Source: Armatimonadota bacterium (GTDB lineage Bacteria > Sysuimicrobiota > Sysuimicrobiia > Sysuimicrobiales > Humicultoraceae). From it: 64,000 nt of DNA. This document shows positions 1-64,000 of this stretch, piece by piece. The notes beneath the pieces were generated by a model. That model was not told the DNA's origin and made no database searches. It worked only from the letters and a program-made list of their open reading frames with translations. Location of the stretch: assembly GCA_031081585.1 (NCBI GenBank), contig JAVHLY010000014.1, positions 1 to 64,000 of the forward strand. The letters are read 5' to 3'. The position numbers and the translations under genes were made by a program. Numbering within the stretch: position 1 is the stretch's first letter; every line of letters begins with the position of its first letter.

Positions 1-557
1 CCCAGGGCCACGCCCACCGCCCCGGCGCGCACCATGGGAGCGATGCGATCCAGCGTCATGTTGCCCACCGCCACCGCCCTGAGCTGCGGGTACGGCCCCA
101 GCAGCGCCCGCAGGTAGTCGGGCCCCAGCAGGCCGGCCGGGAAGAGCTTCTGGAGGTCGATGCCCGAGCGCAGCGCCAGCCCCACCTCCGTCGGCGTCGT
201 CACGCCCGGCAGGTAGAGCGCATCAGCTCGTCGCGCCTCCTCAGCCACATCGGGAAACCACCCGGGGGAGACGAGGTACTGCGCGCCGGCCTGCAGGGCC
301 CGCTGCGCCTCCTCGACGGTGACGATGGTGCCCGCCCCCACCCGCAGGTGGGGCGCATAGGTCTCGCTGAGCCAGCCCAGCAGGTCGAAGGCGCCCCGTT
401 CCACCGTGACCTCGACGAAGCGGACCCCGGCGCGGAGGAGCGCATCGACGATGGTCGCCACGCCGCCCCGGTCGAAACCCCGCAGGATGGCCAGCAGCCC
501 GTCGGCCAGCAGTTCCTCCCGCAGCACGGCCGCCGTCGGCCGGTCCGCTCCGGTCAG
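1..557 (-). CDS. KDPG/KHG-type 2-keto-3-deoxy-sugar-acid aldolase (partial, cut by left edge)
   Basis: Class I aldolase that would split a 2-keto-3-deoxy sugar acid (usually the 6-phosphate) into pyruvate and an aldehyde. The visible 185 residues carry the family marks: ILR near residue 26, FVEVT (Glu49), GAGTIVT (75-81) and the Schiff-base lysine in LQKLFPAG (Lys137). The C-terminus lies off the left edge. There is no ATG or GTG at the junction with the upstream hydrolase gene. A CTG at 557-555 overlaps that gene's TGA and has GGAGG 7 nt upstream, so I placed the start there. A GTG at 527 (VLREELLADG) is the alternative and also fits the family's usual N-terminus. It is the last visible gene of the minus-strand operon, consistent with the final carbon-carbon cleavage. 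The exact substrate is not readable. Confidence 0.85.
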   Translation of the reverse strand, partial: MTGADRPTAAVLREELLADGLLAILRGFDRGGVATIVDALLRAGVRFVEVTVERGAFDLLGWLSETYAPHLRVGAGTIVTVEEAQRALQAGAQYLVSPGWFPDVAEEARRADALYLPGVTTPTEVGLALRSGIDLQKLFPAGLLGPDYLRALLGPYPQLRAVAVGNMTLDRIAPMVRAGAVGVAL

Positions 558-1321
558 CGGGGCGCCTCCTCGGGCACGATGCCGTGACGCCGGAGGAAAC
601 TGGTCCACGCGTCGGCCACGGCGTCGACGATCTGCTGGAGCCATCGCTCGCCCTTCTCCCGGCTGGCCCGGGTGGCGTCGCCGAACACCCCTGTCTGTGC
701 CAGATCCCCCATGCTGGTGACCGTCTTCCCATAGTCGGGGGGAATCGGAGGGTAGTCGCGGACCGCCCGATCCAGGTGGACCAGGTCCGGGCGCACCGCA
801 AGCATCAAGGAGGTCTCGACCTCCTCGGCGTGTAGCTCGTACGCCCCCAGCCAGAGCGGGCTCTCCGCTTCCTGGACCGCCTGCCCCCACCCCAGGCAGG
901 TGCCGTAGAGGACGGCCACGCGGGAGCTGTCGGCCAGGTCGCGCACGACGTACTTCAGCGGCGCCTGGTTCGCGCCGTGCCCGCTCAGGATGAGCATGGC
1001 CCGCACCCCCCCGCGCTCCAGACTCCGAACGATATCCTCGATCAGCCGGGCGAAGGTGGCGGTGCCGATCCAGGGCGAGCCGGGGAAGGTCCGCCAGACC
1101 CAGGAGTAGGTGATGGGCAGAGCCGGCAGCAGGTACCCCGCTGTGCGCTCGGCCACGCGGCGGCAGATCGCCTCCGCCAGGATCGTGTCGGTGGCCTGCG
1201 GCAGGTGCGGTCCGTGCTGCTCGGTGGCGCCCAGCGGGAGGATGGCCGCCGGCACGCGCGCCAGGTAGGCTCGGGCCTCCTCCCAGGTGGCGGTGGCGGC
1301 GTCGAGGAAGCGCGGCGTCAT
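554..1321 (-). CDS. Creatininase-family metal hydrolase
   Basis: 255-residue member of the creatinine amidohydrolase fold. Metal-ligand motifs are visible: LGATEQHGPHLPQATD near residue 30 (Glu, His, Asp), SGHGAN around residue 120 (in place of the usual NGHGGN) and HAEEVETSLML around residue 170. Start ATG overlaps the SDR stop by 4 nt, so translation is coupled; reading on to 1786 in the same frame would only run into the SDR gene. The family includes creatininase, the mycofactocin protease MftE, FAPy deformylases and IolN, a 3-dehydro-scyllo-inosose ring hydrolase of Thermotoga. Because the gene sits between a sugar dehydrogenase and a keto-deoxy aldolase, a role in opening a keto-cyclitol or lactam/lactone-like intermediate is more likely than creatinine breakdown. 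That part is inference. Confidence 0.85.
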   Translation of the reverse strand: MTPRFLDAATATWEEARAYLARVPAAILPLGATEQHGPHLPQATDTILAEAICRRVAERTAGYLLPALPITYSWVWRTFPGSPWIGTATFARLIEDIVRSLERGGVRAMLILSGHGANQAPLKYVVRDLADSSRVAVLYGTCLGWGQAVQEAESPLWLGAYELHAEEVETSLMLAVRPDLVHLDRAVRDYPPIPPDYGKTVTSMGDLAQTGVFGDATRASREKGERWLQQIVDAVADAWTSFLRRHGIVPEEAPR

Positions 1322-2154
1322 GGACGTTCCTGTGTGGAGGAGGACGGCGGGGTGGTCGACGGCTGCGTCTCCCCCCGGGCGTAGACGGCATGGGCCGTCT
1401 CCAGGTCGGCGCGGTACGCCGGCACCGTCCGCCACCACAGGTCCGAGAGCGACAGCCCCGTGAGCGTCCCGGGGGCGAGGGCCGCCAGGAAGATGGCCGG
1501 CTCGTGGAGGACCTCCGGCGGGTCGAGATCGGTCCGCGCCTCCGCAGGCAGGTGGGCGAAGAAGCCCGTATCCAGCTTCGTGAACGGACAGAGGCTGTTC
1601 ACGTTGATACGGTGCGGGCGGAGTTCCTTGGCCAGCACATCGGTGAGCGCCTCCAGGGCGGCCTTGGAGGCGCAGTAGGCGGCGTCGCCCGCTTGGCCCA
1701 TCCGCCACCAGCCGAGCAGGGAAGTGACGTTGATGATGTTCCCCCGCCGCCGGGCGCGCATGGAGGGAATCACGGCCTGGGCGCACAGGAAGGCCCCGGT
1801 GACGTTCACCCGCAGGATCCGCTCCCAGACCGCCAGGGGCAGGTCGCTGACCTGGCGGTGCTCCGAGTCCGTGACGCCCGCGTTGTTCACCAGGACGTCG
1901 ATGGGGCCCAGGGTCTCCTCGGTCCGCCGGACGGCCCGGCGCACCTGCTCGGGGTCGGTGACGTCGGCGGCCAGGCCCAGGGCGACGCCGCCGCGCGCAG
2001 CAATCGCGGAGGCCGTGGCCTCCGCGCCGTCACCGCGCAGGTCCACGCCGGCCACCCGGGCCCCTTCGGCGGCGAACGCCAGTGCCAGGGAGCGTCCGAT
2101 CCCGCTGGCCGTGCCGGTGATGAGGGCGACCTTCCCGGCCAGCCGTCCCGTCAT
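1318..2154 (-). CDS. SDR-family oxidoreductase
   Basis: Classical short-chain dehydrogenase of 278 residues. The Rossmann motif is TGTASGIG (about 14-21). An acidic residue after strand 2 (GVDLRGDG) favours NAD(H). NNAG is present near residue 91, and the catalytic Tyr-x3-Lys appears as YCASK around residue 160. A C-terminal stretch beyond the usual about 250 residues is proline- and serine-rich. It overlaps the creatininase gene by 4 nt and follows the ABC permease by 45 nt. In this operon it most likely oxidises a hydroxyl of the imported sugar, polyol or sugar acid before the hydrolase and aldolase act. The exact substrate cannot be read from sequence. Confidence 0.88.
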   Translation of the reverse strand: MTGRLAGKVALITGTASGIGRSLALAFAAEGARVAGVDLRGDGAEATASAIAARGGVALGLAADVTDPEQVRRAVRRTEETLGPIDVLVNNAGVTDSEHRQVSDLPLAVWERILRVNVTGAFLCAQAVIPSMRARRRGNIINVTSLLGWWRMGQAGDAAYCASKAALEALTDVLAKELRPHRINVNSLCPFTKLDTGFFAHLPAEARTDLDPPEVLHEPAIFLAALAPGTLTGLSLSDLWWRTVPAYRADLETAHAVYARGETQPSTTPPSSSTQERP

Positions 2155-2199
2155 CGTCTCACCGCCCCTCCGTCCGGTCCCCCGCCGTGCCGCCGTTCC

Positions 2200-3096
2200 T
2201 CATTGGACGGCCCCCAGCGTCAGCCCCTGCGTGATGTGGCGCTGGACGAGGAAGACCAGCCCAAACGCCGGGGCCATGGCGCCGGACGAGACCGCGCAGA
2301 TCAGCGGCCAGTCGAAGGACATGGTCCCCGCCAGCGAGGCCACCAGCGCCGGCACGGTCTGGGCCTCGGTCGACGTAAGGATGAAGGCCAGGACGAACTC
2401 GTTCCACGAGAAGACGAAGATGAGGATCGCCACCGCCACGACCATGGGGAGCGCCGGAGGGATGACGGCGAAGCGCAGGACCTGCCATCGGGTCGCCCCG
2501 TCGACCAGAGCCGCCTCCTCCAGCTCCGGCGGCAGGTGTTCGAAGTACCGCATGAGCAGCCAGATGGCAAAGGGCAGGTTGAAGGCCAGGTGGGCCAGGG
2601 TGACGGCCAGCCGGGTGTCCAGCAACCCCAGGAGGCGCATCATCGTGTAGACGGGGACGACGACCCCGAAGGCCGGAGCCATGCGGGTGGAGAGGACCCA
2701 GAAGGCCAGGCGCTCCTTGCCCGGCCCCCGCAGCCGCGCCAGCGCGTAGGCCGTCGGCAACGCCAGCCCTAGGGCCACGACGATGTTGCTGGTCGCCACG
2801 AGGACGCTGGTGCCGAACGGCTGGAGGATCCCGGCGGTGAAGACCTTCTCCCACGCGTCCCAGGTCGGGGAGAAGAGCAGGCGCGGCGGCACGGCCAGCG
2901 CGTCCTGCCGGGTCTTGAACGACGAGAGCCACAGCCAGAGGAGCGGGAAGAGGATGAAGATCAGGTAGCCGACCAGGAAGGCGTAGAGGCCGAGGCGGGC
3001 CGCCTGGCGCTGAATCTGTGCGGCGACGTCGGCCGCGGCCTGGCGGGGCAGGGAGAGCACTGCGGCGCGTCCGGCGCCGGCGGGATCAGACCGCAT
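2200..3096 (-). CDS. ABC sugar transporter permease (MalG/UgpE type)
   Basis: 298-residue inner-membrane permease of the CUT1 carbohydrate class. About six hydrophobic helices are visible. The cytoplasmic coupling loop reads EEAALVDGATRWQVLRFAVI, the EAA motif that docks onto the ABC ATPase. I chose ATG 3096, which overlaps the preceding permease by 11 nt; an upstream GTG at 3120 would add eight residues and is less likely. It pairs with the permease upstream and the binding protein before that. No ATP-binding subunit gene exists in this operon, so the complex presumably borrows an MsmK-like ATPase encoded elsewhere. Confidence 0.9.
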   Translation of the reverse strand: MRSDPAGAGRAAVLSLPRQAAADVAAQIQRQAARLGLYAFLVGYLIFILFPLLWLWLSSFKTRQDALAVPPRLLFSPTWDAWEKVFTAGILQPFGTSVLVATSNIVVALGLALPTAYALARLRGPGKERLAFWVLSTRMAPAFGVVVPVYTMMRLLGLLDTRLAVTLAHLAFNLPFAIWLLMRYFEHLPPELEEAALVDGATRWQVLRFAVIPPALPMVVAVAILIFVFSWNEFVLAFILTSTEAQTVPALVASLAGTMSFDWPLICAVSSGAMAPAFGLVFLVQRHITQGLTLGAVQ

Positions 3097-3967
3097 CGCG
3101 GGTCCGCTGGATGAGGGCACTGGCCCCCGCGACCGTGAGGAGCATCATGAACACCGCCAGCGCGGCCGCCTGGCCCAGGTCGAAGTAGGTGAAGCCGATC
3201 TTCCACCCCAGGATGGTCAGCGTCTGCGTGGCGGTGCCCGGACCGCCCTGCGTCATGACGAAGATGACGTCGAAGGTGTTGAGGGCATCCAGCACGCGCA
3301 GGATGAGCGCGACCACCAGCACGCCGCGCAGCAGCGGGAGGGTGATCAGGCGCAGCGTTGTCCAGAAGCCCGCCCCGTCGATCCGGGCGGCCTCGTAGAG
3401 GAACGGGGGGATGGCCTGCAGCCCGGCCAGCAGAATGAGGAACATGAAGGAGGTCTTGCTCCAGATGTCCGCCACGACCACGGCCGCCATGGCCAGGCGT
3501 GGCGTGCCCAGGGGCGCCACCCCGATCCCCAGGCGGGGGAGGAGGAAGGCCCCGATGACGCCCACGTCGCTGCTGAAGAGGAACTTCCAGGCGAACCCGG
3601 CCACCACGGGCGGGACGATCAGCGGCAGCGTCAAGAGCGTGCGCATCAGCCCGCGCCCCCGCAGCGCCTCGGTGAGCGCCAGCGCCAGGGCCAGCCCCAA
3701 GCCAAGGCTGATCGCGGTCGAGGCGGTGACGAAGATCAACGTCGTCACGAGCGCCTCCCGGAAGCCGGGCGAGCGCAGGAGCAGCCGGAAGTTGTCCAGC
3801 CCCACGAACCCTCCGGGGGCCTGCACCTGGAGCCCCTGGGTGCTCATCCACAGCAGGTAGAGCCCCGGGAAGAGCGTGACCGCCGCGAGGGCCAGGATGC
3901 CCGGGGCCAGCAGGGGGAGCCACTCTCGCTCCGGGGCGCGGTGGAGGGCGGCCGGCTGTACGCTCAT
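3086..3967 (-). CDS. ABC sugar transporter permease (MalF/UgpA type)
   Basis: 293-residue partner permease of the CUT1 importer. It starts MSVQPAALH, has a hydrophobic first helix (LLAPGILALAAVTLF) and a coupling motif EAARIDGAGFWTTLRLITLP near residue 195. GGAGG sits 6 nt before the ATG. The gene begins 23 nt after a very stable T-less hairpin (3990-4015) that separates it from the binding-protein gene. That layout usually lets the binding protein be made in excess over the membrane subunits. It overlaps the next permease by 11 nt. Confidence 0.9.
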   Translation of the reverse strand: MSVQPAALHRAPEREWLPLLAPGILALAAVTLFPGLYLLWMSTQGLQVQAPGGFVGLDNFRLLLRSPGFREALVTTLIFVTASTAISLGLGLALALALTEALRGRGLMRTLLTLPLIVPPVVAGFAWKFLFSSDVGVIGAFLLPRLGIGVAPLGTPRLAMAAVVVADIWSKTSFMFLILLAGLQAIPPFLYEAARIDGAGFWTTLRLITLPLLRGVLVVALILRVLDALNTFDVIFVMTQGGPGTATQTLTILGWKIGFTYFDLGQAAALAVFMMLLTVAGASALIQRTRDAV

Positions 3968-3989
3968 CGCATCCTCCAGGGCCGCCGGC

Positions 3990-4015
3990 GGGGGCGGGGA
4001 GCGCTCCCCGCCCCC
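3990..4015 (-). other. Perfect 26-bp inverted repeat after the sugar-binding-protein gene
   Basis: Two 13-base arms (GGGGGCGGGGAGC and its exact complement) abut and can form a long GC-only hairpin. It lies between the binding-protein stop (4023) and the permease start (3967). There is no T-run, so it is unlikely to be an intrinsic terminator. A role as an mRNA-stabilising or partial-attenuation hairpin is inference from position. Confidence 0.6.
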
Positions 4016-4022
4016 CCGTGTC

Positions 4023-5456
4023 CTAGCGGTAGTACCCCGCCCGGAACATGCGCTCGAGGGCGAAGGTCTGGAGGTCGGCCAGCACGTCGTCGATCTTCGC
4101 CCCGGCGATGGCCCGCGACGCCGCCGTGCCGATCTTATCCATGAACTCGTTGAGCTCGGGGAAGTAGGGGAAGTAGAAGGGGTCCGACTTGAGGATGGCG
4201 TCCTCCCACACCTTCAACTCCTCTCGCCCCCACGTCTCTACGAGGGTCGGGCTGTACATCAGCGACGGCATGGTCACCCACGGGAACTTGGTCCGCCTGG
4301 AGAACTCCTCCATCGCCTTCTTGCCGGTCAGGTAGGCCAGGGTCTGCCAGGCCTCCTCCTTGTTGCGCGAGAAGCGGCTGAGCCCCAGCGAGAAGGTCCA
4401 GAAGGACTGGATCATCTTCCCCGACGGCCCGATGGGCGAGGGGGCCAGGCGGCTCTCCGTCCGCACCTCCGGGATCTTGCTGCCCAGGCGCGCCGGGTAG
4501 GCGTTGATGGCCGAGGGGAGCATGACGGCGGCCTTGCCCTGGTCCCAGAGGTTGAGCATGTCCACCCAGGTGTGCGTGGAGGCGGCCGGCGAGCCGTAGT
4601 TCCGCAGCAGGGTGACGAAGGCCGTGAAGCCCGGCTTGAAGTCGCCGGTGAAGATCGGCTTGGCCTTCCGGCGGCGGATCTCGGCCGCCGTGCGCGGTCC
4701 GCCCTCGAACCAGGCGGGGTAGCCGGCGTAGGCGTAGACGAAGCCGAGCAGGTCGAGGCTGGGTTCCTCCCCGGGGGCCCCGCGCATCGTCAGCGGGAAC
4801 ATGTCCACCTTCTCCTGCTGGAAGCGCTCCTTGAGCGTGCGCAGCGTGGCCTCGAGCTGCTGGGTCGTGCGGGGCGGCGTCAGGCCGTAGCGGCGGAAGA
4901 TGTCCCGACGGTACATCAGGCCGGGGCCGAACGAGTAGTAGGGGAGGCCGTAGAGCACGCCGTCGACGCGGTTGGCCTCGAGGTACTTGGGGTAGATGTC
5001 CTTCAGGCTGACGTACTTCGACGGGCTGCGGCGCATCCACCGTTCCAGGTCTTCCAGCAGCCCGGCATACCCGTAGGTCTGCACCGCACCGTCGCTGCCC
5101 AGCAGGACGACGTCGTAGCGACCGGTTCGCGACATCAGGTCCGTCAGGACCTTCTGGCGGACGGCCAGCTCGTCGCCCCACTCGATCTGGATGGTGGCGC
5201 CGACCTCCCGCTCCAGGGCGCGGAGCGCCTCGGTGCGTTCGGTCCCCTTCGGCCCGAAGAGCTCGGGCCAGGCGAAGCCCTGGGCGAAGGCAATCACGCG
5301 GACGGTCTTCGTACGCTGCAGCGCGATGGCCGGCCACCGGTGGGCGGTGCTCACGCCGGCCAGGGCGCCGGCCACGCCGGCGCCGACCTTCAGGAATGTG
5401 CGGCGGGTGACCTTCCCGCCTCCGTGTGCCTCCTCGACCCTCTCGTCATGCGACAC
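4023..5456 (-). CDS. Tat-exported ABC sugar-binding protein
   Basis: 477-residue extracellular solute-binding protein of the family-1 (maltose/glycerol-phosphate-like) type. The N-terminus has a twin-arginine signal, TRRTFLKVGAGVAGALAGV (residues 17-35), so it is predicted to be exported folded. The body carries the usual features of the fold: Asp/Tyr-rich ligand-cleft stretches such as DVVLLGSDGAVQTYGYAG and a late FSRNKEEAWQTLAYLTGK segment. Start is GTG with GGGAGGGGAG upstream. It is flanked by two GC hairpins (5497-5514 and 3990-4015), which would suit elevated and independently stable expression. It feeds the two permeases downstream. The ligand is unknown; the neighbours suggest a sugar acid, polyol or cyclitol. 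Confidence 0.9.
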   Translation of the reverse strand: MSHDERVEEAHGGGKVTRRTFLKVGAGVAGALAGVSTAHRWPAIALQRTKTVRVIAFAQGFAWPELFGPKGTERTEALRALEREVGATIQIEWGDELAVRQKVLTDLMSRTGRYDVVLLGSDGAVQTYGYAGLLEDLERWMRRSPSKYVSLKDIYPKYLEANRVDGVLYGLPYYSFGPGLMYRRDIFRRYGLTPPRTTQQLEATLRTLKERFQQEKVDMFPLTMRGAPGEEPSLDLLGFVYAYAGYPAWFEGGPRTAAEIRRRKAKPIFTGDFKPGFTAFVTLLRNYGSPAASTHTWVDMLNLWDQGKAAVMLPSAINAYPARLGSKIPEVRTESRLAPSPIGPSGKMIQSFWTFSLGLSRFSRNKEEAWQTLAYLTGKKAMEEFSRRTKFPWVTMPSLMYSPTLVETWGREELKVWEDAILKSDPFYFPYFPELNEFMDKIGTAASRAIAGAKIDDVLADLQTFALERMFRAGYYR

Positions 5457-5496
5457 CGTTCTCCCCTCCCTTCCTGGTCCGGTCGTGATCGTGCGG

Positions 5497-5514
5497 CCCC
5501 CGCCTGCGCGGGGG
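5497..5514 (-). other. GC hairpin between kinase and binding-protein genes
   Basis: A 7-bp stem (CCCCCGC/GCGGGGG) with a 4-nt loop lies in the 72-nt gap upstream of the binding-protein gene. No T-run follows it in the direction of transcription. It may be an mRNA processing or stability element that delimits the binding-protein transcript. Function is inference. Confidence 0.4.
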
Positions 5515-5528
5515 GAGCGCCGGAGGCA

Positions 5529-7094
5529 TCACTCTGTGCCGGATCGCACCATGGCGGGGCCACCCGGCGCCGGAGCTGCCGCGGCGAGGGTCGCCAGCCC
5601 GTGGGCGGTCTCGCGGAGCCGGTGGTAGAGACCCCGGTAAAGGCCATAGACGCGGTCGTAGGCTTGCTGCGCCTGCGGATCGGGTGCGACGAGACCCTGG
5701 AAGTGCACCATGGCGCCACAGGCGGCGGCGAAGTCCCGGTGGACGCCTGTGGCCACGGCGGCGATGATCGTCGCCCCCAGGGCTGAGGCATCGTGCTCGG
5801 CCAACAGCTCCATCGGCGTTCCCAGCACGTCGGCCAGCACCCGCGCCCACAGCGGGCTGCGAGCACCGCCTCCGCCCAGCCGGATGTGCGTGGCGCGCTG
5901 TCCCAGCTCGGCGAACTGCTCGAACGCTTCCCGGAAGTTGAATGCCACCCCCTCCAGCACGGCGCGGGTGACCTCTCGCCGCCCGTGGGTGGAGGTGGCG
6001 CCCACCAGGGCGGCACGGGCATGCGGGTCGGCGTGGGGCGTGGCCGCGCCGTCGAGGAAGGGCAGGAAGAGCAACCCGCCGCTCCCCGGGGGGACCTCCG
6101 CCGCCTCGGTCAGGAGGTGGTCCAGCTCGCCCCCGATCAGCCCGGCCAGCCAGGTGAGGCAGTGGCCGGCGGTCATGACCAGCCCGTGCCAGAAGTAGGC
6201 TCCCGGCAGCGGGGCGGCCATGGCCCAGACGCCGTCCGCCGTGGTGATGGGGATGCCGGCCATGGCCAGGGCGATCTGTCCCGCCGTCCCGACCATGATG
6301 CACCCTACCCCCGGGCTGATGACCCCGGTCCCCGCCGTGATCGCGGCCATGTCTCCTGCACCGGCCACGACGGGCACGCCGGGAGGTAGCCCCAGCACCT
6401 GGGCCTGGGCGTCGACCAGGGGGCCGATGACCGTCGGGGACTCCACGACCTCCGGGAGCAGATGAGCCGGGAGCCCCAAACGGTGGAGGAGCGCAGCGTG
6501 CCAGGCACGACGATGCAGGTCGAGCATGAGCGTCGCGGCAGCGTCGGTCACGTCCGTCGCGGCGCGCCCGGTGAGCCGGTAGGCCAGGAAGTCTTTGGGG
6601 GCCAGCACGACGCGGGTCTGGTCGATCGTCCCCGGCTCATGGCGGAGGAGCCACAGGAGCTTGGCCGCGGTGTGGATGGGGCCGGCCCGGCCCAGCGCCC
6701 CTTGCGCCAGTAGGTCGCCGGCGCGGGCATTGATCTCCTCGGCCTCCTCCGCGGCACGCCGGTCGAGCCAGATGATGGCCGGGCGGAGGACCTGTCCCCG
6801 GCTATCGAGCAGGACGACCCCGTTCACCTGGCCGGCTAGGCCGATGGCCGCCACCGAGACCCTGCCGCGCGATCCCGCGCTCGCCCGGGCCAGGGCCTCC
6901 CGGACCGCCTCCACCGTCGCCTGCCACCAGGTCTCTGGGTCCTGTTCCGCCCGTCCCTCAGCCAACCAGGTGACCGTGTAGGGGCGAGCGGCCCGCCCGC
7001 GGATCTCCCCTCGCGGGGTGACCGCCAGCACCTTGACCGCGGACGTCCCCAGGTCGATGCCGAGGAGGAACGTGTCGGTGGCCTCGGCGCTCAC
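5529..7094 (-). CDS. FGGY-family carbohydrate kinase (xylulokinase-like)
   Basis: 521-residue ASKHA-fold sugar kinase. The phosphate-1 motif GIDLGTSAVKVLAV is near residue 10, and the catalytic-Asp/adenosine region follows the family (PVVAGAGDMAAITAGTGVISPG, then MVGTAGQ). RLGGGGARSPLWARVLADVLG near residue 420 is the FGGY C-terminal signature. Start GTG 7094 has a strong GGGGAGGAG Shine-Dalgarno sequence and overlaps the lactonase stop by 4 nt; reading further upstream would only run into that gene. FGGY kinases phosphorylate pentuloses, polyols, aldonates and related compounds. Here the phosphorylated product is probably the substrate of the neighbouring lactonase and aldolase. Confidence 0.9.
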   Translation of the reverse strand: MSAEATDTFLLGIDLGTSAVKVLAVTPRGEIRGRAARPYTVTWLAEGRAEQDPETWWQATVEAVREALARASAGSRGRVSVAAIGLAGQVNGVVLLDSRGQVLRPAIIWLDRRAAEEAEEINARAGDLLAQGALGRAGPIHTAAKLLWLLRHEPGTIDQTRVVLAPKDFLAYRLTGRAATDVTDAAATLMLDLHRRAWHAALLHRLGLPAHLLPEVVESPTVIGPLVDAQAQVLGLPPGVPVVAGAGDMAAITAGTGVISPGVGCIMVGTAGQIALAMAGIPITTADGVWAMAAPLPGAYFWHGLVMTAGHCLTWLAGLIGGELDHLLTEAAEVPPGSGGLLFLPFLDGAATPHADPHARAALVGATSTHGRREVTRAVLEGVAFNFREAFEQFAELGQRATHIRLGGGGARSPLWARVLADVLGTPMELLAEHDASALGATIIAAVATGVHRDFAAACGAMVHFQGLVAPDPQAQQAYDRVYGLYRGLYHRLRETAHGLATLAAAAPAPGGPAMVRSGTE

Positions 7095-8023
7095 GTCTCC
7101 TCCCCTGCCAGGAAGCGGCGCGGGTTGTGGATGAGCAGATCGTCGATGACGCCGTCGGGCAGGCCGGCCTCGCGCAGCCGGGGGACGAAGCGGGTGAGCA
7201 CGTAGTCCAGGCCGGGACCGCCGCCGTAGCTCACCCAGTAGGACGGGCGGCCCAGGTCGTTGCCCAGCAGGATGCGCTGACCCCATCCCGCCTCGACCAT
7301 CGTGCGGATGAGCTCGACGCGGGCGGCATCGGTGCCGTACTTGGCCTTGCCGGCGCAGTCGTACCCCAGGTAGGCGCCCGCCCGGGCCACCGACGCGTGG
7401 ACCACGGGGTCGGGGAGGCGATCCATGTGGCTCAGGCAGATGCGGTGGGGCACCACCCCGTGCTCGACGAGGTACGCCACCTGCTCGGGCCCCATGGTGC
7501 CGCCCGTCGTGTGCGTGATCAGTGGGGCGCCTGTCTCGCGGTGGGCCGCCGCCGCCAGGCGCAGGAGCTTCCGCCCGGCCTCGTCGAGGCAGTTGTACTC
7601 CGTGCCGGCCTTGATGACGGCCGCGCGAATGGAGGTGCGGCCGATCCCCTCCGTCAGCTCCCGGACCAGGAGGCGCACCGTCGCCGCTTCGTCGAGTTCG
7701 TAGACCCAGCGGCCCATGTACCAGGGCCGGTTGAAGCCGGTCGTGACCAGCACGTGCACCTGGGGAACGCGCTCGGCGATGCGCCGCACGGCTTCGACGT
7801 CCCGCCCGAAGTCCGCAGCGGTCATCTCGATCAGGGTGCGGCCGCCGGCGGCTGCCCAGCGGGCCAGCTCCTCGGCGCTGCGCCGCTCGTCGCGCAGGGC
7901 GAAGTCGGGATCCAGGCGGTGGAGCCAGGCCGGGGGATCGACGTAGAGGTGCTCGTGGTAGTCCACAACGCCGAGGTCGGTCACGGCTACGTCGCCCAGG
8001 ACGGTGGGGAGCGTCCGCGGCAT
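7091..8023 (-). CDS. Phosphotriesterase-homology (PHP) amidohydrolase, probable sugar lactonase
   Basis: 310-residue TIM-barrel metal hydrolase of the phosphotriesterase-related family. The binuclear metal ligands are visible: His23 and His25 in DYHEHLY, the bridging lysine in AVIKAG (Lys138), THTTGG and LSHMDR histidines, and the Asp in LLGNDLGR. Characterised relatives in Listeria and Mycoplasma hydrolyse lactones of phosphorylated sugar acids. With an FGGY kinase translated immediately after it (GTGA overlap) and an aldolase in the same operon, a phospholactonase role is the best guess. True phosphotriesterase activity would be incidental. It starts 3 nt after the IclR gene. Confidence 0.88.
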   Translation of the reverse strand: MPRTLPTVLGDVAVTDLGVVDYHEHLYVDPPAWLHRLDPDFALRDERRSAEELARWAAAGGRTLIEMTAADFGRDVEAVRRIAERVPQVHVLVTTGFNRPWYMGRWVYELDEAATVRLLVRELTEGIGRTSIRAAVIKAGTEYNCLDEAGRKLLRLAAAAHRETGAPLITHTTGGTMGPEQVAYLVEHGVVPHRICLSHMDRLPDPVVHASVARAGAYLGYDCAGKAKYGTDAARVELIRTMVEAGWGQRILLGNDLGRPSYWVSYGGGPGLDYVLTRFVPRLREAGLPDGVIDDLLIHNPRRFLAGEET

Positions 8024-8026
8024 CGC

Positions 8027-8854
8027 TCAGGCGCCGGACCGCGGGAGGCGCGCCACCGCCGTCGGCTGCGGATGGACAGGGGGCGGGCTGTAGCCGATGT
8101 CGGCCGAGATCGCCCGGGCGGTGGCCACCACGCGCCCGGCCAACGGGCTCCCCTCCAGGGGCCAGGGCATCCGGTCGGCGGGCCCGGCGACGCTCACGGC
8201 GGCCACGGCGGCGCCCTCATGGTTGAAGACCGGCGCGGCGATGCAGCGGACCGAGACTTCCCGTTCGCCCCGGTCGACGGCGTAGCCCAGCCGCCGCACG
8301 GCCTCGAGCTCCCGGCCGAGCCGCCGAGGGTCGGTGATGGTGTACGGCGTCAGGCGCCGAAGGGGGACGCGCTGCAGGTAGGTCTCCAGCGTCCCCGGGG
8401 GCGAGAAGGCCAGGAGCGCTTTGCCCAGGCCGGTGCAGTAGGCCGGCAGCATCGCGCCCACGCGGGACTTCATGTAGGCGACGGGGAAGCGGGAGAGGAC
8501 CCGCTCGATGTACACCACCTGCAGGTCTTCGAAGACGGCCAGCTGGACAGACTCGCCGCTCTCATTCCGCAGGGCCACCAGGTGAGGCAGGGCCCGCGTG
8601 CGCAGGTCGAGGTGGGCCAGGAATGCATTCCCGACCACGAACGCCTTCACGCCCACCCGGTAGCGACCGTCGCGCTGCTCGACGAACCCGTGCCGAGTGA
8701 GGGTGCGCAGGAGCCGGTGGGCCGTCCCTTTCGGCAGCGCGGTCCGGGCCGCCAGGTCGGACAGGGACAACCCCTCGGCACCGCCCCTCAGGGCCTCCAG
8801 TAGGTGGAGGGCCCGGCTCAACGACTTGACCTCATCCACTCGCGGGTGTTTCAT
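8027..8854 (-). CDS. IclR-family transcriptional regulator
   Basis: 275 residues. The N-terminal winged helix-turn-helix (about 8-70) contains LSLSDLAARTALPKGTAHRLLRTL, and the C-terminal IclR effector domain includes GLGKALLAF and REVSVRCIAAPVFNHEG. Start ATG 8854 (MKHPRVDE) fits the family; the reading frame continues upstream through AT-richer DNA without family similarity. It is the first gene of the minus-strand catabolic operon, 3 nt before the lactonase gene. A symmetric site at 8867-8883 lies just upstream. Local control of this operon, probably with a pathway intermediate as effector, is inferred from position. Confidence 0.92.
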   Translation of the reverse strand: MKHPRVDEVKSLSRALHLLEALRGGAEGLSLSDLAARTALPKGTAHRLLRTLTRHGFVEQRDGRYRVGVKAFVVGNAFLAHLDLRTRALPHLVALRNESGESVQLAVFEDLQVVYIERVLSRFPVAYMKSRVGAMLPAYCTGLGKALLAFSPPGTLETYLQRVPLRRLTPYTITDPRRLGRELEAVRRLGYAVDRGEREVSVRCIAAPVFNHEGAAVAAVSVAGPADRMPWPLEGSPLAGRVVATARAISADIGYSPPPVHPQPTAVARLPRSGA

Positions 8855-8866
8855 AATGCGGACCTT

Positions 8867-8883
8867 GATCCAAATAATGGAAC
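8867..8883 (-). promoter_or_regulatory. Candidate IclR operator (inverted repeat)
   Basis: GATCCA, five A/T bases, then TGGAAC: six-base arms with one mismatch and a 5-bp spacer. It lies 13-29 bp upstream of the iclR start codon, in one of the few AT-rich patches of the window. A TCCA-N5-TGGA core is the kind of dyad bound by IclR proteins. I infer autoregulation and control of the whole downstream operon. Confidence 0.5.
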
Positions 8884-8923
8884 CAACGACGTTTTCGCGG
8901 GTACCCCGTCCATCCCCTCCCGT

Positions 8924-9208
8924 ATGAGCTCTTACGATGCGGCGATCCTTGAGGGGAGCCCGGAGGCGGAGGAGCAAATTGGGGTTCATGAAGGCCGTGA
9001 TGAACCTGATACTGCAGGGGCGGTGGCTTCCGGGTGCCTGCGGCCGCGGGGTCACCCCCGCGAGTTTCTGGCCATCGGTCGGTGGGAGAGCCTGGAAGAA
9101 CTGCAGATCCTGATGGGGAACCCTGCGGTGGATGAACGCATCGCCTCGATGTTCGACGGCGCGCCCCAGGTCACCATCTGGGCGGAGGCCGGCTGGAAGG
9201 GGTACTGA
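8924..9208 (+). pseudogene. Remnant of an antibiotic-biosynthesis-monooxygenase-like (ABM) protein
   Basis: The reading frame is intact for 94 codons, but only its C-terminal half resembles the small ABM fold: REFLAIGRWESLEELQ, then a loop and APQVTIWAEAGW. The first 40 residues look random. A plausible N-terminal helix (FMKAVMNLILQGRW) is visible in another frame around 8986-9030, which suggests a frameshifted gene. It lies between the divergently oriented iclR operon and the convergent FAD oxidoreductase gene (8-nt gap). It could still be a short expressed protein. Confidence 0.4.
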
Positions 9209-9215
9209 GCCGGGA

Positions 9216-10637
9216 TCACCGCTCGCCGTCGCCCAGGTAGGCGCCCTGGGCTTTGAGGATCCGGGTCACCTCGGTGAAGAGCTCCGGCCGGCGGACTACC
9301 TCGGCGGGGGTGCAGCGGCGCCTGGCACAGACCGCCGCCGTCACCCCGGCCGCCTGGCCCATCGCCATGGTGGTGGGGACGACCCGCGCCGACCCCGCCG
9401 CTTCCGAAGTGGCGGAGAAGGCGCGCGAGGCCACCAGCAGGTTGTCCACCCCGCGCGGAATGAGCGTCCGCAGCGGGATCCCGTAGACGTAGCGCACCGG
9501 CGGGTAGGGGTTCACCCACCCCGGGACGTAGGGGTGGATGTCGATGGGGTAAGAGGCGACGGCGATGCGGTCGGGGAAGGGCCGGCCGGCGATGATGTCC
9601 TCGGCGGTGAGGGTGTAGCGGCCGCCCATGTGCCGGGTCTCCCGGATGTAGAGCATCGGCGCGTGGTCGACGAGCTCGGCCTGGGCGAAGCCCGGCACGT
9701 GCTCGCGCAGGTGGGCGACCACGTGGGGCAGTTCGCGCCGCGCCCTGGCCATCCCCTGCTCGACCGACGCCGGCACCAGGCCGTTCACGTGGAAGATCTG
9801 CAGGGCGTTGATGAGGACGGTGCCGTCCCGCTGGAGCGCCAGGTTGAGGCCGAGCAGCGCCACGTCGGGCTGGCTGGGCCGGTAGCGCCGTCCCACCTCA
9901 CCGTAGCCCCAGGCAGCCTTCCCATTGACGCCCCAGGCGGCCGGCTCCGCCCCGGTCGCCTTGCGCCGGGTGAGGTCGGCGACGAGCGCGGCCCAGTCCA
10001 CGCCGCGCACGCGGAAGATCAGGGTGGCCGCCTGCATCCACACCGCGCCGTCGGGGCCGGGCCGACCCAGCACCACCGGCACCCCCGCCGCTGCGGCAAC
10101 GTCGGCGTCGTCGGTGGCGTCGATGACCTGCCGGGCGCGCACGGTGAGGGTGCGGCGCCAGTCACGGTCGTCGAACTCCGCCCCGAGCAGTCGCGTCCCG
10201 TCCTGCAGGAGGCGCCGCAGCGGGGCGTTGGTGGTGGAGCCGACGAGCGGCTCCCGGTAGACCGCCCAGGTGAGCTTCTCCACCGCCTCCTCCAGGTCGA
10301 AGCTCAGGCCGAGCTGCTGGTAGTACTCCCAGAAGATGCCGCGGGTGAGGTGGGCGCCGTCGGGCGTCAGGTTCATGTCGAAGGTGGTGAGCCAGGCCCA
10401 GGTGATGACGCCGCCCATCTTGGGGAGGGCCTCGACGAGGTGCACCCGGCTGCCGGCGCGCGCGGCCGCCGCGGCGGCGGCGATCCCCGCCGGCGTGGCG
10501 CCGACCACCAGCACGTCAACGGTGATGGTCCGCGGCGGCGCGGCCGCCAGCGGCGTCGCCAGCAGGAGCAGCGCCGCGCACAGCCCCAGGGGGCGGTGGA
10601 CCCGGACGGACCGGCACACGCCTATCAAGTTTTGCAC
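9216..10637 (-). CDS. Secreted FAD-dependent oxidoreductase
   Basis: 473 residues. A hydrophobic signal segment (LCAALLLLATPLAAA, about 18-32) precedes the dinucleotide-binding motif VVGATPAGIAAAAAAARAG and the FAD contact HLVEALPKMGG. This is the FAD_oxidored pattern of large flavoproteins, often acting on xenobiotics, sugars or polyols. DATDDADVAAAAGVP near residue 170 and LLVASRAFSATSEAAGSARVVPT with MGQAAG near the C-terminus are also typical. The third glycine of the usual GxGxxG is kept, but the second is replaced (GATPAG). Start is GTG. It is monocistronic and convergent with the ABM remnant. Substrate unknown. Confidence 0.8.
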   Translation of the reverse strand: MQNLIGVCRSVRVHRPLGLCAALLLLATPLAAAPPRTITVDVLVVGATPAGIAAAAAAARAGSRVHLVEALPKMGGVITWAWLTTFDMNLTPDGAHLTRGIFWEYYQQLGLSFDLEEAVEKLTWAVYREPLVGSTTNAPLRRLLQDGTRLLGAEFDDRDWRRTLTVRARQVIDATDDADVAAAAGVPVVLGRPGPDGAVWMQAATLIFRVRGVDWAALVADLTRRKATGAEPAAWGVNGKAAWGYGEVGRRYRPSQPDVALLGLNLALQRDGTVLINALQIFHVNGLVPASVEQGMARARRELPHVVAHLREHVPGFAQAELVDHAPMLYIRETRHMGGRYTLTAEDIIAGRPFPDRIAVASYPIDIHPYVPGWVNPYPPVRYVYGIPLRTLIPRGVDNLLVASRAFSATSEAAGSARVVPTTMAMGQAAGVTAAVCARRRCTPAEVVRRPELFTEVTRILKAQGAYLGDGER

Positions 10638-10686
10638 CGAGAGGCGCGAGGCCCTTCAGCGCCGTCCCGGGATCGGATCGGCGGTC

Positions 10687-10930
10687 TCATCCGGCTCCGG
10701 ACACAGCGACCCCGGTGCCGCTGTTGGTCAGCGCACCGATCCGCCCGGCGTGGGTGCCGTGCCGTTGTCGTCCTCGGCGTTGCTGTCGTTGTTCACGAAG
10801 TCCCGCTGCGCGACGACGGCCGGCAGGTCCTCGTGGCTGTTGTCCACCCCGGTGTCCACCACGGCGATCCGCACGCCGTGCTGCCCGTCGTCGTGTCCCA
10901 GGCGGCATAGGCCTCCACCTTCCCCCAGGC
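10687..10930 (-). pseudogene. Frameshifted subtilase (peptidase S8) fragment
   Basis: Pieces of a subtilisin-like protease can be read on the minus strand, but in different frames. One frame gives VEAYAAWDTT. A second gives GVRIAVVDTGVDNSHEDL, the catalytic-Asp motif, followed by DFVNNDSNAEDDNG. A third gives HGTHAGRIGALTNSGTGVAV, the catalytic-His motif (normally GHGTHVAGT). The Ser motif and the rest of the catalytic domain are missing. This is a decayed fragment. It fills most of the 410-bp stretch (10638-11047) that otherwise holds no gene. Confidence 0.8.
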
Positions 10931-11047
10931 CTACGGGAGCACGCACCCGTGCCGCCGGGCCGACAGCGGACGCTGCAGCCAGCCCCCCTGCAGAGTGCCG
11001 CTCCGCCGAAGGAGCCTCGGCCGGGCGCGTCGTACTGTGCGGGCGCC

Positions 11048-11458
11048 ATGAGCACTCTTCTCGCCCTGCACGGCACCGCGCTGCTCGTGTGGCTCCCTGC
11101 CATCGGCAACCTGGTCCTGGCCCTCCTAGCCGGCCTGGCGGCCCTGGCGGGGCGGCGCACGCTCCCGGCGCTCTTCTGGGCCGCCCTGCTGGTCCTGCTC
11201 GCCCTGCTGGCCGTGCAGGCTGCCGTCGGTCTGGCGCTCGTGGCCGGTGGGGCGCGGCCGCGCACGGCGCTCCACCTGCTCTACGGCGTGCTGGTCGCCG
11301 TGGGGGCTGTGGTGCAGTACGGGTTGCGTCCCGGCGGCTGGCTGCGGCGACGCGCGGTAGGCGAGCCCTTCCGCGAAGCGCGCGTCATGGCGCTCGTCTG
11401 CCTCACGGAAGGTGCGCTGATCCTGCGGGCCTGGATGACGGGAGCCTTCGGACGTTAG
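11048..11458 (+). CDS. Hypothetical four-helix membrane protein
   Basis: 136 residues with about four hydrophobic segments: LLVWLPAIGNLVLALLAGLAAL, ALFWAALLVLLALLAVQAA, LHLLYGVLVAVGAVVQYGL and the segment RVMALVCLTEGALILRAWM. Short basic loops (RPGGWLRRR) suggest orientation. I do not recognise the family. Start ATG has no strong Shine-Dalgarno sequence. It lies between the subtilase remnant and the next gene's own promoter, so it is probably monocistronic. No function is proposed. Confidence 0.55.
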   Translation: MSTLLALHGTALLVWLPAIGNLVLALLAGLAALAGRRTLPALFWAALLVLLALLAVQAAVGLALVAGGARPRTALHLLYGVLVAVGAVVQYGLRPGGWLRRRAVGEPFREARVMALVCLTEGALILRAWMTGAFGR

Positions 11459-11534
11459 CGGCGCCCGCGCTCCCCGGGTGCCTCCGGAGTTCCCACGGAG
11501 TTTCGCCCACGACCGCGCGGCGCCGCACGGTAAA

Positions 11535-11563
11535 TTGACCCACTGGGACCCCTCCGGTAGAAT
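11535..11563 (+). promoter_or_regulatory. Sigma-A-type promoter for the PrsW-like gene
   Basis: TTGACC (11535-11540), a 17-bp spacer, then TAGAAT (11558-11563). This is close to the bacterial housekeeping consensus. Transcription would begin near 11570, leaving a short leader with GGAGG before the ATG at 11596. Upstream, 11459-11534 holds only a weak CTCCG/CGGAG hairpin. Confidence 0.7.
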
Positions 11564-11595
11564 GGACCGAGCCCTAGCGACCGTCGGAGGTCCAC

Positions 11596-12285
11596 ATGCC
11601 GGTCCTCGCCTGGCTGATCGCGGCGGCCTTCGCGGTAGCCGGTCTCCTCCCCATCCTGCGCAGCGCCCTGCGACAGCCCACTGTCTGGGTCCTCGTGGCG
11701 GTCGGAGGGCTGACCTCCTTCATCACCCAATGGGCCGGCCGTGCCCTCTGGGCGCCCGTCGCTGTCACCTTCGGCATCCCCGACGTCGGCACCGGGCTGG
11801 TCATCCACCTCTTCGTCCTGGCCGCGCTCGGTGAGGCGCTCAAGATCGCTCCCGTGCTGGTCCTCGGCCATGCCCAGCCTACTCCGGCGGACGAGTGGTT
11901 CGTCTACGGTGCGTCCGTGGGCGCGGGGTTCGGGCTCGTCGGTGCGCAGCTCATCATCGCGCTCACCCTGGCCGCCAGCACGCTGCCGGTCAGCTCGGTC
12001 GGCTCGGCGGTCCTGGCGGTGGCGCTGCGCCTCTTCCCAGTCCTGGCCCACACCGCCACCACGGCCTGGCTCGCCTGGGCCACCGCGCGCGGCCGCTTCG
12101 GCGCCACCTTCCTCGTCGTCGTCCTGGCCCAGACGGCGCTCGGCCTGGTCGAGCGCGGGGCGGGGGCGCTGGGCCTGCCGGTGGGCGGGCTCCTCCTGGC
12201 AGCGCTGGCCGCGGCCCTCTACGCCTACGTCTGTCTCCTGCCTGTCCCGACGGGGAACCGCGGCGTGCGGCTCCTGCCCGACTGA
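11596..12285 (+). CDS. PrsW-like polytopic membrane protein with altered catalytic motif
   Basis: 229 residues with seven or eight hydrophobic helices. Its layout resembles the PrsW/CAAX-protease-like membrane families: a GEALKIAPVLVLG segment where EExxK is expected, YGASVGAGFGLVGAQ where FGxxEN is expected, and LAHTATTAWLAWATARGRFG, resembling the conserved His-containing helix. The expected glutamates are replaced, so it may be a non-proteolytic relative. Served by the promoter at 11535-11563, and followed after 10 nt by the phosphoesterase gene. Family assignment is tentative. Confidence 0.55.
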   Translation: MPVLAWLIAAAFAVAGLLPILRSALRQPTVWVLVAVGGLTSFITQWAGRALWAPVAVTFGIPDVGTGLVIHLFVLAALGEALKIAPVLVLGHAQPTPADEWFVYGASVGAGFGLVGAQLIIALTLAASTLPVSSVGSAVLAVALRLFPVLAHTATTAWLAWATARGRFGATFLVVVLAQTALGLVERGAGALGLPVGGLLLAALAAALYAYVCLLPVPTGNRGVRLLPD

Positions 12286-12295
12286 GCCTGCGGTC

Positions 12296-13039
12296 GTGCG
12301 CATCGCCATCCTCTCCGACGTCCATGCCAACCTGGAGGCGCTGGAGGCGACGCTGGGGGATGCCCGCCGGCGCGGGTGCGAGCGCATCGTCTGCCTGGGG
12401 GACTTCGTCGGGTACGGGCCCAGCCCCAACGAGTGCGTCGACCGCCTGCGGCCGCTCGTCGACGGACGCGCGGTGGCAGGGAACCACGACTGGGCCGCGG
12501 TGGGCAAGGTGGACATCACCTACTTCAACCCCTACGCCCAGGAGGCCATTCGCTGGACCCAGCAGGCCCTGCGCCCCGGCGTGCGGGACTACCTGACGGC
12601 GCTGCCCCACGAGTGGGTGGCGGACGGCACTGTGCCCTTCCTGGCGGTGCACGGCAGTCCCCGGGATCCCATCCAGGAGTACGTGCTGGACCAGGCCACG
12701 GCCGAGGAGAACTTCCGCGAGCGCTCCTTCGCCGTGGCCTTCGTGGGCCACACGCACGTGCCGGCGCTCTTCCTGGCCCGGGGCGAGACGGTGGGGGCGG
12801 CGCCCTTCCCGGTCGACACCCCCGTCGTCCTGCAGCCGGGGGTGCGCTACCTGATCAACGTGGGGAGCGTGGGGCAGCCGCGCGACGGCGACCCGCGGGC
12901 GGCGTACGTCCTGCTGGACAGCGAGGGGCCTGCGGTCATCCTCATCCGGGTAGAGTACCCGATCGAGGTCACACAGGAGCGGATGCGCGCCGTGGGCCTG
13001 CCGGAGGTGCTGGCCGAGCGGCTGCGCTACGGTCGGTGA
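12296..13039 (+). CDS. Metallophosphoesterase (calcineurin-like, YfcE/DR1281-like)
   Basis: 247-residue metal-dependent phosphoesterase. All the family motifs are in order: SDVHAN (DxH, 8-13), GDFVGYGP (GDxxG), GNHDW (GNHD), VHGSP (GH-like) and FVGHTHVP (GHTH). Start GTG 12296 gives MRIAILSDVHAN, the standard N-terminus. Proteins of this type are cytoplasmic phosphodiesterases or phosphatases, and the true substrate is usually unknown. It probably shares a transcript with the preceding membrane protein. Confidence 0.9.
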   Translation: MRIAILSDVHANLEALEATLGDARRRGCERIVCLGDFVGYGPSPNECVDRLRPLVDGRAVAGNHDWAAVGKVDITYFNPYAQEAIRWTQQALRPGVRDYLTALPHEWVADGTVPFLAVHGSPRDPIQEYVLDQATAEENFRERSFAVAFVGHTHVPALFLARGETVGAAPFPVDTPVVLQPGVRYLINVGSVGQPRDGDPRAAYVLLDSEGPAVILIRVEYPIEVTQERMRAVGLPEVLAERLRYGR

Positions 13040-13059
13040 GCGCAGGAAGGAGGACCGGG

Positions 13060-15192
13060 ATGCCCACGACCGACGGGGCCGCGGCGACGCGGCGGATCAC
13101 CATCGACGACCTGCTGCGGCTGCGCTGGGTGAGCGACCCGGCGGTGGCGCCCGACGGGACGGCGGTGGCCTTCACGCTGACCCGCATCGAGACCCCGTCG
13201 CCGCCCGCGGACGGCGGCAGGCCCGAGCCCCCCGACTACGTCTCGCACCTCTACCTGGTCCACCCCGGCGGGTGCGAGGCGGTGCCCTTCACCCAGGGGC
13301 GGCAGCGCGACCACACGCCGCGCTGGTCGCCGGACGGCAGCCGCATCGCCTTCCTGTCGGACCGTCCCACGGGCACTCCGCCGCCCGGCAGCCGGCGGCC
13401 GCGCCACCTCTGGGTGATCCCCGCGACGGGCGGCGAGGCGCGCCGCGTCACCGCGGCCGACTACGATCCCCAGGATCCGGTGTGGGCGCCGGACGGGCAG
13501 GCGCTGGCCTTCGTCGGCAAGGTCCCCTGCGCTGAAGAGCCGCGCAGCGCCGTGCGGGTCATCACCCGCCTGCGCTACAAGATGGACGGCGAGGGGTTCT
13601 GGGACGGACGCTACCGCCAGATCTTTGTGGTGCCGGCGGACGGCGGGGAGGCGCGTGCCGTCACCGGCGGCGACTACGACCACCGCGACCCGGCGTGGTC
13701 GCCCGACGGGCGGTGGCTGGCCTTCGTGGCCAACCGCTCGCCAGACGTCGACCTCACCAACGTCACCGACGTGTGGGTGGTGCCGGCCGCGGGTGGGGAG
13801 CCGCGGCGCCTCACCCCGTCGCTGGGGCCGTGCGCGCTGCCCGCCTGGTCGCCCGACGGCCGCCGCATCGCCTACATCGGCCACGACAACAGCCACATGA
13901 CGGCGACGAGCCCGCAGCTGTGGGTGGTGGAGGTGGCGGGCGGCCCGCCCCGCAACCTCACCGGCCCGCTGGACCGCTACGTCGGCCACCACATCCTCAC
14001 CGACATGCGGGCCCACCCCGTCCCCGGCCGCCCGGTATGGTCCCCCGACGGCCGCTTCCTTTTCTGCCTGATCGGGCTCGGCCCCACCTGCCAGGTGGCC
14101 GCCGTCTCCCTGGAGGACGGCGTCGTGCACTTCCTCACCGAGGGCGACCACGAGATCTTCCAGTACGCCCTCGACCCGGCGTGCCGACAGCTCGTCGTGG
14201 CGCTCTCCGACGTCGTGACGCCCGGCGACCTCTGGCTGGCCGACCTGGGTACGGTGGACGGGGCGGCGCGGCCGGCCCGCGCCTCCTGGCGGCGCCTCAC
14301 CGACGTCAACCGCCAGGTGCTGGCGGACGTGGCGCTGAGCCGTCCGGAGCGGTTCGAGTACGAGGGCGCCGACGGCTGGCGTGTGGAGGGGTGGGTGTTG
14401 CCGCCCGTGGAGCGCCAGCCCGGCCGCCGCTACCCCACCATCCTGCAGATCCACGGCGGCCCGCACGCCGCCTACGGGTACGGGTTCTTCCACGAGTTCC
14501 AGGTGCTGGCCGCCGAAGGGTTCGCGGTGGTCTACACCAACCCGCGCGGCAGCCAGGGCTACGGCCAGACCTTCGCCGCGGCCACCCGGCACGACTGGGG
14601 CGGCAAGGACTACGAGGACATCATGCGGGGCGTGGACGCCGCCCTGGCCCGCTTCCCCTACCTCGACCCGGAGCGCCTGGGCGTGGCGGGGGGCTCCTAC
14701 GGTGGCTTCATGACGAACTGGATCATCGGCCACACCGACCGCTTCAAGGCCGCGGTGACGATGCGCTCCATCGCCAACCACACCAGCCAGTGGGGGACGA
14801 GCGACCTGGCCTACATGAAGGGGATGTGGGAGTTCCCCGGCGACCTGTGGGAGGCGCCGACCTTCTACTGGGAGCGCTCGCCGCTGGCCTACGTCGACCG
14901 CATCACCACGCCGCTGCTCATCCTCCACGCCGAGGAGGACTACCGCTGCCCCATCGGCGAGGCGGAGCAGCTCTTCGCCGCCCTGAAGAAGCAGGGGAAG
15001 GCGGTCGTCTTCGTCCGCTTCCCCGAGGAGAGCCACGACCTCACGCGCAAGGGCAAGCCCCACCACCGCCTGGAGCACCTCCGGTGGGTCGTGCGCTGGT
15101 TCGCCGACCACCTGGGCCGCGAGCCGGTGCCCGCCCCGGTGCGCGAGCTGGCCGGGACGCCGGGGATGGAGGCGGGATCGGTACAGGGATGA
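13060..15192 (+). CDS. S9-family prolyl oligopeptidase-like peptidase (acylaminoacyl peptidase type)
   Basis: 710 residues. A WD40/beta-propeller half carries repeated WSPDGxxxAF motifs (for example TPRWSPDGSRIAFLSD and DPAWSPDGRWLAFVA). It is followed by a C-terminal alpha/beta-hydrolase domain. The catalytic serine is in GGSYGGF (about residue 549), the aspartate in HAEEDYRCP and the histidine in ESHDLTRKG. No signal peptide, so it should be cytoplasmic and act on short peptides or N-acylated peptide ends. AGGAGG lies upstream of the ATG. It overlaps the cobalamin adenosyltransferase gene by 4 nt. Confidence 0.93.
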   Translation: MPTTDGAAATRRITIDDLLRLRWVSDPAVAPDGTAVAFTLTRIETPSPPADGGRPEPPDYVSHLYLVHPGGCEAVPFTQGRQRDHTPRWSPDGSRIAFLSDRPTGTPPPGSRRPRHLWVIPATGGEARRVTAADYDPQDPVWAPDGQALAFVGKVPCAEEPRSAVRVITRLRYKMDGEGFWDGRYRQIFVVPADGGEARAVTGGDYDHRDPAWSPDGRWLAFVANRSPDVDLTNVTDVWVVPAAGGEPRRLTPSLGPCALPAWSPDGRRIAYIGHDNSHMTATSPQLWVVEVAGGPPRNLTGPLDRYVGHHILTDMRAHPVPGRPVWSPDGRFLFCLIGLGPTCQVAAVSLEDGVVHFLTEGDHEIFQYALDPACRQLVVALSDVVTPGDLWLADLGTVDGAARPARASWRRLTDVNRQVLADVALSRPERFEYEGADGWRVEGWVLPPVERQPGRRYPTILQIHGGPHAAYGYGFFHEFQVLAAEGFAVVYTNPRGSQGYGQTFAAATRHDWGGKDYEDIMRGVDAALARFPYLDPERLGVAGGSYGGFMTNWIIGHTDRFKAAVTMRSIANHTSQWGTSDLAYMKGMWEFPGDLWEAPTFYWERSPLAYVDRITTPLLILHAEEDYRCPIGEAEQLFAALKKQGKAVVFVRFPEESHDLTRKGKPHHRLEHLRWVVRWFADHLGREPVPAPVRELAGTPGMEAGSVQG

Positions 15193-15746
15193 CCCGCCTC
15201 TACACCCGGACCGGGGACGCCGGCGAGACCGGCCTCATCGGCGGGCGCCGCGTCCCCAAGGACGACCCGCGGGTGGAGGCCTACGGTACGCTCGACGAGT
15301 TGAACTCCGCCATCGGCGCGGCGCGGGCCTTTCTCGGAGATGCCCCGCCCGCGGTGACGCGCGCGCTGGAGCAGGTGCAGCACCGCCTCTTCGCCCTGGG
15401 GGCGGAGATCGCCGCACCGGATCCGGCCGCCGCAGGCGTGCGCCCCTGCACGGCGGACGACGTCGGCGCGCTGGAGCACCTGATCGACGCGGTGCAGGCG
15501 GAGCTGCCCGCGCTGCGGGTCTTCATCCTGCCCGGCGGGAGCCCGGCTGGCAGCCTGCTCCACGTGGCCCGCACCGTGGCCCGGCGGGCCGAACGGCGCG
15601 TCGTGGCCCTGGCGCGCGCGGAGCCCCTGAACCCGGAGGTCCTCCGCTACCTGAACCGCCTCTCCGACCTGCTCTTCGTGCTGGCCCGCGCCGTCAACCA
15701 GGCGGCGGGACGGCCGGAGACGCCCTGGGACAAGGACGCGGGCTAG
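15189..15746 (+). CDS. ATP:cob(I)alamin adenosyltransferase (PduO type)
   Basis: 185 residues. It converts cob(I)alamin plus ATP to adenosylcobalamin. The N-terminus TRTGDAGETGLIGG is the ATP-binding signature, followed by YGTLDELNSAIG. The later FILPGGSPAGSLLHVARTVARRAER and LNRLSDLLFVLAR segments contain the conserved active-site Arg and Asp residues. ATG overlaps the S9 peptidase stop (ATGA), giving translational coupling between two genes with no obvious shared pathway. Its presence implies that the organism uses B12 coenzyme, for example for a mutase or a B12-dependent ribonucleotide reductase. Confidence 0.95.
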   Translation: MTRLYTRTGDAGETGLIGGRRVPKDDPRVEAYGTLDELNSAIGAARAFLGDAPPAVTRALEQVQHRLFALGAEIAAPDPAAAGVRPCTADDVGALEHLIDAVQAELPALRVFILPGGSPAGSLLHVARTVARRAERRVVALARAEPLNPEVLRYLNRLSDLLFVLARAVNQAAGRPETPWDKDAG

Positions 15747-15837
15747 TATGCGCAGGCCGCCAGCGCGGCATCGACCGGGGCTCTCCACATCGGCCGCGCT
15801 TGTGGGATCTGGGGATCTCTTCCGTGACGCGCACCGG

Positions 15838-15866
15838 TTGACCGAACACGTGATGTAGCCTATCCT
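15838..15866 (+). promoter_or_regulatory. Sigma-A-type promoter for the ArsR/HTH/MFS operon
   Basis: TTGACC (15838-15843), a 17-bp spacer, TATCCT (15861-15866). Transcription would start near 15873, giving a leader of about 20 nt. It contains GGAG about nine bases before a TTG start at 15895. Confidence 0.65.
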
Positions 15867-15894
15867 AAACATAGTCCGTAGCCTGGAGCTTACA

Positions 15895-16959
15895 TTGCGC
15901 GTCATCGACCTCACCGCCCAGAGCGCCCTGCACGTCCGCTTCGACCCCAGCCCCGTCTACGACTTCCTGGCGGCGCTGTACCTGGTGCGCCACTGGACGC
16001 CGGAGCGCGGCTTCGACGTCGACCCGGCGTGGGTGCGCGCGGCCCGCCGCGCCCTGGGGCCACGGCTGATGGCGGACGCGGGACTCCTCCTGCCGCCGCG
16101 CAGCCCCGTGCTGGGGGTGCTGGCCGTCCTCGAGGAGACGCCGGGGCTGTCGGTGCGCGCGGCCCTGCGGCGCCTGCGGCAGCTCTCCCCGCCGTCCCTG
16201 GTGGAGCGGATGCTGGGCGGGCCTACCGCCGTGCGCCCGCTGCTGCCGCCGTTGCGCCAGGCCATCCAGGGCGACCGCGCCGCGCTGGAGGCGGTGGTGG
16301 CCGCCTTCCCCCGGGAGTACGACCCGGACGCGGTGCGCCGGCTGCTCGCCGCCGGCCCGGCGGCGGTGCACGCGCGGCTGCTGCGCCTCCTGCGCGCCTT
16401 CTACACGCGGGTCTACGCCCGGGAGGAGGCGCGCGTGGCGCCGCTGCTGGCCGCGGACGTGGCGGCGCGGCAGGCCCTCGCCGGCGTGCTGGCCCCGGCC
16501 GACCTGGTGGAGCGGGTGACGGGCGGTTTCGTCATCGCGCCGGGGACGGGGATCGCCCAGGTGCTGCTGGCGCCCACCTACTTTTTCCGCCCGTACAACC
16601 TCCTCACCGAGTACCACGGGGTGCGCGTCTTCATCTACCCCATCGAGCTCCCCGACGGCCGCGAGCGGGAGGCCCGCCCGCCGCAGGAGCTGGTGCGGCT
16701 GTACAAGGCGCTGGCCGACGAGACCCGCCTGCGCATCCTCCGCCTGCTCAGCGAGCGCGAGATGTACGTGCAGGAGATCGCCAACGCCCTCGGCGTCTCC
16801 CACGTCACCGCCCTGCACCACCTGGCCCAGCTGCGGGCCGCCCACCTGGTGCAGGCGGTGGAGCGGGACAACCTCCGCTACTACCGCCTGCGGCCGGAGG
16901 CGGTGCGGGAGGCAGAGCGGCGCTGGTGGGACTTCCTGCACGCGGAGGCGGTGCAATGA
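15895..16959 (+). CDS. ArsR-family regulator with large N-terminal domain
   Basis: 354 residues. The C-terminal 90 form an ArsR-type winged helix: LVRLYKALADETRLRILRLL, then YVQEIANALGVSHVTALHHLAQL. About 260 residues precede it that do not resemble a metal-binding ArsR. The pattern resembles long DUF5937/ArsR fusions of Actinobacteria and Chloroflexi, in which the N-terminal domain probably binds the effector. Start TTG follows GGAG and the promoter at 15838. The next two genes overlap in ATGA fashion, so it probably controls the MFS exporter two genes downstream, and itself. Confidence 0.82.
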   Translation: MRVIDLTAQSALHVRFDPSPVYDFLAALYLVRHWTPERGFDVDPAWVRAARRALGPRLMADAGLLLPPRSPVLGVLAVLEETPGLSVRAALRRLRQLSPPSLVERMLGGPTAVRPLLPPLRQAIQGDRAALEAVVAAFPREYDPDAVRRLLAAGPAAVHARLLRLLRAFYTRVYAREEARVAPLLAADVAARQALAGVLAPADLVERVTGGFVIAPGTGIAQVLLAPTYFFRPYNLLTEYHGVRVFIYPIELPDGREREARPPQELVRLYKALADETRLRILRLLSEREMYVQEIANALGVSHVTALHHLAQLRAAHLVQAVERDNLRYYRLRPEAVREAERRWWDFLHAEAVQ

Positions 16960-17177
16960 CCGTGCCCCCGGGGCCTTCGCTGGAGCTGGAGGTGCTCACC
17001 GTCGAGCAGGCTGCCGAGTACCTGCAGATCCACCGGGCCACCCTCTACCGGTACATCCGCGAGGGACTGCTCCCCGCCGTGCGGCTGGGCAAGGTGTACC
17101 GCCTGCTGCGGTCGGACGTAGAGGCGTTCCTCCAGGCGCGCCGGGTGGGCGGGCCGGGAGCGGAGGCGCCCCGATGA
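16956..17177 (+). CDS. Small MerR/excisionase-type helix-turn-helix protein (BldC-like)
   Basis: 73 residues with one helix-turn-helix: LTVEQAAEYLQIHRATLYRYIREGLLPAVRLGKVYRLLRSDVEAFL, the excisionase/BldC pattern. No phage genes are nearby, so a regulatory rather than recombination role is likely. Its ATG overlaps the ArsR stop and its stop overlaps the MFS start, which makes a tight three-gene cassette. Confidence 0.85.
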   Translation: MTVPPGPSLELEVLTVEQAAEYLQIHRATLYRYIREGLLPAVRLGKVYRLLRSDVEAFLQARRVGGPGAEAPR

Positions 17178-18454
17178 TCGCGCTGGCCCGCACGCGCACC
17201 TTCAGCGCCTTCCGCTGGCGCAACTTCCGCCTCTACTGGACGGGGGCGATCGTCTCCCTGGTGGGGACGTGGGCCCAGAGCACGGCGCAGGCCTACCTGG
17301 TGTGGGAGCTGACGCGCTCTCCGTTGGCCACGAGCCTGCCGATGTTCTTCTTCACGCTGCCGAGCACGTTCCTGGCCCTCCTGGGCGGGGTGGTGGCGGA
17401 CCGGCTGGACCGCCGGCGCCTGCTGCTGGTCACGCAGGGGCTCTTCATGGTCTCCGCCGGCGTGCTCACGGCGCTGACCTGGCTCGGGGCGCTGCGGGTG
17501 GAGCACGTCTACCTGCTGGCGTTCGCGAACGGCGTGCTCATGGCGGTGGACGCGCCCACCCGCCACTCCCTCATCCCCCGGCTGGTCGCCCCCGAGGACG
17601 TGCCCAACGCCGTCGGCCTGAACTCGCTCGTGTGGAACGCCTCGCGCATCGTCGGGCCGCCCGTCGGCGGGCTCCTGTACGCCGCCGCCGGGCCCGAGGC
17701 CGCCTTCCTCCTCAACACCGTGAGCTACGGGGCCATCCTCTACGCGCTGGCCATCATGGACGTCCCCGGTGAATCCAACGGTGCGGTGCGCGCCACCGTC
17801 TGGTCGGACCTGCGCGCGGGGCTGACCTACGTCTGGGAGACGCGCCTGGTGCGCACGGTCATACTGGCCGTGGCGGTGATGGGCACCTTCGGCTTCAGCT
17901 ACCTGGTGCTCATGCCGGTGATGGCCTCCCGCGTGCTGGGCGGCGGGCCGGCCGAGAACGGCGTCCTGCTGGGGATGGTGGGCGTGGGCGCCACCCTCGG
18001 CGCCCTCACCGTGGCCCACCTGGGGCGGCCGGCCCAGCCGGGGCGCCGCCTGCTGGCCACGGGCACGGTGGCCGGTGCCGCCCTGGTGGGCTTCGCCTTC
18101 TCGCGGCTCTTCGCCCTCTCCGCGCTGTGCGCCCTGGCCACCGGGGCAGGGATCATCGCCTTCCTCTCCTCCGCCAACGCCACGGTGCAGCTCACCGCCC
18201 CGGATGCGCTCCGCGGGCGGGTGATGAGCGTCTACTCGTTGGCCCTCATCGGCAGCGGTCCCCTCAACAGCCTGCTCTCGGGCGCGCTGGGCGACCTGCT
18301 GGGCGCGCCCCGGGCGATCGCCCTCACCGGGCTCGTCATCGTGGTGGCCGTGGCGCTGCTGGTGCAGGCCCCGGGCGGCATGGCCGCTACGCCCGCACCG
18401 ACCTCCGCCCGGCCGGACCCGCGAGACCGGGCCCCCTCCCACCCCGCCGCCTGA
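17174..18454 (+). CDS. MFS exporter (EntS/MFS_3 type)
   Basis: 426 residues and about twelve hydrophobic helices. The N-terminus TFSAFRWRNFRLYWTGAIVSLVGTWAQSTAQAYLVW and the loop-2 motif GGVVADRLDRRRLLLVTQ are the marks of the EntS-like exporter group (enterobactin exporter, macrolide-type efflux). APEDVPNAVGLNSLVWNASRIVGPPVGG is also characteristic. It is the third gene of the ArsR/HTH/MFS cassette (4-nt overlap). Export of a small hydrophobic compound or siderophore-like molecule under ArsR-type control is inferred. Confidence 0.88.
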   Translation: MIALARTRTFSAFRWRNFRLYWTGAIVSLVGTWAQSTAQAYLVWELTRSPLATSLPMFFFTLPSTFLALLGGVVADRLDRRRLLLVTQGLFMVSAGVLTALTWLGALRVEHVYLLAFANGVLMAVDAPTRHSLIPRLVAPEDVPNAVGLNSLVWNASRIVGPPVGGLLYAAAGPEAAFLLNTVSYGAILYALAIMDVPGESNGAVRATVWSDLRAGLTYVWETRLVRTVILAVAVMGTFGFSYLVLMPVMASRVLGGGPAENGVLLGMVGVGATLGALTVAHLGRPAQPGRRLLATGTVAGAALVGFAFSRLFALSALCALATGAGIIAFLSSANATVQLTAPDALRGRVMSVYSLALIGSGPLNSLLSGALGDLLGAPRAIALTGLVIVVAVALLVQAPGGMAATPAPTSARPDPRDRAPSHPAA

Positions 18455-18455
18455 C

Positions 18456-18470
18456 CCCCGGGTCCCGGGG
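18456..18470 (+). other. GC palindrome directly after the MFS gene
   Basis: CCCCGGG, one base, CCCGGGG: a perfect 15-bp inverted repeat two bases after the MFS stop codon. There is no T-run, so at most a 3'-end stabilising or factor-dependent termination element. The rest of the gap to 18549 holds no recognisable gene. Confidence 0.3.
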
Positions 18471-18549
18471 AGCCTCCCTGACCCCACCGGTCGGGGCAGG
18501 AGGAGTTCCGCCGCCTCCCGCCGAAAGCCTCCGTGCCCGGCGAAAAATC

Positions 18550-18570
18550 TGACAGGTGAATCACTTGTCA
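18550..18570 (+). promoter_or_regulatory. Candidate TetR operator overlapping the regulator's start codon
   Basis: TGACAGGTGA, one central base, TCACTTGTCA: 10-bp arms with a single mismatch. The dyad spans the proposed GTG start (18556). AAAAAT (18544-18549) lies where a -10 element would be if the transcript began at the start codon, so a leaderless, self-blocking promoter is possible. No good -35 is visible. Site recognition by the encoded TetR protein is inference. Confidence 0.6.
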
Positions 18571-19242
18571 CATTCTCTCCGACCTTTCCGTCGAGGTCCC
18601 GGGGCGCCGCCGCCGCAGGCGCGGGGTCGGCGGACGCGCCAGCGCCTGCTGGCGGCCGCCGAGGCGGCCTTCGGTAGCCGGGGGTACTTCGCCGCGTCGG
18701 TGGCCGACATCACGCGACGCGCCCGGGTAGCCCAGGGCACCTTCTACCTGTACTTCCCCAGCAAGCGGGCCATCTTCGAAGAGCTCGTGCGCCAGCTCAG
18801 CCACGACCTGCGCCGCACCATCCAGCAGCGGGTGGCGGGGCTGACTGATCGGCGCCAGGTCGAGCGGGAGGGCTTCCTGGCGTTCTTCCACTTCATCCGG
18901 CGACACCGGGCCATGTACCGCATCATCCGCCAGGCCGAACTGGTCCACCCGGCCATCTACCGCTGGTACTACCGGAGGATCGCCGAGGGGTACGCCCGGG
19001 GCCTGCGCACCGCCATGGCGCAGGGGCAGATCCGGCCGCTCGACCCCGAGGTCCTGGCCTACTGCCTGATGGGCATCGGGGATTTCCTGGGGATGCGATG
19101 GGTCCTCTGGGAGCGGCGGGCGCCGCCCCCCCGGGTCGTGGAGGCGATGATGGCGTTCGTGCTGAGGGGAATGGACGCATCTGCGCCCGGGCGATCCGCC
19201 GCCGGCGGGGTGCCCGGGCGCGCCGCCGCGCGCGCGCGATGA
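18556..19242 (+). CDS. TetR-family transcriptional regulator
   Basis: 228 residues. The TetR DNA-binding domain is GRRTRQRLLAAAEAAFGSRGYFAASVADITRRARVAQGTFYLYFPSKRAIFEEL (about 25-80), followed by an all-helical ligand domain. The GTG start lies inside a near-perfect 21-bp palindrome. No other in-frame ATG or GTG precedes the helix-turn-helix, so this start is the best available. It overlaps the ketosynthase gene by 4 nt and probably senses the acyl or acyl-CoA compound handled by the next genes. TetR proteins beside acyl-CoA ligases commonly bind acyl-CoAs. Confidence 0.9.
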   Translation: MNHLSHSLRPFRRGPGAPPPQARGRRTRQRLLAAAEAAFGSRGYFAASVADITRRARVAQGTFYLYFPSKRAIFEELVRQLSHDLRRTIQQRVAGLTDRRQVEREGFLAFFHFIRRHRAMYRIIRQAELVHPAIYRWYYRRIAEGYARGLRTAMAQGQIRPLDPEVLAYCLMGIGDFLGMRWVLWERRAPPPRVVEAMMAFVLRGMDASAPGRSAAGGVPGRAAARAR

Positions 19243-20234
19243 GCGAGGTCCGACTGACGGCGATCAACACGTACTTCCCGGCGGGATACCAGCCTGCCGC
19301 CGCCATTGCCGCCGCCAGCGGCATTCCCGAAGCGGTGATCACGGCTAAGTTCGGCCTGACCGGCAAGCACGTGGCCGGGACCGACGAGCACGTCTCCGAC
19401 CTGGCCATCCGGGCCGCTCGGCCCCTGGTGGACGGCCGGGGCGAGGTGGACGCGGTCATCTACTTCGGCAGCGCCCACAAGGACTACTACCTGTGGGCCG
19501 TGGCCCCGAAGATCCAGCACGCCCTGGGCCTCCACCGCGCCTTCGCCCTGGAGCTGATGGCGACCAGCGCGTGCGGTCCGATCGCCCTGAAGGTGGCACG
19601 GGACATGCTGCTGGCCGACCGGCGCCTGCGGGGGATCCTCCTGGTGGGCGCTTCGCGGGAGTCCTCCATCATCGACTACCGCAATGGCCGCTCGCGGTTC
19701 GCCTTCACCTTCGCCGACGGGGCAGCGGCGGCCCTCCTCCGGCGCGGTCCGGGGGCGGGGCACCGCGTGCTGGCCTCGGCCATCCTGACCGACGGGGCGT
19801 TCGCCGACGACGTGATGGTCCCGGCCGGCGGGTCGGTGTTGCCGCCCTCCCACGAGACGGTGGAGCGGGGCCTGCACCACCTCGACGTCCCGGACCCGCA
19901 GGGGATGAAGGCCCGCCTCGACCCGGTCTCCCTGGGCCGCTTCGTCGAGGTGGTCCGCCGGGCCCTGGAAGGGAGCGGGGCGGCGCTGGCCGACCTCGAC
20001 TTCCTGGCCGTGCTCCATCTCAAGCGCTCCATGCACCGGGCGCTCCTCCAGGCGCTGGGGTTGGAGCCGCATCAGTCCGTCTACCTGGAGCGCTTCGGGC
20101 ACATGTCCGCCATCGACCCCCTGGTGGCGCTGGCCGAAGGGGAGCGGCTGGGCCGGCTCCGGCCGGGCCACCTGGCGGTGGCGCTCAGTGCCGGGACGGG
20201 GTACACGTGGGCCGCGACGGCCATCCGGTGGTGA
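19239..20234 (+). CDS. Beta-ketoacyl synthase III-like protein
   Basis: 331 residues with the thiolase fold of the FabH group. The nucleophile Cys112 (TSACGP) is at the same position as in E. coli FabH. A basic histidine is present at about 260 (VLHLKRSMH). The third catalytic position, Asn in FabH (GNTSAA), is here His288 in FGHMSAID. Retained Cys/His chemistry with an altered third residue points to an acyl-transfer or condensation role other than standard fatty-acid initiation. It is translationally coupled to the TetR gene and followed by an acyl-CoA ligase, so it may condense or transfer an activated exogenous acid. The product is unknown. Confidence 0.82.
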   Translation: MSEVRLTAINTYFPAGYQPAAAIAAASGIPEAVITAKFGLTGKHVAGTDEHVSDLAIRAARPLVDGRGEVDAVIYFGSAHKDYYLWAVAPKIQHALGLHRAFALELMATSACGPIALKVARDMLLADRRLRGILLVGASRESSIIDYRNGRSRFAFTFADGAAAALLRRGPGAGHRVLASAILTDGAFADDVMVPAGGSVLPPSHETVERGLHHLDVPDPQGMKARLDPVSLGRFVEVVRRALEGSGAALADLDFLAVLHLKRSMHRALLQALGLEPHQSVYLERFGHMSAIDPLVALAEGERLGRLRPGHLAVALSAGTGYTWAATAIRW

Positions 20235-20239
20235 GGCCG

Positions 20240-21826
20240 ATGCAGGAGACACACGAGCACAGCGGCGGGCTCCAGGCCCCCCAGGGGTGGCCCGACTGGG
20301 GGATCTGGCACTGGCTGGAGCGGCGGCGGGACCTCTGTCCGCACAAGACGGCGATGGTGGACCGCGACCGGCGGGTTGCCTATGCCGAGCTGCAGGCCCG
20401 AGTCGCCGCCGTCGCCGGAGGGCTGCGCGGGCTCGGCATTCGACGGGGCGACCGCGTGGCCATCCTCTCCCTGAACCGACTGGAGTACGTGGAGCTCCTC
20501 TTCGCCGCCGCCCGCCTAGGCGCCATGCTGGTGCCACTGAACTGGCGGCTCACCTCCCCTGAGCTGGCCTTCCAGGTGAGCGACAGCCGCCCCCGGGTGC
20601 TGGTCGTGGACCCGGCGCTCGCCGACCTGGCGGAGGCGCTGCGCCGCAGGCCGGAGGCCGCGGCGGTGGAGCAGGTGGTGTGCCTCCCCGACGTCTCCGG
20701 CACCGGCCAGGCGGGCTTGCCGGCGGCTGTGCCCTACGAGACGCTGCTCTCCGCCGGCCCTGCCGCGCCCGAAGGCGCGAGCGGCGACCCCCTGCTCATC
20801 CTCTACACCTCCGGCACCACCGGCCGGCCCAAGGGGGCGGTCCTGGTCCAGGCCACCCAGTTCTGGAACAGCGTGAACATCGGCACGGCGCTCAGCCTGG
20901 TCGCCGGTGACGTCACCCTGAACGTCCTGCCCATGTTCCACAGCGGCGGCCTGGGGCTGCTCACCCTCCCCTCGCTGCACCTGGGGGCGACCGCCGTGCT
21001 GCTGCCGCGGTTCGAGCCCGCGGCCGTCGTCCGGGCGCTGGCCGAAGAGCAGGTCACGGCGATGTTTGCCGTCCCGGCGATCTACCAGGCCCTGCTGGAG
21101 GACGAAGGGTTCCGCCGGCTGGACCTCCGCCGGGTGCGGTTCTCCTGCGGCGGCGCGCCCTGTCCCCTGCGGGTGATCGAGGCCTTCCGCGAGCGCGGCG
21201 TGCTCTTCCAGCAGGGGTACGGGCTCACGGAGACCGCGCCCACGCTGACCCTCGTCCCGGCCGCCGACGCCTTCCGCAAGGCGGGGTCGGTGGGCAAGGC
21301 GGCGCTGCACGCCGAGCTGCGCGTCGTGGACGAGGAGGGCCGCGATGTCCCGCCGGGCGTGGTCGGGGAAGTCTGGGCCCGCGGGCCCAACCTCTTCGCC
21401 GGGTACTGGGACTGCCCGGAGGCGACCCGGGAGGTCTTCGTCGACGGCTGGTTCCGGACGGGCGACCTGGGCCGGCTGGACGAGGAAGGGTTCCTCTACA
21501 TCGTGGACCGGCGCAAGGACATGATCATCTCCGGTGGCGAGAACATCTACCCCGCCGAGGTGGAGGCGGTCCTCTACCAACACCCGGCGGTCCTCGACGC
21601 CGCGGTCATCCCCTCGCCCCACCCCCGCTGGGGCGAGGTGCCGCTGGCGGTGGTGGTGCTGCGGCCCGGGCAGACCCTTACCGCCGAGGAGCTGTTCACT
21701 TTCTGTACCCCGCACCTGGCCCGGTACAAGATCCCGCGGTCGCTCGTGGTGGTGGACGAGCTGCCGCGCAACGCCGCCGGCAAGGTGCTCAAGCGCGTGC
21801 TGCGCGAACGGTTCGCGGCGGGCTGA
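20240..21826 (+). CDS. Acyl-CoA synthetase (class I adenylate-forming)
   Basis: 528 residues. It activates a carboxylic acid to its acyl-AMP and then acyl-CoA. Motifs in order: LLILYTSGTTGRPKGA (P-loop), LPMFHSGGLG, QGYGLTETAP (A5), GWFRTGDLGRLDEEGFLYIVDRRKDMIISGGENIYPAEVE (A7/A8) and PRNAAGKVLKR with the catalytic lysine near the C-terminus. ATG 20240 has GGTGAGG upstream; a GTG at 20231 overlapping the previous stop is the alternative. The size and sequence fit medium/long-chain or aryl acyl-CoA ligases. The exact acid is not readable. Confidence 0.92.
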   Translation: MQETHEHSGGLQAPQGWPDWGIWHWLERRRDLCPHKTAMVDRDRRVAYAELQARVAAVAGGLRGLGIRRGDRVAILSLNRLEYVELLFAAARLGAMLVPLNWRLTSPELAFQVSDSRPRVLVVDPALADLAEALRRRPEAAAVEQVVCLPDVSGTGQAGLPAAVPYETLLSAGPAAPEGASGDPLLILYTSGTTGRPKGAVLVQATQFWNSVNIGTALSLVAGDVTLNVLPMFHSGGLGLLTLPSLHLGATAVLLPRFEPAAVVRALAEEQVTAMFAVPAIYQALLEDEGFRRLDLRRVRFSCGGAPCPLRVIEAFRERGVLFQQGYGLTETAPTLTLVPAADAFRKAGSVGKAALHAELRVVDEEGRDVPPGVVGEVWARGPNLFAGYWDCPEATREVFVDGWFRTGDLGRLDEEGFLYIVDRRKDMIISGGENIYPAEVEAVLYQHPAVLDAAVIPSPHPRWGEVPLAVVVLRPGQTLTAEELFTFCTPHLARYKIPRSLVVVDELPRNAAGKVLKRVLRERFAAG

Positions 21827-21828
21827 CC

Positions 21829-22659
21829 GTGCCGTACGCCCACCTGAACGGCATCCGGCTCTACTACGAGGAGGAGGGGAGCGGCCCCCCGCTGCTCCTG
21901 CTGGAGGGCCTGGGCTATGCGCTGTGGATGTGGTTCCGCCAGCGGCCGGCCCTGCGCCAGCACTTCCGCCTCGTCCTGCCCGACACCCGTGGCGTCGGTC
22001 TCTCGGAGGCGCCCCCGGGCCCCTACACCATCGACCTCTTCGCCTCCGACGCGGTCGCCCTGCTGGACCACCTGGAGATTCCCCGGGCGCACGTCCTGGG
22101 GGTCTCCATGGGAGGGATGGTCGCGATGGCACTGGCGCTGCACTACCCCGAACGCGTGGAGCGTCTCGTCCTGGTGAACACCACCGCCGGCGGCCCGGAG
22201 GCGGTGCCGATGCCGCCGGAGACGCTGCAGGCGCTCCTGGCGGCGCGCGCCCTGCCGCCGCGGGACGGGTTGCGCGCGGCCATGGCGCTCGCCTTCGCCA
22301 CCGGGTACATGGCAGCGCACCCGGAGGAGGTCGAGCAGATCCTGGACTGGCGCCTCGCCCGTCCCCAGTCCCCCGAGGCGTGGGCGTGGCAGTTTCAGGC
22401 CGGCCAGGCCTTCGACCTCTCCGCGCACCTCCGCGAGATCCGCCACCCCACCCTGGTGGTGGCGGGCTCGGCGGACCGGGTCCTGCCGGTGGCCAACGCC
22501 GCCCTGCTGGCTGACCGGCTGCCGCACGCGCGGCTCCGGGTCTTCGAGGGCGGCGGGCATCTCGTCTTCATCGAGCAGGCCGAGGCCTTCAACCGGCTGG
22601 TCGTGGACTTCCTCCGGGGGGCGCCGGTGGAGGCGTCGCCGGCCGGGGAGGAGGGCTGA
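21829..22659 (+). CDS. Alpha/beta hydrolase 1
   Basis: 276 residues. Nucleophile elbow GVSMGG, acid in VVAGSADRVLP, histidine in FEGGGHLVF. The oxyanion region is degenerate: LLLLEGLGYALWMW instead of HG. The pattern resembles 3-oxoadipate enol-lactonase/BphD-like enzymes. GTG start two bases after the ligase stop. In this cluster it could hydrolyse an ester, lactone or ring-cleavage product before activation. Not resolvable further. Confidence 0.85.
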   Translation: MPYAHLNGIRLYYEEEGSGPPLLLLEGLGYALWMWFRQRPALRQHFRLVLPDTRGVGLSEAPPGPYTIDLFASDAVALLDHLEIPRAHVLGVSMGGMVAMALALHYPERVERLVLVNTTAGGPEAVPMPPETLQALLAARALPPRDGLRAAMALAFATGYMAAHPEEVEQILDWRLARPQSPEAWAWQFQAGQAFDLSAHLREIRHPTLVVAGSADRVLPVANAALLADRLPHARLRVFEGGGHLVFIEQAEAFNRLVVDFLRGAPVEASPAGEEG

Positions 22660-22660
22660 C

Positions 22661-23722
22661 ATGGCGCTCTTGCCGGGGGTGGTCTCCGAGGTCATCCAGA
22701 CGCGCCGACTCCGTACCCACGTCCTGCGCACGGCCCGGATGGGCGGCGCGCCGGTGGTATTTGTCGACGGGAACATCTCCACGGCGCGCTTCTGGGAGGA
22801 GATCCTGGCGACGCTGCCCGCGCCCTGGTCGGGCATCGCCATGGATCTGCGCGGGTACGGCGGATCGGAACTCCGACCGGTGGACGCGACTCGCGGGCTG
22901 CGCGATTTCGCCGACGACCTGGCAGCGCTCCTGGAAGCGCTTGCCGTCGAGCGGCCACACCTGGTCGGGTGGTCGCTGGGGGCGGGAGTGGTGATGCAAT
23001 ACGCGCTGGACCACCCCGGTGGTGTCGCCTCCCTGACCCTGGAGGCGCCGCTGTCGCCCTATGGCTTCGGCGGCACCAGAGACGAGGCCGGAACGCCCTG
23101 CTGGCCCGACTACGCCGGCTCGGGCGGGGGGACGGCGAACCCGGAGTTCGTCCGGCGCCTGCGCGAAGGTGACCGGACTGACGAGAGCCCCTTCTCCCCC
23201 CGCAACGTCATGCGCGCCTTCTACGTCAAGCCGCCGTTTCGGCCCGCGCCCGAGCGGGAGGAGATCCTCGTCGCGGAGGTCCTCACCACCGCCGTGGGCG
23301 ATGACAACTACCCGGGGGACGTGACGCCTTCCCCCCACTGGCCACACGTGGCCCCCGGCCGACGGGGCGTGAACAACGCGATGTCGCCCGCTTACTGCAA
23401 CCTGAGCGGGTTCGCCCGCCTCACGCCCAAGCCGCCCGTCCTCTGGATCCGGGGAGCCGACGACCAGATCGTCTCCGATACGTCCTTGTTCGACTTCGGG
23501 TACCTGGGCCGGATCGGGGCCGTACCGGGGTGGCCGGGCGAGGAGGTCTTCCCGCCGCAACCGATGGTCAGCCAGACTCGGGCGGTCCTGGACGCCTACC
23601 GGCGCGACGGCGGCTCGGTTGCGGAGGAGGTCTTCCCCGACTGCGGGCACTCTCCGCACCTCGAGGACCCCGAGCGGTTTCGGTCCCTGCTGGTGGCCTT
23701 CGTGTCGGCGGCCACCACCTGA
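22661..23722 (+). CDS. Alpha/beta hydrolase 2 (long form)
   Basis: 353 residues, about 70 longer than its neighbour. Elbow GWSLGAG, acid region IRGADDQIVSD, histidine DCGHSPHLEDPERF. A proline- and glycine-rich cap insertion (about 130-225) includes GDVTPSPHWPHVAPGRRGVNNAMSP. The usual oxyanion HG is replaced by VDGNIS. It begins one base after the upstream hydrolase stop, so the two are translated together. An esterase or C-C hydrolase role within an acid-uptake and activation pathway is likely; substrate unknown. Confidence 0.82.
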   Translation: MALLPGVVSEVIQTRRLRTHVLRTARMGGAPVVFVDGNISTARFWEEILATLPAPWSGIAMDLRGYGGSELRPVDATRGLRDFADDLAALLEALAVERPHLVGWSLGAGVVMQYALDHPGGVASLTLEAPLSPYGFGGTRDEAGTPCWPDYAGSGGGTANPEFVRRLREGDRTDESPFSPRNVMRAFYVKPPFRPAPEREEILVAEVLTTAVGDDNYPGDVTPSPHWPHVAPGRRGVNNAMSPAYCNLSGFARLTPKPPVLWIRGADDQIVSDTSLFDFGYLGRIGAVPGWPGEEVFPPQPMVSQTRAVLDAYRRDGGSVAEEVFPDCGHSPHLEDPERFRSLLVAFVSAATT

Positions 23723-23769
23723 CGGCCGTGGAGCCGGCACACACGGGAAGGAGCGAAAGGGGGAGAGCC

Positions 23770-24969
23770 ATGAGACGTGGAGGGCGATGGTGGGTTCCGG
23801 GAGTGGCGCTGGTGGCACTGCTGGCGGTGCTGGCACCGGCAGCAGCGCAGCGGGCGGGGCCGGTCCGGCTGGGGGCCATCATCCCGCTGAGCGGTCCCGA
23901 GGGCGTGAGCGGGCAGGCGATGCAGAAGGGCTACCAGCTCGCCCTGGAGGAGGTCAACGGCCGCGGGGGAGTGCTGGGCCGTCCCCTCGAGCTCATCGTG
24001 GAGGACGACAAAGGCGACCCGCCCACCGGCGCGGCCGTCTTCCAGAAGCTCGTCACGCGCGACCGCATCGACATCCTCATCGGCGGCCTGCAGTCCGCGG
24101 TGACCATCGCGGTCGTCAGCCAAGTCCTCCGCCAGCCGATCCTCATGGCCTGGACGGGCGCGGCCTTCTCAGGTATCGAGCGGGACCTGGTCAAGGACGC
24201 CGACTGGTTCTTCCACTACCACCCGTGGGACTACCACAACACCGACTCGCTCTTCCGGTTCATCAAGTCCACCGGGGCGAAGACGGTGGCGGTGGCCCAC
24301 GAGGACGGGCCCTTCGGCGCGGGGTCCATCGACGCGATCCGGGCCTTCGCCCGCAACTACGGAGTGGAGGTGACCTTCATCGACGCCTTCAAGAGCGGCA
24401 CGCCGGACCTGACCCCGCTGCTCACCAAGGCCAAGGGCGCCAATGCCGATGTCTTCGTCTTCATCAGCTTCGCCCAGGACGTGGTCCCCATCGTGACGCA
24501 GGCCCGCCAGGTCGGGTTCGCGCCCAAGCTGATGATCGGCACACCCCCCTCCTGGCCGATCGGCTACGAGCGCCTGGCGGCCGGCAACAACGTGGCCGGG
24601 CTGGCGCTGTGGACCCCCGAGAACCGCCACCCGGCCTCGCAGCGCTTCGTCAGCCGCTGGCGCGAGAAGTTCCGCGAAGAACCGACTTCCTACTGGGGCC
24701 CGCTGGCCTACACCAACGTGGTGACGGTGGCCGACGCGGTCAACCGTGCCGGCACCGCCGACCGGGCGGCGGTGACGCGGGCGCTGGCGGCGACGGACTA
24801 CGAGGGGCCGATCGGCCGGCGGCTGACCTTCAAGCGGTCGCTGGTGGGCCGCTACCAGGGGTTCACCAGCCTGATCGCCTTCCAGTGGCGGGACGGCAAG
24901 CAGGTCACCGTGTGGCCCGAGGAGATCGCCGGCGGGCGGCTGCAGTACCCGGTGGGGTACGGCCGCTGA
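23770..24969 (+). CDS. livK: Branched-chain-amino-acid-type ABC substrate-binding protein
   Basis: 399 residues. Sec-type signal peptide (MRRGGRWWVPGVALVALLAVLAPAAAQ), then the type-I periplasmic-binding fold of the LivK/Leu-Ile-Val group: RLGAIIPLSGPEGVSGQAMQKGYQLALEEVNGRGGVLGRPLELIVEDD, DILIGGLQSAVT and VAVAHEDGPFGAG. The ATG has GGGGGAGAG upstream. In this family the ligand may be an amino acid, urea, amide or aromatic/dicarboxylic acid. With a CoA ligase and hydrolases in the same run, an organic acid is more likely than leucine. A strong hairpin follows. Confidence 0.9.
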   Translation: MRRGGRWWVPGVALVALLAVLAPAAAQRAGPVRLGAIIPLSGPEGVSGQAMQKGYQLALEEVNGRGGVLGRPLELIVEDDKGDPPTGAAVFQKLVTRDRIDILIGGLQSAVTIAVVSQVLRQPILMAWTGAAFSGIERDLVKDADWFFHYHPWDYHNTDSLFRFIKSTGAKTVAVAHEDGPFGAGSIDAIRAFARNYGVEVTFIDAFKSGTPDLTPLLTKAKGANADVFVFISFAQDVVPIVTQARQVGFAPKLMIGTPPSWPIGYERLAAGNNVAGLALWTPENRHPASQRFVSRWREKFREEPTSYWGPLAYTNVVTVADAVNRAGTADRAAVTRALAATDYEGPIGRRLTFKRSLVGRYQGFTSLIAFQWRDGKQVTVWPEEIAGGRLQYPVGYGR

Positions 24970-24976
24970 CCCACGG

Positions 24977-24997
24977 CCGCGGGGCCCCGCCCCGCGG
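24977..24997 (+). other. Perfect GC hairpin after livK
   Basis: CCGCGGGGC, a 3-nt loop, and the exact complement: a 9-bp stem without T-run, 8 bases after the binding-protein stop. As in the minus-strand sugar importer, the hairpin separates the binding-protein gene from its permeases. This would allow more binding protein than membrane subunits. Function inferred. Confidence 0.6.
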
Positions 24998-25061
24998 TCC
25001 ACACGACGTCGGGGGCACCCGGCGCCACGACGGGGGCCCCGGGCCGGGGGAGGGTTGAGGC

Positions 25062-25922
25062 ATCGAGACCCTGCTCCAGGTGCTGATCTTCGGGACGCTG
25101 CGCTCGGGGCTGTATGCGCTGGCCGCGGTCGGGCTGGCCCTCTCCGTGGGGGTGATCGGGATCGTGAACTTCGCCCACGGGGAGTTCCTCATGCTGGGGG
25201 CCTACCTGGGGTACTGGCTCTTCGCCTCGTACGGCGTCGACCCGCTGGCGGCGATCCCGCTGGGCGCGGCGGGGCTCTTCGTGCTCGGGGGCGCGCTCTA
25301 CCGGACGGCGATCCGGCGCGTCCTGCGCGCCCCCGAGCTGAACCAGATGCTGCTCACCTTCGGCATCGCCATCTTCCTCCAGAACCTGGCCGTCATCCTC
25401 TGGAGCGGCGACCCGCGCACCGCCGCCATCCCCTACAAGGCCAGCGCGCTCGCCCTGGGGCCCTTCACCATCGGCCTGCCCCAGGTGGTGGTCTTCGTCC
25501 TGGCCACGGGGCTGACGGCGGCGCTCTACGCCCTCCTGGGGCGCACGCGGGTGGGCAAGGCCATGCGCGCGGTGGCGCAGGACCGCGTCGGTTCCGCCAT
25601 CATCGGCGTCGAGGTCGATCGCATCTACCTGCTGGCCTTCGGCCTCTCGGTGGCCCTGGCCGGCACGGCGGGCCTGATGATCACCCTGCAGCTCTCCGCC
25701 TCGCCCTACATGGGGTTGCTCTACACGCTGAAGGCGTTCGCCATCATCGTCATCGCCGGGCTGGGCAACATCGGCGCGGTCGTCTACGCCAGCCTGGTCC
25801 TGGGCCTCGCCGAGGCGTTTGTGGAGTTCTACGTGCCCAACGGCGGCGGGTGGTCGGAGGGGGTCTTCTTCCTCCTCATCCTGCTCGTGCTGCTCGTCCG
25901 ACCGCGGGGGCTCTTCCAGTGA
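25062..25922 (+). CDS. livH: ABC transporter permease LivH type
   Basis: About 287 residues and eight hydrophobic helices, with the family's [36 protein letters not shown] and [21 protein letters not shown] coupling loop. The start is unusual. The family N-terminus (ETLLQVL) begins at ATC 25062, eight bases after GGAGG, with a stop just upstream and no ATG, GTG or TTG in frame before GTG 25080. GTG 25080 has no Shine-Dalgarno sequence and would remove the conserved first residues. I therefore place the start at the ATC, tentatively; CTG 25071 is a third option. Confidence 0.85.
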
Positions 25923-26926
25923 CTGTCTCCCGCGCGCTGCCGCTGTCGCGGCCGGACCGCCTGGCCGGCCGGTTGGGCGTCCCGCTCCTCCTGGGCGCGG
26001 CCCTGGCCTGGCCGTTCCTCACCGTCCGCACACAGCCCTACCTGCTGCAGCTCTCCCTGAACATCCTGATCTTCGCCGTCCTGGCCGTGTCGTGGGACCT
26101 GCTGGCGCGGACGGGGCAGCTCTCGCTGGCGCACGCCGCCTTCTACGGGCTGGGGGCGTACACCTCGGCGCTGCTGGCCACGCGGCTGCACGTGCCCATC
26201 CCGCTGGCCATGCTGGCCGGGGGCGGCCTCGCCGTGGTGTGCGCCGTGGGGCTGGGGCTGCTCACCCTGCGCCTGCGCGGCATCTACTTCGCCATCGCCA
26301 CCCTGGCTTTCACCGAGACGCTGCGGGTCGTGGCCAAGCAGGTGCGCTTCTTCGGCGCCGCCACCGGGCTCGTCGTCCCGCCGCTCTTCCCGGCCAGCCT
26401 GGTGGGCCAGTACCTGGTCATCCTGGCCGTGCTGCTGGCCACGCTCCTGGTCTCGTGGCGCGTGAACCGGTCGCGCTGGTACTTCGCCTTCACGGCCATC
26501 CGCACCAACGAGGCGGTGGCTGCGGTCATGGGCGTGGACGTGGTCCGCTTCAAGGTGGCGGCCTTCGCCCTGAGCGCCTTCTTTGCCGGCCTGACGGGGG
26601 CGTACTACGCCCACGTCTTCCTCTTCATCAACCCCTTCGAGGTCTTCAGCCTGGCCATCTCCGTCGGTGCACTGGTGGCGCCCATCTTCGGCGGCCTGTA
26701 CACCACTGCGGGGCCGCTGCTCGGGGCGGTGGTCCTGCGGGCAGGCGAGGAAGCCCTGCGGGCGACCATCCGCAGCGGCCACCTGATCCTCTACGGAGGG
26801 ATCCTGGCGGTGGTCGTCCTCTACATGCCGCGCGGGCTGCTCGGGGTGCTGGTCGCCCTGCGCCTGCGCCGGCCCCCGGCGGTCGCCGTCGGCCCGGCGC
26901 CGCCGGCGGGAGGGGCGGGGCGGTGA
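25919..26926 (+). CDS. livM: ABC transporter permease LivM type
   Basis: 335 residues, polytopic. Typical stretches: [49 protein letters not shown] and [44 protein letters not shown], the coupling loop. GTG overlaps the livH stop by 4 nt; its own stop overlaps livG. It forms the transmembrane heterodimer with LivH. Confidence 0.93.
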
Positions 26927-27660
26927 GCCTGCTTGCGCTGGACGAGGTCACGAAGGCGTTCGGCGGGCTCGTCGCGGTGAGCGACCTCTCCTTCGAGGTG
27001 CGGGAAGGCGAGGTCCTCGCGCTCATCGGGCCGAACGGGGCGGGGAAGTCGACGGCGTTCAACCTGATCTCGGGGCTGCTGGCCCCTGACCGGGGCCGCA
27101 TCGCCTTCGACGGGCGGGAGATCACCCGTCTGCCGCCGTCGGCGCGTGCCCACCTGGGGATCGGCCGCACGTTTCAGGTCATGCAGCCCTTCCATGACAT
27201 GACCGTCCTGGAGAACGTCATGGTGGGGGAGCTGTTCGGTCACGCCGTCCCCAAGTCCCTGGCCGAGGCGCGGCGCGATGCCGAAGGCATCTGTCGCCTC
27301 GTCGGCATCGAGCACCTGATGCACCGGGAGGCCACGGGGCTGGGGGTGGCGGACCTCAAGCGGCTGGAGGTCGCCCGGGCGCTGGCCACGCACCCGCGCC
27401 TGCTGCTGCTCGACGAGGTGATGGCCGGCTTGCGCCCGCCGGAGGTCGACCAGGCCGTGCAGATGCTGCGGGGCCTGCGCAGCGCAGGGATCACCCTGCT
27501 GGTGATCGACCACGTGATCCGCAGCGTCCGGGACCTGGCCGACCGGGTGGTGGTCCTGAACTTCGGCCGGAAGATCGCCGAGGGCACGTTCGCCGCGGTG
27601 GCGCGGGACCCCCCCGTCATCCAGGCCTACCTCGGCGAGGCCGGCGAGGGAGGGGGGTGA
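26923..27660 (+). CDS. livG: ABC transporter ATPase LivG type
   Basis: 245 residues. Walker [10 protein letters not shown]-loop [10 protein letters not shown], Walker [11 protein letters not shown] and switch His in VIDHVIRSV. The signature region reads [15 protein letters not shown] rather than LSGGQ; such LxxADxKRLE variants occur in one LivG subgroup. The C-terminus ends in a glycine-rich GEAGEGGG. Its UGA stop is in the same frame as livF, so the two ATPases form one long frame with a single stop between them. Confidence 0.92.
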
Positions 27661-27666
27661 GGGCCT

Positions 27667-28398
27667 CTGGACGGGCCGTCGGACGGCGACGCGCTGCTGC
27701 AGGTGGAGGGGATGAGCGCGGGGTACGGGCCGGTGCGCGTCCTGTGGGACGTCACCCTGCGCGTCGCTCCCGGAGAGATCGTGGCCCTGGTGGGGGCCAA
27801 CGGAGCGGGCAAGACGACGCTGCTGCGGGCCATCACGGGCCTCGTGCGCGCCAGCGGGGTGATCCGCGTCGGCGGGACGGTGGTCACCCACCGCTCCCCC
27901 GCCGCCATCGCCCGGCTGGGGGTGGCCCACGTGCCCGAGGGGCGCCACCTCTTCCCGCAGATGACGGTCCGGGACCACCTGGAGCTGGGGGCGGCGTTCG
28001 TCCCGGGCGCCTGGGACGCCCGGGAGCAGACCCTCGCGTGGGTCCACGCCCTCTTCCCCCGCCTGCGCGAGCGGGCGGCGCAGCCGGCCGGCACGATGAG
28101 CGGCGGGGAGCAGCAGATGCTGGCGATCGCCCGGGCGCTGATGGCCCGCCCCCGCCTGCTGCTGGTCGACGAACCCTCGCTGGGGCTGGCGCCGGTGCTG
28201 GTCCAGGCCGTCTTCCAGGCGCTGCGGGAGATCAACCGGCACGGGGTCACCATCCTGCTGGTCGAGCAGAACGTGCGCCAGACGCTGGTGATGGCCCACC
28301 GAGGCTACGTGCTGGAGAACGGCCGGGTCGTCCTGGAGGGGACGGGCCGCGAGCTGCTTGAGAACCCCCACGTCCAACAGGCCTACCTGGGGCTCTGA
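27667..28398 (+). CDS. livF: ABC transporter ATPase LivF type
   Basis: About 243 residues. Walker A GANGAGKT, signature MSGGEQQMLAIARAL, Walker B LLLVDEPSLGLAP and switch VEQNVRQ. The family normally begins close to M(L/K)xVxGLxAGYG, matching LLQVEGMSAGYG here. The only canonical in-frame start before that block's end is GTG 27703, which would cut the first strand. CTG 27667 follows a rich GGAGGGGGGTGAGGG region, so I use it provisionally. The frame is continuous with livG apart from one UGA. It completes the livKHMGF importer. Confidence 0.88.
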   Translation: MDGPSDGDALLQVEGMSAGYGPVRVLWDVTLRVAPGEIVALVGANGAGKTTLLRAITGLVRASGVIRVGGTVVTHRSPAAIARLGVAHVPEGRHLFPQMTVRDHLELGAAFVPGAWDAREQTLAWVHALFPRLRERAAQPAGTMSGGEQQMLAIARALMARPRLLLVDEPSLGLAPVLVQAVFQALREINRHGVTILLVEQNVRQTLVMAHRGYVLENGRVVLEGTGRELLENPHVQQAYLGL

Positions 28399-28414
28399 GC
28401 CCGCCAGGGGGCTC

Positions 28415-29185
28415 GTGGTCTACACCCTGGGGCGGTTCCGCGTCCTGCGAGACGGGGAGGAGATCCCGGCCCGGGCCTGGAGGCGCCGGAAGGCCCTCCT
28501 CCTCTTCCAGTTCCTCCTCACCGCCCGTCACCGTCCGATGCTGAAGGACGAGATCGTCGACCGCCTCTGGCCGGATCTCGACCCCCGGGTGGCCGACCGG
28601 GACTTCAAGGTGGCGCTGCACGCGCTGTGGTACGCGCTGGAGCCCCGTCGCCGACCCCGGCAGCCCTCCCGGTTCGTCCGGCGCGTGGGAGAGGGCTACC
28701 AGGTGACCCGCGAGGGTGTGTGGGTGGACGCGGACGCGATGGAGGCGTACGTCGCCGCCGCGGCGCAGCAGACCGCGCGCGACCCGGCCGCAGCACGGGC
28801 CGCCTATCGTGCCGCCCTCGACCTCTATGGGGGCGACTACCTGCCGGACCGCCGCTACGACGACTGGGCCACGGCGGAGCGGGAACGGCTGCAGACGCTG
28901 GCCCTGGGGGCCATGGCCGCCCTGGCCGGCCTCCTCCTGGACGAGCAGCCGCGGGAGAGCCTGCGGCTGGCCGGGCGGATGCTGGCCATCGACCCGGCCT
29001 GGGAGGAGGCCTACCGCATCGCGATGCGCGCCCACCTGGCCACCGGGAACCGGGTCCAGGCCCTGCGGTCCTACGAGCGGTGCGTGGCTGCCCTCCGCGA
29101 GCTCGGCCTGGAGCCCCTGCCCGAGACGCAGGCCCTGGCCCGGACGCTGCGCGGTCGCCCGTGGCCGCCTGTAACTCCGCCGTAA
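28415..29185 (+). CDS. BTAD-domain transcriptional regulator (SARP-like)
   Basis: 256 residues. An N-terminal OmpR-like winged helix (VVYTLGRFRVLRDGEEI, then LPARAWRRRKALLLFQFLL-type and DEIVDRLWPDLDPRVADRDFKVALHALWYALEP) is followed by a TPR-like bacterial transcriptional activation domain (YGGDYLPDRRYDDWA, then RLAGRMLAIDPAWEEAYRIAMRAHLATGNRVQALRSYERC). GTG 28415 with AGGGGG upstream is the family start. The frame is open further upstream but that part is livF 3' sequence. It lies 16 nt after livF and just before the PHA genes, so it may activate either or both. Confidence 0.88.
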   Translation: MVYTLGRFRVLRDGEEIPARAWRRRKALLLFQFLLTARHRPMLKDEIVDRLWPDLDPRVADRDFKVALHALWYALEPRRRPRQPSRFVRRVGEGYQVTREGVWVDADAMEAYVAAAAQQTARDPAAARAAYRAALDLYGGDYLPDRRYDDWATAERERLQTLALGAMAALAGLLLDEQPRESLRLAGRMLAIDPAWEEAYRIAMRAHLATGNRVQALRSYERCVAALRELGLEPLPETQALARTLRGRPWPPVTPP

Positions 29186-29200
29186 CTCGCCTCCGCCAGG

Positions 29201-29728
29201 GTGGGGGCGGTGAGGACGACGCGGCAGGGCATCGCCTCCTTCCTGGTGCGTTTCGTCCAGGAAGCCTGGCGCGACCGGACGGGCGAGCCGCGGCTGCGCT
29301 GGCGGGGCACCGTGCGCCACGTCCAGACCAGCGAGGAGGTCCCGTTCACCGGGTTCGCCGAGGTGGTGGCGTTCATGCAGCGTCACCTGGCCGCACTCAC
29401 CCGAGAGACCGCGGAGGGGACGTCCATGGATCAGGACAAGCTGTTGCAAGAGAGCCTGAAGCTGTGGGAGGAGTTCGCCACGACCTACTCCAGCCTGCTG
29501 TTCCAGGCGATGGATCGGGTCATCCAGCAGTCGGACGCCCTCAAGCAGCAGCTGAACGAGGCGGTGCAGCGCTCGCTGCAGGCCTGGAAAGGTGTGGGGG
29601 GGACGTCGCCCGACCTCGCCCGGGCGGTGGACCGCCTGGCCGCCCGGGTCGAGCAGCTGGCCGAGCGGGTGGATCGGCTGGAGCGGTCTGCGAAGCGTCC
29701 CGGCCGCAAAGGCGGCAAGCGCGGCTGA
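29201..29728 (+). CDS. Fusion of a small uncharacterised domain with a phasin/PhaE-like coiled coil
   Basis: 175 residues in two parts. Residues about 8-70 (IASFLVRFVQEAWR, then LRWRGTVRHVQTSEEVPFTGFAEVVAFMQRHL) match a widespread short domain of unknown function with a WRGxVxHV core. From residue 76 (MDQDKLLQESLKLWEEF) it is purely helical, ending in a heptad stretch (LAARVEQLAERVDRLE) and a basic tail, like PHA granule phasins or PhaE. An internal ATG (29426) has a strong GGAGGGG six bases upstream, so the phasin part may also be made alone. GTG 29210 is an alternative full-length start. First of the PHA genes. Confidence 0.7.
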   Translation: MGAVRTTRQGIASFLVRFVQEAWRDRTGEPRLRWRGTVRHVQTSEEVPFTGFAEVVAFMQRHLAALTRETAEGTSMDQDKLLQESLKLWEEFATTYSSLLFQAMDRVIQQSDALKQQLNEAVQRSLQAWKGVGGTSPDLARAVDRLAARVEQLAERVDRLERSAKRPGRKGGKRG

Positions 29729-29841
29729 TGGGTGGGCCCCGGCGCGGCACCGGCGGCCCTGTTCGGGAAGCCCGTCCAGGCTCCGGCGCACCGCGACGGG
29801 CAGCACGGACGGAGCATGACACCACACCCGGGAGGAGGGGG

Positions 29842-30117
29842 ATGGTCATGAGCAAGCAGGCCCAGACGACCGCAGGGGGATCGCCCGCCCAGGTGTACGC
29901 CGACCTGTGGCTGAAGGCAACGGAGCAGTGGGTCGACGAGGCGCTGACCGTGCGGGAGCGGCTGAGCGCGATCGCGGCGCAGGCCCTCACGCGCACCCGC
30001 GAGCTGGCGGCGAAGGAAGGAGAGCTGGCTCTGGACGTGCTAGAAGCCTGGCAGGCACAGGCGCAGGTCGCCACGCGCCGTCTGGCGAAAGTCTTCGGCG
30101 TCCCGTCGGTCGGTTAG
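29842..30117 (+). CDS. Small phasin-like helical protein
   Basis: 91 residues and almost entirely helical: YADLWLKATEQWVDEALTVRERLSAIAAQALTRTRELAAKEGELALDVLEAWQAQ. Amphipathic helices of this length and composition are typical of phasins that coat polyhydroxyalkanoate granules. GGGAGGAGGGGG lies directly upstream; ATG 29842 or 29848 are both possible. Position between the fusion phasin and the synthase genes supports the call. No catalytic motifs. Sequence-level family identity is not certain. Confidence 0.6.
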   Translation: MVMSKQAQTTAGGSPAQVYADLWLKATEQWVDEALTVRERLSAIAAQALTRTRELAAKEGELALDVLEAWQAQAQVATRRLAKVFGVPSVG

Positions 30118-30145
30118 CCTTCCACCCTCCGGCGGCCCGGCCGGT

Positions 30146-30442
30146 ATGGAGCGTGACCCCGCAGTCACCGTCCTGAAGACCGTCCTGGAGACCCTGGAGC
30201 CCGTCGCGACCTCCTGGTGGGAGGCGGCCGCCCGGCACCCGCTCTTTCTGGCCGCGCTGGGGGGGTGGCTGCGGGGCGCCCTCCTGGCTGTCCGGTGGGC
30301 GTCACCGTGGCCGGCCGTGGGCGGCGGGGCGGGAGGGGCGGAGGCGCGCCTGTGGTCCCGGCTGCGCCGTCTCGAGGGAGAGGTGGCCTGGCTCGACCGC
30401 CGCGTGACACGGCTGGAGGAAAGGGGTGGCACAGCGCCGTGA
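30146..30442 (+). CDS. Small PHA-locus protein with C-terminal coiled coil
   Basis: 98 residues. A helical N-terminus (VLKTVLETLEPVATSWWEAAARHPLFLAALGGWLRGALLAV) is followed by a Gly/Ala linker and a leucine-heptad tail (LWSRLRRLEGEVAWLDRRVTRLEER). The tail resembles the ends of the proteins at 29201 and 31530. It overlaps the first phaC by 4 nt, so it probably is its partner subunit or a granule-associated protein. I do not recognise a named family. Confidence 0.6.
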   Translation: MERDPAVTVLKTVLETLEPVATSWWEAAARHPLFLAALGGWLRGALLAVRWASPWPAVGGGAGGAEARLWSRLRRLEGEVAWLDRRVTRLEERGGTAP

Positions 30443-31533
30443 GGACCGGGGCGGACCAGGACCGTCTCGCCGCCGTCCGGTGCGCCGACGCGCTGCTCAA
30501 TGGCTGGCGGTGGGCCCGCGCCTGGTACGCGCTGCGCGGAGCGGAGGTCCCGCTGGGCAGCACGCCGGCGGACGTCGCCTTCACCCAGGGGCCTGTGCGG
30601 CTGCTCCACTACCGCCCGGCGGCGAAGCGGGTCTCCGCGGTGCCGCTGCTGCTGGTGCCGTCGCTCATCAACCGCCACTACGTGCTCGACCTCACCCCGC
30701 GACGCAGCCTGGTCCGCTACCTGCGGGACAGCGGGTTCGACGTCTGGCTCGTCGACTGGGGCACGCCGGGCTGCGTCGACCGGTTCGTGACGCTCGGCGA
30801 TCACATCGACGGGTATCTGCGCCGCTGCGTGGACGAAGTCCGGGCCGCCACGGGGGCCGCCGGCCTGTCCCTGCTCGGCTACTGCATCGGCGGGGTCCTG
30901 ACCGCCATCTTCACCGCCCGCCACCCCCGCCGCGTGCGCAACCTCGTCACCCTGGCCGCTCCCATCGACTTCCGCCAGGCCGGCCTGCTGGGGGCCTGGG
31001 CTGCCGCCCCCTACTTCCCGGTCGACCAGCTCGTCGACACGCTGGGCAATCTCCCGGGGTGGCTCCTCCAGGCCAGCTTCCGCGCCCTCCGCCCGCTGAC
31101 CCGGCTGCGCAACCTGGTGGCCCTCTGGGAGCGCGCCGACGACCCCGAGCAGCTCCTGGAGTTCGTGGCCCTCCACCGCTGGGTCGAGGACAACGTCCCC
31201 GTCTCGGGTGAGACCTACCGGCAGTTCGTGCGCGACTGCTACCAGCGCAATCTCCTGGCGGAGGGACGCCTCACCGTGGACGGCATGCGGGTGGACCTCC
31301 GGCGCATCCGCTGTCCGCTCTTGAACGTCGTCGCCACGCAGGATCACATCTGCCCTCTGCCGTCGGCGGTGGCGCTCAACCGCCTGGTGGGGTCGCGGGA
31401 CGTGACCCTGCTCACCCTGCCCGGCGGGCACGTGGGCGCCGTGGTCGGCCGCGAGGCCACCGAGGTCTTCTGGCCGCGGCTGCGCGCCTGGCTGCGCCGC
31501 CGCTCCGGGTCCCGGACCCGGCGGGTGCGGTGA
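30439..31533 (+). CDS. phaC: Poly(3-hydroxyalkanoate) synthase PhaC, copy 1
   Basis: 364 residues, the size of class III/IV synthases that need a PhaE or PhaR partner. It polymerises (R)-3-hydroxyacyl-CoA on granules. The lipase-like box is GYCIGG with nucleophile Cys149; the general base pair is Asp302 (TQDHICP) and His331 (GGHVGA). PLLLVPSLINRHYVLDLTPRRSLVRYL and FDVWLVDWGTPG are characteristic. GTG start overlaps the preceding small gene; its stop overlaps the PhaE-like gene. Confidence 0.93.
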   Translation: MRTGADQDRLAAVRCADALLNGWRWARAWYALRGAEVPLGSTPADVAFTQGPVRLLHYRPAAKRVSAVPLLLVPSLINRHYVLDLTPRRSLVRYLRDSGFDVWLVDWGTPGCVDRFVTLGDHIDGYLRRCVDEVRAATGAAGLSLLGYCIGGVLTAIFTARHPRRVRNLVTLAAPIDFRQAGLLGAWAAAPYFPVDQLVDTLGNLPGWLLQASFRALRPLTRLRNLVALWERADDPEQLLEFVALHRWVEDNVPVSGETYRQFVRDCYQRNLLAEGRLTVDGMRVDLRRIRCPLLNVVATQDHICPLPSAVALNRLVGSRDVTLLTLPGGHVGAVVGREATEVFWPRLRAWLRRRSGSRTRRVR

Positions 31534-31985
31534 GCGGGAGCCAGCCGGGCGCGGAGCCCCGGGGTGTCGCTCCGTCCGGTGAGCCGGAACCCTGGCAGGC
31601 CTTGCAAAAGGCCTGGCTCGATGCCTGGGCGAAAGCGATGCACGAGACGGTGGCCGCCGAGGAGTTCGCCCAGGTGATGGGGCGGTCGCTCGAGGTGTTC
31701 CTGCAGGCCTGGGCGCCGCTGCGGCAGATGGAGCGCGTCCTCCAGCGTTCGCTTGAAGGCGCAGGGTTGCCGACGCGCGCGGACGTCCTGGCCCTGGCCG
31801 AGCGCCTGGACGGGCTGGCCCGGCAGGTGGAGGCGCTGGCCGGCAGGGTGGATGCCCTGCGGGGACGGTCCGGGCGGGCAGCGCCGCCCTCTGGACGCGG
31901 CCAGAGGGGCGGCCGCGCGCGGGGCCGCCGCGCGCGCGCGCCGCAGCGACCCGTGGCGCGGACGCAGAGGGCCGACAGGCGGTGA
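31530..31985 (+). CDS. phaE: PhaE-like PHA synthase subunit
   Basis: 151 residues. The pattern follows PhaE: W-rich start (PWQALQKAWLDAWAKAMHET), FLQAWAPLRQMERVLQRSLEGAGLPTRADVLALAERLDGLARQVEALAGRVDAL, then an Arg/Gly-rich tail about 40 residues long. PhaE binds and activates the short PhaC enzymes. It is shorter than many class III PhaE proteins and sits between two phaC genes with 4-nt overlaps on both sides, so it could serve either or bridge both. Confidence 0.78.
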   Translation: MSGSQPGAEPRGVAPSGEPEPWQALQKAWLDAWAKAMHETVAAEEFAQVMGRSLEVFLQAWAPLRQMERVLQRSLEGAGLPTRADVLALAERLDGLARQVEALAGRVDALRGRSGRAAPPSGRGQRGGRARGRRARAPQRPVARTQRADRR

Positions 31986-33178
31986 GGCCGGTGTCGGGGT
32001 CGGCGGAAAGGGGCAGCGCGGCCATACCGCTGTCTCGGGCCGCCGGTGCCGCGCCGAGCGCGGCGGACGTGGCAGCGCCGCAGGAGCGGTACCTGCGTTG
32101 GCAGCAAGCCGTGGCGGCCGCGGCCACCGTCCCGGTCGGCCTGACGCCGCGCGAGCTCGTCTGGAGCCGGGACCGGGTGCGGCTCTACCGCTACCACGGC
32201 GCCGCCCCCCCGACCTACCCGGTGCCGCTCCTCCTCGTCTACGCCCTGGTGAACAAGCCCTACATCTTCGACCTGCTGCCGGGGCGCAGCTTCGTGGAGT
32301 TCATGCTCGGGGAAGGGTTCGACGTCTACCTGCTGGACTGGGGGAGCCCGGGCCTGGAGGACCGATGCCTGGGCCTCGACGACTACGCCCTCGACTACCT
32401 CCCGCGCGCGCTCGAGGAGGTGCGGCGACGGGCGGGAGGGGAACGGGTAAGCGTGCTGGGCTATTGCATCGGCGGGACGCTGGTGACGCTCTATGCCGGC
32501 GCGGTCCCCACGGCGCCCATCCGCAACCTGATCCTGCTCAGCGCCCCGCTCGACTTCACCGACCGGAGGGCCAGCCTGTTCGCGCGCTGGTTCGACGAGC
32601 GCTACGTCGATGTGGACCGGCTCGTGGAAACGCTGGGCAACGTGCCGGCGGAGCTCATCGAGGTGTGGGCCCAGATGCTGCGCCCGGTGGAGAACTACAT
32701 CGGCGTCTACCTGAACCTGTGGGAGCGGTTGGACGACCCCGCGGCGGTGGAATCCTGGCAGGCGATGCACCGTTGGGTGCACGACGGCGTGCCGTTCGCC
32801 GGGACGGCCTTCCGCCAGTGGGTGGTCGACCACGTCCGCGGGAACCGCCTGGTCCAGGGGACCTGCACGCTGCGGGGACGCCCCGTCCGATTGGAGCAGA
32901 TCCGGATGCCGGTGCTCCTCGTCGTGGCCGAGCAGGACCACATCGTGCCGATGCGCCAGACTACCGGCATCGTGGACCGGCTCGGCAGCCGGGACCGGCG
33001 CGTGGAGGTGATGCCCGGCGGGCACGTCGGGCTGATGAGCGGCCGTCAGGCCAGGCGCGAGGTGTGGCCGAAGATCGCCGCCTGGTTGCGGGCGCGCTCG
33101 GGCAGGCCCCGGCGCCTGGCCGGGCGAGGGGGGGGACGGTGCAGATGGGGGGAGCGGTCGCCGGTCGGAGCGCGGTAG
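31982..33178 (+). CDS. phaC: Poly(3-hydroxyalkanoate) synthase PhaC, copy 2
   Basis: 398 residues. Box GYCIGG with Cys162, Asp319 in AEQDHIVP, His348 in PGGHVGLMSG. An N-terminal Ala/Ser-rich extension and a C-terminal Arg/Gly-rich tail distinguish it from copy 1. FVEFMLGEGFDVYLLDWGSPG and YPVPLLLVYALVNKPYIFDLLPGRS match class III synthases. The two copies are clearly diverged paralogues rather than a recent duplication. GTG start overlaps the PhaE-like gene; the 3' end overlaps the dehydrogenase gene by about 40 nt. Confidence 0.93.
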   Translation: MRPVSGSAERGSAAIPLSRAAGAAPSAADVAAPQERYLRWQQAVAAAATVPVGLTPRELVWSRDRVRLYRYHGAAPPTYPVPLLLVYALVNKPYIFDLLPGRSFVEFMLGEGFDVYLLDWGSPGLEDRCLGLDDYALDYLPRALEEVRRRAGGERVSVLGYCIGGTLVTLYAGAVPTAPIRNLILLSAPLDFTDRRASLFARWFDERYVDVDRLVETLGNVPAELIEVWAQMLRPVENYIGVYLNLWERLDDPAAVESWQAMHRWVHDGVPFAGTAFRQWVVDHVRGNRLVQGTCTLRGRPVRLEQIRMPVLLVVAEQDHIVPMRQTTGIVDRLGSRDRRVEVMPGGHVGLMSGRQARREVWPKIAAWLRARSGRPRRLAGRGGGRCRWGERSPVGAR

Positions 33179-33930
33179 TCACCGGGGCGGGCGCGGGCAT
33201 CGGGCGGGCCATCGCCCGCCTGCTGGCCCGCGAGGGAGCGCGCGTGGGGGTGGTGGACCTGGAGGCGTCGACCGGCGAGGACGCCGCCCGGGAGATCCGC
33301 GACCAGGGGGGAGCGGCGGTGGCCCTGGTCGCCGACGTCGCCCAGGCGTCCGCCGTCCGTGCCATGATCGCCAAGGCGGCGGAGGCACTGGGAGGCGTGG
33401 ACATCCTGGTGAACAACGCCGGCCTCCAGCACGTCGCCCCCGTCGTCGACTTCCCCGAGGAGCGCTGGGACCGGCTGGTGGGCGTCCTCCTCACCGGCAC
33501 CTTCCTCTGCACGAAGTACGCCCTGCCGCACATGATCGCCCGGCGCTGGGGGCGCGTGGTGAACATCGCCTCGGCGCACGGGCTGGTGGCCTCGCCGTTC
33601 AAGTGCGCGTACGTGGCCGCCAAGCACGGGGTCGTGGGGTTCACCAAGGTGGCGGCCTGGGAGGTGGCGGAGCACGGGATCACCGTGAACGCCGTCTGCC
33701 CGGGGTACGTGCGCACGGCCCTGGTGGAGCGCCAGATCGCCGATCAGGCCCGCGCGCACGGCATCCCCGAGGCCGAGGTGGTCGAGCGGATCATGCTGCA
33801 GCCGGCGGCCATCAAGCGGCTGCTGGAGCCCGAGGAGGTGGCCGCGCTCGTCCTCTACCTGTGCTCGGACGCCGCGGCCGGCATCACGGGCGCGGCGTTG
33901 CCCATCGACCAGGGCTGGACGGCCCGGTAG
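33139..33930 (+). CDS. 3-hydroxybutyrate dehydrogenase (SDR)
   Basis: 263 residues. It oxidises (R)-3-hydroxybutyrate to acetoacetate with NAD, the step that mobilises monomers from PHB. Rossmann motif TGAGAGIG, NNAG, the HBDH-specific block NIASAHGLVASPFKCAYVAAKHGVVGFTK with catalytic Tyr/Lys, VCPGYVRTALVE and the C-terminus SDAAAGITGAALPIDQGWTA. Start GTG 33139 or ATG 33145, both inside the phaC2 end. Its place in a synthase operon puts storage and release of the polymer on one transcript. Confidence 0.9.
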   Translation: MQMGGAVAGRSAVVTGAGAGIGRAIARLLAREGARVGVVDLEASTGEDAAREIRDQGGAAVALVADVAQASAVRAMIAKAAEALGGVDILVNNAGLQHVAPVVDFPEERWDRLVGVLLTGTFLCTKYALPHMIARRWGRVVNIASAHGLVASPFKCAYVAAKHGVVGFTKVAAWEVAEHGITVNAVCPGYVRTALVERQIADQARAHGIPEAEVVERIMLQPAAIKRLLEPEEVAALVLYLCSDAAAGITGAALPIDQGWTAR

Positions 33931-33937
33931 CCGGGAC

Positions 33938-34366
33938 GTGAGCGGCGGGGGACCGTCGGCGGACCGCTTCACTCCCGGGCAGCGGGCCACCCTGACGCGG
34001 ACCATCACCGAGGAGGATATCCAGGCCTTCGCCGCCCTCACCGGGGACCGCAACCCCCTGCACCTGGACGAGGCCTTTGCCCGGCGCACCCGCTTCCAGG
34101 GCCGCATCGCCCACGGCCTGCTCACGGCCAGCCTGATCTCGGCGGTGCTGGGCACGCAGCTGCCCGGCGCGGGCGGCATCTACCTGGGACAGACCCTGCG
34201 CTTCCGGCGGCCCGTGCGCCCGGGGGACACCGTCACCGCCGAGGTGGAGGTCGCCGCCTTCGACGCGCGCTCCCGGCGGCTGTCGCTGCGGACGCGCTGC
34301 GTGAACCAGCGCGGCGAGACCGTGCTGGAGGGTGACGCGGAGCTGCTGGTCGAGGAGGGAGGGTAA
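33938..34366 (+). CDS. phaJ: MaoC-like (R)-specific enoyl-CoA hydratase (PhaJ type)
   Basis: 142 residues, hot-dog fold. Catalytic motif AALTGDRNPLHLDEAFA with Asp and His, followed by GRIAHGLLTASLIS. PhaJ proteins turn trans-2-enoyl-CoA from beta-oxidation into (R)-3-hydroxyacyl-CoA for PhaC. With no phaA or phaB in the locus, this would be the monomer supply, so polymer would be made from fatty acids. GTG start 7 nt after the dehydrogenase. Confidence 0.88.
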   Translation: MSGGGPSADRFTPGQRATLTRTITEEDIQAFAALTGDRNPLHLDEAFARRTRFQGRIAHGLLTASLISAVLGTQLPGAGGIYLGQTLRFRRPVRPGDTVTAEVEVAAFDARSRRLSLRTRCVNQRGETVLEGDAELLVEEGG

Positions 34367-34432
34367 GGCGCGGGGACCGCCGCAGGGCGTCGGGCGGCGA
34401 TGGCTCGATGCCGCGCGAGCGGGCAGGCCGGT

Positions 34433-34480
34433 CCAGGCTTCCGGCTGGCACGGCTACCAGGCCTCCGGCCGGCGCGGCTA
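34433..34480. repeat. Two-copy 24-bp tandem repeat at the sdhB 3' end
   Basis: Units 34433-34456 and 34457-34480 differ at three positions. The second unit contains the sdhB stop codon; the first lies just beyond it. The rest of the gap between the convergent phaJ and sdhB genes (34367-34477) shows no T-tract terminator. Likely slippage product. Confidence 0.7.
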
Positions 34481-35287
34481 CCGCGCGCCCGTCACCTTCC
34501 GCCAGAGCCAGAGGAGGGGGTCGTAGCGCTCGTCGACCACGCGCTCCTTGATCGGGATGATGGCGTTGTCGGTGATGTGGATGTCCTCGGGGCAGACCTC
34601 CGTGCAGCACTTGGTGATGTTGCAGAAGCCCACCCCGGCCCGGTCCCGGGCGAAGCGGGCCAGCTCCTCGCGCGGGTTGGTGTCGAGGGGGTGCATGTCC
34701 AGGGCCGCCAGGCGGACGAAGAAGCGCGGCCCGGCGAAGTGGCGCAGGTTCTCCTGGTGGTCGCGGATGACGTGGCAGACGTTCTGGCACAGCCAGCACT
34801 CGATGCACTTGTGGAACTCCTGGATGCGGCTGACTTCCGCCTGCGTCATCCGGTAGCGCCCGTCCGGCCCCTTCGGCCCGGGCCGGAAGACCGGCATGGT
34901 CTTCGCCACCTCGTAGTTGAAGGAGACGTCGGGCACCAGGTCCTTGATGACGGGGAAGGTCTTCATGGGCGCCACCACGACCGGCCGGTCGGGCGGCAGG
35001 CTGCTGAGGCGCGTCATGCAGGTGAGGCGGGGACGGCCGTTCACCTCGGCGCTGCAGGAGCCGCACCGGCCGGCCTTGCAGTTCCACCGGACGGCCAGGT
35101 CGGGGGCCTGGGTGGCCTGCAACCGGTGCAGGGCGTCCAGGACGACGGCGTTCTCGTCGACCTCCACGGTGTAGTCGCGGAACTCGCCGCCCGCCGCCGT
35201 CCCGCGCCACACCCGCAGGTGCACCGTGCGCGTCCGTCCCCCCGGCGCAGCAGCGACTGCGTCCGTCTTCACCTCGGTCAGCGCCAT
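34478..35287 (-). CDS. sdhB: Succinate dehydrogenase iron-sulfur subunit
   Basis: 269 residues. An N-terminal ferredoxin domain carries the [2Fe-2S] motif NCKAGRCGSCSAEV with a further Cys in RLTCMTRL. The C-terminal domain has CIECWLCQNVCHV and CNITKCCTEVCPEDI for the [4Fe-4S] and [3Fe-4S] clusters. The proline usually following the first cluster's last Cys is His here. It passes electrons from SdhA to the membrane quinone. Last gene of the minus-strand fumC-sdhC-sdhA-sdhB run, 40 nt after sdhA. Confidence 0.95.
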   Translation of the reverse strand: MALTEVKTDAVAAAPGGRTRTVHLRVWRGTAAGGEFRDYTVEVDENAVVLDALHRLQATQAPDLAVRWNCKAGRCGSCSAEVNGRPRLTCMTRLSSLPPDRPVVVAPMKTFPVIKDLVPDVSFNYEVAKTMPVFRPGPKGPDGRYRMTQAEVSRIQEFHKCIECWLCQNVCHVIRDHQENLRHFAGPRFFVRLAALDMHPLDTNPREELARFARDRAGVGFCNITKCCTEVCPEDIHITDNAIIPIKERVVDERYDPLLWLWRKVTGAR

Positions 35288-35327
35288 CGGCTCCGCTCCT
35301 CGGCGTCCGGTGTCCTCGCCGGCGCCG

Positions 35328-37124
35328 TCAGCCCCGCTCCTCCAGAATGGCCCGCAGCTCGTCCGGCAGCGGCGGCAGCGGCACCCGCTCCAGCTCGAGC
35401 CGGCCGTTGCGCAGTCGGACCACCACGTTCACCTTGCCCCACTCCGGGTCGGCCTGCGGGTAGTCCAGGCGGGAGTGCCCGCCCCGGCTCTCCCGCCGTT
35501 CCAGCGCGGCCAGCGTGACCGCCTCCGCCGTGCGCAGCATCGCCCGCAGGTCGAGGGCCAGGTGCCAGGCGGGGTTGAACTCCCGGCCGCCCTCCACGCG
35601 CACGCGCTGCAGCCGCTCGCCCAGCACGGCGATGCGGTCGAGGGCCTGGCGCAGCTCATCCCCGGTGCGGAAGATCCCCACCAGCTCCTGCATCGTCTCC
35701 TGCAACTCGGCCTGCAGGGCGTAGGGGTTCTCGCCCCCCGGCCCCTCGAAGGGGCGGAGCAGGTCGCGCGCCGCCTCGGCTACCTGGTCGAGGGCCACCT
35801 GGGGGTGGTTGCGCAGCGCCTGCACGTACTGCGCCGCGTAGAGGCCGGCGCGCCGCCCGAAGACCAGCAGGTCGGAGAGCGAGTTGCCGCCCAGCCGGTT
35901 CGCCCCGTGCAGGCCGCCGGCGATCTCCCCGGCGGCAAAGAGCCCGGGGAGGGTGGAGGCGGCGCTGTCGGCGTCCACGCGCACGCCGCCCATGGCGTAG
36001 TGGCAGGTGGGGTAGACCTCCATGGGCTCGCGGGTGATGTCCACGCCGGCGAGCTCCTTGAACTGGTGGTACATGGAGGGGAGCCGCGCCTTGATGTACT
36101 CGGCGGGCCGGCGGGAGGCGATGTCCAGGTAGACCCCGCCGTGCGGGCTGCCCCGGCCGGCCTTCACCTCATAGTAGATGGCCCGGGTGACTTCGTCGCG
36201 CGGCAGCAGCTCCGGCGGGCGGCGGTTGTGCTTTTTGTCGGTGTACCAGCGGTCCGCCTCCTCCTCGGTCTCGGCGGTCTCGGCCCGGAAGAACTCGGGG
36301 ATGTAGTCGAACATGAAGCGCCGCCCCTCGCGGTTGCGCAGCACGCCGCCGTCCCCCCGCACGCCCTCCGTGACCAGGATGCCGCGGGCGCTCGGCGGCC
36401 AGACCATCCCCGTGGGGTGGAACTGCACGAACTCCATGTCGATGAGGTCGGCCCCGGCCTCCAGCGCCAGCAGCACCCCGTCCCCGGTCGACTCCCAGGA
36501 CATCGACGTGTACTTCCACACCTTCCCGAAGCCGCCGGTGGCCAAGATGACCGCCGGCGCGCGGAAGAGCACGAAGCCGCCGTCGCCCCGCCGGTAGCCG
36601 AAGGCGCCGGCCACGCGGCCGGCGTCGGTGAGGAGGCGCTGGACCGTCACCTCCATGAAGACGTCCACGCCCAGGTGCACGGCGCGGAACTGCAGGGTGC
36701 GGATCATCTCCAGGCCGGTGCGGTCGCCCACGTGGGCCAGCCGGGCGTAGCGGTGGCCGCCGAAGTCGCGCTGCAAGATCAGCCCGTCGGGGGTGCGGTC
36801 GAAGGCCGCGCCCCACTCCTCCAGCTCCAGGACCCGCTCCGGGGCCTCCTGGGCGAAGAGCTGGACCATGCGCCAGTTGTTCAGCAGCTTGCCGCCGCGC
36901 ATGGTGTCGCGGAAGTGCACCCGCCAGTTGTCCTCGGGCCAGACGTTGCCCAGCGCGGCGGCGATGCCGCCTTCCGCCATCACGGTGTGCGCCTTGCCCA
37001 GCAGCGACTTGCAGACGAGCGCCGTGCGCAGCCCGGCCTGGCGGGCCTCGATGGCCGCCCGCAGCCCGGCCCCGCCGGCGCCGATCACCACCACGTCGTA
37101 GTCGTGGGTCGCGTAGGGCTCCAT
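35328..37124 (-). CDS. sdhA: Succinate dehydrogenase flavoprotein subunit
   Basis: 598 residues. It oxidises succinate to fumarate. FAD motif VVVIGAGGAGLRAAIEA near the N-terminus; His46 in KAHTVMAEGGIAAA is the predicted covalent FAD attachment site. HPTGMVWPP, LVTEGVRGDGG and GGVRVDADSAASTLPGLFAAGEIAGGLHGANRLGGNSL are the active-site and FAD-closing motifs. Lies between the membrane anchor gene (8 nt) and sdhB. Confidence 0.96.
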   Translation of the reverse strand: MEPYATHDYDVVVIGAGGAGLRAAIEARQAGLRTALVCKSLLGKAHTVMAEGGIAAALGNVWPEDNWRVHFRDTMRGGKLLNNWRMVQLFAQEAPERVLELEEWGAAFDRTPDGLILQRDFGGHRYARLAHVGDRTGLEMIRTLQFRAVHLGVDVFMEVTVQRLLTDAGRVAGAFGYRRGDGGFVLFRAPAVILATGGFGKVWKYTSMSWESTGDGVLLALEAGADLIDMEFVQFHPTGMVWPPSARGILVTEGVRGDGGVLRNREGRRFMFDYIPEFFRAETAETEEEADRWYTDKKHNRRPPELLPRDEVTRAIYYEVKAGRGSPHGGVYLDIASRRPAEYIKARLPSMYHQFKELAGVDITREPMEVYPTCHYAMGGVRVDADSAASTLPGLFAAGEIAGGLHGANRLGGNSLSDLLVFGRRAGLYAAQYVQALRNHPQVALDQVAEAARDLLRPFEGPGGENPYALQAELQETMQELVGIFRTGDELRQALDRIAVLGERLQRVRVEGGREFNPAWHLALDLRAMLRTAEAVTLAALERRESRGGHSRLDYPQADPEWGKVNVVVRLRNGRLELERVPLPPLPDELRAILEERG

Positions 37125-37131
37125 GGCCGGC

Positions 37132-37935
37132 TCAGAAGAGGCGCAGGTCGCGCACGGCCCCCGTGGCCAGCAGGTAGACGTAGAGGTCGGCCAGGGCCAC
37201 GGCCACCAGGCTCACCCAGGCGATGGGGCCGTGGTGGGCGTTGAGCGCGCTCACCCACCGCCACAGCCGGTAGCGGACCGGCGCCCGGGAGAAGGCGTCG
37301 ACGTGCCCGCCCACCAGGTGGCGGCAGGAGTGGCAGGAGAGGCTGTACAGCGTCAGCAGGGCGGTGCTGCCGAGCAGCACCACCGTCCCCACGCCCATCC
37401 CGAGCCCGTCGGGGAAGCGGAAAGCCTTCAGCACGTCCCACCACAGGAAGACCAGGAAGAGCAGCGAGAGGTAGAAGAAGTAGCGGTGCACGTTTTGCAG
37501 CACCCAGGGGAAGCGCGTCTCGCCGGTATAGACGCGCGGCAGGTCGCGGACGGCGCAGGCCGGCGGCTGCCAGAAGAACGCCCGGTAGTAGGCCTTGCGG
37601 TAGTAGTAGCAGGTGGTGCGGAAGCCGAGCGGCCCCCAGAGGATGAGGATGGCCGGGGAGAAGGGCCACCACGCCCCGATCAGGCGGATGGTGGCGTGCT
37701 CGCAGGTGACGGCCAGGCAGGGGGAGTAGAACGGCGAGAGGTAGGGCTCGACGAAGTAGTGCGCCCCCGCCAGCGCCCGCCAGGTGGCGTAGACGACGAA
37801 GGCGCCGAGCATGACGATCGTCGGGAGGATCTCCAGCCACCACGGGTCCTGGCGCAGCGTGCGGACCGCCGGTGATGCGCCCGGCGCCGCGCCCAGCCGC
37901 AGGGCTCCGCGCTGGTCCTGCAGCGGGCAGCGCAC
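37132..37935 (-). CDS. sdhC: Succinate dehydrogenase membrane anchor (single-polypeptide, SdhC type)
   Basis: 267 residues with five or more hydrophobic helices. Possible haem ligands include CEHATIRLIGAWW, LQNVHRYFFYLSLLF, LSCHSCRHLVGGH and ALNAHHGP. CYYYRKAYYRAFFWQPPACAV resembles the single-chain anchors of actinobacterial Sdh1-type enzymes, so one protein replaces the usual SdhC plus SdhD. GTG start 3 nt after fumC. It binds quinone and probably two haems b; the haem count is inferred from the histidines. Confidence 0.85.
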   Translation of the reverse strand: MRCPLQDQRGALRLGAAPGASPAVRTLRQDPWWLEILPTIVMLGAFVVYATWRALAGAHYFVEPYLSPFYSPCLAVTCEHATIRLIGAWWPFSPAILILWGPLGFRTTCYYYRKAYYRAFFWQPPACAVRDLPRVYTGETRFPWVLQNVHRYFFYLSLLFLVFLWWDVLKAFRFPDGLGMGVGTVVLLGSTALLTLYSLSCHSCRHLVGGHVDAFSRAPVRYRLWRWVSALNAHHGPIAWVSLVAVALADLYVYLLATGAVRDLRLF

Positions 37936-37938
37936 CGG

Positions 37939-39369
37939 CTACCCTCCCCCGCCGGCGCCCTCGAGCCCCGGGGCGGTCATGCGCGCGGGGTCGAGCAGCC
38001 GGTCGAGCTCCTCGTCGGGGAGGCCCGCGCGCTCCCGGGCCACCTCGCGGATGGTCCGGCCGGTGGCCCGCGCCGTGCGGGCGATCTCGGCGGCGCGGTC
38101 GTAGCCGATGACGGGGGCGAGCGCCGTGGCCAGCATGAGCCCGCCCTCCACCAGCTCCGGCCCGCGGCCGGTCGCCTCCACCCCCTCGACGCACTTCTCG
38201 GCGAAGACGCGCGAGGCCGCCGCGAGCACCGCGATGGCCTGGAGCAGGTTGTGGGCAATGACGGGCATCATCGTGTTGAGCTCGAAGTTGCCCCACTGGT
38301 TGCCGATGGCCACCACCAGGTCGTTCCCCTGCACCTGCGCCCCCACCATGAGCACCGCCTCGGGGATCACCGGGTTCACCTTCCCGGGCATGATCGAGGA
38401 CCCGGGCTGCAGCTCGGGCAGGCGCAGCTCGCCCAGCCCGGCGTGCGGTCCGGAGGCCATCCAGCGGATGTCGTTGGCGATCTTCATCAACCCGGTGGCG
38501 TAGGCCCGCAGCGCCCCCGAGGCGAAGACGAGCGCGTCGAGGGCCGCCTGCGCCTGGAAGTGGTTCGTGGTCTCCCGCAGGGGGACCCCCGCCAGCTGGC
38601 TCAGGCGAGCGATGGCGCGGGCGGGGAAGTCCGGGTGCATGTTGGTCCCGGTGCCCACCGCCGTCCCGCCGAGCGGCACCTCCTCCAGCTCCCCGGCGGC
38701 CAGCCGGATCCGCCGGCTGGCCCGCTCCACCTGCCCGGCGTAGCCGCGGAACTCCTGCCCCAGGCGGATCGGGGTGGCGTCCATCAGGTGGGTGCGCCCG
38801 GTCTTCACGACGTCCCAGAACGCCACGGCCTTGCGCTCGAAGGCGCGGTGCAGGCGGTCGAGGGCGGGTAGCAGCTCCTCGTGGACGAGCTGCAGGGCGG
38901 CGACGTGGATGGCTGTGGGGATGACGTCGTTGCTGGACTGGCAGAGGTTGACGTGGTCGTTGGGGTGGACGGTTTTGGACCCGCGCGGCGCGCCGAGCAG
39001 CTCGGCGGCGCGGTTGGCGATGACCTCGTTGGCGTTGTTGTTGGTGGAGGTCCCCGAACCGGTCTGGAAGACGTCCACGGGGAAGTGGTCGTCCCAGCGG
39101 CCGGCCGCCACCTCGGCGGCCGCCTGGGCCACCGCCTCCCCGATGCGCCGGTCGAGCAGGCCGAGGGCCATGTTCGTCTCCGCCGCCGCCTGCTTGATCA
39201 GCCCCAGCGCCCGCAGGAAGGGCCGCCCCAGGCGCAGGCCGCTGATGGGGAAGTTCTCCACGGCCCGCGCCGTCTGCGCGCCGTAGAGGGCGTCGGCGGG
39301 GACGGTCATCTCGCCGAGGGTGTCCCGCTCCACCCGTGTGGTGGCGGACGTCGGCTGCACGGTGCTCAT
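37939..39369 (-). CDS. fumC: Class II fumarate hydratase
   Basis: 476 residues. Iron-independent fumarase that converts fumarate to malate. GSGTSTNNNANEVIANRA, KTVHPNDHVNLCQSSNDVIPTA, KTGRTHLMDATP and the superfamily signature GSSIMPGKVNP are all present. First structural gene after the FadR-type regulator (4-nt overlap). Together with sdhCAB it gives succinate to malate on one transcript. Confidence 0.96.
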   Translation of the reverse strand: MSTVQPTSATTRVERDTLGEMTVPADALYGAQTARAVENFPISGLRLGRPFLRALGLIKQAAAETNMALGLLDRRIGEAVAQAAAEVAAGRWDDHFPVDVFQTGSGTSTNNNANEVIANRAAELLGAPRGSKTVHPNDHVNLCQSSNDVIPTAIHVAALQLVHEELLPALDRLHRAFERKAVAFWDVVKTGRTHLMDATPIRLGQEFRGYAGQVERASRRIRLAAGELEEVPLGGTAVGTGTNMHPDFPARAIARLSQLAGVPLRETTNHFQAQAALDALVFASGALRAYATGLMKIANDIRWMASGPHAGLGELRLPELQPGSSIMPGKVNPVIPEAVLMVGAQVQGNDLVVAIGNQWGNFELNTMMPVIAHNLLQAIAVLAAASRVFAEKCVEGVEATGRGPELVEGGLMLATALAPVIGYDRAAEIARTARATGRTIREVARERAGLPDEELDRLLDPARMTAPGLEGAGGGG

Positions 39370-40196
39370 CCCTCCCCCCGTCCCGGCGCGCCGGACAGCG
39401 GCCGCGGCCGCTCCCCGCGGCCCCGCCCGTCCGGCGCGCGCCGCACTAGCCGGCGCCCCATCCCCAGCCCCGCCTCCAGATCGCGGCGCATGTCGGCCAG
39501 ATGCTCCCGCATCGCCCGCACCGCGGCCGCCACCTGACGGCGCCGCAGCGCCCGGAGGATGCGGGCGTGGTAGGCGTGCGCCTGGCGGGGGCTGGCCGGC
39601 TGGCGCCCCGTGCGCTCCCGCGAGCGGGCCCAGAGCTCGTTGAGGTGGCGCACGACGCTGACCAGCGCGGGGTTGCCCGTGGCGTCCGCCAGGGCCTCGT
39701 GGAAGCGGAGGTCCCCGGCCACATCGTCTCGGCCGGCGGCCAGCTCCGCCTCGCGCCGCTCGAGTGCCCGCTCCAGCGCCGCCAGGTCTTCGCCGTCGAG
39801 GCGGGCCGCGGCCAGGCGCACCACCATCGTCTCGACGATCTCGCGCGCCTCCAGGACGTCGAGGAGGAAGGTGCGTTCGGAGAGGAGCCGGTAGACCGAG
39901 GGGTCGAGCGGGCGGGGCGGGGTGGAGGCGACGAAGGTGCCCTCCCCGGCGCGCACCTCCACCACGCCGATGTAGTCCAGGACGCGCAGGGCCTCCCGCA
40001 CGGAGGCCCGGCTCACCGAGAGGGCATCGGCCAGCTCGCGCTCGCCGGGCAGGCGGTCGCCGGGCTGGAGGTGCCGGTCGGCGATGAGCGTCTGGATCTG
40101 GCCCACGATGTCCTCGTAGAGGCGCTGGCGGCGCACGGGGCGGAAGAGGGCCCCGCCGGGCGCCCGAGCGGCCAAGAGGACTGCTGGTCTGGCCAT
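39366..40196 (-). CDS. FadR-subfamily GntR transcriptional regulator
   Basis: 276 residues. Winged helix: RLYEDIVGQIQTLIADRHLQPGDRLPGERELADALSVSRASVREALRVLDYIGVVEVRAGEGTFV. Then a FadR/FCD all-helical ligand domain with the metal/ligand residues FHEALADATGNP and HAYHARILRAL. It overlaps fumC by 4 nt and heads the fumC-sdhCAB operon, divergent from icd. FCD regulators usually sense organic acids, so control by a TCA intermediate is likely (inference). No clear symmetric operator was found in the 223-bp icd-facing gap. Confidence 0.9.
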   Translation of the reverse strand: MARPAVLLAARAPGGALFRPVRRQRLYEDIVGQIQTLIADRHLQPGDRLPGERELADALSVSRASVREALRVLDYIGVVEVRAGEGTFVASTPPRPLDPSVYRLLSERTFLLDVLEAREIVETMVVRLAAARLDGEDLAALERALERREAELAAGRDDVAGDLRFHEALADATGNPALVSVVRHLNELWARSRERTGRQPASPRQAHAYHARILRALRRRQVAAAVRAMREHLADMRRDLEAGLGMGRRLVRRAPDGRGRGERPRPLSGAPGRGEG

Positions 40197-40419
40197 TAGT
40201 CCATACAGAGGCTAGCCGGGCGTGGGCGGCCCCGTCAAGGCAGGATCTGAACTGCAGCGGTCAACAGCCCCTCGCCGCTGAAGGGCCTCCCCGTCGCGCG
40301 CCTCCGGCCACTCCCGTCCGCTGCGCCGGGACGCTATGCTGGAGGGCGGCGCCGGGGCGGACGTGGCGCCGTCCTGCCCCGAGGGTCACGCCAGCGAGCG
40401 CCGCACCGGGAGGATCGTC

Positions 40420-41670
40420 ATGGCCGTCCTGCAGCAGCTCTCCCCGCCCCGCGAGGGCGAGGCCATCACCATTCGCGACGGCCGGCTGCACGTGCCGGCG
40501 CACCCTATCATCCCCTTCATCGAGGGGGACGGCATCGGGCCCGACATCTGGCGCGCCGCGCGGCGGGTCTTCGACGCGGCAGTGGCGCAGGCCTACCGCG
40601 GGGAGCGGCGTGTGGTCTGGTTCGAGGTCTACGCGGGCGAGAAGGCCTACCGCCTCTTCGGCGAGTGGCTGCCCGAGGACACCCTGCGGGCCTTCCAGCA
40701 CTACGTCGTGGGTATCAAGGGGCCGCTCACCACCCCCGTGGGCGGGGGGATCCGCAGCCTCAACGTGGCGCTCCGCCAGCTCCTCGACCTGTACGCCTGC
40801 GTGCGCCCGGTGCGCTGGTTCCGGAACGTCCCCTCGCCGGTGCGCCACCCCGAGCAGGTGGACGTGGTCATCTTCCGCGAGAACTCCGAGGACATCTACG
40901 CCGGGCTGGAGTTCCCCAGCGGCAGCCCGGAGGCGCAGCGCCTGATCGCCTTCGTCCGCGAGGCCTTCGGCTGGCGGGTGCGCGAGGACAGCGGCGTGGG
41001 CCTCAAGCCCATGAGCCCCTTCGGGACGAAGCGCCTCGTGCGCAAGGCCCTGCGCTACGCCCTGGAGCGCGGGCGGCGCAGCGTGACGCTCGTGCACAAG
41101 GGCAACATCATGAAGTTCACGGAAGGCGCCTTCCGCGACTGGGGCTACGAGGTGGCCCGCGAGGAGTTCGGCGACCGCATCGTCACCTGGGAGGAGGTGC
41201 AGCGCGACTACGGCGGCCGCGTCCCCGAGGGACGCCTCCTGGTGCAGGACACCATCGCCGACGTGACCTTCCAGCACCTGCTCACCCGGCCGCGCGACTT
41301 CGACGTCATCGCCACGGGCAACCTCAACGGCGACTACCTCTCCGACGCGGTGGCCGCCCAGGTGGGCGGCATCGGCATGGCCCCGGGCGGGAACCTCAGC
41401 GACTTCCACGCCGTCTTCGAGGCCACCCACGGCACCGCGCCGAAGTACGCCAACCAGGACAAGGTTAACCCCGGGTCGCTCATCCTCTCGGGCGTGATGA
41501 TGTTCGAGCACCTGGGGTGGACCGAGGCGGCGGCGCTGATCGTCCGGGGGATGGAGCGGACCTTCGAGGAGAAGATCATGACCTACGACCTGGCCCGCCT
41601 CACCGAGGGCGCGCGCGAGGTCCGCACCAGTGAGTTCGCCGAAGCGGTGGTCCGCCACATGGCCCCGTAG
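40420..41670 (+). CDS. icd: NADP-dependent isocitrate dehydrogenase
   Basis: 416 residues. It converts isocitrate to 2-oxoglutarate plus CO2. [12 protein letters not shown] near the start, [10 protein letters not shown] (substrate serine), [12 protein letters not shown] and [31 protein letters not shown] and TYDLARL keep the Lys/Tyr and Tyr/Arg residues that specify NADP in the E. coli enzyme. ATG has GGGAGG upstream. A TATGCT at 40335-40340 could be a -10 but lacks a -35. Divergent from the GntR gene and followed by mdh after 23 nt. Confidence 0.96.
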
Positions 41671-41693
41671 GGCGGCGGAGGAGGAGGGCAGGC

Positions 41694-42623
41694 GTGGCAC
41701 GTCCCAAGGTCTCGATCATCGGTGCCGGCACCGTGGGGACGGCGGCGGCGCACTGGATCGCCAGCCGCCAGCTCGCCGACGTGGTCCTGGTGGACGTCAT
41801 CGAGGGGCTGCCGCAGGGCAAGGCGCTGGACCTCCAGCAGGCCGGGCCCATCGCCGGGTTCAACGTGCGGGTCACCGGCAGCACCGACTACGGACCGACG
41901 GCGGGCTCGGCGGTGGTGGTCATCACCGCCGGCATCGCCCGCAAGCCGGGCATGACCCGCGAGCAGCTCATCGACACCAACGCCGGGATCGTGCGCGGGG
42001 TGGTCGAGCAGGTCACCCGCACCTCCCCCGACGCCGTCCTCATCGTCGTCACCAACCCGCTGGACGCCATCACCTACCTGACCTACCGGACCGCCGGGCT
42101 GCCCCGCCAGCGGGTGATCGGCGAGTCGGGGGCGCTGGACAGCACCCGCTTCCGCACCTTCCTGGCCCTGGAGCTCGGCGTGGCGGTGGAGGACGTGCAC
42201 GCGCTGGTCATCGGCGCGCACACCGACACGGACATGGTGCCCCTGCCGCGCTTCGCCACGGTGCGCGGCATCCCCGTCAGCCACTTCCTCCCCCCGGCCC
42301 GGCTGGAGGCCGTGGTGGCCCGCACGCGCCGGGGCGGCGCGGAGATCACCGAGCTGATGAAGGCCAGCGCCTTCACCGCGCCCGGGGCGGCCATCTGCGA
42401 GATGGTCGAGGCGGTCCTGCGCGACAGCCGGCGGGTGATCCCCTGCTGCGTCTACCTGGACGGGGAGTACGGGCAGCGGGACGTCTGCATCGGGGTGCCG
42501 GTGGTGCTGGGGGCGCGCGGGGTGGAGCGCATCATCGAGCTGCCGCTGGACGAGGCCGAGCGTCGCGCCTTCGAGGCCTCCGTGGGTGCGGTGCGGGCGA
42601 TGCTGGCCGGGCTGACGGTGTAG
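41694..42623 (+). CDS. mdh: Malate dehydrogenase (LDH-like)
   Basis: 309 residues. Oxidises malate to oxaloacetate. NAD motif IIGAGTVGTAAAHW, Asp after strand 2 (VLVDVIEG) for NAD, ITAGIARKPGMTRE with the malate-binding arginine, and VVTNPLDAITYL. The catalytic histidine block reads GAHTDTDMVPLP (His176) where relatives have GGHGDTMVPLP: one extra residue and a changed order. GESGALDSTRF replaces the usual G(M/Q)AGVLDSARF. The fold and key residues otherwise remain, so an active enzyme is expected. GTG start; intrinsic terminator follows. Confidence 0.92.
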   Translation: MARPKVSIIGAGTVGTAAAHWIASRQLADVVLVDVIEGLPQGKALDLQQAGPIAGFNVRVTGSTDYGPTAGSAVVVITAGIARKPGMTREQLIDTNAGIVRGVVEQVTRTSPDAVLIVVTNPLDAITYLTYRTAGLPRQRVIGESGALDSTRFRTFLALELGVAVEDVHALVIGAHTDTDMVPLPRFATVRGIPVSHFLPPARLEAVVARTRRGGAEITELMKASAFTAPGAAICEMVEAVLRDSRRVIPCCVYLDGEYGQRDVCIGVPVVLGARGVERIIELPLDEAERRAFEASVGAVRAMLAGLTV

Positions 42624-42634
42624 CGACCGCGACG

Positions 42635-42665
42635 GCCCCCCGTGGCGCTGGGGGGGCATTTTTCT
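42635..42665 (+). terminator. Intrinsic terminator after mdh
   Basis: GCCCCCC (42635-42641), 9-nt loop, GGGGGGC (42651-42657), then ATTTTTCT. A 7-bp all-GC stem directly followed by a T-run, 11 nt after the mdh stop. It is the clearest intrinsic terminator in the window, and separates icd-mdh from the toxin-antitoxin pair. Confidence 0.85.
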
Positions 42666-42671
42666 GTCAAA

Positions 42672-42905
42672 ATGGGTTTCATGACGCGCCGGAAGACCAC
42701 CGTGTACGTCCGGGAGGACCTCCTGCGGGCCGCCAAGGTGGCCGCCGCCAGGATGGGGCGGAAGGAGTATGAGGTGTTCGAGGAAGCGCTCGAACGCTAC
42801 CTCGGGCTCCAGCTCCTGGACCGGGTCGGCCGGCGGGCCCGCCTGTCGGAGGCGAAGGCGTTGGAGCGTGCCTACCGCGCGCTCCATGCCGCCCGCAGGA
42901 GGTGA
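42672..42905 (+). CDS. Ribbon-helix-helix antitoxin (VapB-like)
   Basis: 77 residues from ATG 42672 (or 74 from ATG 42681). The N-terminus TRRKTTVYVREDLLRAAKVAAARMGRKEYEVFEEALERYL is a ribbon-helix-helix DNA-binding domain; the basic C-terminal half (ALERAYRALHAARRR) would wrap the toxin. GTGA overlap with the PIN gene confirms the pair. It starts within ten bases of the terminator tail, so its promoter must overlap the terminator or mdh end. Expected to neutralise the toxin and autorepress. Confidence 0.85.
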   Translation: MGFMTRRKTTVYVREDLLRAAKVAAARMGRKEYEVFEEALERYLGLQLLDRVGRRARLSEAKALERAYRALHAARRR

Positions 42906-43318
42906 TCCGTGCGGTCGTGGACCCCGGGGTGCTGGTGGCAGCGCTGCTCGCTCCCGACGGCACGCCGGCACGGCTCGTCCGCTCCTGGCTCCAGGGGGCC
43001 TTCGAGCTGGTGGCCTGTGCACGGCTCCTCGCCGAACTGGAGGAGGTGCTGCTGAGGCCGGAGTTTCGTCGGTACGCGACAGCCGACGAGGTGAGGGACT
43101 ACGTCGACGTCTTCCGCCGCCTCGCCACAGCGGTGCCGGACCCGACCGACATTCCCCGGGCGACCCCTGATCCCGGAGACGACTACCTGGTGGCGCTGGC
43201 CAGGGCGTCGGGCGCGACGGCCCTCGTGTCCGGCGACCGCCATCTGCTGGGGTTGCGGGGGGCGAGGCCCCCCGTGATGACCCCACGCCACTTCCTCGAC
43301 CTCCTGCACGGAGCGTAG
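42902..43318 (+). CDS. PIN-domain toxin (VapC/PIN_3 type ribonuclease)
   Basis: 138 residues. Acidic metal-site residues in PIN order: AVVDPGVLVAALL (Asp), LLAELEEVLLRPEF (Glu), TPDPGDDYLVALARASGATALVSGDRHLLGL (Asp, Asp). The DPGVLVAAL and LxELExVLxRPxF pattern is that of the PIN_3 subgroup. It would cleave RNA when released from the antitoxin. GTG start overlaps the antitoxin stop by 4 nt. The pair is inserted between mdh and sucC. Confidence 0.88.
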   Translation: MIRAVVDPGVLVAALLAPDGTPARLVRSWLQGAFELVACARLLAELEEVLLRPEFRRYATADEVRDYVDVFRRLATAVPDPTDIPRATPDPGDDYLVALARASGATALVSGDRHLLGLRGARPPVMTPRHFLDLLHGA

Positions 43319-43359
43319 GGGACGCCGGTGCGCGTTCGAGGCGCGCGCCAGGCACCGGA

Positions 43360-43368
43360 TGGTATGCT
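43360..43368 (+). promoter_or_regulatory. Possible extended -10 promoter for sucC
   Basis: TGG followed by TATGCT (TGn-TATnnT pattern) 10 bases before the sucC ATG. No -35 is visible. Transcription would start almost at the start codon, so the mRNA would be nearly leaderless. Weak evidence. Confidence 0.35.
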
Positions 43369-43377
43369 GCACCTGAC

Positions 43378-44481
43378 ATGAGGCTCCACGAGTACCAGGC
43401 CAAGGCGCTCTTCGCCCGCTACGGGATCCCCGTCCAGCGCGGCGTGGTCATCGAGCACCCCGAGCAGCTCGACGGGCTCGACCTGCGCTACCCCCTGGTG
43501 GTGAAGGCGCAGGTGCTGGTGGGCGGCCGGGGCAAGGCGGGCGGCATCCAGCTGGCCCGGACCGCTGAGGAGGCCCGGGCGCACGCCGCCGCCATTTTGG
43601 CCCTGCGCATCCAGGGGGAGCCGGTGCGCCGCCTGCTCGTGGCCGAGGCGGCGGAGGTGCAGGCGGAGTACTACCTGGCCTTCACCGTGGACCGCTCCGC
43701 CGGGCGCGTGGCCACGGTCACCTCGGCGGCGGGCGGGGTGGACATCGAGGAGGTGGCCCGGACGACGCCGGAGCAGATCGTGCGCTTCTCCGTGGACCCC
43801 TTCCTGGGGTTCCACCGCTTCCACGCCCACGAGCTGGCCCGGGAGCTCGGGCTCGGGGGCCGCGAGCTCCAGCAGTTCGGGGCGATCGCCACGGCGCTGT
43901 ACCGCCTGCTCCTCACCGAGGAGGCGGAGCTCGCCGAGATCAATCCCCTGGCGAGGACCCCGGAGGGGCTGCTGGCCCTGGACGCCAAGGTGGTCCTCGA
44001 CGACAATGCCGCCTTCCGCCACCCCGACCGCCCGCCCCGGGAGGAGGAGACGCCGCTGGAGGAGGAGGCGCGCCGGGCGGGGCTGGCCTACGTCGAGCTG
44101 GGCGGGGACCTGGCCATCATCGGCAACGGCGCGGGATTGGTCATGGCCACGCTGGACATGGTGGCCCACTTCGGCGGGCGCCCGGCGAACTTCCTCGACG
44201 TGGGCGGAGGGGCCAGCGAGGAGCACATGGCTGCGGCCATCGACATCGCCCTGCGCAAGCCGGGGGTGCGGGCGCTGTTCATCAACATCTTCGGCGGCAT
44301 CACTCGCTGCGACGACATCGCCCGGGCGATCGCGGCGCACCGGCCGCCGGTGCCCCTGGTGGTGCGGCTGACCGGGACGAACGAGGAGGAAGGACGACGC
44401 ATCCTGGAGGCGGCGGGGATCCAGGCCTTCGTCGACCCTGAGGCGGCGGCGCGGGAGGCGGTGGCCCGTGCGGCGGCCTAG
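43378..44481 (+). CDS. sucC: Succinyl-CoA synthetase beta subunit
   Basis: 367 residues. Nucleotide-binding and CoA-ligase subunit that couples succinyl-CoA cleavage to ADP or GDP phosphorylation. N-terminus MRLHEYQAKALFARYGIP, ATP-grasp loop VVKAQVLVGGRGKAGG, AEINPL, ALDAKVVLDDNA (metal ligands) and FLDVGGGAS, FINIFGGITRCD in the C-terminal domain. Some gaps against E. coli SucC make it slightly short. Its partner sucD lies about 950 bp downstream, separated by a phosphodiesterase gene that overlaps the sucC end by 14 nt. Confidence 0.95.
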   Translation: MRLHEYQAKALFARYGIPVQRGVVIEHPEQLDGLDLRYPLVVKAQVLVGGRGKAGGIQLARTAEEARAHAAAILALRIQGEPVRRLLVAEAAEVQAEYYLAFTVDRSAGRVATVTSAAGGVDIEEVARTTPEQIVRFSVDPFLGFHRFHAHELARELGLGGRELQQFGAIATALYRLLLTEEAELAEINPLARTPEGLLALDAKVVLDDNAAFRHPDRPPREEETPLEEEARRAGLAYVELGGDLAIIGNGAGLVMATLDMVAHFGGRPANFLDVGGGASEEHMAAAIDIALRKPGVRALFINIFGGITRCDDIARAIAAHRPPVPLVVRLTGTNEEEGRRILEAAGIQAFVDPEAAAREAVARAAA

Positions 44482-45433
44482 CACGCCGGGGCCCGCGGGC
44501 CAGCCCCTGGTCTCGCGGCTCCTCCCTGCGCGCCGGCCCCTGGGCTCGTGGCTCCTCCCCGTTGCGCTGCTGCCGGCGGTCCTCCTGGCCGGACTGCTGG
44601 CCGCGCTCCCGACGTCGGCGCAGCCGGCGGTGCGCGCCGCCGTGGCCCGCCACGTGGTCGTGCTCAGCTTCGACGGGCTGCGGCCCGACGCGCTGCGCGC
44701 TGTCTGGGGGCCGCTCGCCGGACAGAGCGCCGCCGCCTGGTCGGCGCGCACGACTCTGCCCAGCGTCACCCTGCCCGCCCACGCCTCCATGCTCACCGGG
44801 GTGGGCCCGGCGGGGCACGGGGTGCGCATGAACGTCTGGGAGGAAGGGCCGCGCCTGGACCGCCCCACCGTCTTCAGCGAGGTCCTGCGGCACGGTCGTC
44901 GCGCCTACGCCATTGTGGCCAAGCGCAAGCTGCTCTACCTGGTGCCGGAGGCGGTCCCCCAGGAGCACCTCCTCTACCCGCGCGCCCGGCAGGCCCAGGT
45001 GGTGGCGCACGCCTCCCGGGTCCTGCGGGAGCGGCGGCCGGCTTTCCTCTTCGCGCACGCCGCCGACCCCGACGACGTCGGGCACCGGGACGGGTGGATG
45101 AGCCCGCCCTACCTCCAGGTCGTGGCAGAAGTCCCCGGGGTGGTGGCCCGCTTCCTGGACGACCTGCGCCGGGCCGGGCTGTGGCCGGTGACGCTCCTCA
45201 TCGTCACGGCGGACCACGGCGGGCACGGGCGCGGGCACGGGGCCGGCCGGCCGGAGGACGTCCTGATCCCCTGGATCGCCCTGGGCGGGCCCGCCCGCGC
45301 CGGTACCACGCTCACCGACCCGATCGTGACCTACGACACGGCGGCGACGGCGCTGGACGCGCTGGGCCTGCCGGTCCCGTCCACGTGGACCGGGCGGCCG
45401 GTGCGGCAGGCCTACGCCGTCCCGGTGCGGTGA
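44468..45433 (+). CDS. Exported type I phosphodiesterase/alkaline-phosphatase-superfamily protein
   Basis: 321 residues. Basic start then a hydrophobic segment (LLPVALLPAVLLAGLLAALPTSA), a signal peptide or membrane anchor. The catalytic core is that of the nucleotide pyrophosphatase/phosphodiesterase group: VVVLSFDGLRPDALR (metal Asp), RTTLPSVTLPAHASMLTGVGPAGHGV (nucleophile Thr/Ser), HAADPDDVGHRDGW and TADHGGHGRGHG (metal Asp/His). It should act outside the cytoplasm on phosphodiesters or phosphonates. It oddly sits between sucC and sucD and is coupled to both by overlap or a 4-nt gap. Confidence 0.87.
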   Translation: MRRPSTPGPAGQPLVSRLLPARRPLGSWLLPVALLPAVLLAGLLAALPTSAQPAVRAAVARHVVVLSFDGLRPDALRAVWGPLAGQSAAAWSARTTLPSVTLPAHASMLTGVGPAGHGVRMNVWEEGPRLDRPTVFSEVLRHGRRAYAIVAKRKLLYLVPEAVPQEHLLYPRARQAQVVAHASRVLRERRPAFLFAHAADPDDVGHRDGWMSPPYLQVVAEVPGVVARFLDDLRRAGLWPVTLLIVTADHGGHGRGHGAGRPEDVLIPWIALGGPARAGTTLTDPIVTYDTAATALDALGLPVPSTWTGRPVRQAYAVPVR

Positions 45434-45437
45434 GCCC

Positions 45438-46307
45438 ATGGCCATCCTGATCGACGAGCGCACGCGCGTGCTGGTGCAGGGGATCACCGGCTACCAGGGG
45501 CAGTTCCACACCCAGCGCATGCTGGAGTTCGGCACGGCCGTGGTGGCGGGCACGACCCCCGGCAAGGGCGGGGAGCGCGTCCACGGCGTGCCGGTCTTCG
45601 ACACGGTGGCCGAGGCGGTGCAGGAGACCGGGGCCACGGCGTCAGTGATCTTCGTGCCCGCTCCCTTCGCCCGGGACGCCGCGCTGGAGGCGATCAGCCA
45701 CCGGCTCGACCCCGTGGTCATCATCACCGAGCACGTCCCGGTGCACGACGCCATCACTATCGTCGGCTACGCCCGCCAGCAGGGGGTGCGGGTCATCGGG
45801 CCCAACGGCCCGGGGGTGGCCACGCCGGGGGGCGCCAAGATGGGCATCATGCCCAACCACCTCTTCCGGCGCGGCCACGTGGGCGTGGTCTCGCGCAGCG
45901 GGACGCTCACCTACGAGATCGTGGCGGCGCTCACCCAGGCGGGGCTCGGCCAGTCCACCGCGCTGGGACTGGGCGGGGACCCGGTGGTGGGGATGTCCTT
46001 CCAGGACGCCGTCGACCTCTTCGGCCGGGACGAGCAGACGGCGGCGGTGGTGCTCATCGGGGAGATCGGGGGCGCCGCCGAGGAAGCGGCGGCCCGCTTC
46101 ATCGCCGAGACGCGCTTCCCCAAGCCGGTGGTGGCCTACATCGCCGGGCGCACCGCCCCGCCGGGGAAGCGCATGGGGCACGCCGGCGCGGTGATCGCGG
46201 GGACGGAGGGCACCGCGGAGGCGAAGATCGCGGCGCTGACCGCCGCCGGGGTGGCGGTAGCCGAGCTGCCCGGCCAGGTGGTCCCGCTCCTGCGCGAACG
46301 CCTATAA
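45438..46307 (+). CDS. sucD: Succinyl-CoA synthetase alpha subunit
   Basis: 289 residues. CoA-binding Rossmann domain (VLVQGITGYQGQFHTQRMLEFGTAVVAGTTPGKGG), IGPNGPGVATPGGAKMGIMPNHLF, GVVSRSGTLTYEI and the phosphorylated active-site histidine in GHAGAVIAGTEGTA. Completes succinyl-CoA synthetase with sucC despite the intervening gene. ATG four nt after the phosphodiesterase stop. Confidence 0.96.
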   Translation: MAILIDERTRVLVQGITGYQGQFHTQRMLEFGTAVVAGTTPGKGGERVHGVPVFDTVAEAVQETGATASVIFVPAPFARDAALEAISHRLDPVVIITEHVPVHDAITIVGYARQQGVRVIGPNGPGVATPGGAKMGIMPNHLFRRGHVGVVSRSGTLTYEIVAALTQAGLGQSTALGLGGDPVVGMSFQDAVDLFGRDEQTAAVVLIGEIGGAAEEAAARFIAETRFPKPVVAYIAGRTAPPGKRMGHAGAVIAGTEGTAEAKIAALTAAGVAVAELPGQVVPLLRERL

Positions 46308-46314
46308 TCGACGT

Positions 46315-46527
46315 ATGGAGCAACAGAAGCGGCTGGTCCGGTCTCGACAGCACCGGATGCTGGCAGGGGTGGCCGGGGGGCTGGCGGAGTATCTGAACGT
46401 CGACCCCACGCTGGTCCGGCTGGCCTGGGTGCTCGCCGCGCTCTTCCCGCCGACGGCCCTGTTCGCCATCGTCGGCTACCTGCTGGCCTGGCTGATCATG
46501 CCGGAGGCGGGAGAGCCGCCGCGGTGA
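46315..46527 (+). CDS. PspC-domain membrane protein
   Basis: 70 residues. RLVRSRQHRMLAGVAGGLAEYLNVDPTLVRLAWVLAALFPPTALFAIVGYLLAWLIMPE is a full PspC domain with one or two membrane helices. Such proteins act in envelope-stress sensing. It is 7 nt after sucD and overlaps the next gene by 4 nt, forming a small envelope pair. Confidence 0.92.
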   Translation: MEQQKRLVRSRQHRMLAGVAGGLAEYLNVDPTLVRLAWVLAALFPPTALFAIVGYLLAWLIMPEAGEPPR

Positions 46528-46865
46528 TGGCGGGGTTCCTGGCCCGGCTGCTGATCAACGCGGTGGCGATCTACCTGACTACCCGCATCCTGCCGGGGAT
46601 CCGGGTCCCGGACATCCCCAGCGCGCTCGTGGCCGCGCTGGTCCTGGGCCTGGTGAACGCCTTCATCCGCCCGGTCGTCCTCCTCCTCACCCTGCCGCTG
46701 AACATCCTCACGCTGGGCCTCTTCACCCTGGTGGTGAACGCCCTCATGCTCTACCTGGTCGCCGCCGTCACCAACCTGCAGATCGCGAACTTCCTCTCGG
46801 CGCTGGTGGGAGCGCTCCTCATTGCGGTCATCAGCACGCTCCTCAGCCACCTCTTCCGGGCCTGA
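46524..46865 (+). CDS. YvlD/phage-holin-family membrane protein
   Basis: 113 residues and four membrane helices with the family's NAVAIYLTTRILPGIRV, ALVLGLVNAFIRPVVLLLTLPLNILTLGLFTLVVNALMLYLV. PspC plus YvlD-type pairs occur in the yvlABCD envelope-stress operon of Bacillus. GTG 46524 (ATG 46527 equally possible). Confidence 0.9.
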   Translation: MMAGFLARLLINAVAIYLTTRILPGIRVPDIPSALVAALVLGLVNAFIRPVVLLLTLPLNILTLGLFTLVVNALMLYLVAAVTNLQIANFLSALVGALLIAVISTLLSHLFRA

Positions 46866-46878
46866 CGGGCGCCGCCGG

Positions 46879-47784
46879 TTGCTGCGCTTCGACCGGGCGA
46901 GCTCCGACGGCCGCCGGGAGCTGCCGCTGCGCTTCATCGTCATCACCGGCCTGTCGGGGGCGGGGAAGTCCAACGCCATGCGGGTCTTCGAGGACCTGGA
47001 CTTCTTCGTCGTGGACAACCTGCCGCCGCAGCTGCTGCCCAAGTTCGCCGACCTCTGCCTCCACTCGGAGGGGAAGGTCCGGCAGGTGGCCGTGGTCATG
47101 GACGTGCGCGGGGGCCAGTTCTTCGACGACGTCCCCGAGGCGCTGGCCCAGCTGCGGGCCATGGGGGTGGACTACCAGGTCCTCTTCCTCGACGCCGCCG
47201 ACGAGGTGCTGGTGCGCCGCTTCAAGGAGACCCGCCGGCCGCACCCGCTGGGGCACGGCCGGGGCATCCTGCAGGGCATCCGGGCGGAGCGCCGCCGGCT
47301 GGAGGCGCTGAAGGAGCGGGCGGACAAGATCATCGACACCTCGGCCATGACGCCGCGGGAGCTGCGCGAGGAGATCCTGGCCACCTACCACCGCGGCGAG
47401 CGCGCCGGGGCCCTCGAGGTGGGCATCACCTCCTTCGGCTACAAGCACGGGTTGCCGCTGGACGCCGATCTCGTCTTCGACGTGCGCTTCCTGCCCAACC
47501 CGCACTACGTCCCTTCGCTGCGCCCGCTGCCGGGCGGCAGCCGCCGCATCCGGGAGTTCGTGCTGGGGCACGAGGAGGCGCGCACCTTCCTCGACCACCT
47601 CTACCGGCTGATGGACTACCTCATCCCCCAGTACGTCCAGGAGGGCAAGACGCACCTGACCGTGGCCATCGGGTGTACGGGCGGCAAGCACCGCTCGGTG
47701 GTCCTGGCGGACGAGCTGGCCCGCTACCTGCGCGAGCGCGGGCTGAAGGTGAGCGTCCGCCACCGCGACATCCGCAAGGAGTAG
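46879..47784 (+). CDS. rapZ: RapZ/YvcJ-family nucleotide-binding protein
   Basis: 301 residues. Walker A GLSGAGKSNAM near residue 18, FFVVDNLPPQLLP, LDAADEVLVRRFKETRRPHPL, and the C-terminal domain FGYKHGLPLDADLVFDVRFLPNPHY and AIGCTGGKHRSVVLAD that defines RapZ. In proteobacteria RapZ senses glucosamine-6-phosphate and directs small-RNA decay; in Gram-positives it is a GTPase of unknown detail. Start TTG 46879 is the first after the upstream gene; the frame is open back to 46822 inside that gene. Followed by yvcK after 2 nt. Confidence 0.93.
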   Translation: MLRFDRASSDGRRELPLRFIVITGLSGAGKSNAMRVFEDLDFFVVDNLPPQLLPKFADLCLHSEGKVRQVAVVMDVRGGQFFDDVPEALAQLRAMGVDYQVLFLDAADEVLVRRFKETRRPHPLGHGRGILQGIRAERRRLEALKERADKIIDTSAMTPRELREEILATYHRGERAGALEVGITSFGYKHGLPLDADLVFDVRFLPNPHYVPSLRPLPGGSRRIREFVLGHEEARTFLDHLYRLMDYLIPQYVQEGKTHLTVAIGCTGGKHRSVVLADELARYLRERGLKVSVRHRDIRKE

Positions 47785-47786
47785 GC

Positions 47787-49121
47787 ATGCGCACCGGCGC
47801 CTCCCGGGCCCTGGGGGAGCAGGTCCGCCGCTGGCGGCGCTGGCTGGTCCCGGGGATCGGGATCAAGCGGTGGCTGGCGGTGGTGGGCGCCGGCATCGTG
47901 GTCCTGAGCGCCGGGGCGGTGGCTGCGGCCGCACTGGAGGTGCCGGCGGCGACGGGGGCGCTGGCGCGGGCCCTCGGCGGGCTGGGCCCATGGGCCTGGC
48001 TCGTCCCCGCCCTGCTGCTTCTGGGCGGAGGGGTCCTGGTGCTCGTGGGCCTGCGCGCCACGCTGCGCTCCATCGACCGCGTCCTCTTCCCCACGGGCCA
48101 GCCCACGCTGGTGGAGGTGCTGCGCCGGCAGCGCACCCGCGGGCGCGGCCCGCGCATCGTGGCGCTGGGCGGCGGCACCGGACTGAGCACGCTGCTGCGC
48201 GGGCTCAAGGCCTACTCCAGCAACATCACCGCCGTGGTGACGGTCTTCGACGACGGCGGCTCCTCGGGCCGGCTGCGCCGCGACCTCGGCGTGCCCCCGC
48301 CCGGGGACATCCGGGACTGCCTGGTGGCGCTGGCGGAGGCGGAGCCGCTCATGACCCGCCTCTTCGAGTACCGCTTCCCGGGGGGAACGCTGGACGGGCA
48401 CGCCCTCGGCAACCTCCTCATCGCCGGCCTCGTGGGCGTGACCGGGGACCTGGAGCAGGCGGTGCGCGAGGCCAGCCGGGTGCTGAACATCCGGGGGCGG
48501 GTCCTGCCGGCCACCGCCCGCGACGTGGTCCTGGTGGCGGAGTTCGCCGACGGCAGCGTGGTGGAGGGCGAGTCGGCCATCCCCCGCGTGCGCAAGCCGA
48601 TCCGGCGCGTGGCCCTGCGGCCGCCGGACGTGCCCGCCCTGCCCGAGGTCCTGGAGGCAATCGGCGAGGCCGACCTGATCCTCATCGGGCCCGGGAGCCT
48701 CTTCACCAGCGTCATCCCCAACCTGCTGGTCCCCGGGATCGCCGACGCGCTGCGCGGGGCCCGGGCGCCGCGCATCTACATCTGCAACGTCATGACCCAG
48801 CCCGGGGAGACCGACGGGTTCACCGCCGTCGACCACGTGCGCGCCCTCGAGGCGGCGGTGGGCGGGCGGGTCTGCACCCACGTGCTGGTGAACACGCAGC
48901 TGCCGCGCAACGCCGAGCTGCTGCGCCGCTACCAGGCGGAGAGCTCCTTCCCGGTCGACCCGGACCTGGAGCCGCTGGCCCGTCTGGGCTACGAGGTGGT
49001 GGCGGCGGCGGTGATCAGCGAAGAGGAGGTCCTCCGCCACGACCCGCGCCGGCTGGCCCGCGCGGTCATGCGCACCGCGGCGTGGGCGGCGCCACGGCGG
49101 AAGCCCATCCCGGCCAGCTGA
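47787..49121 (+). CDS. yvcK: Gluconeogenesis/UDP-GlcNAc factor YvcK (GlmR) with N-terminal membrane segment
   Basis: 444 residues. The YvcK core starts at about residue 120: RIVALGGGTGLSTLLRGLKAYSSNITAVVTVFDDGGSSGRLRRDLGVPPPGDIRDCLVALA, then HALGNLLIAGL and GPGSLFTSVIPNLLVPGI. About 115 extra N-terminal residues include two hydrophobic helices (AVVGAGIVVLSAGAVAAAAL and WLVPALLLLGGGVLVLVGL), so this form should be membrane-anchored, as in some Clostridia and Chloroflexi. Coupled to rapZ. whiA, the usual third gene of this cluster, is missing. Confidence 0.92.
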   Translation: MRTGASRALGEQVRRWRRWLVPGIGIKRWLAVVGAGIVVLSAGAVAAAALEVPAATGALARALGGLGPWAWLVPALLLLGGGVLVLVGLRATLRSIDRVLFPTGQPTLVEVLRRQRTRGRGPRIVALGGGTGLSTLLRGLKAYSSNITAVVTVFDDGGSSGRLRRDLGVPPPGDIRDCLVALAEAEPLMTRLFEYRFPGGTLDGHALGNLLIAGLVGVTGDLEQAVREASRVLNIRGRVLPATARDVVLVAEFADGSVVEGESAIPRVRKPIRRVALRPPDVPALPEVLEAIGEADLILIGPGSLFTSVIPNLLVPGIADALRGARAPRIYICNVMTQPGETDGFTAVDHVRALEAAVGGRVCTHVLVNTQLPRNAELLRRYQAESSFPVDPDLEPLARLGYEVVAAAVISEEEVLRHDPRRLARAVMRTAAWAAPRRKPIPAS

Positions 49122-49129
49122 GCCCCACG

Positions 49130-49148
49130 TCCGCCGGCGCCCGGCGGA
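49130..49148 (+). terminator. GC hairpin between yvcK and the nuo promoter
   Basis: TCCGCCG, 5-nt loop, CGGCGGA, 9 bases after the yvcK stop. No T-run, so a weak or factor-dependent terminator at best. The nuo promoter begins about 55 nt later. Confidence 0.3.
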
Positions 49149-49202
49149 GCGCCACCGTCAGCGAACGCCGTCTGATGCGGCATTCTGGCCGTTCTACGTC
49201 TG

Positions 49203-49232
49203 TTGACAAGCGAAAAAACGCGCCTCTATCAT
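49203..49232 (+). promoter_or_regulatory. Near-consensus promoter of the nuo operon
   Basis: TTGACA (49203-49208), 18-bp spacer that includes an A-run (AAAAAA), TATCAT (49227-49232). The -35 is perfect. Predicted start near 49239, about 23 nt before the nuoA ATG, whose GGAGAG Shine-Dalgarno sequence lies in the leader. One of the strongest promoter matches in the window. Confidence 0.8.
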
Positions 49233-49261
49233 GGGCCGGGCGCGCTGGTCTGGAGAGCTGG

Positions 49262-49621
49262 ATGGTCCTCGTCGATTGGCTCCACGTGGCGGTCTTCGCG
49301 GTCGTCGGGACGCTCATGGCGGCCCTCCCGCTGGCCGTCGTCTGGTTGCTGGCCCCCCGCGCCCCGCATCCCCAGAAGCGCCTCACCTACGAGTCCGGCG
49401 TCGTCCCCTTCGGCCAGGCCTGGGCGCAGTTCAACGTCCGCTACTACCTCTTTGCCCTCGCCTTCGTCCTCTTCGAGGTGGAGGTCATCTACCTCTTCCC
49501 CTGGGCCGTGGTCTTCCGCCGCCTGGGCATGTTCGCCTTCGTCGAGGCGGCGCTCTTCATCGTCATCCTCGGGTTGGGCCTGCTCTACGCCTGGCGCACC
49601 GGCGCCCTGGAGTGGACCTAG
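49262..49621 (+). CDS. nuoA: NADH-quinone oxidoreductase subunit A
   Basis: 119 residues, three membrane helices. LTYESGVVPFGQAWAQFNVRYYLFALAFVLFEVEVIYLFPWAV is the NuoA signature, including the flexible loop near the quinone site and the Glu residues of helix 2. The stop shares a base with the nuoH start, so nuoH follows where nuoB would normally be. Confidence 0.96.
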   Translation: MVLVDWLHVAVFAVVGTLMAALPLAVVWLLAPRAPHPQKRLTYESGVVPFGQAWAQFNVRYYLFALAFVLFEVEVIYLFPWAVVFRRLGMFAFVEAALFIVILGLGLLYAWRTGALEWT

Positions 49622-50646
49622 TGCCGGCGGTCGCCTGGGGCCTGGAGATCCTGCGGGCCACCCTGGCCACGGTGCTGCTCTTCACCTTCCTGGCCGTGGT
49701 GGCGGCGATGTTCGGGGTGTTGGCGGAGCGGAAGATCAGCGGCTGGATCCAGTCGCGCCTGGGTCCCAAGCACGTGGGGCCGCAGGGGCTGCTGCAGACG
49801 GTGGCGGACACGGTCAAGCTCCTGCAGAAAGAGCACGTCACCCCGGTGAACGCCGACCCCGTGGCCTTCAACGTCGCGCCGCTCCTCGTCCCCGTGGCCG
49901 CGCTCCTGGCCTGGATCGTCATCCCGCTGGGCGTGCCCTTCGGCGTGCTGCTCATCGGCCGCGACCTCAACATCGGCCTGCTCTTCTTCGTGGCCATGAC
50001 CTCGCTCATCGTCATCGGCGTCCTGCTGGGCGGGTGGGCCTCCAACAACAAGTACTCGCTGCTGGGGGCGCTGCGCTCCGCCTCCCAGATGGTCTCCTAC
50101 GAGATCCCGCTGGCCCTGGCGCTGCTGACGCCCATCATGCTGGCCGGCACGCTCTCCACGGTGGCGATCGTGGACGCCCAGCGCGGCGGCTTCCTGGGGG
50201 TGGGGCGCTGGTTCCTCTTCGGGGGCGGACACGGGCTGGGCGGGGTGGTCGTGGGGGTGCTGGCCTTCGCCATCTTCGTGGCCGCGGCCACCGCCGAGAC
50301 CTTCCGCACGCCCTTCGACCTGCCGGAGGCAGAGTCGGAGCTCGTGGCCGGCTACTTCTCCGAGTACACGGGGATGCGCTTCGCCCTCTTCCAGCTGGGG
50401 GAGTACGGGGAGCTCTTCGCCATGGCGGCGCTGAGCAGCCTCCTCTTCCTGGGCGGCTGGCACGGTCCCGGCTTCACCAGCACGCTGTGGCTCTTCGTGA
50501 AGCTCTTGGCCATGGTCTTCTTCCTCATGTGGGTGCGCTGGACCTACCCGCGGCTGCGGCTGGACCAGCTGCTCAACTTCACCTGGAAGGGGCTCCTGCC
50601 CCTGGCCCTGCTGAACGTGCTGCTCACCGGCTGGGTGCTGGTCTAG
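49621..50646 (+). CDS. nuoH: NADH-quinone oxidoreductase subunit H
   Basis: 341 residues. ERKISGWIQSRLGPKHVGPQGLLQTVADTVKLLQKE and AETFRTPFDLPEAESELVAGYFSEYTGMRFALFQLGEY form the E-channel/quinone-cavity loops of NuoH. KLLAMVFFLMWVRWTYPRLRLDQLL ends the protein. Normally contacts NuoB and NuoD, which are not encoded here. GTG start. Confidence 0.96.
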   Translation: MPAVAWGLEILRATLATVLLFTFLAVVAAMFGVLAERKISGWIQSRLGPKHVGPQGLLQTVADTVKLLQKEHVTPVNADPVAFNVAPLLVPVAALLAWIVIPLGVPFGVLLIGRDLNIGLLFFVAMTSLIVIGVLLGGWASNNKYSLLGALRSASQMVSYEIPLALALLTPIMLAGTLSTVAIVDAQRGGFLGVGRWFLFGGGHGLGGVVVGVLAFAIFVAAATAETFRTPFDLPEAESELVAGYFSEYTGMRFALFQLGEYGELFAMAALSSLLFLGGWHGPGFTSTLWLFVKLLAMVFFLMWVRWTYPRLRLDQLLNFTWKGLLPLALLNVLLTGWVLV

Positions 50647-50649
50647 GTC

Positions 50650-51141
50650 ATGGGGGAGCTCGTCGCCTTCCTGGTCCTGGCGGCCCTCACGCTGCTGCCG
50701 GCGGTGGTCGTCGTCACCAGCCGCAACCTGGTGCGGGCGGCCATGGCCCTCATCCCCTCGCTGCTGGGGGTCACCGGCCTCTTCGTCCTCCTGCAGGCGG
50801 AGTTCGTGGCCGGCATCCAGGTGCTCATCTACGCCGGGGCCATCGCCGTGCTCATCCTCTTCGTCATCATGCTCACGGAAGGGGGGACCGGGCTGGCGGT
50901 GCGCCAGGTGAATACCCAGCGCTGGCCGGGGCTGGCCGCCGCCGCCGGCTTCGTGGCAGCGCTGGTGATCGTGCTCGTGCGGACGCCCTGGCCGGCCGGG
51001 TCGGGGACGCTGCCGGCCGGCACCACTGCCGCCGTGGGGGAGGCCTTCCTTACCGAGTTCGTCCTGGCCTTCGAGGTCAGCAGCCTGGTGCTGCTCGTCT
51101 CGCTGGTGGGCGCGCTCGTCATCGCCCGGCGGGAGCCCTGA
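50650..51141 (+). CDS. nuoJ: NADH-quinone oxidoreductase subunit J
   Basis: 163 residues, five helices. NLVRAAMALIPSLLGVTGLFVLLQAEFVAGIQVLIYAGAIAVLILFVIML contains the helix-3 pi-bulge and Tyr of NuoJ. It follows nuoH directly; nuoI, usually between them, is absent. Confidence 0.95.
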   Translation: MGELVAFLVLAALTLLPAVVVVTSRNLVRAAMALIPSLLGVTGLFVLLQAEFVAGIQVLIYAGAIAVLILFVIMLTEGGTGLAVRQVNTQRWPGLAAAAGFVAALVIVLVRTPWPAGSGTLPAGTTAAVGEAFLTEFVLAFEVSSLVLLVSLVGALVIARREP

Positions 51142-51142
51142 G

Positions 51143-51454
51143 ATGCGGGTGGGGCTGGAGCACTACCTGGTCGTGAGCGCCGTGCTCTTCGGGCTGGGGC
51201 TCTACGGGGTGCTCAGCCGGCGCAACGCCGTGGCCATCCTCATGGGCATCGAGCTGATGCTCAACGCCGCCAACGTGAACCTCGTGGCCATGAACCGTTA
51301 CGTGGCTCCGGGGGCGGTGGCCGGGCACGTCTTCGCCCTCGTCATCATCACGCTGGCGGCGTGCGAGGCGGCCGTGGGACTGGCCCTGGTGCTGGCGGCC
51401 TACCGCACCCTGGAGACCATCCACGTCGACGAGATCAACGTGATGAAGTGGTGA
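51143..51454 (+). CDS. nuoK: NADH-quinone oxidoreductase subunit K
   Basis: 103 residues, three helices. The two essential glutamates of the proton path are present: MGIELMLNAANVNLVA and ACEAAVGLALVLA. One base after nuoJ. Confidence 0.96.
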   Translation: MRVGLEHYLVVSAVLFGLGLYGVLSRRNAVAILMGIELMLNAANVNLVAMNRYVAPGAVAGHVFALVIITLAACEAAVGLALVLAAYRTLETIHVDEINVMKW

Positions 51455-51473
51455 GCCCGCCGGAGGGACGCCC

Positions 51474-53396
51474 GTGAGCCTGGTCTGGCTGGTCCCGCTG
51501 CTCCCCTTCCTGGCCTGCGGGCTGATCCTGGCCCGGGGCCGCCGCCTGCCCGGGCAGGGCGCCTACGTGGCCGTCGGGGCCATGCTCCTGGCCACGGTGG
51601 GCGGGGTGATCCTCTTCGGGCGGGTGCTGGCCCACCAGGAGGTGCACCAGCGGGTGACCTGGGCGGTGCTGGGCGGGCAGCCGGTGGCCCTGGGGCTGCA
51701 GGTGGACCCGCTCGCCGCCGTGATGGTGCTCATCGTCACCGTGGTCGGGTCGCTGATCTTCATCTACTCCATCGGCTACATGCACGGCGACCCGCGCTAC
51801 CCGCGCTTCTTCGCCTACCTCTCCCTCTTCGCCGGGGCGATGCTCCTGCTGGTGCTGGCGGACAACTTCCTCTTCCTCTTCGCCGGGTGGGAGCTCGTGG
51901 GGCTGGGGTCCTACCTGCTCATCGGCTTCTGGTTCGAGCGCCCGGCGGCGGCGCGGGCGGCGGTCAAGGCCTTCGTCACCACCCGCGTGGGCGACCTCTT
52001 CTTCTTCCTCGGCATCCTGCTGGTCTTCGCCACGGTCGGCAGCCTCGGCTTCGCCGAGACCTTCCGGGCCGTGGAGGCGGGGCGCCTGGCGGGCCCCACG
52101 CTGCTCCTGGCGGCGCTGTGTCTCTTCGGCGGGGCGGTGGGGAAGTCGGCGCAGATCCCCCTGCACGTCTGGCTCCCCGACGCCATGGAGGGCCCCACGC
52201 CGGTCTCGGCCCTCATCCACGCCGCCACCATGGTGGCGGCGGGCGTCTACCTGGTGGCGCGGCTGTTCGGGCTCTTCTTCGCCACCGCCGACCACCAGGC
52301 CCTCGCCGTGGTGGGCTGGGTGGGGGGGATCACCGCCTTCCTGGCGGCGACCATGGCGCTGGTCCAGGACGACATCAAGCGCGTGCTGGCCTACTCGACC
52401 ATGAGCCAGCTCGGCTACATGTTCCTCGGGTTGGGCGTGCTGGGCTACACCGCGGCCGTTTTCCACCTGCTGACCCACGCCTTCTTCAAGGCGCTGCTCT
52501 TCCTGGCCGCGGGCAGCGTCATCCACGCCATGCACACCAACGACATCAAGGCCATGGGCGGGCTCGCCCGCGTGATGCCCTCCACCTACTGGACCTTCCT
52601 CGTCGGCACGCTGGCGCTGGCCGGGATCTTCCCCTTCGCCGGCTTCTGGTCGAAGGACGAGATCCTGCTGGAGGCCTTCCACCACCACCGCCCGCTCTTC
52701 GTCCTGGGGCTGGTCACGGCGGCCCTCACCGCCTTCTACATGCTGCGCGTGGTCTTCTACACCTTCACGGGGCGACCGCGCTGGGCGGGGCACGTCCACC
52801 CGCACGAGAGCCCGCCGGTGATGACGGTCCCGCTGTGGGTGCTGGCCGCCGCCTCGGCCACGATCGGGCTCGTGGGGGTGCCTGCGCTGGGCAACCCCTT
52901 CCACGCCTTCGTGCACGCCGAGGGGGTGGAGGTGGCGCCGTTCAGCCTGACCGTGGCGCTGCTCGGCACCGCGGCGGCGCTGCTGGGGATCGCCGCGGCG
53001 GCGGCGGTCTACCACTTCCGCTGGGTGAGCGCGGCGCAGCTGCGCCGGGCGCTCGGCCCGGTGGTCACCCTGCTGGAGCACCGGTACTACGTGGACGAGC
53101 TCTACCAGGCCGCCGTGGTCCGCCCGGTGCTGTGGGTGGGGCGGGCGCTGCGCACCTTCGACCTCTACGTCATCGACGGGCTGGTGAACCTGGTGGGGGT
53201 GGTGGTCGTGGCCCTGGCCCGCCTCTACCGGCTGGTCGACCTCTACGTGGTGGACGGGCTGGTCAACCTGCTCGGCTGGACGGCGGCGCGGCTGGGCGCG
53301 GCCCTGCGCGTCGTGCAGACCGGCCGGGCGGAGAACTACCTGCTGGTCATCGCCCTGGGGGTGATCGCCATCGTCATCGGGGGGCTGCTGCGATGA
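51474..53396 (+). CDS. nuoL: NADH-quinone oxidoreductase subunit L
   Basis: 640 residues, antiporter-like. Key residues of the proton path: the Glu in FLFAGWELVGLGSYLLIGFW, the Lys in VGKSAQIPLHVWLPDAMEGPTPVSALIHAATM and the Lys in AFFKALLFLAAGS. The C-terminus has a tandem duplication of a 26-residue unit (DLYVIDGLVNLVG and DLYVVDGLVNLLG). GTG start. Distal proton-pumping subunit. Confidence 0.96.
   Translation: MSLVWLVPLLPFLACGLILARGRRLPGQGAYVAVGAMLLATVGGVILFGRVLAHQEVHQRVTWAVLGGQPVALGLQVDPLAAVMVLIVTVVGSLIFIYSIGYMHGDPRYPRFFAYLSLFAGAMLLLVLADNFLFLFAGWELVGLGSYLLIGFWFERPAAARAAVKAFVTTRVGDLFFFLGILLVFATVGSLGFAETFRAVEAGRLAGPTLLLAALCLFGGAVGKSAQIPLHVWLPDAMEGPTPVSALIHAATMVAAGVYLVARLFGLFFATADHQALAVVGWVGGITAFLAATMALVQDDIKRVLAYSTMSQLGYMFLGLGVLGYTAAVFHLLTHAFFKALLFLAAGSVIHAMHTNDIKAMGGLARVMPSTYWTFLVGTLALAGIFPFAGFWSKDEILLEAFHHHRPLFVLGLVTAALTAFYMLRVVFYTFTGRPRWAGHVHPHESPPVMTVPLWVLAAASATIGLVGVPALGNPFHAFVHAEGVEVAPFSLTVALLGTAAALLGIAAAAAVYHFRWVSAAQLRRALGPVVTLLEHRYYVDELYQAAVVRPVLWVGRALRTFDLYVIDGLVNLVGVVVVALARLYRLVDLYVVDGLVNLLGWTAARLGAALRVVQTGRAENYLLVIALGVIAIVIGGLLR
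53160..53315 (+). repeat. In-frame tandem duplication inside nuoL
   Basis: Two 78-bp units (codons 563-588 and 589-614). The first 13 residues of each are almost the same, DLYV(I/V)DGLVNL(V/L)G, and the rest diverged. Related NuoL proteins carry the VDGLVN element once near the C-terminus. Confidence 0.75.
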
Positions 53397-53454
53397 GTCA
53401 GGTCCAGACCGCGGGGCCGTCGACGCGTCGGCGGGCGGGGCTCGAGGTGAGGGG

Positions 53455-54966
53455 ATGACCGGGGAGACGCTCCTCACCCTGACCCTCTTCCTCCCGCTGG
53501 CCGGCGGCGTCGTCCTGCTGCTCCTGCCGCGCACCGCCGTGGAGGCCATCCGCCTCGTGGCGCTGGTGGCGGCCGCCCTCTCCACGGCCCTCTCCCTCCT
53601 CCTGCTGGGGCCGTTCGAGGCCGGGCGGCCGGGCTTCCAGCTCGTCACCGACGTCCCCTGGATCCCCGCCATCGGCGTGGGCTACCGCGTGGGCGTGGAC
53701 GGGCTGAGCCTGCCGCTGGTGATCCTCACCGGGGTGCTCACCGTCCTCTCCATCGTCTACTCCTGGCGGGTGGAGGTGCGGGTGAAGGAGTACATGTTCC
53801 TCTTCCTCCTCCTGCAGACGGCCATGGTGGGGGTCTTCGTGGCCCTGGACCTCTTCCTGTTCTTCATCGTCTGGGAGCTGACCATCGTGCCGATGTACTT
53901 CCTCATCGGCATCTGGGGCGGGCCGCGCAAGGAGTACGCCGCCATCAAGTTCTTCCTCTACACGCTGGTGGGCTCGCTGGCCATGCTCGTGGGCATCCTG
54001 CTCTTCTACCTGCACGCCGACCCGCGTACCTTCGACCTCCGGCAGCTCATCCAGCAGCGCCCCCTGGCCGGAGACCTCCGGCTGGCCCAGGTGGCCTTCT
54101 GGGGGTTCTTCCTCTCCTTCGCCATCAAGGTGCCCATGTGGCCCTTCCACACCTGGCTGCCCGACGCCCACGTGGAGGCGCCCACCGCCGGCTCCGTCAT
54201 CCTGGCCGGGGTGCTGCTGAAGCTGGGCACCTACGGCTTCGTGCGCTACAGCTTGGGTCTCTTCCCGGAGGTCTTCCGGCAGTTCGCCGTGCCCATCGCC
54301 ATCCTGGCCCTGCTCGGGATCGTCTACGGGGTGCTGGTGGCCATGGCCCAGCGCGACCTGAAGAAGCTCGTGGCCTACTCCAGCGTGAACCACATGGGCT
54401 TCGTCATGCTGGGCACGGCGGCCGCGGCCTACGCCTACGGCCGTCCCGAGCTGGCCCGCTGGGCCGCCATCGCCCTGAACGGCGCCGTCTACGAGATGCT
54501 GGCCCACGGGGTCATTACCGGGGCGCTCTTCCTCATCGTCGGCGTCATCTACGACTACCGGACGCACACGCGCGGCGTGGACGACTTCGGGGGGCTGTGG
54601 CACCTGCTACCCGCCTACAGCGGGGTCTCGGTTCTGGCGATGCTGGCCTCGCTGGGGCTGCCCGGCCTCATGGGCTTCGTGGCCGAGTTCCTCATCTTCC
54701 TGGGGGCCTTCGGCATCTTCCCGGCCATCGCCGCGGTGGGGCTCCTCGGCATCGTCCTCAACGCCGGGATGTTCCTGTGGACCATCCGCCGGGTCTTCAC
54801 CGGCCCGGTGAACGAGCGCTGGCGCGGGCTGCCCGACCTGGACGCCCGGGAGTGGCTGGCGCTGGCCCCGCTGGCGGCGCTGATGCTGATCTTCGGCCTC
54901 TTCCCGCGGCCGCTGCTCGACCTCATCGACGTGGCCATGACCGGATTGGTGACGGCGCTGCGGTGA
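53455..54966 (+). CDS. nuoM: NADH-quinone oxidoreductase subunit M
   Basis: 503 residues, antiporter-like. Glu in FFIVWELTIVPMYFLIGIWGG, Lys in FAIKVPMWPFHTWLPDAHVEAPTAGSVILAGVLLKLGTYG, and AQRDLKKLVAYSSVNHMGFV. ATG with GAGGGG upstream; 58-nt gap after nuoL holds no other feature. Confidence 0.96.
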   Translation: MTGETLLTLTLFLPLAGGVVLLLLPRTAVEAIRLVALVAAALSTALSLLLLGPFEAGRPGFQLVTDVPWIPAIGVGYRVGVDGLSLPLVILTGVLTVLSIVYSWRVEVRVKEYMFLFLLLQTAMVGVFVALDLFLFFIVWELTIVPMYFLIGIWGGPRKEYAAIKFFLYTLVGSLAMLVGILLFYLHADPRTFDLRQLIQQRPLAGDLRLAQVAFWGFFLSFAIKVPMWPFHTWLPDAHVEAPTAGSVILAGVLLKLGTYGFVRYSLGLFPEVFRQFAVPIAILALLGIVYGVLVAMAQRDLKKLVAYSSVNHMGFVMLGTAAAAYAYGRPELARWAAIALNGAVYEMLAHGVITGALFLIVGVIYDYRTHTRGVDDFGGLWHLLPAYSGVSVLAMLASLGLPGLMGFVAEFLIFLGAFGIFPAIAAVGLLGIVLNAGMFLWTIRRVFTGPVNERWRGLPDLDAREWLALAPLAALMLIFGLFPRPLLDLIDVAMTGLVTALR

Positions 54967-55039
54967 GGGGCTCGGCGCTGCACGGCACGCGGGGGCGGGC
55001 GGGCGTAGGGGGCGGCGGCGCGCCGTCCCGGGAGCGGGC

Positions 55040-56527
55040 GTGATGCCGCCGGCCGCCGACCTCTGGGCGCTGCTGCCCGAGTTCTGGGTGACCGGGCTCG
55101 GCCTGCTCCTGCTGGTGCTGGCCGCGGTCGTGCCGGCCCGCCAGGCCAACCTGGTCGGCTGGGTGGCGGCGGCGGGCCTGCTCCTCGGCCTGATCCCCAC
55201 CTGGGGGCTGATCGAGACCCTGGGCGGGCCGGGACGGCTGGTCCTGGCTCAGACCTACGCCGTCGACGGCTTCGCCGTCTTCTTCAAGGTCCTCGTCCTG
55301 GTGAGCAGCGCGCTGGTCGTGCTGGCGGCGGTGGACTACTTCCGCAGCCCCGGCGAGCCTGCGCCGGCGGCGGCGCCCGGGACGCCCTTCGAGGCCGAGG
55401 TCTACGTCCTGATCGTCTTCGCCGCCCTGGCCTTCATCCTCATGGCCGCCAGCGCCGACCTGGTGGTGCTGGCGTTGGCCATCGAGTTCGCCAGCCTGGC
55501 CTCCTACGTGCTGGCCGGCTACCTGAAGGGGCACCCGAAGAGCCACGAGGCCGGGCTGAAGTACTTCCTCTACGGCGCGGCCGCCTCGGCGACGATGTTC
55601 TACGGTTTCTCCGTCCTCTACGGCCTGGCCGGGTCCACCAACCTCTACACCATCGCCGAGCGGGTGCGCGGAGGGCCGCAGCCGGCGCTCGTGCTGTCGC
55701 TGGCGCTCATGCTGGCCGGCTTCGGCTTCAAGGTGGCCATGGTCCCCTTCCACCAGTGGACCCCGGACGTCTACGAGGGGTCTCCCACGCCGGTGGCGGC
55801 CTTCCTCTCCGTCGCCTCCAAGGCGGCCGGCTTCGCCGTGCTCCTGCGGGTCGTGGCAGTGGCCATCGCGCCCAGCGGCTTGGACTGGGTGAGCCTGGTG
55901 GCGGCGCTGTCGGCGGTCTCCATGGTATTGGGCAACCTCCTGGCGCTCCCCCAGCGCAACATCAAGCGCATGCTCGCCTACTCCACCGTCTCCCACGCCG
56001 GCTTCCTGCTCATGGGGGTGGCGGGGTTTGGCGGGGACCTCGGCAACCTGGGCCTCTTGGTCTACCTCTTCGCCTACCTCTTCTCCAACCTGGGGGCGTT
56101 CTTCGTGGCCTCCCTCATCGGGACGCAGCTGGGCTCCGACGACATCCCCGACTACGCCGGGCTGAGCCAGCGCGCCCCCGTCCTGGCGTTCCTCATGGCC
56201 CTCTTCATGCTCTCCCTCACCGGGATCCCGCCCACCGCCGTCTTCTTCGGCAAGCTCTACGTCTTCGGGGCGGTCCTGGAGCGCAGCCCCCAGCTCCTCT
56301 GGCTGGTGGCGGTGGGCGTGGTGAGCAGCGTCATCGCCCTGTACTACTACGTGAGCGTCATCCGGGCGATGTACCTGCTGCCGCCGCGCGACCCCACCCC
56401 GGTGCGGGAGCCGGTGGCGCTCGGGGCGGCGCTGTGGGTGGCGGCGCTGGGGACCCTGGTGGTGGGCCTGTGGCCCCAGCCGGTGATCGATCTGGCGCGC
56501 ACGGCAGTCTTGTTGCTGCGCCTGTAG
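55040..56527 (+). CDS. nuoN: NADH-quinone oxidoreductase subunit N
   Basis: 495 residues. LVVLALAIEFASLASYVLAGYLKGHPKSHEAGLKYFLYGAAASATMFYG and FGFKVAMVPFHQWTPDVYEGSPTPVAAFLSVASKAAGFAVLLR are the NuoN proton-path segments. GTG 55040 (ATG 55043 next codon). Last gene of the membrane-arm operon. Confidence 0.96.
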   Translation: MMPPAADLWALLPEFWVTGLGLLLLVLAAVVPARQANLVGWVAAAGLLLGLIPTWGLIETLGGPGRLVLAQTYAVDGFAVFFKVLVLVSSALVVLAAVDYFRSPGEPAPAAAPGTPFEAEVYVLIVFAALAFILMAASADLVVLALAIEFASLASYVLAGYLKGHPKSHEAGLKYFLYGAAASATMFYGFSVLYGLAGSTNLYTIAERVRGGPQPALVLSLALMLAGFGFKVAMVPFHQWTPDVYEGSPTPVAAFLSVASKAAGFAVLLRVVAVAIAPSGLDWVSLVAALSAVSMVLGNLLALPQRNIKRMLAYSTVSHAGFLLMGVAGFGGDLGNLGLLVYLFAYLFSNLGAFFVASLIGTQLGSDDIPDYAGLSQRAPVLAFLMALFMLSLTGIPPTAVFFGKLYVFGAVLERSPQLLWLVAVGVVSSVIALYYYVSVIRAMYLLPPRDPTPVREPVALGAALWVAALGTLVVGLWPQPVIDLARTAVLLLRL

Positions 56528-56541
56528 CGGTCTGCTATCAT
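56513..56541 (+). promoter_or_regulatory. Possible promoter of the V/A-ATPase operon
   Basis: TTGCTG (56513-56518), 17-bp spacer, TATCAT (56536-56541), the same -10 as at the nuo promoter. It overlaps the nuoN stop codon. Start near 56548 would give a leader of about 220 nt. Confidence 0.45.
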
Positions 56542-56563
56542 GACCCCGGTCTCCGGCCGCCCC

Positions 56564-56608
56564 GGGAGCGCGCTCCCAGGGCGTTTCGGATGTCAAGAGG
56601 CCCTTTTT
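56564..56608 (+). terminator. Tandem hairpins with T-run ahead of the ATPase operon
   Basis: GGGAGCG/CGCTCCC is a perfect 14-bp palindrome (56564-56577). It is followed by AGGGC (56578) pairing with GCCCT (56600-56604), whose last base begins a TTTTT run. This can serve as terminator for nuo or, if the promoter at 56513 is used, as a leader attenuator. The remaining leader to 56766 shows no gene. Confidence 0.5.
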
Positions 56609-56766
56609 CCCCCAGTGCGCTGCATACACCGACCGACCGGGGGCGCCCGTCGTGCCCGCGGGGCGGGGAAGCCCGGGCCGAGGATGACGGACGGGACCAC
56701 AGACGAGCGCGTGCCGAGGATGACCGCAGACCGGCCCCGGTCGGCGTGCCGGTCGGGAGCGTGGTG

Positions 56767-57159
56767 ATGGCCCACCAGCGACACCACCGTGAGGACGGCG
56801 AGGATGTCCTGCGCCTGATCGCCGAGAAGGAGCGCGAGCTGGAGGCGGCCATGGAGCAGGCCCGTCAGGAGGCCGCCGCCATCGTGGCCGCCGCCCGTGC
56901 CGAGGCAGAGGCGATCCGGGCGCGGGCGCGGCAGGAGGCCGAAGCGCTGGCGGCCGAGGCGCGCCGCCGCGCCGAGGCGGAGGTGGCCGCCATCACCGGG
57001 GAGGTGCTGGCGCAGGCCCGGCGCGAGGCGGAGGCGATCCGCGCCCGGGCGGCGGAGCGGGCCGACCAGGCCGTGCGGCTGGTGGTCGGGCGCGTCCTGG
57101 GCGGCGTGGCGGACGTGGCGCCGGTCCAAAGCGGCGGAGCCGGAGGGGGCGCGGCGTGA
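56767..57159 (+). CDS. V/A-type ATPase peripheral stalk subunit (H/G type)
   Basis: 130 residues. A nearly pure Ala/Glu/Arg helix: LRLIAEKERELEAAMEQARQEAAAIVAAARAEAEAIRARARQEAEALAAEARRRAEAEVAAITGEVLAQA. Its composition and position before subunit I match subunit G of the Thermus enzyme. It would form the right-handed coiled coil of the peripheral stalk with subunit E. GTG 56764 is a possible one-residue extension. Overlaps the subunit I gene by 4 nt. Confidence 0.82.
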   Translation: MAHQRHHREDGEDVLRLIAEKERELEAAMEQARQEAAAIVAAARAEAEAIRARARQEAEALAAEARRRAEAEVAAITGEVLAQARREAEAIRARAAERADQAVRLVVGRVLGGVADVAPVQSGGAGGGAA

Positions 57160-59171
57160 TCGTCGCCATGAGCCGGGTGCTCGTGATCGGGCCGAAGCGC
57201 CTGCTGGCGGCGGTCCTGGAGGAGACGCAGCAGGTGGGGGCGCTCCACGTCGACCGCATCGAGGCGGAGGAGGTCCCGGCGGTGGCGCCGACCGCCGACG
57301 AGCACCGCGAGGAGCGGGAGGCGCTGGAACGGCTGCGCCTGCGTGTGGATGGCCTCCTGGGCCTGCTCCCGGGTGCGGCGGAAGAGGCGCTCCCCTCGAC
57401 GGCGGAGGTCGCCGGCCGGCCGGTGGATGCCCTCGAGGCCGAGGTGGCGGCCATCGAGGCCGAGGTGCAGGCGCTGGTGCGGGCGCGCCTGGAGGCCCAG
57501 GACGAGCTCGAGCTCATCCGCAGCTACGAGAGCGCGGTGCGCGTGCTGGCGCCGCTGTTGGGGGCGCTCAGCGGCAGCCGGGCCTTCGAGACGGTCGGCT
57601 TCATCCTGCGCACCCGCGACCTGGCCCTCGTCCAGGACTTCCGCCGGCGTCTGGAGGAGCTGACCGAGGGGCGCGTCGAGGTCGTCAGCCGGGTGGTGGA
57701 GGAGGGGAAGGTCGGCGTCGTCGTCGCCTTCCTCCGCCGCGACGAGGAGGCGGTACGCAGCTTCCTGGCCCGCGCCGGGGTGAGCGAGCTGCGGCTGCCC
57801 AGCCAGTACGCCGACCGGCCCCCCGCCGAGGCCATCCGGGTGATGGAGGAGCGGCGCCGGGTCCTGCCCCAAGAGCTGGCGCGTCTGCAGGGCGAGCTGG
57901 CCGCGGCGGCGCGGCGCCACCGGCCGCGTCTCGTGGCCATCCGCGCCGTCCTGCAGGACCGTCTGGCCCGCCTGCAGGTCGTCCCGGCCCTGGCCCAGTC
58001 CCGCTACACCTTCATCCTGCACGGGTGGGCGCCCACGCGGCTCGTGGCCACCATCCGCCAGCGGCTGCGCCGCCGCTTCGGCGAGGAGGTCGTCGTCTAC
58101 GACAGCCCCGCCGACCCCCACGAGGCGGAGCGCGTCCCCGTGCTGCTCGACAACCCCACGCCCATCCGGCCGTTCCAGCTGCTGCTGGGCCTCTTCCCGC
58201 CGCCGCGCTACGGCACCTGGGACCCGAGCCCCCTCATCGCCGTCACCTTCCCCATCTTCGTCGGCCTGGTCATCGGGGACGTCGGCTACGGCGCGCTCTT
58301 CTTCCTGTTCGGGTGGTGGCTGCGCAACCGCAGCCGCGCCGGGCGCGCCTGGACGGTGCCGGTGCTGGACGTGCGCCTCGACCCGCCGCTGCTCTGGGCG
58401 GTCTCCTGGCTGGTCCGGGTGATCGCGGTGTGGGTCATCGCCTTCGGCGTGGTCTACGGCGAAGTCTTCGGCAACCTGCCCGAGCTGTACGCCCATGCCC
58501 GCGGCATCGCCTTCCACCCCCTCTTCGACCGGGTGCACGAGCCGGGGACGACGCTCTACTTCCGCGCCATCCTGCTCTTCGGGGTGGTGATGGTCTACCT
58601 GGGCCTGGTGGGCCACCTGGTGATGGCGCTGCGCCACCGCCACCTGGAAGGGGTCTTCGAGAGCCTGGTGCTCATCGGCGCCTCCGGGGCGCTGCTGCTC
58701 TTCCTGGGCACCCAGGCGCAGATGCTGCCGGCGGCGCTGGCGCCCTGGAGCCTCTACCTGCTGCTGGCGGCGGTTGGGAGCGTGGTCGCCTTCGGGGTGG
58801 CCTCGCGTCGGCCGCGCGGCATGGCGGCGGGGCTCCTGTGGTTCCTGGAGTCCTTCACCGCCTTCGGGCACATCCTCTCGCACGCCCGGCTGATGGCCTT
58901 CGGCCTGGCGGCGGCGGCGCTGGCCATCGCCGCCAACCAGCTCGGTCCGGAGATGGTGGCGCAGTTCGGCCTGCCCGGGATCGTGGGCGCGGTGGTGGCC
59001 ACGCTGCTCGCCGGCCTCTTCCAGGTGCTCTTCTTCCTCTTCACGATCATCGGGCACCTGATCCAGCCGGCGCGTCTGCACTGGATCGAGTTCCTCACGA
59101 AGGTGAAGTACCACGACGAGACGGGGCGGCCGTACGAGCCGCTGCGGTCCGCGGCGTCGCCGCGGTCGTGA
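57156..59171 (+). CDS. ntpI: V/A-type ATPase subunit I (a-subunit)
   Basis: 671 residues. A cytoplasmic coiled-coil half (about 1-340) is followed by a membrane half of seven or eight helices starting PRYGTWDPSPLIAVTFPIFVGLVIGDVGYGALFFLFG. SFTAFGHILSHARLMAFGLAAAALAIAANQLG contains the conserved Arg of the proton half-channel. KRLLAAVLEETQQVGALHVDRIE at the N-terminus is typical. GTG start overlaps the stalk gene. Confidence 0.94.
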   Translation: MIVAMSRVLVIGPKRLLAAVLEETQQVGALHVDRIEAEEVPAVAPTADEHREEREALERLRLRVDGLLGLLPGAAEEALPSTAEVAGRPVDALEAEVAAIEAEVQALVRARLEAQDELELIRSYESAVRVLAPLLGALSGSRAFETVGFILRTRDLALVQDFRRRLEELTEGRVEVVSRVVEEGKVGVVVAFLRRDEEAVRSFLARAGVSELRLPSQYADRPPAEAIRVMEERRRVLPQELARLQGELAAAARRHRPRLVAIRAVLQDRLARLQVVPALAQSRYTFILHGWAPTRLVATIRQRLRRRFGEEVVVYDSPADPHEAERVPVLLDNPTPIRPFQLLLGLFPPPRYGTWDPSPLIAVTFPIFVGLVIGDVGYGALFFLFGWWLRNRSRAGRAWTVPVLDVRLDPPLLWAVSWLVRVIAVWVIAFGVVYGEVFGNLPELYAHARGIAFHPLFDRVHEPGTTLYFRAILLFGVVMVYLGLVGHLVMALRHRHLEGVFESLVLIGASGALLLFLGTQAQMLPAALAPWSLYLLLAAVGSVVAFGVASRRPRGMAAGLLWFLESFTAFGHILSHARLMAFGLAAAALAIAANQLGPEMVAQFGLPGIVGAVVATLLAGLFQVLFFLFTIIGHLIQPARLHWIEFLTKVKYHDETGRPYEPLRSAASPRS

Positions 59172-59222
59172 CGGGCCGCGCCCGGGCGGACCGGGGCGGC
59201 GATGTCAACGGGAGGTGATCGT

Positions 59223-59540
59223 GTGCGTGTCCTGCTGGTCGGTGTGGTGATGGCCCTGCTGTTCGTGGCGCCCGCGGCCGCGGCCCCGGAGGAGGCCCCG
59301 GCGGCCCCGGCGGGGCTGGGGCTGGGGGCGGGCCTGCTAGGCCTGGCCGCCGCGGTGGCGGTGGGGCTGGGGGCGCTGGGGACAGCCTGGGCGCAGGCCC
59401 GCATCGGGTCGGCGGCGGCCGGCGCGATGGCGGAGCGGCCGGAGATCGGCGGCCGGTTGCTGATCTTCCTGGCCCTGCCGGAGACGATGATCATCCTGGG
59501 CTTCCTGGTGGCCTTCTTCGTCATCGGCCGGATCCGCTGA
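59223..59540 (+). CDS. ntpK: V/A-type ATPase subunit K (c-ring proteolipid)
   Basis: 105 residues. An N-terminal hydrophobic leader (RVLLVGVVMALLFVAPAAAA) resembles a cleavable signal, followed by two membrane helices forming one hairpin. The ion-carrying glutamate is in FLALPETMIILGFLVAFF. GTG 59223 has GGGAGGTGAT six bases upstream; the ATG at 59202 lies before that ribosome site. A single-hairpin c-subunit with signal-like leader is also known in Thermus. Proton coupling is likely but not proven. Confidence 0.9.
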   Translation: MRVLLVGVVMALLFVAPAAAAPEEAPAAPAGLGLGAGLLGLAAAVAVGLGALGTAWAQARIGSAAAGAMAERPEIGGRLLIFLALPETMIILGFLVAFFVIGRIR

Positions 59541-59541
59541 G

Positions 59542-60120
59542 GTGGCCCACGAGCTGATCGCCCTCCTGGAGCGGGAGGCGGCGGCCGAGCGGGAGCGCGT
59601 GCTCGCCGCCGCCCGCGCCGAGGCCGACGAGATCCGGCGCGCCGCCGAGGCCGAGGCCCGGGAGGAGCTGGAGCGCCAGCGCGAGGCCGTGGAGGCGGAG
59701 GTGCGGACGGCCCGCGTGCGCGCCCAGTCCACGGCGCGGCTGCAGGCGCAGGCCCTGGTGCTGGCCGCCAAGGACGAGGCCCTGAACGCGGTCTTCTCTC
59801 GCGCGGCGGAGGCCCTGGAGGCGGTGGTCCGGGACCGGGCGCGCTACGCCCGGGTGCTGGACCACCTGGTCGCCGAGGGCCTGAACGACTTCCCCGACCC
59901 GGTGGTGGTGGAGGCGCACCCGGACGACCTCGAACCGGTGCGGGCGGCGGTGGCCCGCCTGCGGGCGGACACCGAGGTGCGGCCGGCGCCGGACGTGCGG
60001 GCCGGCGTCCGCCTGCGCGCGCCCGACGGCCGCTACGTCGTCCTCAACACCCTGCCCCAGCGGCTCGAGCGCGCGCGGCCGGCGCTGCTGGCGGAGGTGG
60101 CACGGGTCCTGTGGGGGTAG
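59542..60120 (+). CDS. ntpE: V/A-type ATPase subunit E
   Basis: 192 residues. A long charged helix (LIALLEREAAAERERVLAAARAEADEIRRAAEAEAREELERQ) is followed by a small globular head, the peripheral-stalk subunit E layout. The C-terminal half (VVVEAHPDDLEPVRAAVAR, VRLRAPDGRYVVLNTLPQRLERARPALLAEVARVLWG) fits the family. GTG start one base after the K gene. Confidence 0.9.
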   Translation: MAHELIALLEREAAAERERVLAAARAEADEIRRAAEAEAREELERQREAVEAEVRTARVRAQSTARLQAQALVLAAKDEALNAVFSRAAEALEAVVRDRARYARVLDHLVAEGLNDFPDPVVVEAHPDDLEPVRAAVARLRADTEVRPAPDVRAGVRLRAPDGRYVVLNTLPQRLERARPALLAEVARVLWG

Positions 60121-60161
60121 CGGGCGGCCGCGGCACGGCGGCGGCGGGCCGCTAGGCGCGC

Positions 60162-61220
60162 ATGCCGGACTTCCCCTACATCAACGCCCGGGTGCGGGCC
60201 ATGCGCGCCCGGCTGCTGGACAGCGGGCGCCTGGAGGAGCTGCTGGCCGCGCCCACCTTCGACGCCTTCCTCCAGGCCCTGGCCACCACGCCGTACGGCG
60301 CCGACCTCCAGGAGGCGCTCACCCGCCACCGCGGGCTGGCCGCCGTGGACGAGGCGCTGGCGCGCCACTTCCACGCCACCACCCAGCGCATCCTCGGCTT
60401 CGCCGACGGGCGGCCGCGGACGCTCATCGAGGCGTTTCTGCGGCGGTGGGACCTGGCCAACGTGCGGGCGGTGCTGCGGGGCAAGCACACGGGGCGGTCC
60501 CCGGAGGAGATCGCCGCCTCGCTGTGGCCCGCCGGCACGCTCGGCGAGGTGGCCCTGCGCGAGCTGGCCCGCCAGCCCGACATCCCGGCCGTGGTGGGCT
60601 CGCTGGAGGCCCTCGGCCACCCCTTCGCCATCCCCCTGGCGGAGGGGTTGGGCGCCTACGCGGAGACGCGGGACCTGCTGGCCCTGGAGCTGCGGCTGGA
60701 CCGCTTCTACACCGGGCACGTCCTGCAGGTGGCGCGCGGCGGCGGCCACAACGAGACGGTGCTGCGGGAGCTCGTCCAGGCCGAGATCGACGCGCTCAAC
60801 GTGAAGACCGCCCTCAAGCTGGCCCGCCTGGCCCCGGACGCGCCGGCGGAGCCGCGCGCGCCGGGGCAGGAGGCGGAGCGCCTGCGCTTCTTCATCCCCG
60901 GCGGGGCCCTCACCACCGAGGAGCTCTTCCTCCTGCTGAGCCACCCGGCCACCCTCGAGCAGGGGTGGCGGGCGCTGCGCGTGCGCGGCTTCCCCGTGGC
61001 CCGCCCCCCGGAGGATTTGACCGCCTTCGAAAAGACGCTCGACCAGCTCCTGGCCCGCGGGGCGGCACGCCTCTACCTGGGGGACCCCCTGGGCCTGGAC
61101 GTCGTGGTGGGCTACCTGGCCCTCAAGTACAATGAGGTCGTGAACCTGCGGTTGATCGCCCGCAGCAAGGCCCTCGGTCTGCCCCGCGAGCTGGTCCGTC
61201 GCGAGATGGTGCTGGTGTAG
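60162..61220 (+). CDS. ntpC: V/A-type ATPase subunit C (d/AC39 type)
   Basis: 352 residues, all helical. Family pattern: FPYINARVRAMRARLLDSGRLEELLAAPTFDAFLQALATTPYG, RWDLANVRAVLRGKHTG, EIDALNVKTALKLAR and the C-terminal VVGYLALKYNEVVNLRLIARSKALGLPRE. It caps the c-ring and connects it to the central shaft. Start ATG 41 nt after subunit E. Confidence 0.93.
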   Translation: MPDFPYINARVRAMRARLLDSGRLEELLAAPTFDAFLQALATTPYGADLQEALTRHRGLAAVDEALARHFHATTQRILGFADGRPRTLIEAFLRRWDLANVRAVLRGKHTGRSPEEIAASLWPAGTLGEVALRELARQPDIPAVVGSLEALGHPFAIPLAEGLGAYAETRDLLALELRLDRFYTGHVLQVARGGGHNETVLRELVQAEIDALNVKTALKLARLAPDAPAEPRAPGQEAERLRFFIPGGALTTEELFLLLSHPATLEQGWRALRVRGFPVARPPEDLTAFEKTLDQLLARGAARLYLGDPLGLDVVVGYLALKYNEVVNLRLIARSKALGLPRELVRREMVLV

Positions 61221-61538
61221 ATGGCGCGCGCCGCCGTCATCACCGACCCCGAGACCGCCACCGGCTTCCGCCTGGCCGGCGTGGAGGTGCGCGAGGCGGC
61301 CACGCCGCAGGAGGCACTGGAGCAGCTGCGCCAGCTCATCGCGCTGGACTACAGCCTCGTGGCGGTGAACGAGGACCTGCTGGCGGGGACGGAGGAGGAG
61401 CGGGCCCGGGTCCTGCGCGGCCGGGACCTGCCGGTGGTCGTGCCCGTGCCCGCCCCGCGCGCGCAGGTGGAGAGCGGGGAGGCCTACATCGCCCGCCTGG
61501 TGCGGGAGCACATCGGGTTCTACGTGAAGCTCCGCTAG
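61221..61538 (+). CDS. V/A-type ATPase subunit F
   Basis: 105 residues: [53 protein letters not shown], the Rossmann-like subunit F of the central shaft. Immediately follows the subunit C stop codon. Confidence 0.92.
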
Positions 61539-61575
61539 CCCTAGCCTGGCGGGGCCGGACGGGAGGAGGACAGCG

Positions 61576-63366
<1,791 letters not shown>

Positions 63367-63384
63367 GGAGCTGAGGAGGAGCCG

Positions 63385-64000
63385 ATGGAACTCGCGGTCA
63401 AGCGCTACCAGTCCATCTCCTACATCTCGGGGCCCCTCCTCTTCGTCGAGGGAGCCCGCGACCTGGCCTACGGGGCCATCGTGAACATCCACCTGCCCGA
63501 CGGCAGCGTGCGCAGCGGGCAGGTCATCGAGGTCTCCGACCGCCACGCCGTCATCCAGGTCTTCGAGGAGACCACGGGCCTAGACGTGGCCCGCACCGCG
63601 GTGAGCCTGCTGGAGGACGTGGCCCGCTTCGGGGTGAGCCGCGAGATCATCGGGCGGCGCTTCAACGGCCGCGGCGAGCCCATCGACGGCCTGCCGCCGA
63701 TCATCCCGGAGCGGCGCCTGCCCATCATCGGCGCGCCCATCAACCCGGTGGCGCGGCTGCGCCCGCAGGAGTTCATCCAGACCGGAATCTCCGCCATCGA
63801 CGGGCTGAACACGCTGGTGCGCGGTCAGAAGCTGCCCATCTTCTCCGGCGCGGGGCTGCCCCACAACGAGATCGCCGCCCAGATCGCCCGCCAGGCCAAG
63901 GTGCTGGGTCAGGAGGAGGAGTTCAACGTCGTCTTCGCCGCCATGGGGATCACCCAGCGCGAGGCGGCCTATTTCATCGAGCAGTTCGAGTCCACGGGGG
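63385..64000 (+). CDS. ntpB: V/A-type ATPase subunit B (partial, cut by right edge)
   Basis: First 205 residues. [60 protein letters not shown] and [22 protein letters not shown]; the degenerate P-loop GAGLPHNE confirms the non-catalytic regulatory B subunit. GAGGAGG upstream of the ATG. The D subunit gene is expected just beyond the window. Confidence 0.96.

Follow-up and report, generated by a model that had tools for sequence, protein, structure and literature searches.

A PHA cassette with two synthases of separate ancestry around one short PhaE gene

PHA synthases fall into classes that are defined by their subunits. Class I PhaC normally works without PhaE, the class III pair of PhaC and PhaE is known from Allochromatium, Haloferax and cyanobacteria (TIGR01836 and TIGR01834), and most genomes with several synthases scatter or silence the extra copies. 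Among published cases, Rubrobacter loci carry phaC (class I), phaC (class III) and phaE in that order (Table 1, PMC8146576), and in Haloferax mediterranei different PhaC paralogues together with one PhaE yield copolymers of differing 3HV content (PMC2939530). For Bradyrhizobium, a heterodimer of PhaC1 and PhaC2 paralogues is a published hypothesis (PMC10888616), and an expressed PhaC paralogue whose presence reduces PHA content has published precedent (PMC10888616; PMC12863089).

Here we describe a PHA locus of an Armatimonadota bacterium (GCA_031081585.1, contig JAVHLY010000014.1); the window is the stretch of 64,000 nucleotides that was analysed. A preliminary description had reported two diverged synthases around one PhaE gene. 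We confirm this uncommon layout and find both synthases apparently intact.

Gene content and coupling

The cassette (28358-34366; all features named here lie on the + strand) comprises a BTAD regulator, small proteins A, B and C, PhaC1, a short PhaE, PhaC2, 3-hydroxybutyrate dehydrogenase (HBDH) and PhaJ. This gene set and its coordinates agree with the preliminary description, with families now assigned by profile scores, and so does the dense packing noted there: four-base GTGA overlaps occur at C/PhaC1, PhaC1/PhaE and PhaE/PhaC2, PhaC2 and HBDH overlap by 34 nt, and a gap of 7 nt lies between the end of HBDH and the start of PhaJ. Because the GTGA overlaps link C, PhaC1, PhaE and PhaC2, these genes form one translationally coupled operon. 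GC3 is 0.85-0.97 across the whole cassette, a coding signal; a promoter and terminator scan found none, as expected at 73% GC.

The BTAD-domain (SARP-like) regulator (28358..29185; PF03704, 76.6 bits) has homologues in the Chloroflexota-like genome G489 (57.6% identity) and in G604 (57.3%). Each of these adjoins a homologue of protein A, and we therefore treat the regulator as a member of the cassette rather than its boundary; it probably regulates the PHA genes. Protein A (29201..29728) joins a small N-terminal domain to a phasin/PhaE-like helical domain and scores 71 bits against a PhaE/phasin profile that was built without it. Its earlier reading as a phasin fusion is corroborated by homologues in G489 (50% identity) and G604 (41%), where both parts recur in the same domain order. 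A second start within A, ATG at 29426 behind GGAGGGG, could allow the phasin part to be made alone.

Protein B (29842..30117, 91 aa), whose start is preceded by a clear Shine-Dalgarno sequence, GGAGGAGGGG, has no family match in profile searches. It is phasin-like; its best match among 2849 ORFs of related loci is a 148-aa phasin-like protein of G604 (E=0.002) that holds the same place there (BTAD-A-phasin). Protein C (30146..30442, 98 aa) is a helical orphan with a coiled coil at its C-terminal end; profile searches and the ORFs of related loci gave neither a homologue nor a family, and its AlphaFold2 single-sequence model, made up entirely of helices (pLDDT 75), has no significant fold match in the PDB. 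Homology support for B and C is thus little or none. The idea that C is a truncated PhaE was rejected, given its 2.8 bits against the PhaE profile and the lack of a fold match.

The two synthases and the PhaE subunit

PhaC1 (30439-31533, 364 aa) is a diverged class III-like synthase catalytic subunit. TIGR01836 is its best match of all synthase models (323.3 bits, E 1.7e-96), below the curated cut-off of 365.3, and it scores about equally against a short-PhaE/class IV profile (347 bits) and a class III profile (337 bits). In the tree it forms a deep, long, unplaced class III-like branch (about 1.0) outside the clade that holds PhaC of Bacillus and Priestia; its nearest neighbour is from G396, with a pairing support of only 88/30. 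The triad Cys149, Asp302, His331 is present, with GYCIGG as the lipase-like box. An AlphaFold2 model from four sequences reached a pLDDT of 39, too low to be informative.

PhaC2 (31982-33178, 398 aa) likewise matches TIGR01836 best (359.6 bits, E 1.5e-107), again under the cut-off of 365.3, and keeps the triad (Cys162, Asp319, His348) and the GYCIGG box. It scores 490 bits against the short-PhaE/class IV profile versus 333 bits against the class III profile. It lies within a short-PhaE clade near class IV, where its sister is a PhaC of G489 (58-59% identity, support 100/97), and it shares with the PhaC of P. megaterium a clade of 14 rows (98/96, or 94/94 in another tree).

Between the synthases lies the gene of a short PhaE/PhaR-type subunit (31530-31985, 151 aa) with a basic, Arg/Pro-rich tail. 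It exceeds the cut-off of PF09712 (35.1 versus 25.7 bits) and reaches neither that of the PhaR model TIGR02132 (27 bits, E 3.6e-6; cut-off 148.4) nor that of TIGR01834 (33.4 bits, over the C-terminal third only; cut-off 154.95); a PDB sequence search with it returned nothing. The same gene also lies before PhaC in loci L008, L009, L046, L067 and L077, its pairing with a PhaC2-type synthase is seen again in loci of Chloroflexota-like, Planctomycetota and Acidobacteriota genomes, and the nearest relatives of PhaC2 come from loci with one PhaC and a PhaE. As protein C shows no relationship to PhaE or to any family, the earlier assignment of a small coiled-coil protein to each PhaC is backed by homology only for PhaC2; for PhaC1 it is a question of position.

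The two synthases are 44% identical, and neither reaches the class I model TIGR01838 (164.5 bits for PhaC1 and 125.1 for PhaC2; cut-off 622.65). Judging by the tree, they are of separate ancestry. If one phaC had been duplicated in tandem in place, their identity and shared GYCIGG context would be accounted for, but forcing the two to be sisters is rejected (p-AU 0.00018) and PhaC2 is nested in another clade that has its own synteny. We discarded this highly improbable origin on the strength of the AU test. All 26 alignment columns with at least 85% conservation among relatives are likewise retained in both proteins. That PhaC1 is dead by sequence was rejected, every strongly conserved position being kept; its long branch means that it could still be degenerating or functionally altered despite its intact residues.

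Monomer supply and distribution

HBDH (33145-33930), an SDR that passes the TIGR01963 cut-off (353.8 versus 307 bits), shares 70% identity with the SDR that occupies the equivalent position in G015. It is followed by a PhaJ-like (R)-enoyl-CoA hydratase of the MaoC fold (33938-34366; PF01575, 95.9 bits), 60% identical to the PhaJ encoded among the PHA genes of G015; with a MaoC/hot-dog domain of ~140 aa encoded in a PHA locus, it is predicted to be an R-specific hydratase. PHA loci of G015, G126 and G457 also contain a PhaJ gene.

Directly before the cassette, on the same strand, lies an operon (20234..28398) that, by family matches, encodes an acyl-CoA ligase, two alpha/beta hydrolases and a Liv-type ABC transporter (binding protein, LivH, LivM, LivG and LivF). 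In G015, the DNA immediately before the PHA genes holds counterparts of most of these genes in collinear order (44-81% identity); none was seen there for the second hydrolase. The linkage of PHA genes to this operon is conserved. Because the ligase/Liv operon adjoins the cassette and is collinear in G015, our data suggest that imported, CoA-activated acids feed monomers besides PhaJ, which would open a path from imported acids straight to storage polymer. Elsewhere in the genome, three thiolases exceed the TIGR01930 cut-off; for acetoacetyl-CoA reductase, the best TIGR01829 score in the genome, 238 bits, stays under the cut-off of 302. The absence of phaA and phaB stated in the preliminary description thus holds at the locus and is qualified by the thiolases elsewhere in the genome; likewise, beta-oxidation through PhaJ stands as one route to monomers and, given the upstream operon and those thiolases, not as the sole one.

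In a sample of 43 genomes of the phylum, including 10 other members of the same family, phaC is absent from 10/10 of these family members, and the only other carrier is G015, whose one phaC belongs to another clade. The preliminary description had named single-phaC close relatives as evidence against paired synthases; such relatives are accordingly not clearly in evidence. A search for conserved order, proposed at the same time, did find PhaC-PhaE-PhaC outside the phylum: in G489, together with BTAD and protein A, and in G160, from an unrelated third lineage, the synthases of these lineages not being orthologous; G297, also outside the phylum, has PhaE-PhaC-SDR-PhaE-PhaC. One contig scan found only three loci, and with other phyla undersampled for PhaC-PhaE-PhaC the count of at least two other lineages is a lower bound. 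The G489 locus (L067) matches the order described here from BTAD and protein A through small coiled-coil proteins to PhaC, PhaE and PhaC2. It differs in its first PhaC, a class I-like enzyme of 556 aa, in an intervening alpha/beta hydrolase, and in that HBDH and PhaJ do not adjoin. The uncommon layout is a variant of a known PHA system, present in at least two other lineages.

Proposed working and comparison with known systems

We favour, at a probability of roughly 0.6, a functional PHA cassette: one coupled operon with two complete synthases, granule proteins, supply through PhaJ and re-use through HBDH. We base this on the GTGA overlaps, the 26 conserved columns, the recurring PhaE-PhaC2 pairing, the rejected sister constraint, the profile scores of PhaC2, the PhaC-PhaE-PhaC order in G489 and G160, and the Haloferax mediterranei precedent. 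The cassette would be transcribed as a single operon with coupled translation, so that both synthases, different in ancestry, are made together with the granule proteins. PhaE would most likely activate PhaC2, its usual partner by descent, and PhaC1 would work beside PhaC2 on the same granule, alone, with protein C or borrowing PhaE. The two synthases would probably differ in which monomers they prefer, or in whether they prime or elongate chains. PhaJ would supply monomers, probably joined by acids that the upstream operon takes up and activates with CoA, and HBDH would serve re-use. Activity, division of labour, partner choice and monomer source are what we infer here from sequence.

Imagine instead that PhaC1, PhaE and PhaC2 formed an obligate heteromer, as the preliminary description had proposed, a mixed synthase whose stoichiometry is fixed by coupling. 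The GTGA coupling spans exactly these three genes, the order recurs with non-orthologous synthases, as expected if the pairing itself were selected, and the Bradyrhizobium heterodimer has been proposed (PMC10888616). However, the first PhaC of G489 belongs to a class that normally has no need of PhaE, and the closest relatives of PhaC2 manage with one PhaC and PhaE; we consider the heteromer unlikely, and two synthases on one granule, with PhaE mainly for PhaC2, likelier. Decidedly unlikely, too, is that C and PhaC1 make up another minimal class III synthase, independent of PhaE-PhaC2 and alongside it. C does lie directly before PhaC1, GTGA-coupled and with its C-terminal coiled coil, the G297 locus carries PhaE-PhaC twice (PhaE-PhaC-SDR-PhaE-PhaC), and C would stand for PhaE in the order of G604 (BTAD-A-phasin-PhaE-PhaC), but its PhaE profile score and missing PDB fold match argue otherwise.

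PhaC1 might also be a paralogue with a regulatory role or weak activity, damping or tuning PhaC2, as proposed for Bradyrhizobium PhaC2. Its long branch and the precedent of a PHA-lowering paralogue (PMC10888616; PMC12863089) would fit, and its intact catalytic and strongly conserved positions make this improbable. More speculatively, the PhaC-PhaE-PhaC order may have been assembled independently in several phyla from non-orthologous synthases, because one PhaE joins two different PhaC into a mixed synthase or hands chains between them, a view we would back only faintly. If PhaE were shared in this way, polymers (blocks, for example) could arise that neither synthase makes alone. With intact synthases of different ancestry in one operon, and an order shared by three or more lineages whose synthase pairs differ, it becomes testable whether one PhaE serves two PhaC, whether mixed synthases form and whether the polymer is changed.

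Compared with class III PhaC-PhaE, the locus shares a ~40-kDa PhaC with the Cys-Asp-His triad, encoded next to a helical PhaE within a single operon; both PhaC have the triad and a G-x-C-x-G box, and the PF09712 subunit gene is adjacent. It differs in that the PhaE is short and far below the TIGR01834 cut-off, that one PhaE is flanked by two PhaC, and that the TIGR01836 cut-off is missed just by PhaC2 and clearly by PhaC1. The class IV PhaC-PhaR system of Priestia megaterium resembles it in the clade shared with PhaC2 (98/96) and in a short partner subunit, here with weak PhaR similarity, but the PhaR model gives 27 bits versus a cut-off of 148, and the operon here is without phaQ or phaB and has a second synthase. 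Rubrobacter loci also place two synthases and PhaE side by side, in the order PhaC-PhaC-PhaE rather than PhaC-PhaE-PhaC, and with one class I synthase, whereas neither is class I here. Haloferax mediterranei illustrates that one PhaE can serve several PhaC paralogues (PMC2939530, PMC12863089); its genes are scattered, whereas both phaC genes described here are coupled in one operon.

The two synthases and their descent

Re-examining the region by ORF listing and family searches, we recover every gene named in the preliminary description, each where it had been placed. Both synthase genes lie on the forward strand, PhaC1 at 30439-31533 (364 aa) and PhaC2 at 31982-33178 (398 aa), and their products share 44% identity across 321 residues. 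For each, the class III PhaC model is the closest (323 bits for PhaC1 and 360 for PhaC2, cut-off 365), with class I and II models scoring far lower. Between the two lies a gene whose product scores above the Pfam cut-off for PhaE. The 3-hydroxybutyrate dehydrogenase (HBDH, 33145-33930) exceeds that of its own model, and PhaJ (33938-34366) is a clear MaoC protein. Packing goes beyond the overlapping or nearly touching genes described previously: a four-base stop/start overlap, GTGA, joins the small gene C to PhaC1, PhaC1 to PhaE and PhaE to PhaC2, implying that these four genes would be translationally coupled. GC3 of 0.85-0.97 across the cassette supports coding in all frames, this evidence being weaker for C and the PhaE tail because GC2 is high there too.

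We aligned both proteins with 55 related synthases. In all columns that reach 85% conservation or more among these relatives, PhaC1 and PhaC2 each carry the conserved residue; Cys, Asp, His and the D-W-G tryptophan are among them. These columns show no sign of a dead enzyme in either. Maximum-likelihood trees of 57 PhaC, and of 45 after removal of long branches, agree with each other. PhaC2 is the sister of a PhaC from G489 (support 100/97 and 99/98 in the two trees), a genome that the search assigns to the phylum of G102. The pair is nested in a group of synthases from Chloroflexota-like, Planctomycetota and Acidobacteriota genomes (phylum names attached to our genome handles are inferred) whose genes follow that of a short PhaE; in the reduced tree this clade is united with the class IV enzyme of Priestia megaterium (98/96). 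PhaC1 is a deep branch in both trees; its best match, at 45% identity, is in genome G396, a pairing that is not firm (88/30). Forcing PhaC1 and PhaC2 together as sisters costs 58 log units (p-AU 0.00018), so that, judged by the trees, the second synthase is no in-place copy of the first.

What might two such synthases do? Most likely, the operon would yield two working enzymes that share a granule in a fixed ratio, PhaE acting with PhaC2, its partner by descent, and perhaps also with PhaC1; one PhaE shared among several PhaC has been shown in haloarchaea (PMC2939530). It is also possible that PhaC1, PhaE and PhaC2 form one mixed enzyme; an earlier, unproven proposal has PhaC paralogues forming heterodimers (PMC10888616).

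Small proteins, monomer supply and a probably replaced module

Protein A is a genuine fusion; its short N-terminal domain and its phasin/PhaE-like domain are both retained in two other genomes, G489 and G604. An in-frame ATG at 29426, behind a strong Shine-Dalgarno sequence (GGAGGGG), lies exactly at the phasin domain start and may yield a second product. The best match of B is the phasin-like protein that occupies the corresponding place in G604 (E 0.002). C is predicted to be all-helical and is an orphan: we find neither homologues nor a fold match, and the PhaE profile shows no relation.

The locus does lack phaA and phaB, as described, and holds PhaJ. Elsewhere in the genome three thiolases pass their model cut-off, and there are several FabG-type reductases, none over the PhaB cut-off. 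The upstream operon encodes Liv-type import, an AMP-forming acyl-CoA ligase for activation and two alpha/beta hydrolases for ester hydrolysis. We infer that monomers come from imported acids and beta-oxidation intermediates, with thiolase and a FabG-like reductase as a possible additional route; given the import/ligase operon and the thiolases, beta-oxidation through PhaJ would be one source and is less likely to be the sole one. HBDH usually mobilises PHB. The N-terminal part of a 353-aa alpha/beta hydrolase (22661-23722) resembles an intracellular scl-PHA depolymerase (NF050089, 89 bits, cut-off 300), and this protein could be the cassette's depolymerase. At 19239-20231 lies a 3-oxoacyl-ACP synthase III-like gene of the PRK06840 family (411 bits, cut-off 315); the best model for the adjoining acyl-CoA ligase is PRK06839.

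Directly upstream of the cassette, 20234-28398 (forward strand) holds the acyl-CoA ligase, the two hydrolases and all components of a Liv-type ABC transporter, most of it collinear with G015, a genome from another family of the same order. Collinearity with that locus (L040) runs from 20.5 to 34.4 kb and takes in the ligase (66% identity), an alpha/beta hydrolase (44%), the Liv binding protein (69%), LivH (81%), LivM, LivG (73%), LivF (74-75%) and, in the PHA part behind the Liv genes, HBDH (70%) and PhaJ (60%). The PHA part itself reads HBDH-PhaC-PhaE-PhaR-...-PhaJ in G015 and BTAD-A-B-C-PhaC1-PhaE-PhaC2-HBDH-PhaJ in the window. This is most simply read as an ancestral Liv-PHA linkage that retained HBDH and PhaJ while its synthase part was swapped out. 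Since the BTAD-A pair also adjoins PHA genes in two other genomes, with identities of 58% and 50% in G489 and of 57% and 41% in G604, the incoming module probably brought its own regulator and phasins. The cassette matches the genome in composition, so any transfer was not recent.

Our phylum sample comprises 43 genomes of a single order, which fits the published description of Sysuimicrobiota/CSP1-3 as one class and one order (PMC11604079). Real PhaC occur only in the window genome and G015, four further matches being short and weak; none of the ten other genomes of the window's family has one. In both trees the G015 PhaC falls in a different clade, grouping with the phylum of G126, so that, on this phylogeny, the phylum's PHA synthases have at least two sources.

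The PhaC-PhaE-PhaC order among known loci

Keeping in mind that scoring the best few candidates per genome makes our counts lower bounds, we see pairs of PhaC genes no more than 5 kb apart in at least five of 24 PhaC-bearing genomes in a domain-wide sample including the window's own (G000, G160, G169, G297, G305), in at least three of 57 in the G102/G489 phylum (G489, G592, G709), and in none of 63 in the G126 phylum among those best candidates. The preliminary description proposed looking for conserved order in such loci, and exact PhaC-PhaE-PhaC is found in G489 and G160. In G489 the first PhaC differs in being class I-like. In G160 (locus L042) the genes lie at 6724-7803, 7800-8219 (PhaE-like) and 8257-9381, an independent operon in a 49% GC stretch with an SDR gene before and a thiolase next. 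G297 reads PhaE-PhaC-SDR-PhaE-PhaC, and its downstream PhaC and that of G160 are mutual sisters outside the PhaC2 clade. The arrangement thus seems to have been assembled more than once, from different synthases. In G305 (L043, 324-2626) and G169 (L044, 6561-8898), two PhaC-like genes follow one another head to tail without an intervening PhaE, the second being very diverged (about 26% to PhaC1).

The PhaC-PhaE-PhaC cassette carries a testable question. In Rubrobacter, a class I phaC, a class III phaC and phaE are adjacent (PMC8146576). The cassette, well captured by the preliminary description, is real; among PHA synthase loci of known kind it is an uncommon variant.
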